Origin: Anaerolineae bacterium
Lineage (GTDB): Bacteria; Chloroflexota; Anaerolineae; DRVO01
Length of the DNA stretch: 46,709 bases
Assembly (NCBI GenBank): GCA_013178015.1
Contig: JABLXR010000029.1
Coordinates: 1-46,709 of the forward strand
Reading direction: 5' to 3'
Part shown: positions 1 through 46,709 of the stretch, one piece after another
Numbering within the stretch: the stretch's first letter is position 1
How the letters are laid out: every line of letters starts with the position of its first letter
The notes under the pieces: generated by a model
Database searches by the model: none
What the model was told of the DNA's origin: nothing
Seen by the model: only the letters and a program-made list of their open reading frames with translations
Translations under genes and position numbers: made by a program

Positions 1-40
1 ACCACCGGACCCACCGCTGTCATCTGATCAGAGGAGAGTG

Positions 41-49
41 TGCTATACT
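41..49 (+). promoter_or_regulatory. Extended -10 promoter-like element
   Basis: The bases TGCTATACT contain a TATACT hexamer (44-49) preceded by TGC, an extended -10 pattern. No good -35 is visible. A start about 7 bases downstream would fall at the left foot of the inverted repeat at 57-110, so the transcript would begin with that hairpin. Confidence 0.3.
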
Positions 50-56
50 GCACCTT

Positions 57-110
57 GAGCCTCCTTGGTTAGTGCTTGCTTCTCAGCTTTACAATAACCA
101 AGTGAGGCTC
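57..110. repeat. Long inverted repeat (hairpin) in the leader region
   Basis: Left arm 57-71 reads GAGCCTCCTTGGTTA. The right arm reads TAACCAA (95-101) and GAGGCTC (104-110). The arms pair over about 14 bp with a small bulge and a 23-base loop. It could be a structured RNA leader, a small RNA, or the end of a degraded mobile or repeat element. No T-run follows it, so a simple terminator is less likely. Bases 111-214 are C-rich quasi-repeats without a convincing ORF. Confidence 0.45.
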
Positions 111-214
111 GCTTCGCATCCCCTCCGGCTCACCCCTTGCTCCGCTCACCTCCCCGACTTTGAGAAAGCCCTACGCCAGGTGTCCGGTCAATGCGTCGGC
201 CGGTGAGCGTGGTG

Positions 215-220
215 TATAAT
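215..220 (+). promoter_or_regulatory. -10 element (TATAAT) upstream of ccdA
   Basis: A perfect TATAAT lies 36 bases before the ATG of the CcdA gene. No clear -35 stands 16-18 bases upstream, so the assignment rests on the -10 and its position. Confidence 0.4.
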
Positions 221-256
221 CGCCGGGTATGCTCGAGACGACCGAGTTGAGGTGGT

Positions 257-967
257 ATGGAAGCTGAGGGGGTCAAGCTCACCGTGGCCTTCCTGGCCGG
301 CGTGGCTTCGTTTGCTTCTCCGTGTGTGCTCCCTCTGGTGCCCGCCTACCTGGGGATGCTCACCGGCCTCAGCCTGGATGGGTGGGCGGCCAGGCGCGCA
401 CACCTTCTCGCTCACGCTGCCCTCTTCGTTCTCGGGTTTAGCCTGCTCTTCGTGCTGTCGGGTGCGGCAGCTACGGCGCTAGGGCGGGCCCTGGGGCGCC
501 AGCTTCCCTGGCTGCAGCGGCTCGGGGGCGTGGCCTTGGTGGCCCTCGGGCTGCATCTGACGGGAGTACTGCGCCTGCCCTTCCTATTACGGCAGCGCAG
601 TCTGCGGTCGTCGGCGAATCCGGGGATGGGATATGTGGCTTCATTCCTGACCGGCGCCTTCCTCTTTACGGGCTGGGTGCCCTGTGTGGGACCCGTGCTC
701 ATGGCCATATACATGTTGGCCGGCGGCAGCGAGACGGTGGGCCAAGGTGTTGTGCTCCTGGGCGTCTACTCGGCGGGTTTGGGCCTACCCTTCCTGCTGG
801 CGGCTGTCTTCGCTGGGTACGCCGTCCCCCTGATTCGGCGTTTCAGCCGGGCGGTGCGGTGGGTGGAGGTGGCTAGCGGTGTGCTGGTAATTGCTGTGGG
901 CCTGGCGGTGTTCTTCGATGCCTTGGTGGTGCTGTCGCGGTACGGCAGCTTCATCGGCTTCCAGTGA
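257..967 (+). CDS. ccdA: Cytochrome c biogenesis protein CcdA-like (thiol-disulfide membrane transporter)
   Basis: The 236-residue membrane protein has about six hydrophobic segments and the two signature cysteines of the CcdA/DsbD transmembrane family. These are C23 in FASPCVLPLVPAYLG and C143 in GWVPCVGPVLMAIY. The family moves reducing equivalents from cytoplasmic thioredoxin across the membrane to extracytoplasmic thiol proteins, here most likely the TlpA-like protein encoded next. The ATG at 257 follows GAGGTGG. It is the first gene of a compact operon with the thioredoxin-like and DUF2085 genes. The length is normal for the short CcdA forms. The family assignment is firm; cytochrome c maturation as the end use is inference. 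Confidence 0.93.
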   Translation: MEAEGVKLTVAFLAGVASFASPCVLPLVPAYLGMLTGLSLDGWAARRAHLLAHAALFVLGFSLLFVLSGAAATALGRALGRQLPWLQRLGGVALVALGLHLTGVLRLPFLLRQRSLRSSANPGMGYVASFLTGAFLFTGWVPCVGPVLMAIYMLAGGSETVGQGVVLLGVYSAGLGLPFLLAAVFAGYAVPLIRRFSRAVRWVEVASGVLVIAVGLAVFFDALVVLSRYGSFIGFQ

Positions 968-995
968 TGCCGGCTGTGGGCGAGAGCTAGCATCC

Positions 996-1550
996 ATGAG
1001 CGCTTCCGGTAGCGACAGGAATCGGTCGGCGAGCCTCGGGAGGACGCTAGCGGCAGTGACCCTGGCGGGCCTGGGCGTACTCTTAGTGGTGGCCGCGTAC
1101 GCTGCCTACGACAGCCGAGAGCGCTCTCCCCGAGTAGCGGCCGAGGTGGGTGCTTTGGCGCCGGATGTGCGCCTGACGGGCCTGGAAGGGCAGGAGATGC
1201 AGCTGTCGCAATTCAGAGGGCGGCCGCTCCTGCTGAACTTCCGCACCACCTGGTGCGGCTACTGCCGTCAGGAGGCCCCTGAGCTTCAGGCTGCTCACGA
1301 AACCCTGCCCGAGCTGGTGGTCCTGGGCGTCTACATAGACGAGAGCGCCGGCCAGGTGTCGTCCTATGCGCAGCAACTGGGACTGACCTTCCCCGTGGCG
1401 TTGGACGATGGGGGGGAGTCGGCCCAGGCGTACAACGTCCGAGGCATACCGATGAGCTTCTTCCTGGATGCCGGGGGAGTGATCACGGCCCAGCACCTGG
1501 GACCGCTGTCGCTGGAGCGCATCCGCTCCTATCTCTCGGAGCAGGGCTGA
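996..1550 (+). CDS. Membrane-anchored thioredoxin-like protein (TlpA/ResA family)
   Basis: The 184-residue protein has an N-terminal anchor (about residues 18-38) followed by an AhpC/TSA-like thioredoxin fold. The active site is WCGYC with C87 and C90. The later FPVALD and the cis-Pro-type GIPMSFFLD stretch are typical of TlpA/ResA. It should act outside the membrane as a disulfide reductase that receives electrons from the CcdA protein encoded 28 bases upstream. The start is placed at the ATG at 996. An earlier in-frame start at 891 would overlap the ccdA reading frame and add an arginine/tryptophan-rich tail unlike this family. Its stop almost touches the next gene, which supports co-transcription. 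Confidence 0.9.
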   Translation: MSASGSDRNRSASLGRTLAAVTLAGLGVLLVVAAYAAYDSRERSPRVAAEVGALAPDVRLTGLEGQEMQLSQFRGRPLLLNFRTTWCGYCRQEAPELQAAHETLPELVVLGVYIDESAGQVSSYAQQLGLTFPVALDDGGESAQAYNVRGIPMSFFLDAGGVITAQHLGPLSLERIRSYLSEQG

Positions 1551-1551
1551 G

Positions 1552-2160
1552 GTGGCCGCCGACGGCGAGGGGCTAGAGCCGGCGCAGGCACGGTCGGTGC
1601 CGGGCTGGGAACGACGCCTGGTGGTGGAGGCTGACCGGGCCATCTACTGGCTGACGAGGCACTGGGCCCTAGTGTTCAACGGCTTGTTCCTCCTGGTGGT
1701 GGGCCTGGCGTTCGCCGCTCCGTTGCTCCAGGCAGCGGGGCTGGAGGGCCCGGGCAGTGCTCTCTTTCGAGCTTACCGGCGGGTGTGTCATCAGTACCCG
1801 GAGCGGTCCTTCTACGTCTACGGCCGGCAGGTGGCCTTCTGCCAGCGCGACGTGGGCGTCTACTTGGGGCTCTTCCTGGGCGGGCTGGCCTACGCTGCTT
1901 CCTCCGGCCGGGCGCGCCTGAGCAACACCAGAATCTACCTGCTGGTCTTCGTCTTGCCCGTCGCGGTGGACGGGCTCACTCAGTTGTTGGGGCTCAGGAC
2001 GAGCGCCTGGCCACTGAGGCTGGGGACGGGGCTGCTGTTCGGGGTAGGCACGGCTCTCTTCGCCTACCCCTTTCTTCGTCGAGGCATGGATGATACGCGT
2101 CGGGAGTTGGAGCAGCGCTTCGGCCCTGGACTGCGCCAGCTGAGGGGAATGGAACGCTGA
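1552..2160 (+). CDS. DUF2085 membrane protein
   Basis: This is a 202-residue integral membrane protein with about four hydrophobic segments. It has the DUF2085 core: VCHQYPERSFYVYGRQ, then a second cysteine (C97) and GVYLGLFLG. C79-H80 and C97 are the conserved Cys/His positions of this uncharacterised family. The GTG start at 1552 follows directly on the thioredoxin stop at 1550. Placement behind ccdA and a TlpA-like gene suggests a link to extracytoplasmic thiol or metal chemistry. That is context only, since the family has no assigned function. The stop codon lies inside a dispersed palindromic repeat (GAACGCTGATG). Confidence 0.8.
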   Translation: MAADGEGLEPAQARSVPGWERRLVVEADRAIYWLTRHWALVFNGLFLLVVGLAFAAPLLQAAGLEGPGSALFRAYRRVCHQYPERSFYVYGRQVAFCQRDVGVYLGLFLGGLAYAASSGRARLSNTRIYLLVFVLPVAVDGLTQLLGLRTSAWPLRLGTGLLFGVGTALFAYPFLRRGMDDTRRELEQRFGPGLRQLRGMER

Positions 2161-2192
2161 TGACGCAGATGCGACGCCGATACACGCTGATC
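2152..2192. repeat. Half copy of the GAACGCTGATG intergenic repeat
   Basis: GAACGCTGATG (2152-2162) and ACACGCTGATC (2182-2192) match the left half of the element at 13926-14006, with similar spacing. The first motif overlaps the TGA stop of the DUF2085 gene. The inverted right half is missing here. Confidence 0.5.
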
Positions 2193-2313
2193 AGAAGGAG
2201 TTGGTGTAGAAAGACCAGCGAGGACTAGCGTAGTACCGGCGGCATCTGAGTGCTGTTGCCCAGGCTGCGGCCTACCTCAGGGGCTGGGCCGCGTGATGGC
2301 GGCAGGAGGGGAT

Positions 2314-4557
2314 ATGGCGCTGATGCGTGAACCACAGCACCACAGCTGGGCCGAGTTGCAGCGGAACATCGCCCTGCAGACGGGCGTGGTGCTGGGGCTG
2401 GTGGGCTGGTACGGATGGTACCGCACTCTGATTGTCCCCCTTTGGGATGCCCGGGTGGTCGGAATCCTACTGGCGGCCACCGCCGCCTGCCTGGTTCCCC
2501 TCTTGCGGCCGAGGCTGGGGGGCGCCTGGGCTCACGCGATACAGGTTGCCGCAGCCGCGACCGCAGCCTACCTCTGTTACGCCGCGTTGGGCTACCAGGT
2601 CGCCCTGCTTTTCCTAGCCTTGCCTCTCCTCCAGGCGGCCCTGACTCTCCCTCTGTGGGTGCCGCCTATCCTCGCCTTGGGCTTCTCCGTCGCTGTGGCC
2701 GCGGGCGGGCCCAGACCGACTGAGACCCTATGGGCCTACACCGTGCTTTACCTTTCGGTGACCGGAATGGGTCTCCTGGTGGCCCAGAGCTTCCGGGGCG
2801 CACTGGCCGACTCGTGGAGACACGTGGGAGTGACGGGCGACTTGGTGCGGGAGGTGCGGGCCCGCCAGGAGGAGATCAACCGGCTCAACAAAGCTCTCAA
2901 GGTGTCCAATGGCCTGCTCAAGCGTAGCCTCTCCGAGCTGGCGCTGGCTACCCGGGAAGCGGAGGAGGCCCGGCACCTGAAGGAGCAGTTCGCCACCACT
3001 GTGAGCCACGAACTGCGCACGCCGCTCAACATAATCCTGGGCTTCGTGGATGTGATGCAGCAGTACCCGGAAGTGTACGGGGAGGTGAACTGGACTCCCC
3101 TCCTGCGGCGGGACCTGGGGGAGATCCAGCGGGGCGCTCGATACCTGTCCTCTCTGGTAGACGACATCCTGGACCTGGCCCGCATCCAGGCGCTCAAGAT
3201 GCCCATCCACCGGGAGCAGACCGACCTGAAGGCCCTGGTGGAGGAGGTCACGGCCCTGGCGGGCCGGCTGCTGCTGACGAAGCCGGAGGTGCGCCTGACT
3301 TCTGACGTTCCCGACGGCTTGCCCAGCTTGTATGTGGATCAGACTCGGGTGCGCCAGGTACTGCTCAATCTCTTGGCCAATGCCTGCCGCTTCACCGCTC
3401 AGGGTGAGATAGCGGTGCGGGTGGAGCTCAACGCGGAAGAGGTGGTGATCGGCGTGGCCGACACCGGCTCCGGCATCGCTCCGGAGCAGTTGGACGCCAT
3501 ATTCGAGGAGTTCCGCCAGGAGGCCCGCGCCATGCCCCAGGGGGACGAGGGGGTGGGCAAGGGGCTGGGGCTGGCCATCGCCAAGCGATTCGTGCAGATG
3601 CACGGGGGAAGGATCTGGGCCGAGAGCACTCTGGGTCAGGGAAGCACCTTCTACTTCACCCTACCCCTGATGGAGAAACGGGTCGTCTCTCTGCCGGCGC
3701 CGGCAGGCCAGGCCGAGCCTACCATCAAGGCTGAGCCGGCGGTGATCCTGGTGGATGAGGGCGAGGGGCAAGCCTTTCTGGCCCGGCACCTGGAGGGCTA
3801 CCAGGTGCTGGCGGCCCCCGACCTGGTGACGGCGCGCAGACTCACCCGGGAGAGACACCCGCGGGCGATCATCCTCAACGTGCCCCCGCCCGCCGAAGGG
3901 GCCACCCAAGGGCCGCTGCCGCCCATCGTCCCGGAGCCGGTGCCGGTGCTGCAGTGCTCGCTACCCACCGGGAGCTGGTCCTCGGAGCGACACCTCTTCG
4001 ACGACTGGCTGGTCAAGCCTGTCACCAGCGAGAAGCTGCTGGGAGCGCTGGCGCGCTTCCCGGAGGCCCGCCGGGTGTTCGTGGTGGACGACGATCGGGG
4101 CTTCGTCCGCCTGGTGCGGCGCATTCTGGAGGCGCTGCCCCAACCCTACGAGGTGGCCTGGGCCCACCAGGGCGAGGAGGCGCTGGCTCTGTTGCAGGAG
4201 AAGGGGCGGGCCGGCTCCGGGCAGGGCGAAGGCTCGCCGGGCAGTGACGGCGGGGTAGACGTGGTATTGCTCGACATCGCGCTGCCGGGCCTGGATGGCC
4301 GAGCCGTTGCTCGGGCGCTGCGGAAGGATGGCGGGGACCGCTGTCCCGTCCTCATCGCGGTGACAGCGGTGCAGCCGGGGCTGGAGGGCCCGGCGACGAG
4401 CCCGCGCGCGTTCGCCGTAACCTCCAGCGTGGGGTTCCGCGAGGAGGACACTCTGGAGCTCATCCGCGCCTGCCTGGGGCGCCTCAAGCCTGCCTTCGCC
4501 CTCGAATCACCTGGTTCAGAGCCTGAAGGAGAACCGGCCGAGACACGGGCTTGGTGA
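2314..4557 (+). CDS. Membrane hybrid sensor histidine kinase with pseudo-receiver and receiver
   Basis: The 747-residue protein has five to six N-terminal membrane segments (about 15-165) with no large external sensor domain. A coiled linker follows (about 185-225). The HisKA box is FATTVSHELRTPLN with phospho-acceptor H232. The HATPase_c domain shows ADTGSGI (D383) and GKGLGLAIAKRFV. A receiver-like segment (about 478-585) lacks the acceptor Asp, with N522 in AIILNV, but keeps the later Lys in LVKPVT. The C-terminal receiver has the acidic VVDDD pocket and D654 in VVLLDIALPG. The ATG at 2314 is chosen because AGGAGG (2304-2309) precedes it; GTG 2293 and ATG 2296 lack such a site. The 3' end overlaps the convergent regulator gene by 74 bases. 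The paralogue at 32923-35097 has the same domain order. Confidence 0.92.
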   Translation: MALMREPQHHSWAELQRNIALQTGVVLGLVGWYGWYRTLIVPLWDARVVGILLAATAACLVPLLRPRLGGAWAHAIQVAAAATAAYLCYAALGYQVALLFLALPLLQAALTLPLWVPPILALGFSVAVAAGGPRPTETLWAYTVLYLSVTGMGLLVAQSFRGALADSWRHVGVTGDLVREVRARQEEINRLNKALKVSNGLLKRSLSELALATREAEEARHLKEQFATTVSHELRTPLNIILGFVDVMQQYPEVYGEVNWTPLLRRDLGEIQRGARYLSSLVDDILDLARIQALKMPIHREQTDLKALVEEVTALAGRLLLTKPEVRLTSDVPDGLPSLYVDQTRVRQVLLNLLANACRFTAQGEIAVRVELNAEEVVIGVADTGSGIAPEQLDAIFEEFRQEARAMPQGDEGVGKGLGLAIAKRFVQMHGGRIWAESTLGQGSTFYFTLPLMEKRVVSLPAPAGQAEPTIKAEPAVILVDEGEGQAFLARHLEGYQVLAAPDLVTARRLTRERHPRAIILNVPPPAEGATQGPLPPIVPEPVPVLQCSLPTGSWSSERHLFDDWLVKPVTSEKLLGALARFPEARRVFVVDDDRGFVRLVRRILEALPQPYEVAWAHQGEEALALLQEKGRAGSGQGEGSPGSDGGVDVVLLDIALPGLDGRAVARALRKDGGDRCPVLIAVTAVQPGLEGPATSPRAFAVTSSVGFREEDTLELIRACLGRLKPAFALESPGSEPEGEPAETRAW

Positions 4558-5653
4558 TGTAGGCGGCGGCCCCCAGCGCCGATCCCAACGCCGGGTCGTC
4601 CACTACTGAACACACGATCACGGGGATGTCTCGGGTACGCTCGTCTACCTTGAGTGCCTGCAGGACGCGCCAGCCGTCCGTCTCTGGCATCATGATGTCC
4701 AGCAGCACGGCCTCGGCCCGGGTCGCCGCGGCCAGGTTGCCGGCCACCCGGGGGCTGGGGGCGAGGATGGGCTGCCACTCGCTGTTGGCCAGGTATCGCT
4801 GATAGAGGGCGAAGGCGGCCGGGTTGTCCTCCACCACCACCACTCGCCGGTCGCCGCAGCGGGGGAGGATGAGGTGGAGGCAACGCTCATCCCCCTCGCC
4901 TACGTACCGGTGGCGGAGATTCTGGGCTTCGGCGACTCGCAGGGCGGAGTGCAGCAGGTCGCGGCGGGCCATGTCTTCCTCAGGCCCGACCGGCAGCGAC
5001 AGGAGGATGTCGTCGCCCTGCGCCTCCAGCACCACCTCAACTTCGGCGCGATCGGTGCTCTGGACAATTGCGCTCAGGAGCTGGGTGATGATCTCGCCCA
5101 GGATGCCGGGGCTGGCGCTGGTCACCATCTCCTGATCCGGCTCCCGGCGGTGCAGGCGGATACCGCAGGCATCGGCCAGAGGGGCGACGGTGGCCGTGGC
5201 CTGAGATATCAGGCGGGAGAGGTCCACCCGTTCTGGAGTGCCGGCGAGGGCGCCCAGTTCGCTGTCGAGGGAGTCCTGGCGCTGGTCGATGTCGCGATCG
5301 GACAGCTTTCGAGCCAGGAGCTCGCACAGTCGCTCCTCGCCCCAGCGCAGGTCGCGGTAGACCTGGCGGGTGCTGAGGGCGAGCTCCTCGGCTATCTCCT
5401 CGATGGAGAGGCTGGAGATGTAGCGGAGGCTGATGCACTCATGAGCGCGGTACTCGGAGGCGGAGGGGGCCACTTTGCCGGTGGGGCGGAGGGCCTCGAT
5501 GGCGTCCAGGAGGAGGCGGCGGAGGGCGTGGCCGCGCTGGGGGCCCCGAGCTGGATGCAGGGCGGCGGCCAGCTCGGTCCGCTCGAGCTCGGCCGGGCTG
5601 TAGAGGGCCAGCAATGCCTCGCGGACGTGCTCTTTGGTGATCGGACCAGGCAT
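4484..5653 (-). CDS. Response regulator: sigma-like HTH, pseudo-HATPase, C-terminal receiver
   Basis: The 389-residue protein has an unusual order. Residues 72-113 form a sigma-70 region-4-like helix-turn-helix (SLSIEEIAEELALSTRQVYRD). Residues 143-263 resemble a kinase ATP-binding domain (VDLSRLISQA, then GEIITQLLSAIVQST at the N-box position) but lack the N-box Asn and the DxGxG box. Residues 269-385 are a complete receiver with VVVVEDN, D319 in AVLLDIMMPETDGW and K368 in ITKPVS. DNA-binding proteins of two-component systems normally carry the receiver first. The partner is probably the convergent kinase whose 3' end it overlaps. The start is the ATG at 5653, which gives the same beginning as the paralogue at 36289. 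It is divergent from sugar cassette 1, which it may control. Confidence 0.85.
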   Translation of the reverse strand: MPGPITKEHVREALLALYSPAELERTELAAALHPARGPQRGHALRRLLLDAIEALRPTGKVAPSASEYRAHECISLRYISSLSIEEIAEELALSTRQVYRDLRWGEERLCELLARKLSDRDIDQRQDSLDSELGALAGTPERVDLSRLISQATATVAPLADACGIRLHRREPDQEMVTSASPGILGEIITQLLSAIVQSTDRAEVEVVLEAQGDDILLSLPVGPEEDMARRDLLHSALRVAEAQNLRHRYVGEGDERCLHLILPRCGDRRVVVVEDNPAAFALYQRYLANSEWQPILAPSPRVAGNLAAATRAEAVLLDIMMPETDGWRVLQALKVDERTRDIPVIVCSVVDDPALGSALGAAAYITKPVSRPVLLQALNQVIRGRRQA

Positions 5654-5802
5654 GGAGTAGCTCCGAAGCGCGCGATCTGCGGTCCGTCGCGTCAGCACAT
5701 GCGCGTCGTGCCCGTCGGGCGCTCAAGACTGCGCTATGGCGGAGCAGGCAACCGTGACAGACTCTGTCGTTGGATTGTCAAGCGTTGCTACTCGGGGGTC
5801 AT

Positions 5803-5808
5803 TATACT
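5803..5808 (+). promoter_or_regulatory. Possible -10 element for sugar cassette 1
   Basis: TATACT lies 83 bases before the binding-protein ATG, inside ATTATACT. The best upstream hexamer is TTGTCA (5775-5780), but its 22-base spacing is too long for a standard sigma-70 promoter. An activator-dependent promoter would fit the adjacent regulator gene. The same ATTATACT string occurs upstream of the second kinase (32803-32810). Confidence 0.3.
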
Positions 5809-5891
5809 TTGACTATGGGATGGCCTGCCAGGCGCGTTCCCTGGCGGCTGGGGCAGCACTTCAGCAGATCAGAGGATTGGGGGAGGTCACG

Positions 5892-7250
5892 ATGAGAAAC
5901 AGTCACGGACTGTCCAGAAGGAGTTTCCTCCGAGCGGCCGGGGTCTTCGGGGGAGCGGCGGCGCTGGCAGCCTGCGCGCCGGCGACACCACAGGTAGTGG
6001 AGAAGGTGGTGAAGGAGACGGTGGTCGTCGCCCCCGAGGCCGCCGAGAAGGCACCGGTGACCCTCACGCACTGGCAGCACCATGCGGCGAGTTACGTTCA
6101 GGCGGTTGAGTCGTTCAAGGCTCGGTTCGAGGACTTGTATCCGCATGTCAGCATCGACTTCCAGTCCATTCCTTGGGCTGAATTCTGGGGCAAACTAGCA
6201 TCGGCGATCGCCGCTGGCAAAGGCTCGGCCCCTGACGTGTTCATGATTCCGATGGGCCTGATCGATGAGTATGTACTGGGTGGCAGCCTAGTACCCGTCG
6301 ACGAGAACATCATAACAACCGCAGAGATAGAGGAGAGCTACTGGGACTGGACCATCGCAAGAGGCAAGAAGGATGGAGTCTACTACGGCCTTCCCCTCAA
6401 CGTCCAGACTCTGCTTATCTATCGCAACAACGTCATACATGAGGAGGCGGGTCTGGACCCCACGGAACCATTCATCGACCACGCCGACTTCTATGAGAAG
6501 GCGATGTTGATGATGAAGAAGACGAATGGGGAGACCGACCAGATCGGCTGCAACACTAACTACTACTGCGCCTGGCAGACGACCCTGTACCAGCAGTTCC
6601 TCCAGCGGGAGAAGGATGGAACCCACTGGATCGATCCGGCGACAAACCGGCTAGTCTGGCACGACTACCCTGAGATCTTCCAGGCCTTTGAGTGGTTCTG
6701 CAAGCTCTCAGCAGACGCTGACGACAGTGCCTTCATGAAAGGGCAGAACAGGTTCGCGTTGGGCAAGGCCGGTATGGAGATCGGGCATCCAGTCTCGCGA
6801 GGCACGCTGCGCATCACCGCACCTGATCTGGAGTACACCATTTCGCCTTTCCCCCCGCGCTCAGCCGGACAAGACCTCTACACCGCAGGCTCGCATTGGA
6901 TGTGGGTGGTCGGAAAGTGGGCACCGGACTACCATACCGCTTGGCAGTGGGTGCACTTCTGCACGAACAAACCGGCACAGGTCACCTGGGTTGACGTGGC
7001 GGGGGACCTTCCAAGCCACAAGGACTTGGCTGATGAGCCGCGGTTCCGTCAGGACGCCAACGCTGTGGTGGTCATGGACTCGATCAAGTACGCTTCCCCA
7101 TGGGAATGGGTCGGCTGGGCAGAGTGGTGCAAGGAGTTCACGGACGCCAGGGACCGCGTCGTCATCGGCGGTGAGGCCACGGAACAGTCGTTCAACACCA
7201 TGGTGGAGAACCTCAACAAAGTCATCGATACACACACACCGAAAGCGTAG
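5892..7250 (+). CDS. Sugar ABC transporter substrate-binding lipoprotein (cassette 1)
   Basis: The 452-residue protein belongs to the family 1 extracellular solute-binding proteins (MalE/UgpB-like). The N-terminus has a twin-arginine signal (SRRSFLRAAG, R9-R10) ending in the lipobox LAAC (C28). It should therefore be exported folded by Tat and anchored by lipid. A short V/E/K stalk follows (VVEKVVKETVVV). The mature part shows the family pattern DVFMIPMGLIDEYVLGGSLVPVDE. The ATG at 5892 follows GGAGGT (5882-5887); an earlier ATG at 5736 would bury the signal peptide. It heads an operon with two permeases and a URO-D-like enzyme. A strong hairpin directly after its stop may raise its level over the permeases. 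The sugar bound is not predictable. Confidence 0.93.
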   Translation: MRNSHGLSRRSFLRAAGVFGGAAALAACAPATPQVVEKVVKETVVVAPEAAEKAPVTLTHWQHHAASYVQAVESFKARFEDLYPHVSIDFQSIPWAEFWGKLASAIAAGKGSAPDVFMIPMGLIDEYVLGGSLVPVDENIITTAEIEESYWDWTIARGKKDGVYYGLPLNVQTLLIYRNNVIHEEAGLDPTEPFIDHADFYEKAMLMMKKTNGETDQIGCNTNYYCAWQTTLYQQFLQREKDGTHWIDPATNRLVWHDYPEIFQAFEWFCKLSADADDSAFMKGQNRFALGKAGMEIGHPVSRGTLRITAPDLEYTISPFPPRSAGQDLYTAGSHWMWVVGKWAPDYHTAWQWVHFCTNKPAQVTWVDVAGDLPSHKDLADEPRFRQDANAVVVMDSIKYASPWEWVGWAEWCKEFTDARDRVVIGGEATEQSFNTMVENLNKVIDTHTPKA

Positions 7251-7257
7251 CGCGACC

Positions 7258-7287
7258 CTTGGGTGCGGGCCGCGGCCCGCACCCAAG
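7258..7287 (+). terminator. Intercistronic GC-rich hairpin after the cassette 1 binding protein
   Basis: CTTGGGTGCGGGCC (7258-7271) and GGCCCGCACCCAAG (7274-7287) are perfect inverted repeats of 14 bases. No T-run follows, so partial termination or 3'-end stabilisation of the binding-protein transcript is more likely than complete termination. Cassette 2 has a hairpin in the same place. Confidence 0.6.
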
Positions 7288-7336
7288 CCCTAGTTGGCCG
7301 CCGACGCCGGGCTCGCGAGCGACGGAAGAAAGGTCT

Positions 7337-8281
7337 ATGGTTAGCCAAGCGGGTATACCCTTTGTCCAGAGAAGTCGCTGGAGTCGCCAGCGATTGCATG
7401 ATCTGGCGTGGGCCTATGTGTTCCTGTCGCCAGCATTCTTCTTCTTGATAGTGCTCCTGCTATTTCCCATAGTCTTCGCCTTCTGGATCAGCCTGCGCGA
7501 TTGGAGCCTGATCCCGCGCCCGTACCCCTTCATCGGATTGCGCAACTATGCGGAGGCCTTCAGCGACCCTCTGACTGTCAAGAGCATCAAGAACACCTTC
7601 ATCTACACCGTTGGCGCCGTGCCCGTCAGTCTGGCCATCTCCCTGCTGCTCGCACTGGTGATGAACCAAGAGGGGTTGCCGCTGCGGACGGCCTTCCGCA
7701 CTGCCTATTTCATCCCCGTCATCACTTCGTGGGTGGCGGTCTCCTTCGTCTGGATCTGGATGTTCGAGCCACGCTGGGGCCTGGTCAACAGCTTCCTACG
7801 CCTGATCGGCATCACCGGCATCCGCTGGCTGGCCTCACCGCAGTGGGCGCTGCCGGCCATTATGATCGTAGCCATCTGGAAGGGGCTGGGCTACTATATG
7901 GTCATCTTCCTTGCTGGCCTGCAGACCATCCCGCGCGAACTGATGGAAGCCGCGCGGATTGACGGCGCCAATCGCTGGCAAGGCTTCCGCTCGGTTACCT
8001 TCCCGCTGCTCAACCCCACCATTGTCTTCTTGACCGTGACCTCGGTGATCGGGTCACTGCAGGTCTTCACTCCTGCAGTCATCATGACCACCGGCGCCGG
8101 GGGAGAGGCTGGGGGGCCGATCAACTCGACTCGAGTGATGGTGTATCACATCTACTCTATGGCCTTCCGAGCGAACCGGCTGGGCTATGGTGCCGCCCTG
8201 GCTTTCATTCTGTTCGCCATCATACTGGTCATCACGATCATCCAGCTACGCGTTACCCAACGCGAGTTTGAGTACTCTTGA
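7337..8281 (+). CDS. Sugar ABC transporter permease, MalF type (cassette 1)
   Basis: The 314-residue inner-membrane protein has six hydrophobic segments. The binding-protein-dependent permease (EAA) loop reads MEAARIDGANRWQGFRSVTFPLLNP, the contact site for the ATPase. It pairs with the next gene product to form the channel. The ATG at 7337 has GAAAGG upstream; the earlier in-frame GTG at 7259 lies inside the intercistronic hairpin and would add a proline/arginine-rich tail. No ATP-binding subunit is encoded in this cassette. Confidence 0.93.
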   Translation: MVSQAGIPFVQRSRWSRQRLHDLAWAYVFLSPAFFFLIVLLLFPIVFAFWISLRDWSLIPRPYPFIGLRNYAEAFSDPLTVKSIKNTFIYTVGAVPVSLAISLLLALVMNQEGLPLRTAFRTAYFIPVITSWVAVSFVWIWMFEPRWGLVNSFLRLIGITGIRWLASPQWALPAIMIVAIWKGLGYYMVIFLAGLQTIPRELMEAARIDGANRWQGFRSVTFPLLNPTIVFLTVTSVIGSLQVFTPAVIMTTGAGGEAGGPINSTRVMVYHIYSMAFRANRLGYGAALAFILFAIILVITIIQLRVTQREFEYS

Positions 8282-8339
8282 CGGGGGACGTCAGCCCCGG
8301 AATTGCGGCTGGACCACGCTATCCCGAGGAACGCATGAC

Positions 8340-9230
8340 ATGGCTCTGAACCAGGCCGTGCCCAAGCCTAGATCCAGGCGACGGGGACTACTGCGAGGTC
8401 TCAATGTGGGTGAGAGAGTGGCCCTGCTGGTGGGCCTGCTGCTGCTGGCCTTCGGCGGTGTGTGGATGCTCTTGCCGCTGATCTGGATGCTCTCCGCTTC
8501 GCTCATGCCGCTGTCGGAAGTTATCAAGGTACCACCAGTATGGTTCGCGCCGGCTAAGTACTCCCTCGCCAACTATGTCGAGGTGTGGTCTCGTGTCGGC
8601 TTCTCCCGCTATTTCTTCAACAGTGCTTTCGTGGCGACCACGATCACCGTCCTTCAGTTGCTGACCAGTGCCATGGCCGGGTTCGCCTTCGCCCGATACG
8701 ACTTCCCCGGGCGCACGGTGATATTCATCATTATCCTCTCCACCATGATGATCCCCTTTCAGGTGATCATGATTCCTCTCTTCATCATGATGGCACGACT
8801 GCGGCTAGTGAACACTATGTGGGGCCTGATCGTACCTTCTATGGTCACCGCCTTTGGGGTATTTCTGATGCGTCAGTTCATGCTTGGTGTCCCTAGGCCC
8901 CTGCTTGAGGCGGCCCGCATAGATGGCGCATCGGAGCCGTACATCTTCAGCCGCATCATGTTGCCTCTATGCAAGCCGGCTCTGGCGGCCCTGGGGATAT
9001 TCGCGTTCCTTGGGAGCTGGGACAACTTCCTCTGGCCCTTGATCATTATCAACAGCCGTGAGTTGTGGACTCTGCCGATAGCGATGTCCCGGTTCACAGA
9101 GCAGTACATAGCTCAGACCCACCTTCAGATGGCCGGTGCTGCCATCATGTTCGTGCCGGTTCTCGTGGTTTTCCTCCTGATGCAGCGCAACTTCATAGAA
9201 GGGATCGCCCTAACGGGCCTCAAGGGCTAG
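8340..9230 (+). CDS. Sugar ABC transporter permease, MalG type (cassette 1)
   Basis: The 296-residue inner-membrane protein has a basic N-terminal tail (PKPRSRRRG), then six membrane segments and the EAA loop LEAARIDGASEPYIFSRIMLP. The C-terminus with MQRNFIEGIALTGLKG is typical of MalG-like subunits. The ATG at 8340 follows GAGGA (8326-8330) at nine bases. An upstream in-frame GTG at 8187 would overlap the MalF gene. It forms the permease heterodimer with the preceding gene product, and the downstream enzyme gene begins seven bases after its stop. Confidence 0.92.
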   Translation: MALNQAVPKPRSRRRGLLRGLNVGERVALLVGLLLLAFGGVWMLLPLIWMLSASLMPLSEVIKVPPVWFAPAKYSLANYVEVWSRVGFSRYFFNSAFVATTITVLQLLTSAMAGFAFARYDFPGRTVIFIIILSTMMIPFQVIMIPLFIMMARLRLVNTMWGLIVPSMVTAFGVFLMRQFMLGVPRPLLEAARIDGASEPYIFSRIMLPLCKPALAALGIFAFLGSWDNFLWPLIIINSRELWTLPIAMSRFTEQYIAQTHLQMAGAAIMFVPVLVVFLLMQRNFIEGIALTGLKG

Positions 9231-9236
9231 GGGCAC

Positions 9237-10364
9237 ATGGCAACAGCACAGAGGATGTCATCACGGGAACGGCTTCTGGCCGCCTATCAGTCTCAGCCTG
9301 TCGACAGGGTGCCTATTCGCGTCTGGGGGGCAGAGCCCTGGACCAAGGTGTGGCACCCCTCGTTCCGGCCCATTCTGGATGCGGCCCTAGAACACACGGA
9401 TCTCTGCGCTGGCTGGGGACCGTACCTGAACCTCTTCTGGTCGGATGTGCCGGTGCCCATGCAAGTGAAAGATCGGCCCAGCCGGCACGAGGGCTTCGTT
9501 GACAGGGTAACCACGTACGAAACGCCACGTGGCTCCATCACACAGGTGGAGGCGGTGAGCACGCAACACAAGCCGGGACGGGTGCTCAAGTTCTTTGTCC
9601 AGAGCGAAGAGGATGCCCTGGCCTGGCTGTCAGTTCCTTACGTGCCGTCGCGGCCTGACCTCTCGCCCTTCTTCGAGAAGCGCGATCAGCTGGGGGAGCG
9701 CGGCCTGATGATGGCCTACATCGGCGAGCCGATGTACCACATCTACACCCTAATGGGCAGTGAGCTCATGGCCTTCTGGAGCATAGAGAAGCGCGACCTG
9801 CTCCGCGAGATGATCAATGCGGCCGAGCGGCGCTTGACCGACCTGGTGTTCTACATGCTCGAGCAGGGGGTGGGGCCAGTGTTTGGCTATGTTGGCCCAG
9901 AGCTGTGCATCCCGCCGCTGATGACTCCCAGAGACTTCTATGAGTTCGTGGTGCAAGTGGATAAGAAGTTCACGCTGCCCATCCGTCAGGCGGGTAAGCT
10001 GCTCTGGGTGCACTGCCACGGCGGAATGGGGCCAGTGATCGAGGGGTTTCTGGAGATGGGCGTCAATTGCTTGAACCCCATCGAGCCCCCGCCCAACGGT
10101 GACATCACCCTGGCGGAGGCGCGCCAGAGGGTGGGCGACCGCATGTGCCTCGAGGGGAACATCGAGGCTGACGATATGTTCCGGAGCAGCCCAGAGCGCA
10201 TACGGGAGCTGGTCCGCACCGCCATCGAGGAGGCGCGAGGGGGCGGCTTCATTCTCTGTCCCACCAGTGGCTTCATGGAGTGGCCCACGGCGTCCCCCAC
10301 CCAGGTGAACAATTACTTGGAGTTCATCAAGGCGGGGCTCGAGTTTGGCGCCAATCCCGACTAG
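9237..10364 (+). CDS. Uroporphyrinogen decarboxylase (URO-D)-like protein
   Basis: The 375-residue protein belongs to the URO-D superfamily, which includes true heme decarboxylases and zinc-dependent methyltransferases (MtaA/CmuA type). The C-terminal half shows WVHCHGGMGPVIEGFLEMG, DRMCLEGNIEADD and ILCPTSGFMEWP. H259, H261 and C341 are in places where the methyltransferase branch binds zinc, although the usual HxCG is HCHG here. It is the last gene of sugar cassette 1, seven bases after the MalG gene and without other heme genes. A heme role is therefore unlikely, and an enzyme acting on the imported compound is the better guess. The ATG at 9237 is used; ATG 9252 is possible. Confidence 0.75.
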   Translation: MATAQRMSSRERLLAAYQSQPVDRVPIRVWGAEPWTKVWHPSFRPILDAALEHTDLCAGWGPYLNLFWSDVPVPMQVKDRPSRHEGFVDRVTTYETPRGSITQVEAVSTQHKPGRVLKFFVQSEEDALAWLSVPYVPSRPDLSPFFEKRDQLGERGLMMAYIGEPMYHIYTLMGSELMAFWSIEKRDLLREMINAAERRLTDLVFYMLEQGVGPVFGYVGPELCIPPLMTPRDFYEFVVQVDKKFTLPIRQAGKLLWVHCHGGMGPVIEGFLEMGVNCLNPIEPPPNGDITLAEARQRVGDRMCLEGNIEADDMFRSSPERIRELVRTAIEEARGGGFILCPTSGFMEWPTASPTQVNNYLEFIKAGLEFGANPD

Positions 10365-10490
10365 AACTCGACGTTTCGGCCGGAGGCAGTTGGTGCGCCC
10401 GTCCCGCTTGGCCTGGCCGCCTGGGGGTGGAGGACCATCAGGACCTTCAGCCGTGCCCTGGTCCCCTTCCAGACCGATCCTATCCTCCCC

Positions 10491-10799
10491 CTCCCCCACC
10501 CGCACGACCCACGGCAGCTCCTCTGCTACAGCGTTGTACAGCCTGGGGTCTGCGGTTACCGGCGGCAGGCCATCTCGCTCCGCCAAGTAGAGATGGGCGG
10601 CACCGCAAGCGAAGCGGCCCCACCGCTCAGCCAAGGCGAGGGGCCTCTGGAGATCGGCCGGCGCCAGGGTAGTGCCGGGTACCCCAGATCGGGCGATGGC
10701 GAGCCAGATGTGTTGCTGGGCCAGGGATCCCGCAGCGCACGCCCGGGCGGGCGCCTTCAGCCATCCGCCCCCGCCGCTGGGCCAGATCCTCACTGTCAC
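10491..10799 (-). pseudogene. Remnant of a VapC-like PIN-domain toxin (C-terminal half)
   Basis: Translation of the minus strand gives a stretch like the end of a VapC PIN domain. LALAERWGR is followed by CGAAHLYLAERDGLPPVTADPRLY and ELPWVVRVGE, the usual ending of that family. The first half (Asp near the start, helix 2) is absent; an in-frame TGA lies just upstream and no antitoxin gene is near. The usual YDA before the alanine-rich helix is CGA here, so a catalytic acidic residue seems lost. The frame then runs on without a stop into the antisense of the URO-D gene. This looks like a decayed toxin-antitoxin locus. Confidence 0.5.
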
Positions 10800-11021
10800 G
10801 GCTGCTACCTGATCCCCTCTACGAGCTCAGGATGGGGGGACGAGTGGGTTCAGCCGGCAGTCGCACGGAGCAGACGGGCGCAGGTGGTTTCCTCACCGGC
10901 TCTCAAGGCAGGCTCTTGCGCCGGCTAGGGGGCTAGGTGCTCGCATCCTCGCCGGTTCCAGCCTCGTCCTGAGGAGTCCGCACCTCCAGGCTCCGTAGGC
11001 TCTTGGCGGCACAGCGCGCGT

Positions 11022-11133
11022 GGGCGCGCGCACTCCTCCAAGGAAGGTGCGCCAGGCGCGGTGGGCACTTGGGGACAGGGCGCGCGCACTCCTCCAAGGA
11101 AGGTGCGCCAGGCGCGGTAGGCACTTCGAGGGA
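11022..11133. repeat. 56-bp tandem repeat, two full units plus a decayed third
   Basis: Unit 1 is 11022-11077 and unit 2 is 11078-11133. They are identical for about the first 40 bases, up to GGCGCGGT, and differ mainly near the end. A weaker third copy runs to about 11169 (GGGCGCACTTCTTGACGGAAGGT). Each unit holds GCGCGCGC and the near-palindrome GCGCCAGGCGC. The direct, gapless arrangement with no unique spacers rules out CRISPR. Confidence 0.8.
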
Positions 11134-11277
11134 CGGCGCGCGGGCGGGCGCACTTCTTGACGGAAGGTCTGCCTGTGGTGCAGTCGGGGCTCGTTCGCCT
11201 AGTGTCAGCGCAGCGATGGCGCTGAGCGACGGCGCTGGTCGGCGTCTGTAGCCCGACGCTGAACTGCTACGATCCCC

Positions 11278-11305
11278 TTGCCTCCCCTCGGCCCGCCGGT
11301 ATAAT
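11278..11305 (+). promoter_or_regulatory. Sigma-70-type promoter of the Gfo/Idh/MocA gene
   Basis: TTGCCT (11278-11283), a 16-base spacer and a perfect TATAAT (11300-11305). Transcription would begin near 11312, so the GTG at 11311 cannot be the start codon and the GTG at 11356 is favoured. Confidence 0.6.
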
Positions 11306-11355
11306 GCCTAGTGCCCCAGCGGCTCAACATGCAGACCCCCGACGGAGGAGTGATA

Positions 11356-12420
11356 GTGGCCAACCAAGTCAACCTCGCCATCCTGGGTAGCGGGCTCATA
11401 GGCGCCATCCACGCCCGGGCCATCGCCGAGGTCTCCAATGCCAGACTCAGCCTGGTCATAGACTCGGCTCGCGAGCGGGCCGACGCGTTGGCGGCAGAGT
11501 ATGGTGTCCCCGCCGTGTACGACCTGTCTGAAGCCCTCCAGCGCCACGACGTGGACGCCGTGCACGTGTGCGTTCCCAGCGGGCTTCACGCCAAGCTGGG
11601 CACCATGGTGGCCGAGGCGGGCAAGCACGTCCTGGTGGAGAAGCCCATTGACATAACGCTCCCGGCGGGAAGGAAGCTGGTGGAAGCGGGAGAGCGGACC
11701 GGGGCCAAGATCGCGGTCATCTTTCAGAAGCGCTTCACTGAGCCGGCTCAGCGCATTCGCACGGCGGTAGAGCGGGGGGAGCTGGGCCGACTCATCCAAT
11801 GCGACGCCTACGTCAAGTGGTACCGGGAGCCCAAGTACTACTCGGACAGCCCCTGGCACGGCACCTGGGCCATGGATGGGGGAGGAGCCCTCATCAATCA
11901 GGGCGTGCACATGGTTGACCTGCTCAAGTGGATCGGCGGCCCGGTCCGCTCGGTATTCGCCCGGCGCCGCACCGCCCTGCACGACATCGAAGTCGAAGAC
12001 CTGGTAGATGCCCTGGTCGAGTTCGAGAGCGGCGCCCTGGGCGTCATCCAGGCCTCGACGGCCCTGTACCCCGGCTTCCCCGAGAGGCTGGACGTCCACG
12101 GCACTAGGGGCTCGGCGGTGCTGGAGGGCTCGGCCCTGGCCCAGTGGGCGGTAGTGGGCCAGGCGGTGGAGTCGGGTGCCGGTGCCCTGCCCACCGGACA
12201 CGCCGACCCGGGGGCCATCGGGCACAAGGGCCATGTCCCGGTGATCCAGGACTTCGTGGATGCCATTCTGCAAGATCGCGAGCCCATGGTCTCCGGCCGG
12301 GACGGGCTGGAGACGCTGGAGCTGGTGATGGCAGTGTACAAGTCGGCGCAGGAGGGCAGGGAAGTGACGCTTCCTCTGCCCGAGGACTGGGTCCCCGAAC
12401 CAAGGGTGGCCAAGCTCTAG
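11356..12420 (+). CDS. Gfo/Idh/MocA family NAD(P)-dependent oxidoreductase
   Basis: The 354-residue protein begins with a Rossmann fold (NLAILGSGLIGAIHARAI). It carries the family's EKP motif (VLVEKPIDITLPAG) and the C-terminal sheet domain (WAMDGGGALINQGVHMVDLL). These enzymes oxidise or reduce sugars, inositols and related polyols with NAD(P). GTG 11356 is chosen because GGAGGAG (11344-11350) precedes it at five bases and the promoter would start transcription near 11312; GTG 11311 and ATG 11329 have no comparable ribosome site. A terminator-like hairpin follows, so it may be a single-gene unit. The substrate is unknown; the many sugar genes nearby suggest carbohydrate catabolism. Confidence 0.9.
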   Translation: MANQVNLAILGSGLIGAIHARAIAEVSNARLSLVIDSARERADALAAEYGVPAVYDLSEALQRHDVDAVHVCVPSGLHAKLGTMVAEAGKHVLVEKPIDITLPAGRKLVEAGERTGAKIAVIFQKRFTEPAQRIRTAVERGELGRLIQCDAYVKWYREPKYYSDSPWHGTWAMDGGGALINQGVHMVDLLKWIGGPVRSVFARRRTALHDIEVEDLVDALVEFESGALGVIQASTALYPGFPERLDVHGTRGSAVLEGSALAQWAVVGQAVESGAGALPTGHADPGAIGHKGHVPVIQDFVDAILQDREPMVSGRDGLETLELVMAVYKSAQEGREVTLPLPEDWVPEPRVAKL

Positions 12421-12460
12421 AGCGACCTGCGGGTGGGCCGCCACGCGCACAGGCAGGGCG

Positions 12461-12482
12461 GGGGCACGGTGTGCCGTGCCCC
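12461..12482 (+). terminator. Hairpin after the Gfo/Idh/MocA gene
   Basis: GGGGCACGG (12461-12469) pairs with CCGTGCCCC (12474-12482) around a four-base loop, then TTCGTCG. It is compact and GC-rich, 41 bases after the stop, with only a trace of a T-run. Confidence 0.6.
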
Positions 12483-12522
12483 TTCGTCGCGCCCGGCTGC
12501 GGGCGAGTGAAGGAGAAGAGCG

Positions 12523-13923
12523 TTGAAGCTCACATTCGTCGGCGGAGCCCGGAAGGTCACCGGCTCCATGCACTTGCTGGAAGTGAACCGAACCCGGGTG
12601 CTGCTGGACTGTGGCCTGACCCATGGTCATCGCGGAGAGGCGTATCAGACGAACGTGGAGCAGGCGGCCCTTGGCGCCCATGCTGACGCGCTGGTGCTGT
12701 CCCACGCCCACATCGACCACTCGGGGAACATCCCCACCCTGGCCAAGCAGGGTTTCACCGGGGATATCTGGTCCACCTCAGCCACCCGTGACCTGTGCGC
12801 CGCCATGTTGAGGGACTCGGCCCACCTGCAGGCCGAGGATGCTGCCTTCCTGAACAAACGACGACGAGCCCACGGCGAGCCCCCCGTCGAGCCTCTCTAT
12901 GGCCGGGCCGACGCCGACGCATGCATGGGGCTGTTCGTCGGCATCAACTACGGTCGGTCCTTCTCCGTGGCCGACGGGGTCCGCGTCACCTTCCTCGATG
13001 CTGGGCACATACTTGGCTCTGCCCTCACCCTGCTGGAGCTGCAGGAGAAGGGACGTCGGCTGCGGCTAGGCTATACCGGGGACTTGGGGCGTGCCGATCT
13101 TCCTATTCTGAGGGACCCAGAGCAGCTGCAGGACGTGGACTACCTGATCATGGAGAGCACCTACGGCGGCCGGCCAGGGCAGAGCCCGGACGAGGCGCGA
13201 ATGATCCTCAAGCGGGTCATCAACGAGACGTACGCCCGTGGCGGCAAGGTTATCGTCCCCGCCTTCGCCGTGGGCCGAACCCAGGAGATCGTCTACGACC
13301 TGTATGTGCTGCGGCAGGAGCGCAAGGTACCCGACATCCCGGTCTACGTGGACAGCCCGCTGGCGGTGGATGCCACCGAGATCTTCCGGCTGCACCCCGA
13401 ATGCTATGACCGGGAGATGGCAGAGATTCTGGAGCGGGACCAGTTCGGGCCTCTGGGGCACAGCCAGGTCCGCTACGTGCGCCGGGTGGACGACTCCAAG
13501 GAACTGAACTTCCTGCGGGAGCCGGCCGTGATCATCAGCGCTTCCGGCATGGCCGAGGGTGGCCGGATTCTGCATCACCTGAAGAACAACCTGGGGGACG
13601 AGCGCAACACGGTGCTCTTCGTGGGCTACCAGGCCGAGAACACGCTGGGTCGCCGCATCCAGGATGGTGCCTCTGAGGCTCGCATCTTCGACGACGTGTA
13701 CCCGGTGCGGGCTCGCGTCGAGAGCGTTCAGGGCTACAGCGCTCATGCGGACCACGATGGCCTGGTGGCGCATGCCGAACGGGCGGCCCGGTCGGGCCGG
13801 CTTCGGGGCATCTTCCTAGTGCACGGGGAGGACGACGCGTCCCTGGCCCTGTCCGAAGCCCTCAAGCAGAGAGGGCTCCCCGGCGTGACCGTGCCTAAGC
13901 CGTCGGAAGAGGTTACCCTCTGA
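12523..13923 (+). CDS. Metallo-beta-lactamase/beta-CASP ribonuclease (CPSF/YSH1-like)
   Basis: The 466-residue protein has the metallo-beta-lactamase metal site SHAHIDHSGNIP (H61, H63, D65, H66), then GHILGSA and YTGDLGR. A beta-CASP domain follows (KVIVPAFAVGRTQEIVYDL, VYVDSPLAVDATEIF), then the RMMBL ending VQGYSAHADHDGL and FLVHGEDDA. This is the bacterial branch related to eukaryotic CPSF-73, predicted zinc-dependent RNA endo/exonucleases. The TTG at 12523 follows AAGGAG and gives the family's usual MKLTFVGGARKVTGS beginning. It stands alone behind a hairpin and faces the exporter operon. Confidence 0.92.
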   Translation: MKLTFVGGARKVTGSMHLLEVNRTRVLLDCGLTHGHRGEAYQTNVEQAALGAHADALVLSHAHIDHSGNIPTLAKQGFTGDIWSTSATRDLCAAMLRDSAHLQAEDAAFLNKRRRAHGEPPVEPLYGRADADACMGLFVGINYGRSFSVADGVRVTFLDAGHILGSALTLLELQEKGRRLRLGYTGDLGRADLPILRDPEQLQDVDYLIMESTYGGRPGQSPDEARMILKRVINETYARGGKVIVPAFAVGRTQEIVYDLYVLRQERKVPDIPVYVDSPLAVDATEIFRLHPECYDREMAEILERDQFGPLGHSQVRYVRRVDDSKELNFLREPAVIISASGMAEGGRILHHLKNNLGDERNTVLFVGYQAENTLGRRIQDGASEARIFDDVYPVRARVESVQGYSAHADHDGLVAHAERAARSGRLRGIFLVHGEDDASLALSEALKQRGLPGVTVPKPSEEVTL

Positions 13924-13925
13924 TA

Positions 13926-14006
13926 GAACGCTGATGCTACGCTGACACACGCTGATCTCTGGGGTGGTGCTTCTCCGATCAGCGGGAATCCGCGTACCAT
14001 CAGCGT
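13926..14006. repeat. Palindromic intergenic repeat between convergent genes
   Basis: Outer arms ACGCTGATG (13928-13936) and CATCAGCGT (13998-14006), and inner arms CGCTGATC (13950-13957) and GATCAGCG (13977-13984), make a nested hairpin. It fills the gap between the nuclease and exporter stop codons, so it could end transcription from both sides. A half copy of the same element is at 2152-2192. Confidence 0.65.
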
Positions 14007-14015
14007 CACCAGGGG

Positions 14016-15929
14016 CTATTTTGCCACGGCCTCGGTCTCTTCGCGGATGAACTGGCTCATGTAGAGGTCGTAGTAGGCGCCGCGGCGGGCCAGTAACTCC
14101 GAGTGCGTGCCCCGTTCCACGATGCGCCCTTCCACCAGCACCAGGACCTGGTCGGCGTTCCGGATGGTGCTGAGCCGGTGGGCCACCACGAAGCTGGTGC
14201 GGCCGCGCAGCAGCTCCTCCAGCGCCTTCTGGATCAGCCGCTCGGTCCGCGTATCCACGCTGGAGGTGGCCTCGTCCAGGATGAGGATGCGAGGGTCGGC
14301 CAGAGCGGCCCGAGCGATGGCTAGGAGCTGCCGCTGTCCCTGGCTCAGTCCCGTCCCTCGCTCTCCGAGCACCGTCTGGTAACCCTGGGGCAGGCGCTCG
14401 ATGAAGTCGTGAGCGCGGGCCAGCTTGGCCGCGGCGATCACTTCCTCGTCCGATGCTTCCAGCCGGCCGAAGCGGATGTTCTCCATCACCGTGTCGCTGA
14501 ACAGGAAGGTGTCCTGGAGGACCATCCCGATCTGGCGCCGCAGGCTGGCCACCTGCACGTCCCGCACGTCAATGCCGTCTATCCGCACCGCCCCGCCTAC
14601 CACGTCGTAGAAGCGGGGGATGAGGTTGAGGATGGTGGTCTTGCCGGCGCCGGTGGGCCCTACGATGGCGACGGTCTGGCCTGGCTCGGCGCAGAACGAC
14701 ACTTCCTTGAGCACCATCTCACCTTCCACATAGGCAGCGCTGACCCGGTCGAACTCGACCTCTCCCACTATGTCGGGCATCGGCTGCGCACCAGGCCGAT
14801 CAGTGATGGCGACTGGTTCGTCCATGAGGCCGAAGATGCGTTCGGCACCGGCGATGGCGCTCTGGATGTTGGCCCAGAGAGTGGCGATCTGTTGTATGGG
14901 CTGGTTAAACCGCTGCACGTAGTTGATGAAGGTGATGATGAGCCCGAGAGACACCGCAGTGCCGAACAGCGGTTGCCCCCGCATCACCGCCAACCCACCA
15001 ACTACGGCCACGATGGCCACGGCCACGTAGCCCAGGGCTTCCAGCGAAGGCGAAAGGGCAGCGGTGAAGGAAACGGCCCTGATGTTGGCGTCTCGGTTAG
15101 CGGCATTAGCCTCGCGGAACTGCTCGAAGTTGACCTCCTCGCGGCCGAAGGCTTGCACCTCTCGTACACCGGAGATGGTCTCCTGCAGGTCGGCGTTAAC
15201 CCTTCCGATCTCTACCCGAGTGCGGCGGAAGGCCTTGCGCGCCTGGCCCGAGAACCACAGTGTCACTACTACCATGAGCGGTATGACGGTCATGCTCAGC
15301 AGGGCATACGGCGCGCTAAGCCTAAGCATGTTGTAGGTGATCCAGACCAGAAGCAGAGCCCCGCTGGTGACGCTAACCAGGGCAAAGCTCACCGCCTGCT
15401 GGATGGTCTCCATGTCGTTAGTGATGCGGCTCATGAGGTCGCCCGCCTCGTGCTGGGAGTAGTAGCCCAGAGAGAGACGGTTCAGGTGCTGGAACAGCTC
15501 TACCCGCAGCGTCTTGAGGACGCGCACGCCGCTCCAGCGCATGAGATAGAACTGCAGGGCGCCGGTCAGGGCGCCAAGCACGTATAGCCCGGTGATGAGC
15601 AGTATGATCCCACCGAAGCCGGAGATGAGCTCCTCCGCCGTGGCTGACCGATCCACGTTGGTGTAGGTGCAGCCGCTGGTGGCTTCCCGCGTCGCCCCAT
15701 CACCGAGGTTTCCGCTCACGGCCGGCGCCAGGTAGCAGTCCACCGCCTGTCCGATCAGAACCGGGGCCTGCACCTGAGCCCAGGTCCCCACAATGATCAT
15801 GGCAGCGACGACCACGAGGGCGGGCCGGTAATCCCGGAAGTAGCTCGCCAGGCGCACGAGGGTCGCCCCCACGTTGCGGGGCTTGCTCGTTTCACGCGCC
15901 ATGGCATGGTGTGGTCCTCCACCGAACAT
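14016..15929 (-). CDS. ABC exporter half-transporter with consensus ATPase site
   Basis: The 637-residue protein has a six-segment exporter membrane domain (about 30-330), with a larger external loop between the first two segments (Cys-containing, about 60-110). The ATPase domain has Walker A GPTGAGKTT (K430), signature LSQGQRQLL and Walker B LILDEATSS with catalytic E553. The Glu here and the Asp in the gene just upstream match the pairing in heterodimeric exporters such as TM287/TM288 and BmrCD, with this as the TM288-like half. ATG 15929 has AGGAG upstream; ATG 15902 is an alternative. It is third in the MarR-exporter-exporter operon and probably exports drugs, lipids or peptides. Confidence 0.93.
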   Translation of the reverse strand: MFGGGPHHAMARETSKPRNVGATLVRLASYFRDYRPALVVVAAMIIVGTWAQVQAPVLIGQAVDCYLAPAVSGNLGDGATREATSGCTYTNVDRSATAEELISGFGGIILLITGLYVLGALTGALQFYLMRWSGVRVLKTLRVELFQHLNRLSLGYYSQHEAGDLMSRITNDMETIQQAVSFALVSVTSGALLLVWITYNMLRLSAPYALLSMTVIPLMVVVTLWFSGQARKAFRRTRVEIGRVNADLQETISGVREVQAFGREEVNFEQFREANAANRDANIRAVSFTAALSPSLEALGYVAVAIVAVVGGLAVMRGQPLFGTAVSLGLIITFINYVQRFNQPIQQIATLWANIQSAIAGAERIFGLMDEPVAITDRPGAQPMPDIVGEVEFDRVSAAYVEGEMVLKEVSFCAEPGQTVAIVGPTGAGKTTILNLIPRFYDVVGGAVRIDGIDVRDVQVASLRRQIGMVLQDTFLFSDTVMENIRFGRLEASDEEVIAAAKLARAHDFIERLPQGYQTVLGERGTGLSQGQRQLLAIARAALADPRILILDEATSSVDTRTERLIQKALEELLRGRTSFVVAHRLSTIRNADQVLVLVEGRIVERGTHSELLARRGAYYDLYMSQFIREETEAVAK

Positions 15930-16035
15930 CGCTTACTCCTGGTCTTGATGTATCGCAGGATTCGTTCCTGACGACGGCGAAGTGGACGAGGCCCTATGCG
16001 CGTCCAGACTGGCCCCACGTACCGGGAGCGCTTGG

Positions 16036-17928
16036 TCAACCCTCATCGGCAACCACCTCGGCGTCTTCCACCAGCTGAGAGTGGTAGATCTCGGCGTAGA
16101 TGGGGCTGGTCTCCAGCAGTTCCTCGTGTCTGCCCTGAGCCGCGAGTCGGCCCCGGTCCAGCACCAAGATGAGGTCGGCGTTGCGTACGGTGCTGATACG
16201 CTGGGCGATGACGAAGCTGGTGCGCCCCTCCATGAGCCGATCGAGCGCCTGCTGGATCCTGTACTCGGTGATGACGTCCACGCTGCTGGTGGAGTCGTCC
16301 AGGATGAGAATGCGCGGGTCCAGGAGAAGGGCGCGGGCGATGGCTATCCTCTGCTTCTGCCCTCCACTCAAGGTGGCGCCTCGTTCGCCCACGGGGGTGT
16401 CGTAGCCCTGGGGGAAGCTCATGATGAAGTCATGGGCCTCGGCCGCCCTGGCGGCGGCCTCGATCTCGTCCTGCGTGGCCTCCGGCTTGCCGTAAGCGAT
16501 GTTCTCTCGGATGGTCCCGCTGAAGAGAGTGGTGTCCTGGAGGACGATGCCGATCTGGGCTCGCAGGGAGTCGAGGGTCACCTCGCGCACATCGTAGCCG
16601 TCTATGAGTACCCGGCCCTCGGTGACATCGTAGAACCGAGGAATCAGGTTGATAATGGAGCTCTTGCCGCTGCCAGTGGCGCCTAACAGGGCGACGGTCT
16701 GTCCCGGCTCGGCCACGAAGCTGATGTCTTTGAGGACAGGCTCGGTGCCGGAGAAGTACCTCAAGGAGACGTGATCGAACTCCACCCGCCCTTCGATGGG
16801 AGGCAGCTCCACCGCGCCCGGCCGGTCCTCCACCTCGCTTTTGGCGTCCAGGATCTCGAAGACGCGGCTGGCGGAGGCGCTAGCCTGAGCCATCTGAGAG
16901 ATGATGAATCCCAACTGGCCCATGGGGAAGAAGACGTAGACCAGGTAGAGACTGAACTTCTGCCACTCACCGAGCGTAAGAGTGCCGCTGATGATCTGGC
17001 GCCCGCCGAAGTACATGACCGCTGCTTGGCCCAGGTTGGCGATCAGGAACGTGGTGGGGAACAGAATGGAGAAGATGGCAGAGATCCTTAGCTGCTGCCG
17101 CATCACGTCTTCGGCGGCCCGGTCGAACTTCAGTTGCTGCTGGGGCTCTCGGACGAACGCTTTGACTACCTTGATCCCGGCCAGGTTCTCCTGGAGCACG
17201 GTGTTGAGCCGGGAGAGCCGTACCTGGGCCTCCGTGAACAGGGGCTGGCTGATGCGGCCGAACACCGTGAACACGGCGAAAGCGACTGGCAAGATGGGGA
17301 GCACCACCAGGGTAAGCCGATAGTTGGTGAACAAGAGGACTGTCAGACTGCCGAGGAGAAGGACCGCTGCCTGTACCGTCATCAGCAGCCCTTGACCGAC
17401 GAACATGCGCACCTTCTCCACGTCGTCGGTAGCTCGGATCATCAGTTGGCCTGTCTGCGTCCGGTCGTGATAGCTAAAGGAAAGGCTCTGTATCTTGGTG
17501 TACAGGTCGTTGCGGAAGTCGAAGGCGATGCCCTGGGATACGCTCTCGGCCAGGTAGCGCTCCGAGAAGGCGAAGAGCCCTCGCATAACGGCGAACACCA
17601 CGATGAGGCCGCCGGCGAGCATCAGGGCGGATTCGGCCCCGGTGAGGTGCTGGGCGAACTCCTCGGCGGTCCATCCAAGGGCGGCCAGAGCCTGAGAGCG
17701 CATGGCCTCTGGCACTTGCGACAGTTGGCGCGCGACAGCGCCATTGGTGAAAGCATCTATGATGCTCTGCACCATCTGGGGCACCATCAGCTGGGCGCCG
17801 GTGGCAGCGAACAGAGCCAGGTAAGAGAGGATGACCAGGCGAGGATAATGGCCCAGGTAGCGAAGGCCGCGCCCCAGGGCAGCCATATTGGGTCGCTGGC
17901 GCATGGGCACTACGGGTTGTGCCTGCAA
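16036..17928 (-). CDS. ABC exporter half-transporter with degenerate ATPase site
   Basis: The 630-residue exporter half has a six-segment membrane domain (about 30-330) and an ATPase domain with Walker A GATGSGKSS and signature LSGGQKQRIAIARA. Walker B reads LILDDSTSSVD, so the catalytic Glu is replaced by D545. This change is typical of the inactive-site partner in heterodimeric exporters (TM287, BmrC), which fits the consensus partner encoded 106 bases downstream. The TTG at 17928 is chosen because AGGAGG stands five bases before it; ATG 17904 lacks one. The gene follows a MarR regulator by 21 bases, so export is probably induced by a ligand of that regulator. Confidence 0.92.
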   Translation of the reverse strand: MQAQPVVPMRQRPNMAALGRGLRYLGHYPRLVILSYLALFAATGAQLMVPQMVQSIIDAFTNGAVARQLSQVPEAMRSQALAALGWTAEEFAQHLTGAESALMLAGGLIVVFAVMRGLFAFSERYLAESVSQGIAFDFRNDLYTKIQSLSFSYHDRTQTGQLMIRATDDVEKVRMFVGQGLLMTVQAAVLLLGSLTVLLFTNYRLTLVVLPILPVAFAVFTVFGRISQPLFTEAQVRLSRLNTVLQENLAGIKVVKAFVREPQQQLKFDRAAEDVMRQQLRISAIFSILFPTTFLIANLGQAAVMYFGGRQIISGTLTLGEWQKFSLYLVYVFFPMGQLGFIISQMAQASASASRVFEILDAKSEVEDRPGAVELPPIEGRVEFDHVSLRYFSGTEPVLKDISFVAEPGQTVALLGATGSGKSSIINLIPRFYDVTEGRVLIDGYDVREVTLDSLRAQIGIVLQDTTLFSGTIRENIAYGKPEATQDEIEAAARAAEAHDFIMSFPQGYDTPVGERGATLSGGQKQRIAIARALLLDPRILILDDSTSSVDVITEYRIQQALDRLMEGRTSFVIAQRISTVRNADLILVLDRGRLAAQGRHEELLETSPIYAEIYHSQLVEDAEVVADEG

Positions 17929-17949
17929 TGGGTCCTCCTGCAGTCAGGG

Positions 17950-18468
17950 CTACACCGCGACCGGCGCGGTGCTGCTGTCGGCCTCAAGGTGGGCGCTGAG
18001 AGAGCGAATGAGCTTGTCCAGGAGTGAGGCCAGTTGCTCGCGCTCCGCCTCTGTCAGTCCAGAAGCGAGCTGGTTCATGCGCTCGAAATGCTGAGGCGAC
18101 ACCGTCCGCACCAGCTCGCGACCGGCATCGGACAGGCGTATGCGGAAGACGCGCCTGTCATCTGGGTCTAGAGTACGCTCTATCAATCCCTGCTCCTCCA
18201 AGCCGCGGAGCATGGAGGAAATGGTGTTCTTGCTCACTCTCTGGCACTGGCTGAGATGGGTAGGGGAAATGCCGTGGCCTGGGCTGCGCTTCTCTTCTGC
18301 ATAGAGGCGTATGAGCAGCCCGAAGCGCGGCCCCGACATGTCGCTGTCGCGCAGGTCCTGGCTGGCTATGGTTTCGTACAGGTGGGCGGCCCGACGCACC
18401 CGGCGTGCCAACTCCATGCCAGCCGTGTCAGCCCCGCCGGATAGCTCCTGGGCTAGCGCCTGGGTCAT
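17950..18468 (-). CDS. MarR-family transcriptional regulator
   Basis: The 172-residue protein shows a winged helix-turn-helix of MarR type: ISPTHLSQCQRVSKNTISSMLRGLEEQGLIER, then the wing DPDDRRVFRIRLSDAGREL. Helical ends give dimerisation. It is the first gene of an operon with two ABC exporter halves, a common arrangement in which MarR represses its own operon until a toxic ligand binds. The ATG at 18468 is used because a TTGACA/TACTAT promoter (18539-18567) overlaps the longer in-frame start at 18555. The resulting length is normal for MarR proteins. Confidence 0.88.
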   Translation of the reverse strand: MTQALAQELSGGADTAGMELARRVRRAAHLYETIASQDLRDSDMSGPRFGLLIRLYAEEKRSPGHGISPTHLSQCQRVSKNTISSMLRGLEEQGLIERTLDPDDRRVFRIRLSDAGRELVRTVSPQHFERMNQLASGLTEAEREQLASLLDKLIRSLSAHLEADSSTAPVAV

Positions 18469-18538
18469 TTCCCGTCTCGATTGGCAAGGCTCAGCCTGTG
18501 TCACTTCGGACTCCGAGCTGGTGGTCGTCACACGTGGA

Positions 18539-18567
18539 ATAGTACGACGACTCATTAGTGGTGTCAA
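18539..18567 (-). promoter_or_regulatory. Promoter of the marR-exporter operon
   Basis: On the minus strand: TTGACA (18567-18562), a 17-base spacer, TACTAT (18544-18539). The -35 is perfect and the spacing ideal. Transcription would start near 18532, leaving about 64 bases of leader before the ATG at 18468. A MarR operator is expected here, but I could not find a convincing palindrome. Confidence 0.65.
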
Positions 18568-18768
18568 CTCCCGTGCAAGAGGTGACGATCGCAGGCACGA
18601 GCCTTCGGGCCGGGCCCTGATGGCAGGACCCTTTCGCGCGTGGGGGCGCGAACTGCTCGGGTAATGGTTGGCCGCTTGCCATGAGGACTGCGCGCCTCCC
18701 CCGTGCTCGCTCAGCCATTCGGGGGGGCTTGCTTGGGGTGCCGGATACAGAGACGACCCGGAGGATGG

Positions 18769-18798
18769 GAGGGGTGCGCCGGTCAGAGCGCACCCCTC
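18769..18798 (-). terminator. Terminator-like hairpin after the propeller gene
   Basis: GAGGGGTGCGC (18769-18779) and GCGCACCCCTC (18788-18798) form a perfect 11-bp stem with an eight-base loop, 34 bases past the stop at 18832. There is no T-run on the minus-strand side. Confidence 0.6.
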
Positions 18799-18831
18799 AG
18801 GCATGAGGAAGTGGGTGCTTCCGGGGGATGT

Positions 18832-20724
18832 CTACGGGCACTCGTTACAGCGGCACTCGGGGACGTCCGGCTGGGGGAAGTAGGTGCGGGCATCGGCCCC
18901 GTGAGCCCAGATGGTGGAGTGGGTCTCCACTCCCTCGACTTCTAGGCGAAAGTAGTACTTGTTCTGGGGGTCGCGGGCCTGGCTCACGTCCACGTCGTTG
19001 AAGTCCCACACCGGGTAGACCAGGCTGCCTTCGGTTACCAGACGCTTCTTGCCGGTGGCCACCGGCTGGCTGACGCCGTTGTTGAGCGAGCGGTAGAGGA
19101 TCACCTCGGGATCCCAGTTGGCGGGGACGGAGGTGTCGGTGCCGTGTACGAACAGGTTGGCGCTGACGTTGACCTGGGTAGCCTGGTCCACGGGCAAGTT
19201 GCCGTGGGGCCACACGATCTGGATCACGGCGTCGACGCTGTCGGGCTCCTGGGCCTGAGCGCTGCGGACCGGCCGCTGCTGAGGGAAGAAGGTACGGGCG
19301 TCGGCGGCGTGCGCCCAGACGTTGGTGCGGAAGTCCAGCCCCGTTTCGGTCTTGAGGAAGAAGTACATGCGGTTGGCAGGGTTCTGGGCCGCCTGCACGT
19401 CTACGTCATTGAAGTGCCAGGTAGCGGGAGACCAGTTCCAGGTGCGCCCTGCGATCCGCTCCACCAATTGGGCCGGTCGGTTGTTCTCCGCCACCCACAG
19501 CTCCAGCGGCGGGTCGAACCCACAGGGGACCTCTCGTTTGGTGCCCTGGGGGCTGAAGAGGTAGACCCCGATGTTGACCTTGTCTGTGTTCGTGCCTGGC
19601 TGCCCCGAGTGGGGCCAGACGACTTCTATGAGCCCGTCGAACGCCTCCGGCGCGCCGGTAACCGGCAGAGGGCCCTCCAAGGGCTCGTCCTTGAGGCGGG
19701 CGCCGTACATGGCGCCGGCGGCATAGCGTACCTGGGGAGTATCGCGCCAGTCCTGCCACACCACCAGGTCTTCGTATATCGCGGGAGAGTTCTGGCGGCC
19801 GATGTGACGGGTGATGGCGAACTCCAGACCTTGGGCCAGGTCGTAGCCGTAGATGTCCACGCCGGAAGGACCGTCAACGTCTCGCGCGTCCTGCCAGACG
19901 ATCAGGTTGCCCCAGATGGCCGGTGCCTCCTGGTTGCCAGGCGCGATGCACACGGCGATCTCCTCGTCCTGGGCCAAGTCGCGGGCGTAGATGTCGGTGC
20001 CGGTCTGGGCCAACGAGCGAGCGTCTACCCAGGCCACTATGTCCTGATAGACCACGGGGCTGTACTCATCCCAGGGGTTGGCCGATATGGCGAAGGCCTC
20101 CTCTTCAGACAGCCGGTAGCCATAGATATCGCGCTGCTGCCCGGCCGACTGAGCCTGCTCCCAGACCACCAGGTCGCCCCAGACCCGGGGGTTGAGCTTG
20201 TACTCCGGTCCGAGGGCGACGTCGTAGGTCTCGTCCCCCGCCAGGTCGAGGGCCCTGATCTGGCTCCGGCTGTTGGCCACAGCGTACTCCATCCAGACGA
20301 GCACCCCCTGACGAAAGTCCAGGGAAGAGATGGGGTGCTGGCTCTCCACCACCACCTCCCTCTCGCCGGAGGTGAGGTCGTAGAGCTCGATGCGGCTGGG
20401 GCCGGTGCCCAGGATCCAGGCGACCTTGTCCTCCCATATGGCCAGGGACCTCAGGCCGCTGGCGTGGGATTCCTCGTTTGTGATCCGCGCGCCCGTGGCC
20501 AGGTTGAGGGCACGGTAGGCTTTGCCGCCGCCGAAATCATATGGATGGTAGACGATCCAGTCCCCGTACACGTCCATGCTGCCGGGGGTGGTGGAGTCGC
20601 CGGCGATGATGGCGAACTCCTCTGGGGTGTAGGGGCTAGCCGGGGCGGCAAGGGCGGTGCTGCTGGGCCAGATGCCGGCCAGCAGCACCAGCCCGACAAG
20701 CAGGGCGGAGATGGCCTTTGTCAT
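18832..20724 (-). CDS. Secreted beta-propeller protein with duplicated C-terminal domain
   Basis: The 630-residue protein has a cleavable signal peptide (residues 1-27, ALAAPA). Residues 40-330 carry repeated blades with the pattern DIYGYDLAQG...VVWQDWRD (IYGYRL, IYARDL, IYGYDL; VVWEQ, VAWVDAR, IVWQDAR), like TolB-type or cell-surface propeller repeats. Two related domains of about 125 residues follow (365-480 and 498-617). Each has a WPH(S/G)G start, a W(H/D)FNDVDV core and a WAH(A/G)ADARTFFP-like end. The protein closes with a Cys-rich tail (CRCNECP). ATG 20724 follows GAGGG; ATG 20745 has no ribosome site. Reading further upstream would only translate the antisense of the flavoprotein gene. 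It is probably a surface protein of unknown function. Confidence 0.85.
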   Translation of the reverse strand: MTKAISALLVGLVLLAGIWPSSTALAAPASPYTPEEFAIIAGDSTTPGSMDVYGDWIVYHPYDFGGGKAYRALNLATGARITNEESHASGLRSLAIWEDKVAWILGTGPSRIELYDLTSGEREVVVESQHPISSLDFRQGVLVWMEYAVANSRSQIRALDLAGDETYDVALGPEYKLNPRVWGDLVVWEQAQSAGQQRDIYGYRLSEEEAFAISANPWDEYSPVVYQDIVAWVDARSLAQTGTDIYARDLAQDEEIAVCIAPGNQEAPAIWGNLIVWQDARDVDGPSGVDIYGYDLAQGLEFAITRHIGRQNSPAIYEDLVVWQDWRDTPQVRYAAGAMYGARLKDEPLEGPLPVTGAPEAFDGLIEVVWPHSGQPGTNTDKVNIGVYLFSPQGTKREVPCGFDPPLELWVAENNRPAQLVERIAGRTWNWSPATWHFNDVDVQAAQNPANRMYFFLKTETGLDFRTNVWAHAADARTFFPQQRPVRSAQAQEPDSVDAVIQIVWPHGNLPVDQATQVNVSANLFVHGTDTSVPANWDPEVILYRSLNNGVSQPVATGKKRLVTEGSLVYPVWDFNDVDVSQARDPQNKYYFRLEVEGVETHSTIWAHGADARTYFPQPDVPECRCNECP

Positions 20725-20789
20725 CAACTTCCCTCGGGTGATCATGAGGCATTGGATGTAGCAGGAGTCGTGCCACGACGCGTCCGTGG

Positions 20790-22118
20790 CTAGGGCAGGG
20801 CGAGCTTGCCCGCTGCTGCCTCGCCGGCTACGTAACCGGTGGAGAAGGCGGCCTGAAGGTTGTAGCCGCCCGTGTCGGCGTCTATGTCCATCACCTCGCC
20901 GCACAGGTGCAAGCCCCCGATTATGCGGCTGGACAGATCGCGGGGATCGATCTGGTCCAGGGAGACGCCGCCAGCGGTGACGATGGCGCGGGAGAGAGGC
21001 AGGGGCCGGTCCACATCGAAGCGCAGGCACTTGAGGACCTCTAGAAGCCGCTCCCGCTCCTCGGCCACGATCCGGTGTGCCGGCTTGTCCCCCGGGATAC
21101 CAGTCAGCCCGACGAAGGGTTCGACCATCTTGCGCGGCAGCAGGCCGCTGAGGATGGAGCGGTAGCTGCGGCGGCTGTGGGCCTCGAGGTCGCGCTGGAG
21201 CCGTTGCCGAAGCTGGTGGCAAGTCAGTCCGGGCTTGAGGTCTACGGCCACGCTCACTGGGCCGTTCTGGAGGGCGTCTACCACTGCCAGGCTCATGAGG
21301 AGGGTGATGGGACCGCCGATGCCGAAGTGGGTGATGAGCATCTCGCCTAGGCGGCTTTCGATGACGGGCGGGCGGGGGCGTCTTCCCCCCATGCCTCGGC
21401 CGCCCACATCGCGGTCGGGAATCAGGCTCGGTTCCACTTCCTCTGACGGGCAGGTAAAGGAGGTCAACCGCACGTTGCGCAGGCTGACCCCCTGCATGCT
21501 CCTGGCCAGGTCCACCTGGCGCACGGCCAGGGGCACCAGGGCCGGGCGTAGGGGGACTATGGTGTGGCCGAGCGCGGCGGCCATGCGATAGCCGTCGCCG
21601 CTGGAGCCGGTGCCCGGCCACGAGGCGCCACCGGTAGCCAGGACGACGGCACGGGCAGGGTGAAAGCCATCGTGGGTGTGGACACCCGTCACCCGGCCGC
21701 CCTCGATACGAATGCTCGTGACTCGAGCGCGGGTGACCAACCGGACGCCCGTGGAATCCAGGTACCGGCGCAGGGCCATCACCACGTCCCGGGAGTCGTC
21801 TGAGGCGGGGAAGATCCTGCCGCCGCGCTCCTCCTTGGTCTCGACCCCGTAGCGACGGAGAAGCGAGAGTAGTTCCTCTCGGAAGAAGCGGCTGAACGCC
21901 CCGTAGAGGAACCGGCCATTGGGGCCATACATGGCGATGAACTGGTCCAGCGGGCGGCTGTTGGTGAGGTTGCAGCGGGTCTTGCCGGAGATGAGGATCT
22001 TCTTTCCCGGCCCGTCGGTCTTCTCCAGCAGCAGCACGTGCGCGCCCAGCTCGGCGGCCCGGCCGGCGGCCATCATGCCGGCCGCCCCCGCGCCTACGAC
22101 TACCACTTGATGGTCCAC
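20790..22118 (-). CDS. BaiN/HI0933-family FAD-dependent oxidoreductase
   Basis: The 442-residue flavoprotein starts with an FAD-binding Rossmann fold (VVVVGAGAAGMMAAGRAAELG). It has the family hallmarks GKKILISGKTRCNLTN, VVLATGGASWPGTGSSGDGY and the final GEVMDIDADTGGYNLQAAFSTGYVAGEAAA. These proteins form the HI0933/BaiN family of NAD(P)/FAD oxidoreductases, whose bacterial substrates are mostly unknown. Between about 272 and 300 there is an extra Arg/Gly-rich insertion before LGEMLITHFGIGGP, where relatives have a short loop. GTG 22118 is chosen because GGAGG precedes it; longer frames would run through an intergenic repeat. It may be co-transcribed with the propeller gene 65 bases downstream, though no functional link is evident. 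Confidence 0.9.
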   Translation of the reverse strand: MDHQVVVVGAGAAGMMAAGRAAELGAHVLLLEKTDGPGKKILISGKTRCNLTNSRPLDQFIAMYGPNGRFLYGAFSRFFREELLSLLRRYGVETKEERGGRIFPASDDSRDVVMALRRYLDSTGVRLVTRARVTSIRIEGGRVTGVHTHDGFHPARAVVLATGGASWPGTGSSGDGYRMAAALGHTIVPLRPALVPLAVRQVDLARSMQGVSLRNVRLTSFTCPSEEVEPSLIPDRDVGGRGMGGRRPRPPVIESRLGEMLITHFGIGGPITLLMSLAVVDALQNGPVSVAVDLKPGLTCHQLRQRLQRDLEAHSRRSYRSILSGLLPRKMVEPFVGLTGIPGDKPAHRIVAEERERLLEVLKCLRFDVDRPLPLSRAIVTAGGVSLDQIDPRDLSSRIIGGLHLCGEVMDIDADTGGYNLQAAFSTGYVAGEAAAGKLALP

Positions 22119-22160
22119 CGCGCCTCCAGTGGGCCTAGTGTGGCAGGAGGGGGAGCCTCG

Positions 22161-22293
22161 CGCAAAGGCGCCAAGGAGGGAAGGAGACAGGAGACAGAAT
22201 ACAGGAGACAGCGAGCTGACGGTGGATGGCAGCGCGGCGACGTCCTGCGACTCCACCTTCTCCCGTCTGCTGTCCTTCTTGGCGCCTTGGCGT
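22161..22293. repeat. Inverted repeat flanking a short intergenic insert
   Basis: CGCAAAGGCGCCAAGG (22161-22176) and CTTGGCGCCTTGGCG (22279-22293) are near-perfect inverted copies about 100 bases apart. The inner part has short direct repeats of GGAGACAG (22183-22190, 22190-22197 and 22204-22211). It looks like a small dispersed element between two divergent genes. Confidence 0.5.
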
Positions 22294-22402
22294 GAGGAGC
22301 CGGACTTGCGTGAGCGGCGTGGGCGTGGCAGTCTACTTGTCTTTGCTGCTCACCCCAGAGTGGAGTCGGGCCGCCTCGTTCGCCCCAAAAGGGAGACACG
22401 CG

Positions 22403-23188
22403 ATGTATTGGGCCCTGGTCCGCCTCTCTTTCCAGCGCCAGCTGGCGTACCGGACGGCCAACCTGGCCGGCTTGGCGACCAACCTGTTCTTCGGCGCCCT
22501 GCGCGCCTACGTGCTGATCGCCCTCTTCGGGGCCCAAGAGAACGTGGCCGGCTACAGCGTCCGCGATGCCATCACCTACACCGGCATCACCCAGGCGATG
22601 CTTTCCTTCTTGTCGGCCTTCGGGTGGTGGGAGGTGATTCGCTCGGTGCGCTCCGGCCAGGTGGGGACGGATCTGGCGCGGCCGGTGGACTACTTCTGGT
22701 ACTGGGCGGCGCAGGACTTGGGCCGCGGTTTCTCCCAGCTTCTGATGAGGGGCCTGCCCCTCATTGCCGTCTACGCTGTAGCCTACCGTATCAGTCTGCC
22801 GCCCACTGCGGCGCACTGGGCGGCACTGCCGCTATCGCTGACCTTGGGCCTGTTGATTGGCTTCTCCTGGCGCTTCCTGTACAACCTGGCCGCCTTCTGG
22901 ACGGTGGATGCCATGGGTGTGGGCCGGCTGGCAACCACGGTGGCCATGTTTCTCTCCGGCTTTCTTATGCCCATCGCTTTCTTCCCGCCCTGGGCCGAGG
23001 GTGTCATGCGCCTGCTGCCCTTTGCTTCCATGGTGAACACTCCGGTAGAGGTGTACCTCGGGGTGGTGCGCGGCCCGGCTCTGGTGGGGGCGCTGTTGGT
23101 GCAGCTGGGCTGGGCTGCCGCACTGGTAGTGCTGGCACGCACTGTTCTAGCCTCGGGCCTCCGACGGCTGGTCATCCAGGGAGGCTGA
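22403..23188 (+). CDS. ABC-2 type exporter permease, first subunit (DUF990-like)
   Basis: The 261-residue membrane protein has about six hydrophobic segments and opens with MYWALVRLSFQRQLAYRTANLAG. Its features match the ABC-2/DUF990-type permeases found in pairs with one ATPase: a cytoplasmic N-terminus, DLARPVDYFWYW in the first loop and a PFASMVNTPVEVYLG segment near the end. ATG 22403 follows GGGAGA; longer frames would include the upstream inverted repeat. It is the first gene of a permease-permease-ATPase operon. The transported molecule is unknown. Confidence 0.85.
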   Translation: MYWALVRLSFQRQLAYRTANLAGLATNLFFGALRAYVLIALFGAQENVAGYSVRDAITYTGITQAMLSFLSAFGWWEVIRSVRSGQVGTDLARPVDYFWYWAAQDLGRGFSQLLMRGLPLIAVYAVAYRISLPPTAAHWAALPLSLTLGLLIGFSWRFLYNLAAFWTVDAMGVGRLATTVAMFLSGFLMPIAFFPPWAEGVMRLLPFASMVNTPVEVYLGVVRGPALVGALLVQLGWAAALVVLARTVLASGLRRLVIQGG

Positions 23189-23191
23189 GGC

Positions 23192-23998
23192 ATGCGCATG
23201 GCGGGGCTCTACTTGCGGCTGATCGGCGCCAGGGTGCGCTCGCAGATGCAGTACCGCACCTCGTTCTGTCTGGACGCGCTGAGTTCGCTCTTCGGCACCC
23301 TGATCGGGTTTGCCACCCTAGCGGCGGTAATCTCCCGCTTCGGTGGGATCGGAGGGTGGACACTGGGGGAGGTAGCCTTCCTCTATGGGCTGGCGGAGGT
23401 ATCCTACGGGCTGATGGATCTGGTATGGGGCGGGTATGACTACGACTTCTTCTCCCCCTGCATCCGCAGCGGTGAGTTCGACCAGATGCTGTTGCGCCCC
23501 ATACCACTGCCGCTCCAGATCCTCACGTCGGAGTTCGCCCTGCGACGGCTGGGAAGGGTGGCGCAGGGAGTGGCAGTGTTCGTGCTGGGCTGGCGGCTCG
23601 CCGGGGTAGAGTGGACCGCGACCAAAGTGGCGTACTTGCCGGTCGTCATCCTGAGCGCCATGGCCTTCTTTGCGGCGCTGTACGTGGTGGGATCTGCCGT
23701 GTGCTTCTGGACGGTGGAGCGGCTGGAGGTGTTCAACCTGTTCACCTACGGCGGGGCGGAGATGCTCTCCTACCCCATGCACATCTACAACCGCTGGCTA
23801 GCCCGGTTCTTTACCTTCGTGGTGCCAGCGGCCGTGCAGGTCTATTACCCGGCGCTGTACTTCCTGGGCAAGCCGGACCCGTTGGGGATGCCGGCGTTCG
23901 TGTCGTTCCTGGCGCCGGTGACGGGCTTCGGTTGCCTGGCGCTGTCGTTCGCCTTCTGGAGCTTCGGGGTGCGCCGTTACCAGAGTACCGGGACGTGA
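23192..23998 (+). CDS. ABC-2 type exporter permease, second subunit (DUF990-like)
   Basis: The 268-residue membrane protein has six hydrophobic segments and is related to its neighbour. Note YDYDFFSPCIRSGEFDQMLLRPIPLPLQ, equivalent to the LARPVDYFWYW loop of subunit one, and MLSYPMHIYNRWLARFFTFVVPAA near the end. It starts four bases after the first permease stop with GGAGG upstream, so the two are translationally coupled and probably form a heterodimer driven by the ATPase at 24096. A large hairpin begins at its stop codon. Confidence 0.86.
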   Translation: MRMAGLYLRLIGARVRSQMQYRTSFCLDALSSLFGTLIGFATLAAVISRFGGIGGWTLGEVAFLYGLAEVSYGLMDLVWGGYDYDFFSPCIRSGEFDQMLLRPIPLPLQILTSEFALRRLGRVAQGVAVFVLGWRLAGVEWTATKVAYLPVVILSAMAFFAALYVVGSAVCFWTVERLEVFNLFTYGGAEMLSYPMHIYNRWLARFFTFVVPAAVQVYYPALYFLGKPDPLGMPAFVSFLAPVTGFGCLALSFAFWSFGVRRYQSTGT

Positions 23999-24070
23999 GG
24001 GCGAGACAGAGGGAGGGGCAGACGCGCAGAAGCGCGCAGGCACGTTTCCGCGTCTCCCCCTCTCGCCCTC
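23997..24070 (+). repeat. Large hairpin between permease and ATPase genes
   Basis: GAGGGCGAGA (23997-24006) pairs with TCTCGCCCTC (24061-24070), and AGACGCG (24020-24026) pairs with CGCGTCT (24049-24055). It starts inside the permease stop codon and ends 25 bases before the ATPase start. It may tune expression within the operon or be a dispersed palindromic repeat. Confidence 0.55.
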
Positions 24071-24095
24071 ACCCGCTCTCTCACGGGAGGGACAG

Positions 24096-25109
24096 GTGAT
24101 TGACGCCAGGGAGCTGCGCAAGGAGTTCCGGGTGGCGCGGCATCACGAAGGGGCGCTGGGGGCGGTGCGCAACCTATTCAGCCGCGAGTTCCGCCTGGTC
24201 CGGGCGGTGGATGGGGTCAGCTTCCACGTGGGCGCCGGGGAACTGGTGGGATACCTAGGCCCCAACGGGGCGGGCAAGTCCACCACCATCAAGATGCTCA
24301 CCGGGATCCTGGTGCCGACGGGGGGTGAGGTGCGGGTGAACGGGCGGGTGCCCTGGCGGGAGCGCCGGGCGCACGTCGCCCGGATTGGAGTGGTCTTCGG
24401 ACAGCGCAACACTCTTTGGTGGGACCTGCCAGTGATCGAGTCTTTCGGACTGCTGCGGGACATCTACCGCATTCCGGACGACCGGTACCGCCGAAACCTC
24501 GATCACTTCGTGGGCCTGCTGGGGCTGGAGGAGTTCCTGCACACACCAGTGCGGTCGCTGTCGCTGGGCCAGATGATGCGGGCCAACCTGGCGGCGGCTT
24601 TCCTCCACGACCCCGACATTGTCTTTCTGGACGAGCCCACCATCGGGCTAGACGTGGTGGCCAAGGAGCGCATCCGTCGCTTCATCGGGCACGTCAACCG
24701 AGATCGGGGCACGACGGTGATCCTCACCACGCACGACCTGTCCGACGTGGAACGCCTCTGCCGCAGGGTGATGATGATAGATCGCGGGCGACTCCTGTTC
24801 GACGGGCCACTCGAGGAGCTGACGCGCCGGTTCGGTGGCCAGCGGGAACTGGTGGTGAACCTGTCGGAGGACTACGAGCGAGTGGAGGTGGAAGGCGCAG
24901 TGCTGGTGTCGCGGGAAGGGGCTCGGGCCACCTTCCGCTTCTCGCCCGAGGAGATCAGCGCCTCGGACTTGATCGCCCGCCTCTCGGCGCGCTACCGCCT
25001 CGCGGACCTGTCAGTGCGGGAGCCTCAGATCGAGGCCACCGTCAGGCGCATCTACGAGGAGCGGCTGCTGGATGAGACCCCTCTGGCCCAGGAGCGGCCG
25101 CAGGGGTGA
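24096..25109 (+). CDS. ABC-2 type exporter ATP-binding protein
   Basis: The 337-residue ATPase has Walker A GPNGAGKSTTIKML, a Q-loop in VVFGQRNTLWWDLP, signature RSLSLGQMMRANLAAA and Walker B IVFLDEPTIGLD, with a switch His in LTTHDLSD. The WWDLP and RSLSLGQMMR patterns are typical of the ATPases that go with DUF990-type permease pairs. A C-terminal extension (about 235-337) is probably regulatory. The GTG at 24096 follows GGGAGG at five bases. It powers the two membrane subunits encoded upstream. Confidence 0.92.
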   Translation: MIDARELRKEFRVARHHEGALGAVRNLFSREFRLVRAVDGVSFHVGAGELVGYLGPNGAGKSTTIKMLTGILVPTGGEVRVNGRVPWRERRAHVARIGVVFGQRNTLWWDLPVIESFGLLRDIYRIPDDRYRRNLDHFVGLLGLEEFLHTPVRSLSLGQMMRANLAAAFLHDPDIVFLDEPTIGLDVVAKERIRRFIGHVNRDRGTTVILTTHDLSDVERLCRRVMMIDRGRLLFDGPLEELTRRFGGQRELVVNLSEDYERVEVEGAVLVSREGARATFRFSPEEISASDLIARLSARYRLADLSVREPQIEATVRRIYEERLLDETPLAQERPQG

Positions 25110-25213
25110 GGCCATTGGGGCGGCGCACGCCCGGAACGCCGTGAGCAGTCCACCTGCTTGGCGCTGAAGGGACACCAGTGCCGACCTTGGCGGCGCTTCG
25201 CGGGTGATGCGCC

Positions 25214-26059
25214 TCAGTGCCACACTGTGGGCATGGTCTTGCGGGGAGCGCGCCGGATGTAGGTCATACTGGGGTACCCGACGGTGAGTACGGTCACCAC
25301 TCGCTCGCCTTTGGCCAGGCCCATAGCCTGGCGCACGGCCCGGCTGGCGGCTGCTGCGGCCACAAAGCCGTTGTAGCAGGTGCCCACGCCGAGGGCCTCG
25401 GCATAGACCACCGCGTTCTGGGTGGCGATCCAGGCATCACCGACGGCCTCGGCATCGCCGCGGGGAACGGTGAAGGCGAGGATGGTGGGGGCATGGTGCA
25501 GGAGCGGATCGTGCTCTTCGTCCGGAGCGAGGACGTGCTCCAAGTTCCCCAGGAGGAGGGGTAGCTGGTCCGGGGGGCGGCCAGTCAGGCGCCAGAGCAG
25601 GCCGAAGCCGGGCAGGCGAGCCAGGGTGTAGAGCTGTCGGCAGTAAGCCAGGGTGGACTCCCGAATGGCGGAGATGGCGGTGGAGTCCTGGTACACGTGC
25701 GCCGTCACCGGGCGACGATTCTGGGAGCTGGGAGCCAAGGAGGCGGCGCGGATCATCCCTTGCAGGTGCTCGCGGGACACCGGTTCGCCGGTGTACAAGC
25801 GCCGGCTACGTCTCTCCTCCAACAGAGTCATCATCGCGTCCGGGTTGACTGGTGGGCTCCCAGATACTTCCGGGGTGGCCACTCCCTCGAAGCCGAGGAC
25901 GGTGATGGCTGCTTCCGGGCAGACGGCGTAGCAGGCACCGCACCGCACGCAGAGGGCCAGGGCCGCCGTGAGAGCCGGCCCCCTCTGGATGATCCCGTCG
26001 GGGCAGGCCAGATAGCAGCGATTGCAGTGGGTACACCGGGAGAGGTTGATGGCGATCAC
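25214..26059 (-). CDS. Nitroreductase with N-terminal two-cluster ferredoxin domain
   Basis: The 281-residue fusion begins with a 2[4Fe-4S] ferredoxin domain (C9, C12, C15, C19 and C37, C40, C43, C47). It continues as an FMN-dependent nitroreductase fold (RRSRRLYTGEPVSREHLQGMIRAASLAPSSQNRRP, then ALGVGTCYNGF and VVTVLTVGYP). Such fusions can draw electrons from reduced ferredoxin instead of NAD(P)H. The start is GTG 26059 with only a weak AGGTC before it. It follows the two aminotransferase genes in the same direction, but a strong hairpin (26085-26111) lies between, so it may be expressed separately or at a reduced level. The substrate is unknown. Confidence 0.9.
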   Translation of the reverse strand: MIAINLSRCTHCNRCYLACPDGIIQRGPALTAALALCVRCGACYAVCPEAAITVLGFEGVATPEVSGSPPVNPDAMMTLLEERRSRRLYTGEPVSREHLQGMIRAASLAPSSQNRRPVTAHVYQDSTAISAIRESTLAYCRQLYTLARLPGFGLLWRLTGRPPDQLPLLLGNLEHVLAPDEEHDPLLHHAPTILAFTVPRGDAEAVGDAWIATQNAVVYAEALGVGTCYNGFVAAAAASRAVRQAMGLAKGERVVTVLTVGYPSMTYIRRAPRKTMPTVWH

Positions 26060-26084
26060 GGCTCTGACCTGTTCAATGGAGCAA

Positions 26085-26111
26085 GGGAGGGCAGCCTCAG
26101 GCCACCCTCCC
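26085..26111 (-). terminator. Hairpin after the second aminotransferase
   Basis: GGGAGGG (26085-26091) and CCCTCCC (26105-26111), with an inner GCC/GGC pairing, make a stable stem. On the minus strand it is followed by TTGCTCC. It stands nine bases after the aminotransferase stop. Confidence 0.6.
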
Positions 26112-26119
26112 CAGGTACA

Positions 26120-27397
26120 CTAGAGCAGGCTCTGGTAGTTCTCCGCTACCTTCTTGTAGCCGGCGATGATCTGATCGATGACGCCATCGGCTGGCTCGAT
26201 GTAGGCGGGCAGGCGCATGGCCAGGCCTCCGAGGAGTGCCTCGGTGACGGGGAAGTCGCCTCGCTTGTAGTTGTAGGTGCCGGGGAGGATGGGGCCGCGA
26301 CCGCCGCCGTAGATGTCGAACCCGCGCTGGATCAGAGGCCGGAGGTGCTCCGGGCGGTCGCGGTACCGGCCCACAGGCACGCCCTCCGCCTGCAGAGCGG
26401 CCACGTACTTATCTGGCGCCAGGCCGCCTAGCTGCTCTGGGGCGTAGAAGATGCGCAGCCCTCCGTAGAAGCCACCGTCCTGGGCCTTAGGATAGGACTC
26501 AGGGATACGGACGCCGGGGACGTCCCTCAGGGCATCGTAGAGCTGCTTGCGGTAGTGCAGGCGCCGCTCGTTGCGGTAGTCAACGCTGTCCATGGAGATG
26601 AGGCCGAGGGCCATGGTGAAGGGGTGGGCGCGCCACTTGAGGCCCAGACCCTGGTTGCCCAGCATCCGGTACTGTGGGTTGGTCAGTTCCTCTACGATGC
26701 CGGTGCGATGCAGGTGACAGAAGATAAGGATGCGCTCGTAGAACTCGCGGTTGTTGGTGGTGTTGATGCCACCCTCGCCCGCCGGGATGGGCTTGCCGAA
26801 GGGGTCAGCTCCCTGCATGCTGAAACAGGCGACGTCGGGAAGGGCACCCACTCTGACGCCATCCCAACCGGCGGGGTGCGCGTGAGCGGCATCATGGACG
26901 ATGGCGATGCCGTACTTCTCCCGAAGGCGAAAGAGCCCGTCCATGTCGCAGACGTAGCCATTGAGGTGGATGGGGAGGACGGCGCGGGTCCTAGAGGTGA
27001 TGCGCTTCTCCACATCGGCCGGATCCGTAAGGCCAGTCTTCGGGTCGACGTCGCAGAAGATGGGGCGAGCGCCCAGGTGGATGACGCCGGTGTAGGAGCC
27101 GATGTAGCCCAAATCGGGCACGATCACCTCGTCACCGGGGCCGACGCCAACGGCGTACAGGCCGGCCATGATGGCGTTGGAGCCATGGTCGGTGCTCAGG
27201 CAGTACTGGGCCCCGACGTAGGCGGCGAAACGGTCCTCGAACTCCTTCCCCACATCGGCGCCAGAGCCGGAGAGGTACTGCCGGTCTATGAGGTCACAGA
27301 CGGCTTTCTTCTGTTCCTCGATGGGCGGTTGCCACTGCTCAGCAGTGTCGGCGGTGACGGCCTTAGGGCCGCCGTGGATGGCGAGCTTCTCGGTCAT
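26120..27397 (-). CDS. DegT/DnrJ/EryC1/StrS-family PLP aminotransferase (copy B)
   Basis: The 425-residue fold-type I enzyme has DEVIVPDLGYIGSYTGVIHLGARPIFCDVDP, the cofactor Asp in VHDAAHAHPAGWDG (D169) and a GEGG loop after the likely Schiff-base lysine K202 (FSMQGADPFGKPIPAGEGG). Relatives have a shorter spacing between the SM/SF motif and the lysine; here four extra residues are present. The family makes amino groups on keto-sugars or acts as dehydratases. ATG 27397 is chosen because GGAGGAG stands just upstream. It is a close paralogue of the preceding gene and follows sugar cassette 2, suggesting two steps on one imported amino-polyol or sugar. Confidence 0.9.
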   Translation of the reverse strand: MTEKLAIHGGPKAVTADTAEQWQPPIEEQKKAVCDLIDRQYLSGSGADVGKEFEDRFAAYVGAQYCLSTDHGSNAIMAGLYAVGVGPGDEVIVPDLGYIGSYTGVIHLGARPIFCDVDPKTGLTDPADVEKRITSRTRAVLPIHLNGYVCDMDGLFRLREKYGIAIVHDAAHAHPAGWDGVRVGALPDVACFSMQGADPFGKPIPAGEGGINTTNNREFYERILIFCHLHRTGIVEELTNPQYRMLGNQGLGLKWRAHPFTMALGLISMDSVDYRNERRLHYRKQLYDALRDVPGVRIPESYPKAQDGGFYGGLRIFYAPEQLGGLAPDKYVAALQAEGVPVGRYRDRPEHLRPLIQRGFDIYGGGRGPILPGTYNYKRGDFPVTEALLGGLAMRLPAYIEPADGVIDQIIAGYKKVAENYQSLL

Positions 27398-27491
27398 GAT
27401 CTCCTCCGATGTCTCTATCGCGCGTATCGTCGGGGCGCATCCCGTTCCGCTCGGTTCCTTGCTGCGGAGCACCCCCGCCGACACCGATGCG

Positions 27492-27526
27492 GCGCCTGGG
27501 CACGTCACGAAGGTCCGGCCAGGCGC
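27492..27526 (-). other. Hairpin in the gap between the two aminotransferase genes
   Basis: GCGCCTGG (27492-27499) pairs with CCAGGCGC (27519-27526) around a 19-base loop. The 194-base gap (27398-27591) also contains a minus-strand TTGACA (27578-27573), but no acceptable -10 stands at the right distance. Confidence 0.35.
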
Positions 27527-27591
27527 AATGGAGCTGGTCTATGCCTGCCAGCATGCGTCAGGGCGGTTAGCCTGTCAAGAGCCGGCGAGGT

Positions 27592-28884
27592 CTACAGCAG
27601 GTCCTGGTAGTGGCTCGTCACCTTGCGGAAGGCCGCGATCACCCCGTCGGAGTAGCCGGGCTCCTCGTCTATGAAGACCGGCATGCCCAGGATGCGCCCA
27701 TGGGCCTCTTCGCTTATGGGTAGGCTCCCCTCCGGGTAGCCGGGGTAGTCGCCGGTGAGAGGGCCGATGCCCTTGCCGTAGATGTCGTAGCCCTCGGCGA
27801 AGAGCTTGAGCCGGTGGGTGAGCTCGTACCCGCGGTGGCTCATGTTCACCCCCTCCGCTCGCACCGCCTCCAGGAAGCGCTGCACCGGCAGCCCGCCCAG
27901 CTCCTCCGGATGGTACATCATGTGCATGCCGCCGTAGAAGCCCGCTGGCTTGGCTTTGGGATAGGACTTGAGAGGGGTGATTCCGGGTATGTCCTCCAGG
28001 GCATCGTAGATCTTCTGGCGGTAGCGGAAGCGGCGCTCGTTACGTTCGTCGAGGGAATCCATGAGTATCAGGCCCACTGCCATGGCCCAGGGGTGAGGGC
28101 GAAACTTGAGCCCCAGGTTGGTGGGCAGGAAACCGCGGTACTCGGGGTCGGTCACCTCGTCCTCTAGTCCTCGGCGGTTGAGCTGGCCGAAAAGGAGCAT
28201 CCGCTCGTGGAGGTGATGGTCGTTAGTCACCGCCAGCCCGGCCTCGCCGCCCGGCACTGGCTTGCCTCCGATGGGCCCGCCCTGCATGGAGAAGCAGCCG
28301 ATGTGACCGATGGTGCCCAGCTTCTTCCCGTCCCACTCTGCCCCGTGGCAGTGGGAGCAGTCCTCGATCACGGCGATGTTGTGCTTTCGGGCGATCTCCA
28401 TGATGGCGTCCATGTCGCAGACGTTGCCGTAGAGGTGGACGATGCTCACGGCTTTGGTCCTGGGGGTGATGCGGCGCTCCATATCGGCCGGGTCTATCAC
28501 CAGCCGCTCCGGGTCTATCTCGCAGAACACCGGCCGGGCGCCCATGTGGACGGCGGGGGCGATGGAGCAGATCCAGGTGTAGCAGGGGTGCAGCACCTCG
28601 TCACCTGGCCCCACGCCCACGGCGTAGTAGGCGGACCAGAGGGCAGAGGTGCCGTGGTCCAGGCCGTGGCAGAACTTGATGCCCAGGTAGTCGGCGAAGC
28701 GCTTCTCGAACTCCAGTGGGATGTAGGCGCCGGCAACGGAGTAGGCCCCCTCGTCAATCATCTTGCCAACGAGCTCCTTGATGCGCTCGTTGGGTGGCTG
28801 CCAGCGCTCCCTAGGCGGGACGGTTACCGCCTGGGGCCCGCCAAGGATTGCCAGCTTCTGGCTACCAGTAGTTGTTGCGCTCAT
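27592..28884 (-). CDS. DegT/DnrJ/EryC1/StrS-family PLP aminotransferase (copy A)
   Basis: The 430-residue fold-type I enzyme is paralogous to copy B over its whole length (shared GGPxAVT start, VGPGDEV, DPADxEKRIT-type and GFYGG segments). The cofactor Asp is D175 in VIEDCSHCHGAEWDG and the likely PLP lysine is K208 in FSMQGGPIGGKPVPGGEAG, again with four extra residues before the lysine. ATG 28884 follows GGAGG at seven bases; the in-frame start at 28947 has no such site. It stands 77 bases behind the MalG gene of cassette 2, most likely in the same transcript. The substrate is unknown; an amino-sugar or inosamine is plausible. Confidence 0.9.
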   Translation of the reverse strand: MSATTTGSQKLAILGGPQAVTVPPRERWQPPNERIKELVGKMIDEGAYSVAGAYIPLEFEKRFADYLGIKFCHGLDHGTSALWSAYYAVGVGPGDEVLHPCYTWICSIAPAVHMGARPVFCEIDPERLVIDPADMERRITPRTKAVSIVHLYGNVCDMDAIMEIARKHNIAVIEDCSHCHGAEWDGKKLGTIGHIGCFSMQGGPIGGKPVPGGEAGLAVTNDHHLHERMLLFGQLNRRGLEDEVTDPEYRGFLPTNLGLKFRPHPWAMAVGLILMDSLDERNERRFRYRQKIYDALEDIPGITPLKSYPKAKPAGFYGGMHMMYHPEELGGLPVQRFLEAVRAEGVNMSHRGYELTHRLKLFAEGYDIYGKGIGPLTGDYPGYPEGSLPISEEAHGRILGMPVFIDEEPGYSDGVIAAFRKVTSHYQDLL

Positions 28885-28961
28885 CCCTGTGCCTCCGGCT
28901 TCTGCTGTCCGAACCGAACCCGATCTCTGCTCGTGGATGGTCGGCACGCATGTTCTGCCGA

Positions 28962-29855
28962 CTACTTCATCCCCTGAATCATGATCCCCTGCACGAAGTA
29001 GCGCTGGCCTAAGAAGAAGAGCAGCAGTAGAGGCAGGATGGACACTAGCGAAATGGCCATCATCCAGTGCACCCGCTGCACCCCCAGACTGGACTGGAAC
29101 AGCCGCAGGCCCACGGCGATAGTGAACTTGTTGGGAGTGTTGAGGTAGATCAGGGGACCCATGAATTCGGTCCAGTAGTTAGTGATACAAAACATGGCCA
29201 CCACTCCGAGGACGGGTTTGGCTAGCGGCAAGACTATGCGGCTGTAGATGGTGAAGTAGCTGCCGCCGTCGATCCGAGTGGCGTCATCCAACTCCAGGGG
29301 AACGGTCATGTAGAACTGGCGTAGAAGAAAGATGTAGAAGGGGTTCCCCAGCCACCGAGGTACGACCAGGGGCCGATACGTGTTCAGCCATCCTAGGCGG
29401 CTAAAGATGGCGAAGAGCGGTATCAGGGTCACCTGATCCGGGAGCATCATGGTGCTCAGGACGAGCAGGAACAGGAGATTGCGGCCCCGGAAGCGTAACC
29501 GGGCAAAGCCGAAGGCCACCAGGGAGTTGGTGAGGATCTGCCCTAGCGTGGAGAGGACGGTGACGGTAATGGTGTTGGCGAAGAACCGGGGAGTAGGGAA
29601 CTGCCGCCAAGCATCCACGTAGTTCTGGAAGACCACCGGGTTCGGAATCCACTGGGGTGGCCAGGTGAAGACCTGAGACTGAACCTTGAGTGACGTGGAC
29701 AGCATCCACAAGAAGGGGATGAGGAAGATGACTCCGCCGGCTGCTACCACCAGGTACCGGGTCACTAGCCCCAGGGCCCGGACAGCCTGGCGAGAGGCCG
29801 TCACCTTGCGGCCCGGGCGAGTCAATGCCTTCGCGCCAGTGTGCACGTAGGCCAT
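28962..29855 (-). CDS. Sugar ABC transporter permease, MalG type (cassette 2)
   Basis: The 297-residue membrane protein has six hydrophobic segments. The ATPase-contact loop is LDDATRIDGGSYFTIYSRIVLPLAKP, and the MalG-like end is GQRYFVQGIMIQGMK. The ATG at 29855 has an AGGTAGGG stretch upstream and lies four bases from the MalF stop. It pairs with that product to form the membrane channel. No ATPase gene is present in the cassette. Confidence 0.93.
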   Translation of the reverse strand: MAYVHTGAKALTRPGRKVTASRQAVRALGLVTRYLVVAAGGVIFLIPFLWMLSTSLKVQSQVFTWPPQWIPNPVVFQNYVDAWRQFPTPRFFANTITVTVLSTLGQILTNSLVAFGFARLRFRGRNLLFLLVLSTMMLPDQVTLIPLFAIFSRLGWLNTYRPLVVPRWLGNPFYIFLLRQFYMTVPLELDDATRIDGGSYFTIYSRIVLPLAKPVLGVVAMFCITNYWTEFMGPLIYLNTPNKFTIAVGLRLFQSSLGVQRVHWMMAISLVSILPLLLLFFLGQRYFVQGIMIQGMK

Positions 29856-29859
29856 ATCC

Positions 29860-30777
29860 CTACCTGCCTGCCTTCACTTCGGCCTCGTAGTAGACCCACA
29901 TGGCCGAGGACTTGAACACCAACAGCGTGAGCGCCAGGATGATGAACAGGAGTATCCAGGCCAGGCCAGAGGCATATCCGAAGTGGTACTTCATGAAGGC
30001 CTGGTTGTACAGATTCAGCACGTACATGAGGGTGGCGTTGTTGGGGCCGCCCGCGGTCATGATGAAGGCGGCCGTAAACACCTGGAAGGAGCCAATGATG
30101 CCAGTGACCAGGGTGAAGAAGAGGGTCGGGGTGATCATGGGCAAGGTGATACTGCGGAAGCGCGCGATCGCGTTCGCTCCGTCGAGAGAAACGGCCTCAT
30201 ATAGCTCCTGAGGTACACCTCGCAGCCCGGCCAGGAAGATCATCATGCTGCCGCCTGCTCCCCAGAGAGACATGATGATGAGCGCCGGTTTGGCCCACTG
30301 CTCGCTAAAGAGCCACTTCGGCTGCGGCAGTCCCAGCCAAGCCAGCAAGGCGTTCATGATGCCGAACTGGGGGTTAAGGATCCACTGCCAGAGCAGGGCC
30401 ACAGCCACTCCGGAGACCACCGAGGGAAGGTAATAAACGGTGCGGAAGAGCCGCATGCCAAAGTATTCCGCATTTAGCAGGAGGGCGATGGCCAGGCCCA
30501 AGGCGATGCCCAGGGGCACGCTGATGAAGGAGTAGTAAGCGGTGTTGGCCAGGCTCTTGGTGAACAGGGGATCGTGGAAGAGTATGTTCCGATAGTTGTC
30601 CAGGCCGACGAAGACGGTGGGGGTCATGAAATCGGCCCGGCACAGGCTAAGGTAGAGCGAGATGGCCATTGGCCCCGCCGTGAAGGCGATGAAGCCAACC
30701 ACCCAGGGGGAGATGAAGAGGTAGCCGGCGATCTCCTCTTTCGCCCGCTGCGAGAGGCGCAGCGATTCTGCCACCAT
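29860..30777 (-). CDS. Sugar ABC transporter permease, MalF type (cassette 2)
   Basis: The 305-residue membrane protein has six hydrophobic segments and the loop LYEAVSLDGANAIARFRSITLPMITP, in which the usual EAA is EAV. ATG 30777 follows AGGGG; a longer frame from 30918 would overlap the intercistronic hairpin and is not like this family. The sequence ITAGGPNNATLMYVLNLYNQAF-type segment is shared with the cassette 3 MalF (GGGPNNATLFYVLYIYRQGW), which suggests that cassettes 2 and 3 are related. Confidence 0.93.
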   Translation of the reverse strand: MVAESLRLSQRAKEEIAGYLFISPWVVGFIAFTAGPMAISLYLSLCRADFMTPTVFVGLDNYRNILFHDPLFTKSLANTAYYSFISVPLGIALGLAIALLLNAEYFGMRLFRTVYYLPSVVSGVAVALLWQWILNPQFGIMNALLAWLGLPQPKWLFSEQWAKPALIIMSLWGAGGSMMIFLAGLRGVPQELYEAVSLDGANAIARFRSITLPMITPTLFFTLVTGIIGSFQVFTAAFIMTAGGPNNATLMYVLNLYNQAFMKYHFGYASGLAWILLFIILALTLLVFKSSAMWVYYEAEVKAGR

Positions 30778-30860
30778 GGTGTCACCCCTTATCTGCCGGA
30801 TGTACAGCCAAGGAATGATCCGTCGTCTGTCTGAAGGGCTCCGACCACCTGTGTAGTGCC

Positions 30861-30885
30861 GGGCAGGGCCGCTGAGGCCCTGCCC
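30861..30885 (-). terminator. Intercistronic hairpin after the cassette 2 binding protein
   Basis: GGGCAGGGCC (30861-30870) and GGCCCTGCCC (30876-30885) form a perfect 10-bp stem with a five-base loop, 51 bases after the binding-protein stop and before the MalF start. It matches the hairpin in cassette 1 in place and strength, so it probably sets the binding-protein to permease ratio. Confidence 0.65.
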
Positions 30886-30936
30886 CGTGACTTCGCGGGC
30901 GCCGAGTGGGCGTCTCAATGCATCTAGCGCGCCCCA

Positions 30937-32286
30937 TCAGGTCGTCTGGGCATACACCTGGCGGAGCTGCGCGGATGCCTGGGTAACCAGCTCCTCAACG
31001 GTGATGGCATTGAGGAGCATGCACTGGTCGTAGAGAGGATTCCAGATCTCGCTGAACTCCTGAGCGTTGCGAACCATTGATCGCACATCCGGGCGGCACG
31101 TCTCCATCACCTCGGAGACGCACTCTAGGTTCTTCTCCGGCATAAGCTCTTCCCAGGCCGTAGTGAGAGACCTCCTCGGTGGGGTCATGCCGATCTCGAG
31201 GTGCTTGAGGCAGATCTCGGGCGAAACCAGGTAGGCCAGGAACCGGAAAGCCTCGTCCGGGTACTTGGTCTTGCCATAGACGTGGTAGCCGTCCATGGAA
31301 GTGCGGGTGCCGACGCCGCACGGGCCCACGGGGGTGTTGATCATGTCCCAGTCGAAGCCCGACTCGTCTCGCACTAGGGTGACAATGCCTGACCCCTCGG
31401 TTAGCATGCCTGCCATCTGGGCCGTGAATGCCGCGCGCCCGCCCAACCCGGCCATCATCTCGGTCAGGCCATAGGAGCCATCCTTCCAGATCAGATCGTG
31501 AATGACCTGGAGGCCCTCGATGGTTTCTGGCTTGTCCAGAAGCACGACGGTGTCATCATCGGGGTCTACCACATCGCCGCAGTGGCTCCAGATGGAGCAG
31601 ATGTCGAGACGGGTCAGTCCGAAGCCGCCGGTGATGCCGAAGCGGGGCTTGTCCCTATCTGTTAGGGCATGGGCCAAGACCCTCAGGTCTTCCCACGTCC
31701 ACTCCGCGGTGGGGTGTGCTACCCCCAGCTCATCGAACATGTCCTTGTTGTAGTAGATGATGACAACGTTGAGGTATTTGGGGAGGGCAATCAACTGCCC
31801 TCTGTAGTCACAACCTTTGAGGGGGTTGGGGAAGAAGTCTTCGAGGTCCTCTCTCAGGTTGTGCCGGTCCACCGCCGGATTGAGGTCCAGCACCTGGCCT
31901 TTCTCAGCCCAGATCTTGAAATAGGAGCCGAACCCGGCGAAGACATCGGGAGCCTCGCCGCTAGCCATCTGGGCCGTGAGCTTCTCGAACCAGTCGCCTA
32001 TGCCGGGCTCATAGGTGACAGTGATGTCCGGGTTCTGCTCGTGGAACATGGCGCAGATCTCGTCGTTGTACTTCTGTTCGTCGGCCGGGTCTCCCCAGCC
32101 TCCCTCATCCACCCAGCGCAGCGCCACTACTTCCTGGGGCGCTGCTGCCGGAGCCGTAGTGGCGACGGCTTCGGTAGCCACCGGCGCCGGTGCTCCGGCG
32201 CAGGAAGCCAAGCCACTTGCCAGAATGCTGGTGCCCGTCATAGCCGCGAAGGTCTTGAGGAAACCACGCCGAGACACGGTAGGCAT
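30937..32286 (-). CDS. Sugar ABC transporter substrate-binding lipoprotein (cassette 2)
   Basis: The 449-residue family 1 solute-binding protein has a Tat signal (SRRGFLKTF, R6-R7) and lipobox LASC (C29), then an Ala/Thr/Val-rich spacer. The mature protein shows the family pattern YEPGIGDWFEKLTAQMASGEAPDVF, and YYNKDMFDELGV followed by WTWEDLRVLAHAL. ATG 32286 has GGAGGG upstream; the earlier in-frame ATG at 32337 would hide the signal. It leads a probable operon with two permeases and two aminotransferases, and is divergent from the second histidine kinase gene, which may sense the same nutrient. Confidence 0.93.
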   Translation of the reverse strand: MPTVSRRGFLKTFAAMTGTSILASGLASCAGAPAPVATEAVATTAPAAAPQEVVALRWVDEGGWGDPADEQKYNDEICAMFHEQNPDITVTYEPGIGDWFEKLTAQMASGEAPDVFAGFGSYFKIWAEKGQVLDLNPAVDRHNLREDLEDFFPNPLKGCDYRGQLIALPKYLNVVIIYYNKDMFDELGVAHPTAEWTWEDLRVLAHALTDRDKPRFGITGGFGLTRLDICSIWSHCGDVVDPDDDTVVLLDKPETIEGLQVIHDLIWKDGSYGLTEMMAGLGGRAAFTAQMAGMLTEGSGIVTLVRDESGFDWDMINTPVGPCGVGTRTSMDGYHVYGKTKYPDEAFRFLAYLVSPEICLKHLEIGMTPPRRSLTTAWEELMPEKNLECVSEVMETCRPDVRSMVRNAQEFSEIWNPLYDQCMLLNAITVEELVTQASAQLRQVYAQTT

Positions 32287-32804
32287 CTCATCCCTCCTTA
32301 CCCCGAACCCAAACCGGGGAACCGCGGGGCATTTCATCGGCCTGATGGTGTCTGAGTACCGGGAGCTGAGCTACTGGGTCGCCGGGACACCTCCTTTCCG
32401 GGACTGGCCGTGCCCGCCGGTGAGCGAAGTGGGCGATGTCCTGAGTCTGTCCGTGTCCGTACGAGGATGGCACTCCTATCGGCTTCGACGCACCAGCGAT
32501 GGGCGAGACGTGGTTCCGGCGTGGCTGACGCGGGAGCCGCTCACCTGAGGGGCTTGCACCTGCCCCCAGAGCTAGACCGTCTTCCGGCGCCAGGCTCCGC
32601 CCGGAAGCACGCCTGGCCTGCTCGACCCGTCTACCCCTGGGGCCAGAGGGTCGTGAGCCAGAAACTGATGTCGCGGATGGCCTCACTGGCCGACGAGTCT
32701 CCCCAACGCGTCCCGTGCCAATTCCTATGGCGCCTAGCCCGGCTCGTCATGGGGCCGTGGGCACGGGGGGCGCTCCATGGCTCTCGGAGTTGCTCATACT
32801 GCAT

Positions 32805-32810
32805 TATACT
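32805..32810 (+). promoter_or_regulatory. Possible -10 element of kinase 2
   Basis: TATACT within GCATTATACTGGGG; a second TACT-containing string lies just upstream. There is no good -35 at 16-18 bases. Transcription would start near 32817, so the GACATGTT repeats at 32852-32870 would be in the leader. Confidence 0.3.
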
Positions 32811-32851
32811 GGGGAGAGGGCTCCGCGAAGCCCTGTGTATGACAGGTTTCC

Positions 32852-32870
32852 GACATGTTACAGACATGTT
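32852..32870 (+). promoter_or_regulatory. Operator-like direct repeat GACATGTT x2, 11-bp phased
   Basis: GACATGTT occurs at 32852-32859 and 32863-32870. Each contains the palindrome ACATGT, and the copies are 11 bases apart, about one helical turn. This is the usual look of a binding site for a dimeric regulator on one DNA face. It lies 52 bases before the kinase ATG. Confidence 0.4.
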
Positions 32871-32922
32871 CCGCCACCTGGCCGGCATCCGACGCGTCCG
32901 ATGGCGGTGCTTGGAGGGAGCC

Positions 32923-35097
32923 ATGTTCGTGGAGACGGGGTCTGGCGGAGCCGCAGCCGGTCTGGATCGGGCCACGCGGGAGGAGGTCCGTCAGTCCACA
33001 TTCAAGGCCTTCCTGACGGCCAGCACCCTCTTCGCGGTCTGGGGCTGGTGGCACTACTACAACGGCCCGGCTTCGGTTCCGGAGCTGCGCTGGATGACCC
33101 TGGGGACCGGCCTGGCCCTGCTGTCGGTATGTGTGCTGGCGGTGGAGGGAAGCCGATGGAGCCGGCCGGCCTACCTTATCACGGTCGGTGCCGCCATCAC
33201 GCTCTGCCAGTGGATGCAGATCTTCCCGCATGCCGGTTATCTCTGGGCGCTGGCCGCACTCGTCGCGGGGGCACTGGTGCACCCGGTGGCCGGCGTTGCG
33301 GCAGGGGCCCTGGGAGCGGCGGTCACGATGTCGCTCGGCGCCGGGGGGCTGCCGGAGGCCAGCGTGTCCGTCTTCGGCGGGGTGCTGGTGTGGCTGGCCC
33401 TGCGGCCGCTCTACGATCTGCTCCGGCGCTACTCGGCCCAGAGCCTGGAGGCGGTCACCCTGGCGGAACGGCTGCGCGACGAGCGGGCCAAGCTCAACCG
33501 AACCATTCGAGACCTGGACGCCTCCTACCGACTGATGGAGAGGACCAGCCGGGAGCTGGCTCTGGCGTGCAGGGAAGCGGACGCCTTACGAGACCTGAGG
33601 CACCAGTTCGCCACCAACCTCAGCCACGAACTGCGCACGCCCCTAAACATCATCCTGGGTTTCAGCCGCCTGGTCTACTCCCATCCGGAGATGTACGGCT
33701 ACGACGGTTGGGGCCGGGAGCTGATGCGTGACTTGGCGGAGATCCAGCGAAGCGCCGGCTACCTGTCCCAACTGGTGGATGACATTGTGGACCTGGCTCG
33801 GGCCGATGCCCTGTCCATGCCGGTGAGGCGGGAGCCGTGCGACATCGCCGCTCTGGCCCGGGAGGCGGTGGAGTTGGTGCGCAATCTGGCCCGGGGCCGG
33901 GGCATCGCGGTGGAGCTGCGCCTCGGTGAGGCTGGTGAGCCTATCGCTGCCGATCCGGTGCGGATCAGGCAGGTGCTCTTCAATCTGCTGACCAATGCCG
34001 TCCGCCACACCGAATCCGGTACAGTGACCGTGATGGTGCGTGAGGAAGGGGACGAGGTGGTGGTTACGGTGCGGGACACCGGCCGTGGCATCCCGGCGGC
34101 TGAGTTGGAGACGATCTTCAGCGAGTTCTACCAGCTGGGGCAGCCAGTCCACGGAGAAGAGCCGGGCAAAGGGCTGGGGCTGGCCATTGCTAAACGCTTC
34201 GTGCAACTCCATGGCGGTCGAATCTGGGTGGAGAGCGAAGTGGGTGTGGGCAGCTCCTTCCACTTCTCGTTGCCCCGGATCTCCAAGTCTTTCTCATCGC
34301 CGCTCCCGGCGGCGGCACCCGCGTACGGCGCTAAGCTCCAGCCACAGGTGCTTCTCCTGGGCGACGACGGGCCAGCGGGTCACTACCTCTCCCGGCGGCT
34401 GGAAGGGTTCCAGTTCGTGCCCGTGCCTGACCTGTCAGCAGGGGCGGCGGATGGTGACCTCGCCCGAGCGTCGGCCGTGCTCATCAACCGACCTTTGTCT
34501 GGCGGAGACGACGACGGGACTGAACGGCTACTGAACTTGCTGCCGCCCCACCTCCCGGTGATCGAATGCTGCCTTCCCACGCCGGCCTGGTTGCGGGATA
34601 GGGGGCTGTTTGCCGAAGTGCTGACTAAGCCCGTGGGTTCCGACGCCCTTCTGGCAGTGGTGCATCGATTCGTGGGAGACAAGGAGAAGGCCCGGATCTT
34701 GGTGGCCGATGACGACCGCGGCTTCACCCGGCTCATCTCCCGCATGCTGAACGCCGATGGTCCCTCGGGGCTGGAGCTGCTGACGGCCTACTCAGGAGAC
34801 GAGGCACTGGGCAAAGCTCGCAGCCAGCGCCCTGACCTGATCCTCATGGATCTGCTGATGCCAGGAATGCCCGGGTTCGAGGCGGCCGAGGCCATACGCG
34901 CCGACCCTGAGCTCAGTCAGGTGCCGGTAGTGGCGGTGACGGCGGCCACGCCGGGTGAGGACCGAGTGGAGGCTAGCGGCGCCAGTCTGACGGTCCTCAA
35001 GCGCGGTGGCTTCTCCCCGGGCGAGCTGACCGGTCTGCTACAGCATACTCTGGAGGAGCTCACTCGCCGGGCTCCCGACCATCCAGGCAGTCGGTAA
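32923..35097 (+). CDS. Membrane hybrid sensor histidine kinase (second copy)
   Basis: The 724-residue paralogue of the kinase at 2314 has the same order. Hydrophobic segments (about 25-165) are followed by a coiled linker and HisKA FATNLSHELRTPLN (H235). HATPase_c shows RDTGRGI and GKGLGLAIAKRFV. A pseudo-receiver carries N522 in AVLINR where Asp is expected, with a preserved LTKPVG. The C-terminal receiver has VADDD and D643 in LILMDLLMPG. No external sensor domain is seen, so it may sense a membrane partner or a signal within the bilayer. ATG 32923 follows GGAGGGA; the long in-frame extension upstream to 32410 is rejected. Its 3' end overlaps the convergent regulator gene by 38 bases. Confidence 0.91.
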   Translation: MFVETGSGGAAAGLDRATREEVRQSTFKAFLTASTLFAVWGWWHYYNGPASVPELRWMTLGTGLALLSVCVLAVEGSRWSRPAYLITVGAAITLCQWMQIFPHAGYLWALAALVAGALVHPVAGVAAGALGAAVTMSLGAGGLPEASVSVFGGVLVWLALRPLYDLLRRYSAQSLEAVTLAERLRDERAKLNRTIRDLDASYRLMERTSRELALACREADALRDLRHQFATNLSHELRTPLNIILGFSRLVYSHPEMYGYDGWGRELMRDLAEIQRSAGYLSQLVDDIVDLARADALSMPVRREPCDIAALAREAVELVRNLARGRGIAVELRLGEAGEPIAADPVRIRQVLFNLLTNAVRHTESGTVTVMVREEGDEVVVTVRDTGRGIPAAELETIFSEFYQLGQPVHGEEPGKGLGLAIAKRFVQLHGGRIWVESEVGVGSSFHFSLPRISKSFSSPLPAAAPAYGAKLQPQVLLLGDDGPAGHYLSRRLEGFQFVPVPDLSAGAADGDLARASAVLINRPLSGGDDDGTERLLNLLPPHLPVIECCLPTPAWLRDRGLFAEVLTKPVGSDALLAVVHRFVGDKEKARILVADDDRGFTRLISRMLNADGPSGLELLTAYSGDEALGKARSQRPDLILMDLLMPGMPGFEAAEAIRADPELSQVPVVAVTAATPGEDRVEASGASLTVLKRGGFSPGELTGLLQHTLEELTRRAPDHPGSR

Positions 35098-36289
35098 GGG
35101 CGGCCACGAGAGCCCCTCGGGAGACGGGCTTCACCAGATGGGCTCGAGCTCCCAGAGCCTGGCTCAGTGGCGGGTCCTGGACGATGGAGCACACCACCAC
35201 CGGAATGGCGGCTGTGACTGGATCGCTCGATAGCGCCCTCAACACGCTCCACCCATCCAGGTGCGGCAGCATGATGTCGAGGAGTATCACGTCGGGGCGG
35301 ACGCGGGCAGCCATGTCGAGGGCCAACCGGGGGTCAGGCACCGCATGGACCTGCCACCGAGCTGGCACCAGATAACGGCGGTACAGCTCCACAGCGCCGG
35401 GGTTATCCTCCACTACCAAAACGGTTCGTGGAGTACCGGAGCGAAGAGCAAGCGACACCCGGATCTCGCCGGTATGGGGGTCCCTCTCCAGGGCCACTGC
35501 CGCACCCTGGGCCCGGGCGATGAGCGACACGTCACTGAGCTGGTCGGCCGCGACGGGGGCGGTGGACGGTACGAAGGAGACCACCACACTGGGGAAGCCG
35601 TCACCCGTCGCCACCACCAGGCGCACCGGCTCGGCGCCGGATGCCTGAACGGCCAGGCTCAGGACCTGGGCCAGTATCTGCCTCAGGACGGCCTCGTCGG
35701 CCAGGACGGTCACCGGCTCTTCGGGCTGTGCCGCCCAGACTATCGGGGTCCCGGTTCTGTTGGCCAGAGGCCGTACCAGCTCCACGGCGGAGGCTGCTGC
35801 CCGGTTGAGGTCAACGACCACCGGCTGGCTGCGAAAGGCTTCCAGTTCGTCCTGGAACACGTCCGCAGGGCGATGACCCTCCCCCTCCGTCTTGGCGGAC
35901 GCCAGCCGGGTGCTGAGGAGCGATGCCAGCCTAGATTCGGCCATCCACAGGTCGCGGTGTACCTGACGTTCGCTCAGCGACAGCTCGCTGCCCACCTGCC
36001 GGGCAGTCATGTCCTCTATGTACCGCAGGGAGAGCACATCGTAGGCCCGGGACTCGAGGGAACCGAAGGGGTAACGGCGCAGCGGACGCAGAACCTCCAC
36101 CGCGTTCAGGAGAAGCGAACGCAGACGCATTCCCCGCTGTTCCGGCTCTGCGACTTGCGCCACTTCGCTGAAGCGACTGGCCAGAGAGGACATCCCCAGG
36201 GCGGCGTTGTCATAGAGGGACGCCAGGGCCTCGCGCACTTCGTCCCGCGACACTGGACCCGAAGGGCCGGTTCTGCTGGGCTTGATCAT
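35060..36289 (-). CDS. Response regulator: sigma-like HTH, pseudo-HATPase, C-terminal receiver (second copy)
   Basis: The 409-residue paralogue of the regulator at 4484-5653. It has the sigma region-4-like HTH at about 85-125 (SLRYIEDMTARQVGSELSLSERQVHRD). A kinase-ATPase-like middle (158-283) has lost the nucleotide motifs (VLRQILAQVLSLAVQASG at the N-box). The complete receiver has VLVVEDN, D338 in VILLDIMLPHLDGW and K387 in LVKPVS. ATG 36289 has GGAGGGG upstream at nine to ten bases. It runs in the same direction as the sulfatase and importer of cassette 3 and could be the last gene of that transcript. It faces kinase 2, its likely partner. Confidence 0.85.
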   Translation of the reverse strand: MIKPSRTGPSGPVSRDEVREALASLYDNAALGMSSLASRFSEVAQVAEPEQRGMRLRSLLLNAVEVLRPLRRYPFGSLESRAYDVLSLRYIEDMTARQVGSELSLSERQVHRDLWMAESRLASLLSTRLASAKTEGEGHRPADVFQDELEAFRSQPVVVDLNRAAASAVELVRPLANRTGTPIVWAAQPEEPVTVLADEAVLRQILAQVLSLAVQASGAEPVRLVVATGDGFPSVVVSFVPSTAPVAADQLSDVSLIARAQGAAVALERDPHTGEIRVSLALRSGTPRTVLVVEDNPGAVELYRRYLVPARWQVHAVPDPRLALDMAARVRPDVILLDIMLPHLDGWSVLRALSSDPVTAAIPVVVCSIVQDPPLSQALGARAHLVKPVSRGALVAALTDCLDGREPGE

Positions 36290-36552
36290 GGGCGCGGTCC
36301 CCTCCGACAGCTGCTCGAGCCTAAGGGCCGAACTGGTGCATGGGGGCGCCTGGTTCGACCTCGGAGCCAACCGATGCCGTTCGGCTGGAGACGATCCCAG
36401 TATCGTCCTCGAGTTCCATGGAAGCATGTCACTGAGCTGCTCGGCGGGCAAGCCCTACCAGCGGGCGCCATCCGCCGCGTGGCGCCGATGCGCCTACGCG
36501 GCGGAGATCCCCCCAGGTCGGGGCGGTCCGGACGAATGGCGTCCGCCCCCTC

Positions 36553-38025
36553 TCACTGGCGCCCGTCACCTCGGGGACCGGGGCGCGCGACGTCCGGACC
36601 GACGGGGGCAAAGCGGAACATGCCGTAGTGAGAGCCGTGCATGTTGTAGTCGCCGATCTCCCAGATGTGGCGCCACATGCGTTCGGCCATCTGGCGGCAC
36701 AGCGGGGCATAGCGGTGATCGAGGGCCAGGTTGGTCATCTCGTGGGGGTCGGCCTCCAGGTCGTACAACTCGTCGTAGTCGAAGCCGTTGAAGACGTACT
36801 TGTAGCGGTCCCACCAGACGATGCGCTGGGTCCAGAAGAAGCGCTGGCCGTGGAACTCGGCGAAATGGTCATCGCGCCAGTCGTCTGGGGTCTCACCGTG
36901 GAGCAGGGGGACCAGCGAGCGGGCGTGGCAAGGCTCCAGGGTGCCGCTGTCGGTCATCTCCAGGATGGTGGGGGCCAGATCCATGATGCTGACCAGGTCA
37001 TCGCAGGTGGTGCCCGGCGAGGTGACGCCAGGCCAGCGGATGATCATGGGGATGCGGTAGCCCTCCTCGAAGGGGAAGACGCCCAGGCACATGAGCCCGT
37101 GGGCCCCCATCATGGTGCCGTGATCGTTAGTGTAGATGACGATGGTGTTGTCCGCTTGCCCCGTCTCCTCCAGCGCCTGGAGGGCGCGGGAGATCTGGTC
37201 GTCCACCAGAGAGCAGAAGCCGTAGTAAGCGGCGATGGTGCGGGCAAAGTCGTCCCACTCCATGCGCGCCCAGGTCTGCTTCATGCGGCGGTAGATGTTG
37301 GGCCGGTCGGCCAGGTTGTCGTGGAAGGAGGCGGGCTTGCGGATGCGGCCAGGGTCGTACCGTTCCCAGTACGGGCGAGGGATGACGCAGGACTCACCGG
37401 GGGCCGAAGTGCTGATGAAGCTGACCCAGGGCTGGCCCGAGGCAGCGGCCCGGCGCATGTAGTCTATGCCGCGGGAGTAGATGTAGTGCTCCAGGGTGGA
37501 CTCGACCGGCTCGTCATGCACGCCGAAGAGGCGGTAGGGCTGGTAGCCCGGCTGCTCCACCTCGTAGTGGGGCGAGAGGCTCGCCGGCCGCGGTCCCAAG
37601 CCCATCCCACGGCGATGCTCCTCGAACGCCTCGTGCAGCCCGCCGCCGGGGCTGACGGCGTACTCCTCGAAGCCGAATCGCTCCAGCTGGTTGCTCCGCT
37701 CTACGTGCCATTTGCCGAAGTAGCCCAGCCGGTAGCCGTGGGCGTGCAGCCGCTGGCTCCACATCTCGAGGCTGGTATCCAGCTCGGCCCGATAGGGCTC
37801 CACCACATGGGTGGTGTCCACCATGCCGTGGGTGCTGGGGTAGACGCCGGTGAGGAGGCTGGCCCGGGTGGGAGAGCAGATGGCGTTGACCGTGTAGGCG
37901 CGGGAGAAGCGCACTCCCTGGGAGGCGAGGCGGTCCAGGGCAGGGGTGAGGCACTGGGAGCCGGGGTCTATGGTGCTGGCCTGCTGCTGGTCGGTCATCA
38001 GGAAGAGGATGTTCGGTCTAGGCAA
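36553..38025 (-). CDS. Sulfatase (formylglycine-dependent, Cys type)
   Basis: The 490-residue protein of the alkaline phosphatase-like sulfatase family begins with NILFLMTDQQ (metal-binding D12). It carries the activation motif CSPTRASLLTG at C50-R54, where the Cys would be converted to formylglycine. Further motifs are HGMVDTTH, YFGKWHVE, YTNDHGTMMGAHGL and PMIIRWPG. No signal peptide is seen, so it should work in the cytoplasm on imported sulfated sugars. The TTG at 38025 follows AGGAGG at five bases. It lies downstream of the cassette 3 binding protein in the same direction, which suggests uptake and desulfation of a sulfated saccharide. The formylglycine-generating enzyme is not in the window. 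Confidence 0.93.
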   Translation of the reverse strand: MPRPNILFLMTDQQQASTIDPGSQCLTPALDRLASQGVRFSRAYTVNAICSPTRASLLTGVYPSTHGMVDTTHVVEPYRAELDTSLEMWSQRLHAHGYRLGYFGKWHVERSNQLERFGFEEYAVSPGGGLHEAFEEHRRGMGLGPRPASLSPHYEVEQPGYQPYRLFGVHDEPVESTLEHYIYSRGIDYMRRAAASGQPWVSFISTSAPGESCVIPRPYWERYDPGRIRKPASFHDNLADRPNIYRRMKQTWARMEWDDFARTIAAYYGFCSLVDDQISRALQALEETGQADNTIVIYTNDHGTMMGAHGLMCLGVFPFEEGYRIPMIIRWPGVTSPGTTCDDLVSIMDLAPTILEMTDSGTLEPCHARSLVPLLHGETPDDWRDDHFAEFHGQRFFWTQRIVWWDRYKYVFNGFDYDELYDLEADPHEMTNLALDHRYAPLCRQMAERMWRHIWEIGDYNMHGSHYGMFRFAPVGPDVARPGPRGDGRQ

Positions 38026-38206
38026 GGAGGCCTCCTGGGGCGGGCACGCTGCCAGTCTGGCTGAATGCCAGGGGCGGGTCTCGGTGCAGGATAGACGGGC
38101 TCTGGAGAGACGTAAAGGAGAGACGGGGTCAGTCAGCGGCGCGAGGAACCGAAGGGGCCTAGAGGGTGGGTTGTGCGTGCCTCTCGCCGGGGCCGGTCAT
38201 GAGTGG

Positions 38207-38242
38207 AGGCAGAGGGACCGCCCACCGGCGGCCCCTCTGCCT
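38207..38242 (-). terminator. Hairpin after the cassette 3 binding protein
   Basis: AGGCAGAGGG (38207-38216) and CCCTCTGCCT (38233-38242) make a 10-bp stem, with an inner CCGCC/GGCGG (38218-38222 and 38227-38231). It begins 16 bases after the binding-protein stop and precedes the sulfatase by about 180 bases, so read-through to the sulfatase may be partial. Confidence 0.6.
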
Positions 38243-38257
38243 TGAGTGCGTAAGCCG

Positions 38258-39727
38258 CTAGTCGCCCACCCAGCCGCGCTGATCCTCGGGGATGGACTGC
38301 AGGAGCTCGGTGATCTGAGGATCGAGCGTGTGGCAGAACTCCTCCGCCGTCACCTCGCCGTCGAGCAGAGCGTCCATCTCGGCGGTGATCATCTTGTCCA
38401 TCTCCGGGAACTTCACCGTGACGTCTTGGTGCTTGGTGTGGCCGCCACGGAAGATGTCCAGGACCAGCGTCTGGTCTATGTGCTCCAGACCCTGGACGGG
38501 CGGATGGATGAAGCTGTCCAGCTCGGCGACCGCCTTCAGAGTGGGTGTGCCCAGCCCGAGGCGGTTGTCGTACAACTCCTGCCCCGTGGGGCCGGCCAGG
38601 TACATGGCCCACTTGAACGACTCCAAGGGGTACCTGGTGGTCGAGCCGATGGAGCAGCCGTCCTGAGGGGTGCGGGTGAAGGCGCCGGCGGCGCCGCGAG
38701 GCATGGCGGCGATGTCGAAGTGCAACTCGGGCACATCGTTGATGTACCACATCCAGGGGTTCCAGACGGACCGCATGGCCAGGCGGCCGCTGGTGAACTG
38801 GGTGACGGCCCCTTCGGTGGCTTCCGCCGGGGTGGGAGTGATCCTCCACTTGTTGATAAGATCGGCGCGATACTGGAAGGCTTGGATGGTCTCGGGCATG
38901 GTCAACCGGGACTCGGTGCGGTCCTCGTTGGTGATGAGGCCGCCGAAGGACCACACGATGGGATAGGCATAGACCCACCAGCGCGAGGTGTCATAACCCC
39001 AGACCCTCTCGACCCCTTCGCCCTCGGCGAGCTCCATCCCAATCTCGACCAGTTTGTCGTAGGTCCAGTCTGGGTCATCCCAGGTCTTAGGCGGGTAGGG
39101 AATGCCCTTGGCGTCGAAGAGGTCCTTGTTGTAGTACATGATGACGTCCTGAGTGTCCAGGGAGAGCAGGTACATCTTCCCCTGGAAGAAGTGCTTCTCC
39201 CACTCCGTCTCCCAGTAGTCCTCCTTGGTGAGGCCGGACTCGGTGTTGAACAGCTCGGTGACGTCCAGGCACATGCCGCGCGAGGCCATATCGACCATCT
39301 GCTTGGTCTCGAGGTTGAAGACGTCCGGCAGGTCGCCGGCGGTGGCCAGGAGCCGCAGCTTGTCGTGGAAGTTCTGACCGGGCCAGGTCGTCTTCTTGAC
39401 TCCGATGTCCGGGTTCTCCTCCTCGAACTGGGCGATCAGCTGGTCATCGGCGGCGTTGTGAGGCGGGCCCGAGTACTGAGAGGCATACACCAGGATGATC
39501 GGGCCTTCGGGCGCTCTCTCCTTCTCGACGACGACCGTCTCCTTGACCACGACGGTCTCTTTGACGATCTGAGGCGTGCCTTCGACGATCTTGGTGACTT
39601 CCTTCTCCACTATCCTCTCGATCACTTCCGGCGTGGGCGAGGCCCCGCACGCCGCTAGTGCCCCGGCGCCCGCCAGCGCGACGCCGGCTCTGAACAGCTC
39701 GCGACGAGTGATGAGTCTTCCAGACAC
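38258..39727 (-). CDS. Sugar ABC transporter substrate-binding lipoprotein (cassette 3)
   Basis: The 489-residue family 1 solute-binding protein has a Tat-like signal (TRRELFRAG, R8-R9) and lipobox LAAC (C27). A marked V/E/K/I stalk of about 40 residues follows (EVIERIVEKEVTKIVEG, then two VKETVVV-type units), probably lifting the binding domain off the membrane. The mature part shows YYNKDLFDAKGIPYPPKTWDD and FQYRADLINKW, typical of oligosaccharide binders. The GTG at 39727 follows GAGGAGGA; an earlier ATG at 39808 falls beyond a leader hairpin. It lies behind the two permeases, the reverse of cassettes 1 and 2. Confidence 0.92.
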   Translation of the reverse strand: MSGRLITRRELFRAGVALAGAGALAACGASPTPEVIERIVEKEVTKIVEGTPQIVKETVVVKETVVVEKERAPEGPIILVYASQYSGPPHNAADDQLIAQFEEENPDIGVKKTTWPGQNFHDKLRLLATAGDLPDVFNLETKQMVDMASRGMCLDVTELFNTESGLTKEDYWETEWEKHFFQGKMYLLSLDTQDVIMYYNKDLFDAKGIPYPPKTWDDPDWTYDKLVEIGMELAEGEGVERVWGYDTSRWWVYAYPIVWSFGGLITNEDRTESRLTMPETIQAFQYRADLINKWRITPTPAEATEGAVTQFTSGRLAMRSVWNPWMWYINDVPELHFDIAAMPRGAAGAFTRTPQDGCSIGSTTRYPLESFKWAMYLAGPTGQELYDNRLGLGTPTLKAVAELDSFIHPPVQGLEHIDQTLVLDIFRGGHTKHQDVTVKFPEMDKMITAEMDALLDGEVTAEEFCHTLDPQITELLQSIPEDQRGWVGD

Positions 39728-39759
39728 GATCTTCCTCCTCAGCGTTCGTCTATCGTAGC

Positions 39760-39829
39760 CGGGAGGCCCGACGCCTCCCGCGGGCCGACCAGAAGGTCCG
39801 CTCGGCACCGCACTTGGCGGTGCGATGCC
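39760..39829 (-). promoter_or_regulatory. Two leader hairpins upstream of the cassette 3 binding-protein gene
   Basis: CGGGAGGC/GCCTCCCG (39760-39767 and 39773-39780) and GCACCGC/GCGGTGC (39805-39811 and 39817-39823, extended by CGGC/GCCG) form two stems in the 163-base gap between the MalG stop and the binding-protein start. They could be RNA processing or stabilising sites that let the third gene be made in excess. Confidence 0.45.
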
Positions 39830-39890
39830 GGCTATCGCCTGGAGTGCAGAAACGACTGCGGCGTCTGGCTGCCGACGCCTCAGTTGGTGG

Positions 39891-40793
39891 CTAGCGACCT
39901 CCGAAGCCGGTGGTAACTATGCCCTGGATGAAATAGCGCTGGGCAGCGAAGAACAGGACCAGAACGGGAATGAGCATGATGGTGGCCGCCGCCATCATCA
40001 GGTTCCACTCAGTGCCTCTCAAGCCCTGGAACGCCCGCAGCCCGACGGCAAGGGTCATCTTCTCCAGCGAGTTCAGGTAGATGAGGGGACCCATGAAGGA
40101 GTTCCAGTTGCCCAGGAAGGTGAAGATGGCCACCGCCGTGAGGACGGGCTTGGACAGGGGCAGGATGACCCGAAGATAGGTCTGGAGGATGCCGGCCCCG
40201 TCAATGCGGGCCGCCTCGTCCAGTTCGTAAGGGATGCCCATGAAGAATTGGCGAAACAGGAAGATGTTGAAGGCGCCCCCTCCGAGGTAGGTGGGCACGA
40301 TGAGAGGGAGGAAGGTGTCTATCCACCCGAGCAGACGGAAAAGCAGGTACGAAGGGATCTGGGTGACGATCTCGGGCAACATCATGGTCGAGAGGACCAG
40401 GATGAAGAGCTTGTCGCGCCCAGGGAAGCGCATGCGGGCGAAGCCGAACCCGGCCAGGGAGGCGGCGAAGAGCACGCCCACCATGTTGGCTCCAGTGATG
40501 ATGGCCGTATTGAGGAGGAACCGGGTGAAGGGAAGGCCGGACTCGAAGATGGCGGTGTAGTAGTTGCGCCAGACGGGCGGGTTGGGGATCCAGACGGGCG
40601 GGAAGGTGAACTCGGTCCCTCGCACTTTGAGCGAGGTGCTGAGCAGCCAGATGAAGGGGATGAGCATTACCAGGCTCAGGCTCACCAGCAGCAGTTGCAT
40701 CGCCGCCTCGAAGATAAAGTGGCGATAGCGGGCTCGCTGGTAGAAGCGGGGCTGGGCCTGTAGCCGCGCCCGAACCTGCGTGGTGGCTCCCAT
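39891..40793 (-). CDS. Sugar ABC transporter permease, MalG type (cassette 3)
   Basis: The 300-residue membrane protein has a polar N-terminal tail, six hydrophobic segments, the loop LDEAARIDGAGILQTYLRVILPLSKP and the end AQRYFIQGIVTTGFGG. ATG 40793 is preceded by GGGAGAAGG. It starts ten bases after the MalF stop and forms the channel with that subunit. It is closely similar to the cassette 2 MalG (shared STMMLPxxVTxIP and FMGPLIYLN strings). Confidence 0.93.
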   Translation of the reverse strand: MGATTQVRARLQAQPRFYQRARYRHFIFEAAMQLLLVSLSLVMLIPFIWLLSTSLKVRGTEFTFPPVWIPNPPVWRNYYTAIFESGLPFTRFLLNTAIITGANMVGVLFAASLAGFGFARMRFPGRDKLFILVLSTMMLPEIVTQIPSYLLFRLLGWIDTFLPLIVPTYLGGGAFNIFLFRQFFMGIPYELDEAARIDGAGILQTYLRVILPLSKPVLTAVAIFTFLGNWNSFMGPLIYLNSLEKMTLAVGLRAFQGLRGTEWNLMMAAATIMLIPVLVLFFAAQRYFIQGIVTTGFGGR

Positions 40794-40803
40794 TACCTTC
40801 TCC

Positions 40804-41742
40804 CTACCCCTTCCGCTCTACTTCGTAGTAGACCCATCTGCCAGCCATGCGGAACTGGATCAGGGTGACCAGCAGAATGATGGCGAAGAGCACCCAGGCC
40901 AAGGCGGCGGCGTAGCCCATACGGGTGAACTCCCACCCCTGGCGGTAGATATAGAGGACGTAGAACAGGGTGGCGTTGTTTGGGCCGCCCCCGGTGGCGA
41001 TGAAAGCGGTGGTGAACACCTGGAACGAGCCGATGATGCCCATAGTGAGGTTGAAGAAGAGGGTAGGAGTGAGCATGGGGAGGGTGATGCGCCAGAACTT
41101 CGTCCAGGCACTGGCCCCGTCTATCGAAGAGGCCTCATAGAGGACCGGATCTATGCCCTGAAGCCCAGCCAGGAAGATGAGCATGGCGCTTCCCAAGCCC
41201 CACAGAGCCATGATGACGAAGCTCGGCTTGGCCAGGTCGGCGGAGTAAAGCCACTTCTGGGGCGGCAGCCCGAAGACGTTGAGCAGGGCGTTGGCCAGCC
41301 CGTACTCCGGGTTGAAGATCCACATCCACAGGAACACGTTGGCCACGGCGGGCATAATGGAAGGGACGTAGAAGATAACCCGGTAGATGCCCTTCCCGTG
41401 CACGTTGGTGTTGAGGAGTATGGCCGCCAAGAGGGCGGTGAGGATGTGGAGGGGGACATAGAGCCCAGTGTAGAAAGCGGTGTTCCAGAGGCTCTTGCTG
41501 AAGAGAGGGTCTCTCAGCGCCCTGGTGAAGTTGCCTGACCCGATGAAGTGGATGGGTCTCAGAATCTCGTAGTCGGTGGTGCTGAGCCAGAGCGAAGCCA
41601 CCATGGGGCCAGCAGTGAAGATGAGAAAGCCCAGCAGCCATGGCACGATGCAAAGGAACCCCTGGAGTGCTTCCTTGCGAAAGGCGGACGTCCGCGATGA
41701 AGACGCCCACACCGCTCGGACCGCAACCATAGGTGAGCCCAT
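40804..41742 (-). CDS. Sugar ABC transporter permease, MalF type (cassette 3)
   Basis: The 312-residue membrane protein has six hydrophobic segments and the loop LYEASSIDGASAWTKFWRITLPMLTP. It is the first gene of cassette 3. ATG 41742 is chosen because a TATAAT promoter element (41809-41804) overlaps the longer in-frame start at 41805, and the extra residues do not resemble this family; ATG 41730 is also possible. The order MalF-MalG-binding protein-sulfatase differs from the other cassettes, and no ATPase gene is present. Confidence 0.9.
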   Translation of the reverse strand: MGSPMVAVRAVWASSSRTSAFRKEALQGFLCIVPWLLGFLIFTAGPMVASLWLSTTDYEILRPIHFIGSGNFTRALRDPLFSKSLWNTAFYTGLYVPLHILTALLAAILLNTNVHGKGIYRVIFYVPSIMPAVANVFLWMWIFNPEYGLANALLNVFGLPPQKWLYSADLAKPSFVIMALWGLGSAMLIFLAGLQGIDPVLYEASSIDGASAWTKFWRITLPMLTPTLFFNLTMGIIGSFQVFTTAFIATGGGPNNATLFYVLYIYRQGWEFTRMGYAAALAWVLFAIILLVTLIQFRMAGRWVYYEVERKG

Positions 41743-41803
41743 CTGGCAAACCCCTGTTGCCACAGAGTTGCAGGTGCAACGAGCAATCTGGAGAAGTGTG
41801 ACC

Positions 41804-41832
41804 ATTATAGGTGCCTATACCAGCCAGCGCAA
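41804..41832 (-). promoter_or_regulatory. Promoter of sugar cassette 3
   Basis: On the minus strand: TTGCGC (41832-41827), a 17-base spacer, TATAAT (41809-41804). Transcription would start near 41797, giving a leader of about 55 bases before ATG 41742. Confidence 0.6.
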
Positions 41833-42129
41833 GGGCCAGCAAACGCTGCACGCTCGGGCGACGACTCTGTGTCTGAGGCCCCGCACCGATGCTTGGCGGC
41901 GCTCAAGCGAATCACGGGGCTGGGGCTGCCGAAGCCGGCTCGTCGGCCGATGGGCCGGGCTGCGTTTGCCTAGGGACACCCGAACGCCCCGGCTGCTGTC
42001 GAGCCCCACAGCCAGGGCCAGGCTAAGCCGATCCCGCGCTCGTGCGAGGAGAGAGTACCGAGCATGAGCTACCTCCGGACTGGTGCGCCGCCGCTTGGGA
42101 CCGGCGCCGGACGGATCCCAGTAGCTCGG

Positions 42130-42158
42130 TTGGCGCTCGGAACATCTTGGCTTAGGAT
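42130..42158 (+). promoter_or_regulatory. Possible promoter of the PAP2 gene
   Basis: TTGGCG (42130-42135), a 17-base spacer, TAGGAT (42153-42158). Both hexamers are partial matches, but the spacing is ideal. Confidence 0.4.
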
Positions 42159-42251
42159 GGCAGGGCTTCTGTCTGATGGGCGCCGGAGCGTGGGAGGTGA
42201 GCGATACCGATCGCTAGGGCTGGGGGCCAACAGAGGAAGTCCAGCAGGCAA

Positions 42252-42896
42252 GTGGCGGCGAAAGCGGCGGCGCTGGCCCTAGTCTTGCTGCTGTGTACTA
42301 TTGTGCTGGCCAGCCTGGAGTCGTCGGACCGAGTAGGCCCGGGGGTTCTCCGCGGCCTGGGCAGCAGCTGGGTGACCGGTTTGATGCTGCTCATCACCCG
42401 GCTCGGCTCGACGGTCGTGGTGGCGACCCTGGCGTTGGGATGGGCATGGATCAAGCGCCGCAGCGGCACGATGGTGGCGGCGGTGCCGGGGCTGGCTGCC
42501 GCGGGCGGCGGGCTCCTTAGCCTGGTCGTCAAAGAGATGGTGCACCGACCCAGGCCCGAGGTGGTCGAGGCGCTGGTGAAGGTTGATAGCTTCAGCTTCC
42601 CCAGTGGACATGCGCTGCTGGCAATGGCCTTCTACGGCGCAGTGGCCCTATTGCTGGCGCCCAGTGTGCGGACGCGCTGCGGCCGCATGGCCATCTACGG
42701 CCTCACAGGGGCAGTTCTGCTGCTCATCGGGGTGAGCCGACTGCACCTGGGGGTACACTACCTGAGCGACGTGGTGGGCGGGTATGCCCTGGGCGCAGCC
42801 TGGCTATCGGCTCTGTGGCTGGCTCTGCCGGGCGGTCGGGGGAGCCGCGACGGTGAAGAGCCCGTCTCCTGCTCCGGCACTGGGGGCTTGCCGTGA
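42252..42896 (+). CDS. PAP2-family membrane phosphatase
   Basis: The 214-residue protein has about five to six hydrophobic segments and the three acid-phosphatase motifs of the PAP2 family: KEMVHRPRP, FPSGH, and SRLHLGVHYLSDVVGG with the nucleophilic His. Such proteins remove phosphate from lipid phosphates such as undecaprenyl pyrophosphate or phosphatidate at the outer face of the membrane. The start is GTG 42252, with a weak GCAGG upstream. It is probably a single gene, since a new promoter follows directly. The exact lipid substrate cannot be told from sequence. Confidence 0.92.
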   Translation: MAAKAAALALVLLLCTIVLASLESSDRVGPGVLRGLGSSWVTGLMLLITRLGSTVVVATLALGWAWIKRRSGTMVAAVPGLAAAGGGLLSLVVKEMVHRPRPEVVEALVKVDSFSFPSGHALLAMAFYGAVALLLAPSVRTRCGRMAIYGLTGAVLLLIGVSRLHLGVHYLSDVVGGYALGAAWLSALWLALPGGRGSRDGEEPVSCSGTGGLP

Positions 42897-42916
42897 CCCC
42901 GATTCGCGTGTAGAAT
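42888..42916 (+). promoter_or_regulatory. Promoter of the glycosidase-like lipoprotein gene
   Basis: TTGCCG (42888-42893), a 17-base spacer, TAGAAT (42911-42916). It begins within the last codons of the PAP2 gene and leaves a leader of about 95 bases before ATG 43017. Confidence 0.6.
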
Positions 42917-43016
42917 GCCGCGCGTTCCGCCGGGCCGCCTGAGCGACTTCGAGCGGCCCCACGAGCACTTCCTTCCGGAGATCGAATTCCCGATTATCTA
43001 ACCGCGCGAGGTATCC

Positions 43017-45998
43017 ATGAGCAAGAGCTTTCCGGTTAGGGCAGTGGCTTTCCTGGAGGACAAGCGGAACGCCATGGCCCTCAACGTGATGCTGGCCGTT
43101 GGCTTCGTTGCCGGCTTGCTGTTCCTCCCCCCTCTATCGGCGTGCAACCGCATCAGCGGCGTCGGGTACCAGTTCATCGGCTCTCAGGGCGGTTCACTGA
43201 CGGATCCTGACGGCACCCAAGTCACTCTGCAGGAAGCTGCCGGTCAGGTCTACGCCAAGCTAACTGGCATCCCCCGGCTGGATTTTCTAGAGGGCAAGGC
43301 ATCGGAGAGCTACTACGCTGCCGCCACGAACGTGCCTGGTCACCTGCGCCTGAAGAGCCCCCTCTATGATCTCCAGGTTAGGGGCCAGCTCCCCCGCAAC
43401 CCCGGCGCAGGCGTTCGGCTGATCACCTATTCCATACCTATCCCGAATGATGCCGAGCCCTACGAGGCCCTCTCTCTCTACGAGTGGACTGGTAACAGCT
43501 GGCGATTCGTGCCCTCTCACGTTATCCCCGAGGACGACCAGATCGAGGCTAACCTGGACTACGTCCCCGGCCCTCTGGCTGTCTTCCATCAGGAGCCTGT
43601 GGTGCCGGCCGTCTCCGCCGATCTTCATCCCGGTACCGACGTGGTGGCGTTGGCTCAGGGGGCCACCGAGGCCAACCCCATGGGCCTGTACTTGCTGGAG
43701 GACGGCTCGCTGGGTGGGAGCCTGCCTCCGGAGGTGGCCGAGTTGAGCCCTGAAGCCTGGGTGGTGCCAGTGGTGAGAAACTGGGGCCCGGATGGCGTGG
43801 TGCGCTGTGACTACACCGACAACGTGCTGGCCATACCCGAGCTCACTCAGGCGCACATCGAGGCGCTGGTGCAGGCTGTGGACGAGAACGAGTGGACCGG
43901 GATCGAACTCGAATACCGGGAGGTAAACCCGGAGCTGCGCGAGCGGTTCACCGAGTTCGTGCGTGAGTTGTCTTCTCGTCTGCATGCCATGGGCAAAGTG
44001 CTGGGCATCCGAGTCAGTCCGCCCATCCAGATCGCCGATGACCGCTGGGTAACCGGCGCTTTTGACTGGAGAGCACTGGGGATGCTGGCCGATCGGCTGG
44101 TGGTGCCTGTTCCGGCCGACCTCAACGCGTACAGGACGGATGGGTCGCTTGCCCGCCTTCTCAGCTGGGCGACAGGCGAGGTGGAGCGATATCGGCTCTA
44201 CGTGGATCTGCCTGCCTTGAGCCGGGAGAAGGTTCTGAACTACATCCTGTATCGGCGGTACGACGACATATTGGCATCCTTCGGTCGAATCGAGCTCGAG
44301 AATGGGAATCAGGTTGGCCCTGAGCAGCCGGTGAAAGTGCGCCTAGCTGGCCTCACCGAGTGGTCCGGTCTTCAGTACGATGAGGCCACCCATACACACT
44401 GGTTTAGCTACCGAGACCCTGGCGGCACTGAGCACGTGGTGCAGCTTGAGGATCCGGGCAGCCTGGCCTACAAGCTGGCTCTGATCGGCTCCTACCGACT
44501 CCGAGGAGTAGCGGTGACCGGCACCGGCCAGCATCCAGACACCTGGCGCGTCCTGGCCGACTACCGCAACCTAGTGGTGAGCGACCCGCGCGAGCCGGTG
44601 GCCCTGAGTCTGGCTCTACAGGGCGATCAGTTCAGAAACCTGGAGGCAGGGGCAGGCGCTTGGGAGGTGAAGGCGCCGGCCCAGGCGGGCAGTTACGCGT
44701 TGCAGGCGGCCCTGTTGGTGGGGTCGCACCAGTCGCGTCTGGACGGGGGAACGTTGTTGGAGGTGGTGTCGCCCACTGCTACTGCTGCTCCGGAGCCTAC
44801 TGCGACTCCTACCCCCAGACCCCTTCCCACCGACACAGCTGTCCCGGTGCCCACCAGCACATCAGCGCCAGGCGCGGAAAGCCAGTCGGAAGCTCCCGCG
44901 GAGGCTCCTCCGCCCACGGCCACGCCGGCGCCGGTGGTAGCTCCCCCGCCCAGCGGAGGTGGCGGTTTTGGCTACGGCGTCCAAGCCCATGTGATCCACA
45001 ACGGCCAGGCACCTCAGGTGATGGCCATGATCAGGGGCATGGGGTTCAACTGGGTCAAGCAGCAGATCGAGTGGAAGCTGTTCGAGCCCTCCAAGGGCGA
45101 CTATCAGTGGGGCGCCATAGATGAGGTGGTGGACGCGGCCAACGCCGCCGGCATTAATGTCCTCCTCAGCGTGGTGAAGGCCCCCGCCTGGGCTAGGCCC
45201 CCGGGAGCGGACCTGAGCGTGGAGGGCCCGCCAGCCAACCCGCAGGATTTCGCCGATTTCTTGGGGGCCATGGCGGCCCGATACCGGGGTCGGGTGCGAG
45301 CCTATGAGGTCTGGAACGAGCAGAACCTGCACTATGAGTGGGGCAACGAGCCCATTGACCCGGGGCGTTACGTGGAGTTGCTCAAGCACTGCTACGCTGC
45401 CATCAAAGCTAACGACCCTGGTGCACTGGTGATTAGCGGCGCGCTGACTCCTACTGGGGCGCAACCGCCACTTGGCATGGACGACTTCGCCTACCTGGAG
45501 GGCATGTACCGGGCGGGGCTGAAGAACTACGCGGATGGTATAGGGGCACACCCCAGCGGATACAACGTGAGCCCGGACGTGACTTGGGAGGGCGCCTGTG
45601 AGTTCATCAAGGCGAGACAGGCGGGGTTCACCGGCGCCTGCGATACTCCGCACCACTCGTGGAGCTTCCGCTCCACCATGGAGGGCTACCGCAACATCAT
45701 GGTGGTGTACGGCGACGGAGGCAAGAAGATCTGGCCCACGGAGTTCGGTTGGGCCTCGTCGCCGGCGCCCGTGGTTCACTACGAGTACGCTGCCGACAAC
45801 AGCCTCCAGGATCAGGCTGACTGGACCGTTCGTGCCTACCAGATGGCGCGGAACTGGGGCTGGGTAGGGCCGATGTTCCTATGGAATCTGAATTTCAAAG
45901 TGGTGGCTCCGGGGTCGGAGCAGGCACAGTGGGGCATCGTGGACGAGGGGTGGGGTCCGCTGCCCTGCTACAGCGCCTTGGCTGCCATGCCTAAGTGA
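43017..45998 (+). CDS. Multidomain surface lipoprotein: degenerate GH18-like module plus clan GH-A glycosidase
   Basis: The 993-residue protein has a hydrophobic N-terminus ending in lipobox LSAC (C43). A beta-rich ZU5-like part follows (about 50-200, GGSLTDPDGTQVTL). A GH18-like barrel (about 205-560) follows, whose acidic DxxDxDxE motif is replaced by TGIELEYR (residues 294-301), so it is probably non-catalytic. A Pro/Thr/Ala linker (about 585-649) leads to a clan GH-A barrel (about 650-993) resembling GH5/GH39 enzymes. This has the acid/base Glu E768 in YEVWNEQN and the likely nucleophile E909 in IWPTEFGW. The last domain should be active on a beta-linked glycan outside the cell. ATG 43017 follows GAGGT. 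A terminator-like hairpin follows. Confidence 0.85.
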   Translation: MSKSFPVRAVAFLEDKRNAMALNVMLAVGFVAGLLFLPPLSACNRISGVGYQFIGSQGGSLTDPDGTQVTLQEAAGQVYAKLTGIPRLDFLEGKASESYYAAATNVPGHLRLKSPLYDLQVRGQLPRNPGAGVRLITYSIPIPNDAEPYEALSLYEWTGNSWRFVPSHVIPEDDQIEANLDYVPGPLAVFHQEPVVPAVSADLHPGTDVVALAQGATEANPMGLYLLEDGSLGGSLPPEVAELSPEAWVVPVVRNWGPDGVVRCDYTDNVLAIPELTQAHIEALVQAVDENEWTGIELEYREVNPELRERFTEFVRELSSRLHAMGKVLGIRVSPPIQIADDRWVTGAFDWRALGMLADRLVVPVPADLNAYRTDGSLARLLSWATGEVERYRLYVDLPALSREKVLNYILYRRYDDILASFGRIELENGNQVGPEQPVKVRLAGLTEWSGLQYDEATHTHWFSYRDPGGTEHVVQLEDPGSLAYKLALIGSYRLRGVAVTGTGQHPDTWRVLADYRNLVVSDPREPVALSLALQGDQFRNLEAGAGAWEVKAPAQAGSYALQAALLVGSHQSRLDGGTLLEVVSPTATAAPEPTATPTPRPLPTDTAVPVPTSTSAPGAESQSEAPAEAPPPTATPAPVVAPPPSGGGGFGYGVQAHVIHNGQAPQVMAMIRGMGFNWVKQQIEWKLFEPSKGDYQWGAIDEVVDAANAAGINVLLSVVKAPAWARPPGADLSVEGPPANPQDFADFLGAMAARYRGRVRAYEVWNEQNLHYEWGNEPIDPGRYVELLKHCYAAIKANDPGALVISGALTPTGAQPPLGMDDFAYLEGMYRAGLKNYADGIGAHPSGYNVSPDVTWEGACEFIKARQAGFTGACDTPHHSWSFRSTMEGYRNIMVVYGDGGKKIWPTEFGWASSPAPVVHYEYAADNSLQDQADWTVRAYQMARNWGWVGPMFLWNLNFKVVAPGSEQAQWGIVDEGWGPLPCYSALAAMPK

Positions 45999-46045
45999 GA
46001 ATGGCAGGTGCCGGGCGCATCCGCATTGAGGGTGCGCCTTGGTCT

Positions 46046-46069
46046 GGGGGGTGACAATGGTCACCCCCC
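46046..46069 (+). terminator. Terminator-like hairpin after the glycosidase gene
   Basis: GGGGGGTGAC (46046-46055) and GTCACCCCCC (46060-46069) make a perfect 10-bp stem with a four-base loop, 48 bases after the stop. The following bases are ACCGTG, without a T-run. Confidence 0.65.
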
Positions 46070-46142
46070 ACCGTGTTACACCGGGAGGCACCGGGCGATG
46101 CTGGCCTTGGCGCTCTCTTCGGTGCCTAGGCAACGTCTCTGA

Positions 46143-46709
46143 GTGAGGGGCTGGGTGGAGAGCAACGGAACCGGGGAACGGCGTTCCTGGCCGGGCTGGC
46201 TCTATTGGTGGCTGGCCGTGTGGACCGTGGGCATCCTGATGGCGGTGGGCTACTTCGGGTACTACATATGGTGCAACGGACCGGGGGCGGCCATGGGCCG
46301 TGAGGGGCCCATGCTGACCCGAGCAGCCAGTCACGACAACGACCTTTTCCCCAGCCGCGCAGCCATGAGTGCCACTCCACCTGCCGCTGCCTCCGCCATT
46401 CCAGCGGTGGCTTCCGCTACTTCGTGGCCGATGCCCACCGGCGTGCCTTCACCGACTGCCATGGCCAGCCCTACGCCAGCGCCTCCTCTAGCTGAGGGGC
46501 CTCGGGGGCTACCGATGGAGTCGCCGGAGTATGGGATGCAGGCGTTTTTGTGGTGGCGGCCGGAGACGGCGCATCGGGATTTAGGGATGATACGGGAGGC
46601 GGGGTTTGGCTGGGTGAAGCAGAACTTTGCCTGGAGGGACATAGAGCTAGCCAAGGGGGTATTTGACTGGTCGGTGACGGACCGGATCATGGATCAGATA
46701 GACGAGTTT
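46143..46709 (+). CDS. Membrane-anchored glycosidase-like protein, 5' part (cut by window end)
   Basis: The open frame runs to the last base without a stop. The first 189 residues show a short cytoplasmic N-terminus, one membrane anchor (PGWLYWWLAVWTVGILMAVG) and a Pro/Ala/Thr/Met linker of about 65 residues. The start of a barrel domain follows: YGMQAFLWW, then REAGFGWVKQNFAWRDIELAKG. This start is clearly related to the catalytic domain of the preceding gene (YGVQAHVIH, MGFNWVKQQIEWKLFEPSKG). A TGA stands immediately before GTG 46143. GTG 46155 has GAGGGG four bases upstream and may be the true start. It appears to be a type II anchored paralogue with a different anchoring mode. Confidence 0.8.
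   Translation, partial: MRGWVESNGTGERRSWPGWLYWWLAVWTVGILMAVGYFGYYIWCNGPGAAMGREGPMLTRAASHDNDLFPSRAAMSATPPAAASAIPAVASATSWPMPTGVPSPTAMASPTPAPPLAEGPRGLPMESPEYGMQAFLWWRPETAHRDLGMIREAGFGWVKQNFAWRDIELAKGVFDWSVTDRIMDQIDEF

Follow-up and report, generated by a model that had tools for sequence, protein, structure and literature searches.

A many-copy family of HTH-dead HATPase_c-receiver regulators, encoded tail to tail with hybrid kinases, that probably activates neighbouring ABC importer promoters from a triple direct repeat

The stretch of DNA analysed here (46,709 nucleotides; henceforth, the window) is one contig of the 4.57-Mb draft genome of an Anaerolineae bacterium. It contains two copies of the same arrangement, in which a regulator gene and a hybrid histidine kinase gene converge and overlap at their 3'-ends, with genes for an ABC importer nearby (Table 1). 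The start codons of regulators and kinases were picked by rule rather than by data. In both copies, a predicted operator and a -10 box facing the importer could be placed; in the operator of copy 1, the last spacing is 10 bp and not 11 bp.

Table 1. Features of the two cassettes in the window
Feature	Position	Strand	Remarks
Regulator, copy 1	4484-5653	-	389 aa from ATG; HTH - dead HATPase_c - receiver
Sigma-region-4-like HTH, copy 1	5309-5458	-	residues 66-115; based on Pfam Sigma70_r4, AF2 and residue-base code
Recognition helix, copy 1			begins near residue 95; Y99 is the specificity residue
Dead GHKL/HATPase_c domain, copy 1	4850-5236	-	residues 140-268
Receiver, copy 1	4487-4849	-	phospho-acceptor D319; S349, K368
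Partner hybrid histidine kinase, copy 1	2293-4557	+	membrane region - HisKA - HATPase_c - degenerate REC1 - REC2
3'-end overlap of kinase and regulator, copy 1	4484-4557		74 bp
Predicted operator, copy 1 (imperfect)	5755-5780		TGTCA 5776-5780, TGTCG 5765-5769, TGACA 5755-5759 (+ strand reading)
Importer -10 box, copy 1	5803-5808	+	TATACT; 22 bp from operator edge
ABC importer genes, copy 1	5892-9230	+	solute-binding protein 5892-7250; permeases 7259-8281 and 8187-9230
Regulator, copy 2	35060-36289	-	409 aa from ATG; architecture as copy 1
Partner hybrid histidine kinase, copy 2	32923-35097	+	ATG at 32923 is our choice; mechanical ORF from 32410
3'-end overlap of kinase and regulator, copy 2	35060-35097		38 bp
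Predicted operator, copy 2 (kinase side)	32840-32866		TGACA-N6-CGACA-N6-AGACA
Importer -10 box, copy 2	32803-32808	-	TATAAT (perfect); 31 bp from operator edge
ABC importer genes, copy 2 (divergent from kinase)	28962-32337	-	solute-binding protein 30937-32337; permeases 29860-30918 and 28962-29855

Both regulators have the domain order that the earlier note had read from the sequence, i.e. an HTH followed by a kinase-like middle part and an intact receiver. The HTH matches Sigma70_r4/r4_2 with E-values of 3e-5 to 7e-4, slightly below the curated Pfam cut-off. A Pfam match to sigma region 2 was not found in the window regulators, the N-terminal 60 residues of which are predicted to be helical. 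The receiver scores above the PF00072 cut-off in both proteins, and in the 92 family pairs every regulator retains the phosphorylation-site Asp (92/92), with the Lys and the Ser/Thr kept in 91/92 each. The regulators possess the acidic pair, Asp, Ser/Thr and Lys of response-regulator receivers.

The middle domain had been proposed to be a kinase-type ATPase domain that has lost the N-box Asn and the DxGxG box. Pfam gives no HATPase match in the middle of either window regulator, and only 2/36 paralogous middle domains match HATPase_c, weakly, when scanned singly. By contrast, a profile built from the 36 paralogues finds histidine kinases at the top of the PDB matches (best 6qrj, a hybrid kinase, E 6.8e-9) and aligns to the partner-kinase ATPase domains with an hhalign value of 98.6% (E 5.8e-16). 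The AlphaFold model of the domain (pLDDT 93.4) superimposes on HK853 with Z 16.7 and an rmsd of 2.7 A over 137 residues, and the other matches, with RetS and DivL among them, are also kinase catalytic domains. Thus, sequence profiles and model-based fold matches both place this domain among the GHKL proteins, and the fold comparison came out in favor of the original reading. The ATP-site motifs are lost: of 100 members compared, none has the G1 Asp or the G2 glycines (0/100 each) and one has the N-box Asn (1/100), and the ATP-lid segment has a median length of 12.5 residues compared to 35 in the partner kinases. Judged by its sequence, this is a genuine relative of HATPase_c but a dead one, lacking the usual ATP site and with the lid deleted.

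The source genome encodes 36 paralogues of this regulator. One truncated regulator (L030, contig 91) has its start on contig 47, and another (L043, contig 64) seems to extend into contig 69; there, the kinase is again convergent, with an overlap of about 95 bp. Among named relatives, the closest one that carries many copies is the MAG "Anaerolineae bacterium RSWS13", which, judging from identical matches of two genomes, seems to belong to the same taxonomic family as the source genome. Full-length members occur in many more genomes of the class and in a few others sampled from the phylum; these occurrences come from a search of the contigs of relatives with a narrow subset of nine alignment rows and describe Chloroflexota. 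The earlier note did not extend to the size of the family, the convergent kinase with its overlap, the link to importers or the operator with its code. We also considered descent of the regulator from its own partner kinase and rejected it, because the regulator receiver is nearer to those of other hybrid kinases (best 107-133 bits) than to those of the partner (median 50). The ATPase-like domain is about equally near to partner kinases and to other hybrid kinases, and the last two thirds of the regulator align end to end with other Chloroflexota hybrid kinases. As judged from these similarities, the regulator likely originated from another hybrid kinase that became joined to an HTH module.

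In the source genome, 33 of the 34 regulators with a hybrid kinase in reach are encoded tail to tail with it, the remaining pair being on the same strand. The 3'-ends overlap in 31 of these pairs, by 10-98 bp, and the median over the 33 is 71. By our count, the overlap length is 2 modulo 3 in 29/31 pairs and the antisense phase is, therefore, nearly constant, a regularity that may be inherited or may stem from the way antisense frames behave in GC-rich DNA. Among relatives, 67/69 loci are convergent, some of them representing one genome met twice. By contrast, the adjacent kinase/regulator pairs outside the family that could be recognized by eye in the source genome are on the same strand (7/7). 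In a survey of prokaryotic two-component genes, same-strand pairs prevailed by more than 15:1 at distances below 200 bp, and opposite-strand pairs showed no build-up near zero distance (PMC3018481).

Family kinases make up about 36 of the 57 HisKA kinases in the genome. Most of them start with an N-terminal part in which 4-5 membrane segments are predicted; in REC1 the Asp is lost in most members with the Lys kept, while the REC2 Asp is invariant. The distances in the kinase and regulator trees of 92 pairs correlate at 0.79 (permutations reached at most 0.10), and the two trees share 54/89 splits. This agreement argues that kinase and regulator duplicate as one cassette. With a neighboring HisKA-HATPase_c kinase, a catalytic His in 92/92 members and congruent trees, the kinases have the attributes of cognate partners. 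Covariation between kinase and regulator across the 92 pairs, a signal dominated by clade structure, did not single out the receiver/DHp interface.

The cassettes are also tied to importers. Within 10 kb of 33/36 regulators, there is a gene for an ABC importer component, either a solute-binding protein or a permease; 26/36 regulators have the importer upstream in divergent orientation, and in five cases it lies on the far side of the kinase and is divergent from that gene. For SBP_bac_8 proteins, 28/36 regulators have one within 5 kb, with such stretches covering 12% of the genome (P about 1e-17).

Upstream of many regulators, the regulator strand carries a triple nG[A/C]CA repeat with 11-bp spacing. 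Unbiased dyad counts in the upstream regions returned GC-rich dyads only, barely above shuffles. The half-site was first noticed by eye in upstream regions of the source genome and then tested; the relatives alone, therefore, provide an independent set. For three copies in the source genome, period 11 is the only one that stands out (mean 12.11 versus 10.62 in shuffled sequences). In the 64 independent upstream regions, where again no other period is enriched, 52% score as having an array compared to 3.5% of shuffles, and 31/33 of the independent arrays are on the expected strand (a strand bias of 31:2). Genome-wide, the exact motif GMCA-N7-GMCA-N7-GMCA occurs 24 times versus 8 for the reversed control, and by our count 12/24 of these occurrences are at family cassettes or their importers. 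The array lies mostly 0 to about 115 bp upstream of the start codon of the regulator itself. About half of the regulators lack a strong array within 400 bp upstream; some of these have an array on the kinase side, and for the others none was found. The kinase-side geometry of copy 2 recurs in two more cassettes (L018 and L023).

The link between the HTH and this array comes from a correspondence between one residue and one base. Of all columns in the alignment, the one that predicts half-site base 1 best is residue 99, within the recognition helix (z 9.8), and the base preceding base 1 is best predicted by residues 99 and 95. With base 1 of each array called blind to residue 99, Arg goes with G in 9/9 cases, Gln with C in 7/8 and Tyr/Phe/His/Leu/Trp with T in 28/28. 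The code thus agrees in 44/45 cases, compared to at most 33 in 20,000 permutations. On a tree built without the HTH, residue 99 and base 1 have each changed about seven times, and residue and base switch in eight joint changes compared to 21 in shuffles. From a gapless Pfam alignment and the consensus of the profile, we take residue 99 to be the equivalent of sigma70 R588. Substitution of R588 relaxes -35 specificity (PMC2613000). This residue-base code ties the regulator HTH to the array site.

The earlier note knew of no standard class of response regulators with this domain order. This holds to the extent that neither Pfam nor NCBIfam has a model covering the whole HTH - dead HATPase_c - receiver protein, but the order itself is not unique, because the alphaproteobacterial general stress regulator PhyR also has a sigma-like N-terminal part, made up of sigma2 and sigma4 parts, and a C-terminal receiver, and its target is not DNA but the anti-sigma factor NepR, to which it binds (PMC4598750). 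On the strength of this shared order, the sigma-like part of the family regulators could be imagined to trap an anti-sigma factor without binding DNA. We consider this highly improbable, because an anti-sigma trap does not predict that the recognition helix tracks the bases of an adjacent cis-site in 44/45 cases and because Pfam finds no sigma region 2. Moreover, the family regulators differ from PhyR in the inserted GHKL domain and in having a DNA site with a residue-base code.

In the importer direction, -10 boxes are found at two distances from the array edge, i.e. 21 bp (6 cases) and 31-32 bp (16 cases), where about 0.5 per offset is expected by chance; in copy 1 the distance is 22 bp. With the -10 box taken as positions -12 to -7, the repeat nearest to it would coincide with the -35 region or be located one helical turn further upstream. 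From this geometry, we infer that the regulator activates the importer promoter. Alternatively, the same operator and code could serve a repressor that shuts down the importer and perhaps the regulator itself: the array is close enough to the start codon of the regulator to block its own transcription, and arrays of the 21-bp class would extend into the -35 region. However, a repressor needs no helical phasing, whereas the array is upstream of the importer -10 box at two positions that are one helical turn apart, and the regulator direction has no fixed spacing between array and -10 box. Repression is, in our judgement, unlikely. Against the operator model as a whole, we count the regulators without a strong array, the imperfect array of copy 1 and, in copy 2, a distance of about 0.47 kb between the predicted site and the start codon of the importer; the ORF for the solute-binding protein begins about 466 nt from the -10 box of copy 2.

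Based on these data, we suggest, with a probability of roughly 0.8, that the regulator forms the DNA-binding half of a two-component system with a convergently encoded kinase, and that it activates the importer promoter via the triple repeat. The data support the homologies, the pairing and co-inheritance of kinase and regulator, the operator, the phasing of operator and -10 box, and the residue-base code. In this model, the membrane-bound hybrid kinase would autophosphorylate and the phosphate would reach the C-terminal receiver of the regulator, either directly or via REC2 of the kinase. The regulator, probably as three protomers arranged head to tail along one face of the DNA, would then bind the nG[A/C]CA triple direct repeat between the cassette and the divergent ABC importer operon and would activate the importer promoter from just upstream of the -35 region or from a position overlapping it. 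The phosphotransfer and the oligomeric state are our inference, and we count against the model that the kinase has no HPt and a degenerate REC1, which makes the phosphate path tentative. The middle domain, without ATP lid and nucleotide boxes, would probably couple the receiver to the HTH as a scaffold.

Three roles of the middle domain are compatible with this operator model. Because the C-terminal receiver must reach the HTH across the dead domain, an ATP-independent scaffold coupling the two is the least costly reading; we rank it first and give it about an even chance. In a second scenario, suggested in the earlier note, the domain would dock on the DHp dimer of the partner kinase as a decoy ATPase domain and tune the kinase/phosphatase activity. 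The HATPase_c homology and fold are genuine, RetS and DivL are among the fold matches and the domain is retained in all full-length members. However, the version of this proposal in which it replaces a true ATPase domain is not supported, given that the partner kinases own a complete one. In addition, the middle domain is missing the ATP lid, which in kinases contributes, along with helix 1 of DHp, to the surface by which partners are recognized (PMC3433190), and covariation between middle domain and kinase is depleted rather than enriched, with 17 of the top 100 inter-protein couplings touching the middle domain versus ~40 expected by area, although this is a weak test. We regard docking as an improbable function. 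Somewhat less probable again is a third role, in which the domain senses a small ligand that gates the regulator. The Bergerat-like fold is kept, a rebuilt pocket could take another ligand, and the columns of this domain are less conserved than the protein as a whole (mean identity 32% versus 41%); yet the alignment has neither an invariant residue nor a conserved polar pocket in the domain, and the conserved positions resemble a helix core.

The individual elements of the scaffold and activation model have counterparts in known systems. Tandem direct repeats with an 11-bp period near the -35 region are typical of PhoB/OmpR regulators, and the Pho box has 11-bp repeats with the core CTGTCAT (PMC2648988), which is close to the TGTCA/TGGCA of the family when read toward the importer. 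However, OmpR/PhoB proteins have an N-terminal receiver and a C-terminal winged helix, whereas the family has the reversed order with an N-terminal sigma-4-like HTH, a C-terminal receiver and an inserted dead ATPase domain, and uses three repeats instead of two. A GHKL fold without ATP lid is also found in ChpT and Spo0B, and ChpT does not bind ATP (PMC3433190). These proteins keep a DHp-like hairpin with a phosphate-shuttling His, while in the family an HTH and a linker helix, in which the alignment shows no conserved His, precede the GHKL domain and a receiver follows it. The succession of HATPase_c and receiver is that of hybrid histidine kinases of the ShkA and HrmK type, and ShkA is the best fold match of the whole regulator model; compared to these kinases, the regulator lacks DHp and the ATP site and has the HTH fused in front. 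Thus, the parts are known, and as far as could be seen the arrangement and the cassette are apparently undescribed: no description of the family was found in the literature searched, which takes in few subscription journals.

We tentatively speculate that these systems form a distinct two-component class with obligatorily convergent, 3'-overlapping genes in tens of copies, each connected to its own importer via a triple-repeat operator with a simple residue-base code, although we would give this full version rather less than even odds, at about one chance in four. In it, the code would help to insulate the paralogues from each other, the overlap would be regulatory, with transcript collision or antisense setting the kinase:regulator ratio, and the dead domain would relay the phosphorylation state to the HTH.

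The same-strand rule for two-component gene pairs (PMC3018481) is broken by an entire family, and a single genome of 4.6 Mb holds 36 of its members. If the activation model is right, it would assign a signal-output pair to many importer operons of Chloroflexota and place a dead kinase domain where a deletion can isolate its function. It would also provide a natural data set of tens of paralogous regulators and their operators, in which specificity and insulation are directly testable.

In the family kinases, to which the partner hybrid kinases of both regulator copies (window 2293-4557 and 32923-35097) belong, the phospho-acceptor Asp is gone from the first receiver in most, and the Lys of this receiver is retained in all 92 that were counted. 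The second receiver retains its Asp in every one of the 92 and has no clear KP motif. At L026, the only cassette in the organism's own genome in which kinase and regulator have the same orientation, rule-based start choice found no start codon for the regulator.

At the locus L016, a second copy of the triple repeat, the predicted operator of three half-sites, lies ~2.8 kb upstream of the regulator, and the importer's solute-binding protein gene follows directly downstream of this repeat. Because further TGTCA-like half-sites are present past the triple array on the importer side at the loci L077 and L036, some of the predicted operators may comprise more than three repeats.

Features of the additional loci
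Feature	Coordinates	Strand	Remark
Second triple repeat of L016	L016:2355-2381 (contig 7:47855-47880)		
L026 cassette	L026:3150-6575	both genes same strand	kinase and regulator directly abutting
L136 ORF, 732 aa	L136:340-2538 (own genome, contig 40)	+	HisKA_7TM
Sulfatase	window 36553-38025	-	SGSH_C type
Second ABC importer set	window 38258-41805	-	adjoins sulfatase

The ORF at the locus L136 also has weak GAF matches, and Pfam detected no kinase core in it. Its C-terminal stretch is related to the HTH of the regulators, and this protein may be a membrane-bound one-component form of their DNA-binding module. Finally, the sulfatase and the second importer set lie upstream of regulator copy 2, all on a common strand, and together they possibly constitute a locus for sulfated-glycan uptake.

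Follow-up and report, generated by a model that had tools for sequence, protein, structure and literature searches.

Two membrane sensor histidine kinases from a member of the Anaerolineae (Chloroflexota), encoded in a contig stretch of 46,709 nucleotides (JABLXR010000029.1, assembly GCA_013178015.1; the whole stretch is called the window below), carry between their ATPase domain and their terminal receiver a segment that is, judged by its sequence profile and its predicted fold, a degenerate receiver or pseudo-receiver. The Lys-Pro step of this segment is invariant in all 101 aligned relatives, and the segment is therefore likely to have a structural or regulatory role. With slightly better than even confidence, the segment is read here as a built-in regulatory pseudo-receiver of the kind found in ShkA, but one that is no sensor of c-di-GMP, in kinases that mostly adjoin sugar-type ABC transporters. 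Pseudo-receivers in this position are already known; what is new is the mirror-image pattern in which the two receivers retain their catalytic residues, together with the partner regulator. No description of this kinase family or of such receivers was found in the titles and abstract openings of the openly licensed literature, which is a weak negative.

Features of the window, with positions counted from its first nucleotide
Feature	Position	Strand	Remarks
Kinase 1, membrane sensor histidine kinase, 747 aa	2314..4557	+	HisKA - HATPase - pseudo-receiver - terminal receiver
Pseudo-receiver of kinase 1	3733..4071	+	Boundaries from alignment; assigned by profile and predicted fold
Asn codon AAC at the acceptor position, kinase 1 pseudo-receiver	3877..3879	+	Last residue of beta3 in the two-domain model
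Lys-Pro, kinase 1 pseudo-receiver	4015..4020	+	Invariant in 101/101 relatives
Terminal receiver of kinase 1	4072..4512	+	Asp acceptor intact, Ser at the canonical Lys position
Asp acceptor, kinase 1 terminal receiver	4273..4275	+	Invariant in 101/101
Ser replacing the canonical receiver Lys, kinase 1 terminal receiver	4423..4425	+	
Partner response regulator 1	4484..5698	-	HTH - degenerate HATPase - intact receiver; tail-to-tail with kinase 1, overlapping its 3′ end
Degenerate HATPase domain, response regulator 1	4853..5233	-	Approximate
ABC transporter genes: solute-binding protein and two permeases	5736..9230	+	Divergent from response regulator 1
ABC transporter genes: two permeases and solute-binding protein	28962..32337	-	Divergent from kinase 2
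Kinase 2, 724 aa	32923..35097	+	Architecture as kinase 1
Pseudo-receiver of kinase 2	34342..34692	+	Boundaries from alignment; assigned by profile
Asn codon AAC at the acceptor position, kinase 2 pseudo-receiver	34486..34488	+	
Lys-Pro, kinase 2 pseudo-receiver	34627..34632	+	
Terminal receiver of kinase 2	34693..35070	+	Five catalytic residues all present, Lys-Arg instead of Lys-Pro
Partner response regulator 2	35060..36451	-	Tail-to-tail with kinase 2

Both kinase genes start with an ATG (2314 and 32923) that is preceded by a purine-rich stretch of the ribosome-binding type. Counted from these starts, the Asn at the acceptor site is residue 522 in both proteins; the shared number is a product of protein length, and the equivalence of the two Asn positions rests on the alignment. 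In each kinase, Pfam recognizes HisKA, HATPase_c and a single Response_reg domain. The last of these corresponds to the terminal receiver and is matched only in part (positions 1-76 of 111 in kinase 1 and 1-90 in kinase 2), and the pseudo-receiver segments sit between the HATPase_c and Response_reg matches. An earlier note on this DNA had described a receiver-like segment with Asn522 and a Lys-Pro step at this place in both kinases, and this description is borne out: the motifs AIILNV and LVKPVT start at 3865 and 4009 in kinase 1, and AVLINR and LTKPVG at 34474 and 34621 in kinase 2. At the catalytic positions DD1, DD2, D, T and K, the pseudo-receivers read V, D, N, S, K (kinase 1) and G, D, N, C, K (kinase 2). 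A Gly/Ser-rich insertion of 17 residues precedes beta3 in the terminal receiver of kinase 1 (window 4204-4254) and is unique among the aligned rows.

The Pfam Response_reg model does not match the pseudo-receiver segment of either kinase at E values up to 1, and at E up to 0.01 it recognizes 7/64 segments of the family. A profile of these 64 segments, drawn from the window genome and the two genomes closest to it, nevertheless matches receivers in profile-profile comparisons, with a probability of 98.9% (E 3e-17) for 104 receivers of other genomes, 99.4% (E 6e-22) for the receivers of the partner regulators, and 97.0% (E 1e-10) for the terminal receivers of the same kinases. The controls, namely the kinase ATPase domain and the middle domain of the regulators, gave 0.14% and 0.18%, respectively. 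Thus, with 98.9% against 0.14%, the homology to receivers lies well above chance. A profile search of solved structures with the segment also found receivers (best E 2.5e-10), with ShkA in second place (5.5e-9); the stronger of the two ShkA stretches that were matched is its terminal receiver.

The earlier note had proposed modeling the segment against receiver folds, and the predicted structure is indeed receiver-like. Modeled alone (pLDDT 81.7, pTM 0.76), the segment has five strands and four helices, with helix alpha3 missing. In a structural search, the first match to this model was the KdpE receiver (Z 14.4, 2.2 A over 109 residues), and the best 50 matches, with Z up to 14.4, were all receiver-bearing proteins as judged by their titles. 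The best 50 Foldseek matches were likewise receivers or receiver-bearing proteins by title, except for 9ckx, which has an unrelated title, and 6ob8, whose title names only a sensor histidine kinase. A two-domain model (pLDDT 77.1, pTM 0.63), also without helix alpha3, puts the Asn at the end of beta3 and the Lys directly after beta5, which is where the acceptor and the Lys are placed in receivers. Each model was built on eleven rows, two of them window sequences and nine from other genomes, mostly intact receivers; as these pull the prediction towards a receiver, the models are not independent of the receiver homology. In the available text of PMC12632262, pseudo-receivers are defined by receiver homology with a (beta-alpha)5 fold and by the absence of at least one of DD1, DD2, D, T and K. 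The segment agrees with the first part of this definition, though alpha3 is missing in the model, and with the second, as the set is complete in 0/101 relatives. Both window kinases can moreover be classed as having aspartate-less receivers, as can 80/101 relatives in all, which are without the acceptor Asp.

The 101 kinases behind these counts were gathered in two ways. The window genome has 71 HATPase_c matches, among which 36 kinases have this architecture and a complete C-terminus; a congener adds 6 and a different genus of the family 22, which brings the same-family kinases to 64. A further 37 were reached through a class-wide profile search for the partner regulator, in which 40 loci outside the window's family were fetched and 3 were dropped because the kinase was not on the fetched stretch. 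These 37 come from 16 other families (identified by group codes), and the 101 kinases span 17. Membership was decided by similarity (240 bits, or a profile of the core and C-terminus) with the region under study included, so that relatives devoid of the segment could be missed. The rows dropped were L006 (cut by a contig end and counted once with L032), L035, L039 and L040 (below 240 bits) and the fragment L075; the class-level loci L069-L074 were excluded from the family counts, although L069 resembles a member. The contig ends C79 (L006) and C26 (L032) of the window genome share one kinase sequence and probably join there. A tree of the quick kind was built from 98 kinase cores, with 28 of its 95 inner branches weak; it omits 3/101 rows without a matched His box, two of which are cut by contig ends. 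When named genomes were scanned with the kinase alignment, the matches listed were generic kinases and none belonged to this family. In NCBIfam, the best 25 of the 99, 140, 66 and 71 matches to the two kinases and the two regulators included none that reached its cut-off.

The earlier note took the retention of the same Asn in both kinases as a sign of a structural or signal-binding role, and held that orthologues with Asp at this position would speak against it. In the alignment, the acceptor is Asn in 42 of the 101 kinases, Asp in 21, Val in 8, Ala in 5 and another residue in 25, so that 38 have neither Asn nor Asp; outside the window's family, Asn is found in 22/37 and Asp in 8/37. Consequently, one part of the claim is supported and the other is not: a role for the segment is likely, as its Lys-Pro is kept throughout, whereas retention of the Asn itself finds no support. 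Within the window genome, Asn occupies the position in 13/36 paralogues, and its presence in two kinases is therefore no strong sign. The label Asn, Asp or other changes at least 23 times on the tree of 98 kinases, where Asp acceptors are common to several small clades, and the position ranks 72nd of 110 columns in conservation among the 64 members of the window's family. With these figures, Asn was rejected as a conserved feature; it is the commonest acceptor state and, as far as the alignment can tell, one of several tolerated replacements. The idea that the pseudo-receivers bearing Asp are working receivers was also rejected, since none of the 101 has a complete catalytic set.

The two receivers of these kinases differ in opposite directions from a complete one. 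In the pseudo-receiver (n=101), DD1 is kept in 34, DD2 in 26, Asp in 21 and Thr/Ser in 38, while Lys and Pro are kept in 101 each. In the terminal receiver, by contrast, DD1 is kept in 100, DD2 in 99, Asp in 101 and Thr/Ser in 100, while Lys is kept in 17 and Pro in 16. The terminal receiver is thus complete in 17/101 and complete but for the Lys in 81/101, and neither receiver is complete in 84/101 kinases. Arg stands at the terminal Lys position in 56/101, and any Lys within two columns of it in 22/101. Among 104 receivers from other genomes, a set that is biased because it was chosen by similarity to intact receivers, 103 have the Asp, 102 the Lys and 101 the Pro. For pseudo-receivers at large, the available text of PMC12632262 gives about 65% for each of D, T and K.

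An outgroup of 12 distinct tandem-receiver kinases was taken from 16 genomes of the same class without a strong regulator match, a criterion applied to genomes and not to single loci (18 rows less 5 duplicates and L069). In the first receiver of these kinases, Asp and Lys-Pro are each present in 11, and in the second, Lys is present in 12 and Pro in 7. The outgroup and the family differ in the Asp of the first receiver (Fisher p 2e-6) and in the Lys of the second (1e-8), both values being uncorrected for shared descent. With Asp in 11/12 first receivers and Lys in 12/12 second receivers, the ancestral kinase probably had two working receivers. In 5/12 outgroup kinases, the second receiver is already without Pro beside an intact or nearly intact first receiver, and the second receiver may have lost its Pro before its Lys. 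A deltaproteobacterial tandem-receiver kinase (L108:3386-4144) has a first receiver with Gly in place of Asp and with Lys-Pro retained, and the trend may thus be a more general one.

If the segment is a built-in regulatory pseudo-receiver, a signal would arrive at the membrane, perhaps through the neighboring solute-binding protein. The pseudo-receiver would no longer accept a phosphoryl group and would serve as a regulatory piece whose Lys-Pro (beta5-alpha5) end docks on the kinase core or on the terminal receiver and so governs access to the phospho-His. Phosphoryl transfer would most likely be direct, from the His to the partner regulator, because the genome has no clear Hpt domain: a search of the window genome gave one match only (E 6.6e-4, below cut-off; control positive in 10/14 genomes), in a search that could miss divergent proteins and a genome that is 95% complete. 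The terminal receiver, with its Asp kept and its Lys mostly gone, would be a sink or latch and not a relay. The ATP site of the kinases is intact, with N-box, G1 and G2 present in 61/61 and F (57) or Y (4) at the F-box position; these counts cover 61 of the 64 same-family rows, the other 3 being without the motif used for cutting the domain. Folding could be another reason for keeping the Lys-Pro, although in these proteins most terminal receivers are without it.

Instead of acting through docking, the vestigial active-site end might bind a cytoplasmic ligand other than c-di-GMP and so switch the kinase, which seems rather unlikely. Besides Lys and Pro, this end keeps an Arg in alpha1 (92/101) and a Pro between beta4 and alpha4 (91/101), and the c-di-GMP residue Y338 of ShkA corresponds to Lys-3 of the same Lys-Pro (by the structure-search alignment and the numbering of the DDR motif in the available text of PMC7010744, the offset being checked on that motif). 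Nevertheless, Tyr is present at Lys-3 in only 26/101, with Trp in kinase 1 and Val in kinase 2. The Pro of ShkA and its Arg at Lys+3 presumably have a role in binding, and this Arg is found in 0/101. In addition, no GGDEF match was obtained in the window genome (95% complete) at E up to 0.001, with a control positive in 8/14 genomes, and no particular ligand is indicated.

A more doubtful proposal is that the two tandem receivers hold one active site between them, the first contributing the Lys-Pro corner and the second the metal site, Asp and Thr/Ser. The Lys-Pro of the pseudo-receiver would then complete the Asp site of the terminal receiver at an interface, within the chain or across the dimer, and the phosphorylated state would be read there. 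The mirror-image retention (Lys 101 vs 17, Asp 21 vs 101) and the outgroup, where the first receiver has its Asp in 11 and the second its Lys in 12 of 12, are in line with such a division of labor, which is nonetheless improbable. The 17/101 kinases with a complete terminal receiver still keep the Lys-Pro of the pseudo-receiver, and within the family, the first-receiver Asp shows no significant association with the second-receiver Lys (6/17 vs 15/84, Fisher p 0.19). Moreover, the Arg seen in 56/101 may do part of the job of the Lys, and the second receiver has lost its Pro in 5/12 outgroup kinases whose first receiver is intact or nearly so. Finally, plain decay, in which a functionless first receiver persists as a spacer, is very improbable: among the six domains compared, the pseudo-receiver ranks second from the top in mean distance (1.50; kinase core, 0.75) and its acceptor, metal and Thr/Ser positions vary widely, but Lys and Pro are kept in 101/101, the Arg in 92 and the other Pro in 91 across 17 families.

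On the fetched stretches, 94/101 kinases have a partner regulator within 1500 bases and 7 have none, although the 37 non-family kinases were found through the regulator and adjacency is tested from the kinase side only by the other 64. In 91 of the 94 pairs, the genes are convergent (tail-to-tail), and in 3 they lie on the same strand; the 3′ ends overlap in 76/91 convergent pairs, with a median of 55 bases over all 91. The overlaps in the window (4484-4557 and 35060-35097) may be selected or may be a by-product of high G+C. In the window's family, the regulator has an HTH domain that resembles sigma-70 region 4 and falls below the Pfam cut-offs, with Arg, Gln and Arg invariant in 57/57. Its middle domain, which has no Pfam match in either window regulator, matches the kinase ATPase domain by profile (98.8%), with the N-box Asn residues both absent in 57/57. 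The five catalytic positions and the Pro of its receiver are complete in 57/57, DD1 being Glu in 42 and Asp in 15. The regulator is patchily distributed, as the best match reaches E 1e-28 or lower (a chosen cut) in 44/199 genomes of the class; the weaker matches in most other genomes of the class may come from ordinary ATPase domains. This regulator, whose DNA-binding domain and receiver are separated by a degenerate ATPase domain, would be a second unusual output design. Distances between kinases and between regulators correlate (r 0.42-0.69, p 0.0005) across 91 pairs and across 33 pairs within the window genome, and joint duplication alone would give such correlations. Given the kinase core, the partial r with the partner receiver is 0.38 for the terminal receiver and 0.30 for the pseudo-receiver (0.52 and 0.35 in the window genome); as the correlation is stronger for the terminal receiver, these figures do not mark out the pseudo-receiver as the site that contacts the partner.

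In the window genome, 31/36 kinases lie within 6 kb of a gene for a sugar-type solute-binding protein (PF01547), where 18% per kinase is expected and the binomial p under random placement is 8e-19; the proteins beside these kinases are 33 of the 60 PF01547 proteins of the genome. Neighboring solute-binding proteins are not always functional partners, according to the available text of PMC11113362. Between regulator 2 and an ABC transporter lies a gene for a sulfatase with a C-terminus of the N-sulphoglucosamine sulphohydrolase type (36556-38025, minus strand), which perhaps hints at a sulfated glycan as the substrate. Directly after the ABC permeases near kinase 1, a protein of the uroporphyrinogen decarboxylase superfamily is encoded (9237-10364, plus strand), which is not obviously related to haem.

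A 2025 review (PMC12632262) calls the switching of bacterial pseudo-receivers between on and off states a mystery. The family offers a natural experiment on this question: a single genome encodes 36 paralogues, and 16 further families of the class have relatives. As the other catalytic positions drift while Lys-Pro is fixed, and the adjoining receiver does the opposite, a specific and cheap mutational test is possible.

Among known systems, ShkA of Caulobacter (PDB 6qrj) is the best solved match to the kinase core with both receivers (E 4e-72). The available text of PMC7010744 describes it as DHp - CA - pseudo-receiver - receiver, the order that is also found here, and its pseudo-receiver as devoid of helix alpha3, like the models of this study; Lys-Pro is kept in it as well. 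ShkA, by contrast, binds c-di-GMP and feeds a phosphorelay (PMC7010744, available text), whereas in the present genome neither a GGDEF match nor a clear Hpt was found, and a complete regulator is encoded next to the kinase. The contact residue Y338 of ShkA (same source) is not fixed in the family, and the linkers of kinase 1 and kinase 2 are without the DDR motif that ShkA has between its receivers. The GGDEF search of the 95% complete genome gave no sign that the cell makes c-di-GMP, and binding of this molecule in the manner of ShkA is unsupported, as the residues at Lys-3 and Lys+3 also differ.

Hybrid kinases such as GacS/BarA and RcsC (PMC7010744) and CikA (PMC12632262) likewise have pseudo-receivers that are poorly recognized by sequence searches, and RcsC chains are among the PDB matches to the pseudo-receiver; in contrast to the present family, mirror-image retention with a terminal receiver is not mentioned for them in the available text of these two sources. 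The receiver and pseudo-receiver pair of PleD (PDB 2wb4) was the first Foldseek match of the two-domain model, with an overall TM-score of only 0.27; thus, the arrangement of the domains does not match. Unlike the present kinases, PleD is fused to a diguanylate cyclase, and its receiver precedes its pseudo-receiver, which is the reverse order. In Bacteroides, hybrid two-component systems (HTCS) are typically found one per locus. They resemble the present family in being widely expanded, carbohydrate-sensing and tied to utilization genes (PMC11253607 and PMC3404733, available text). In HTCS, however, kinase and regulator form one chain, while here they are encoded by two separate genes beside ABC transporters, convergent in 91/94 pairs and on one strand in 3/94.
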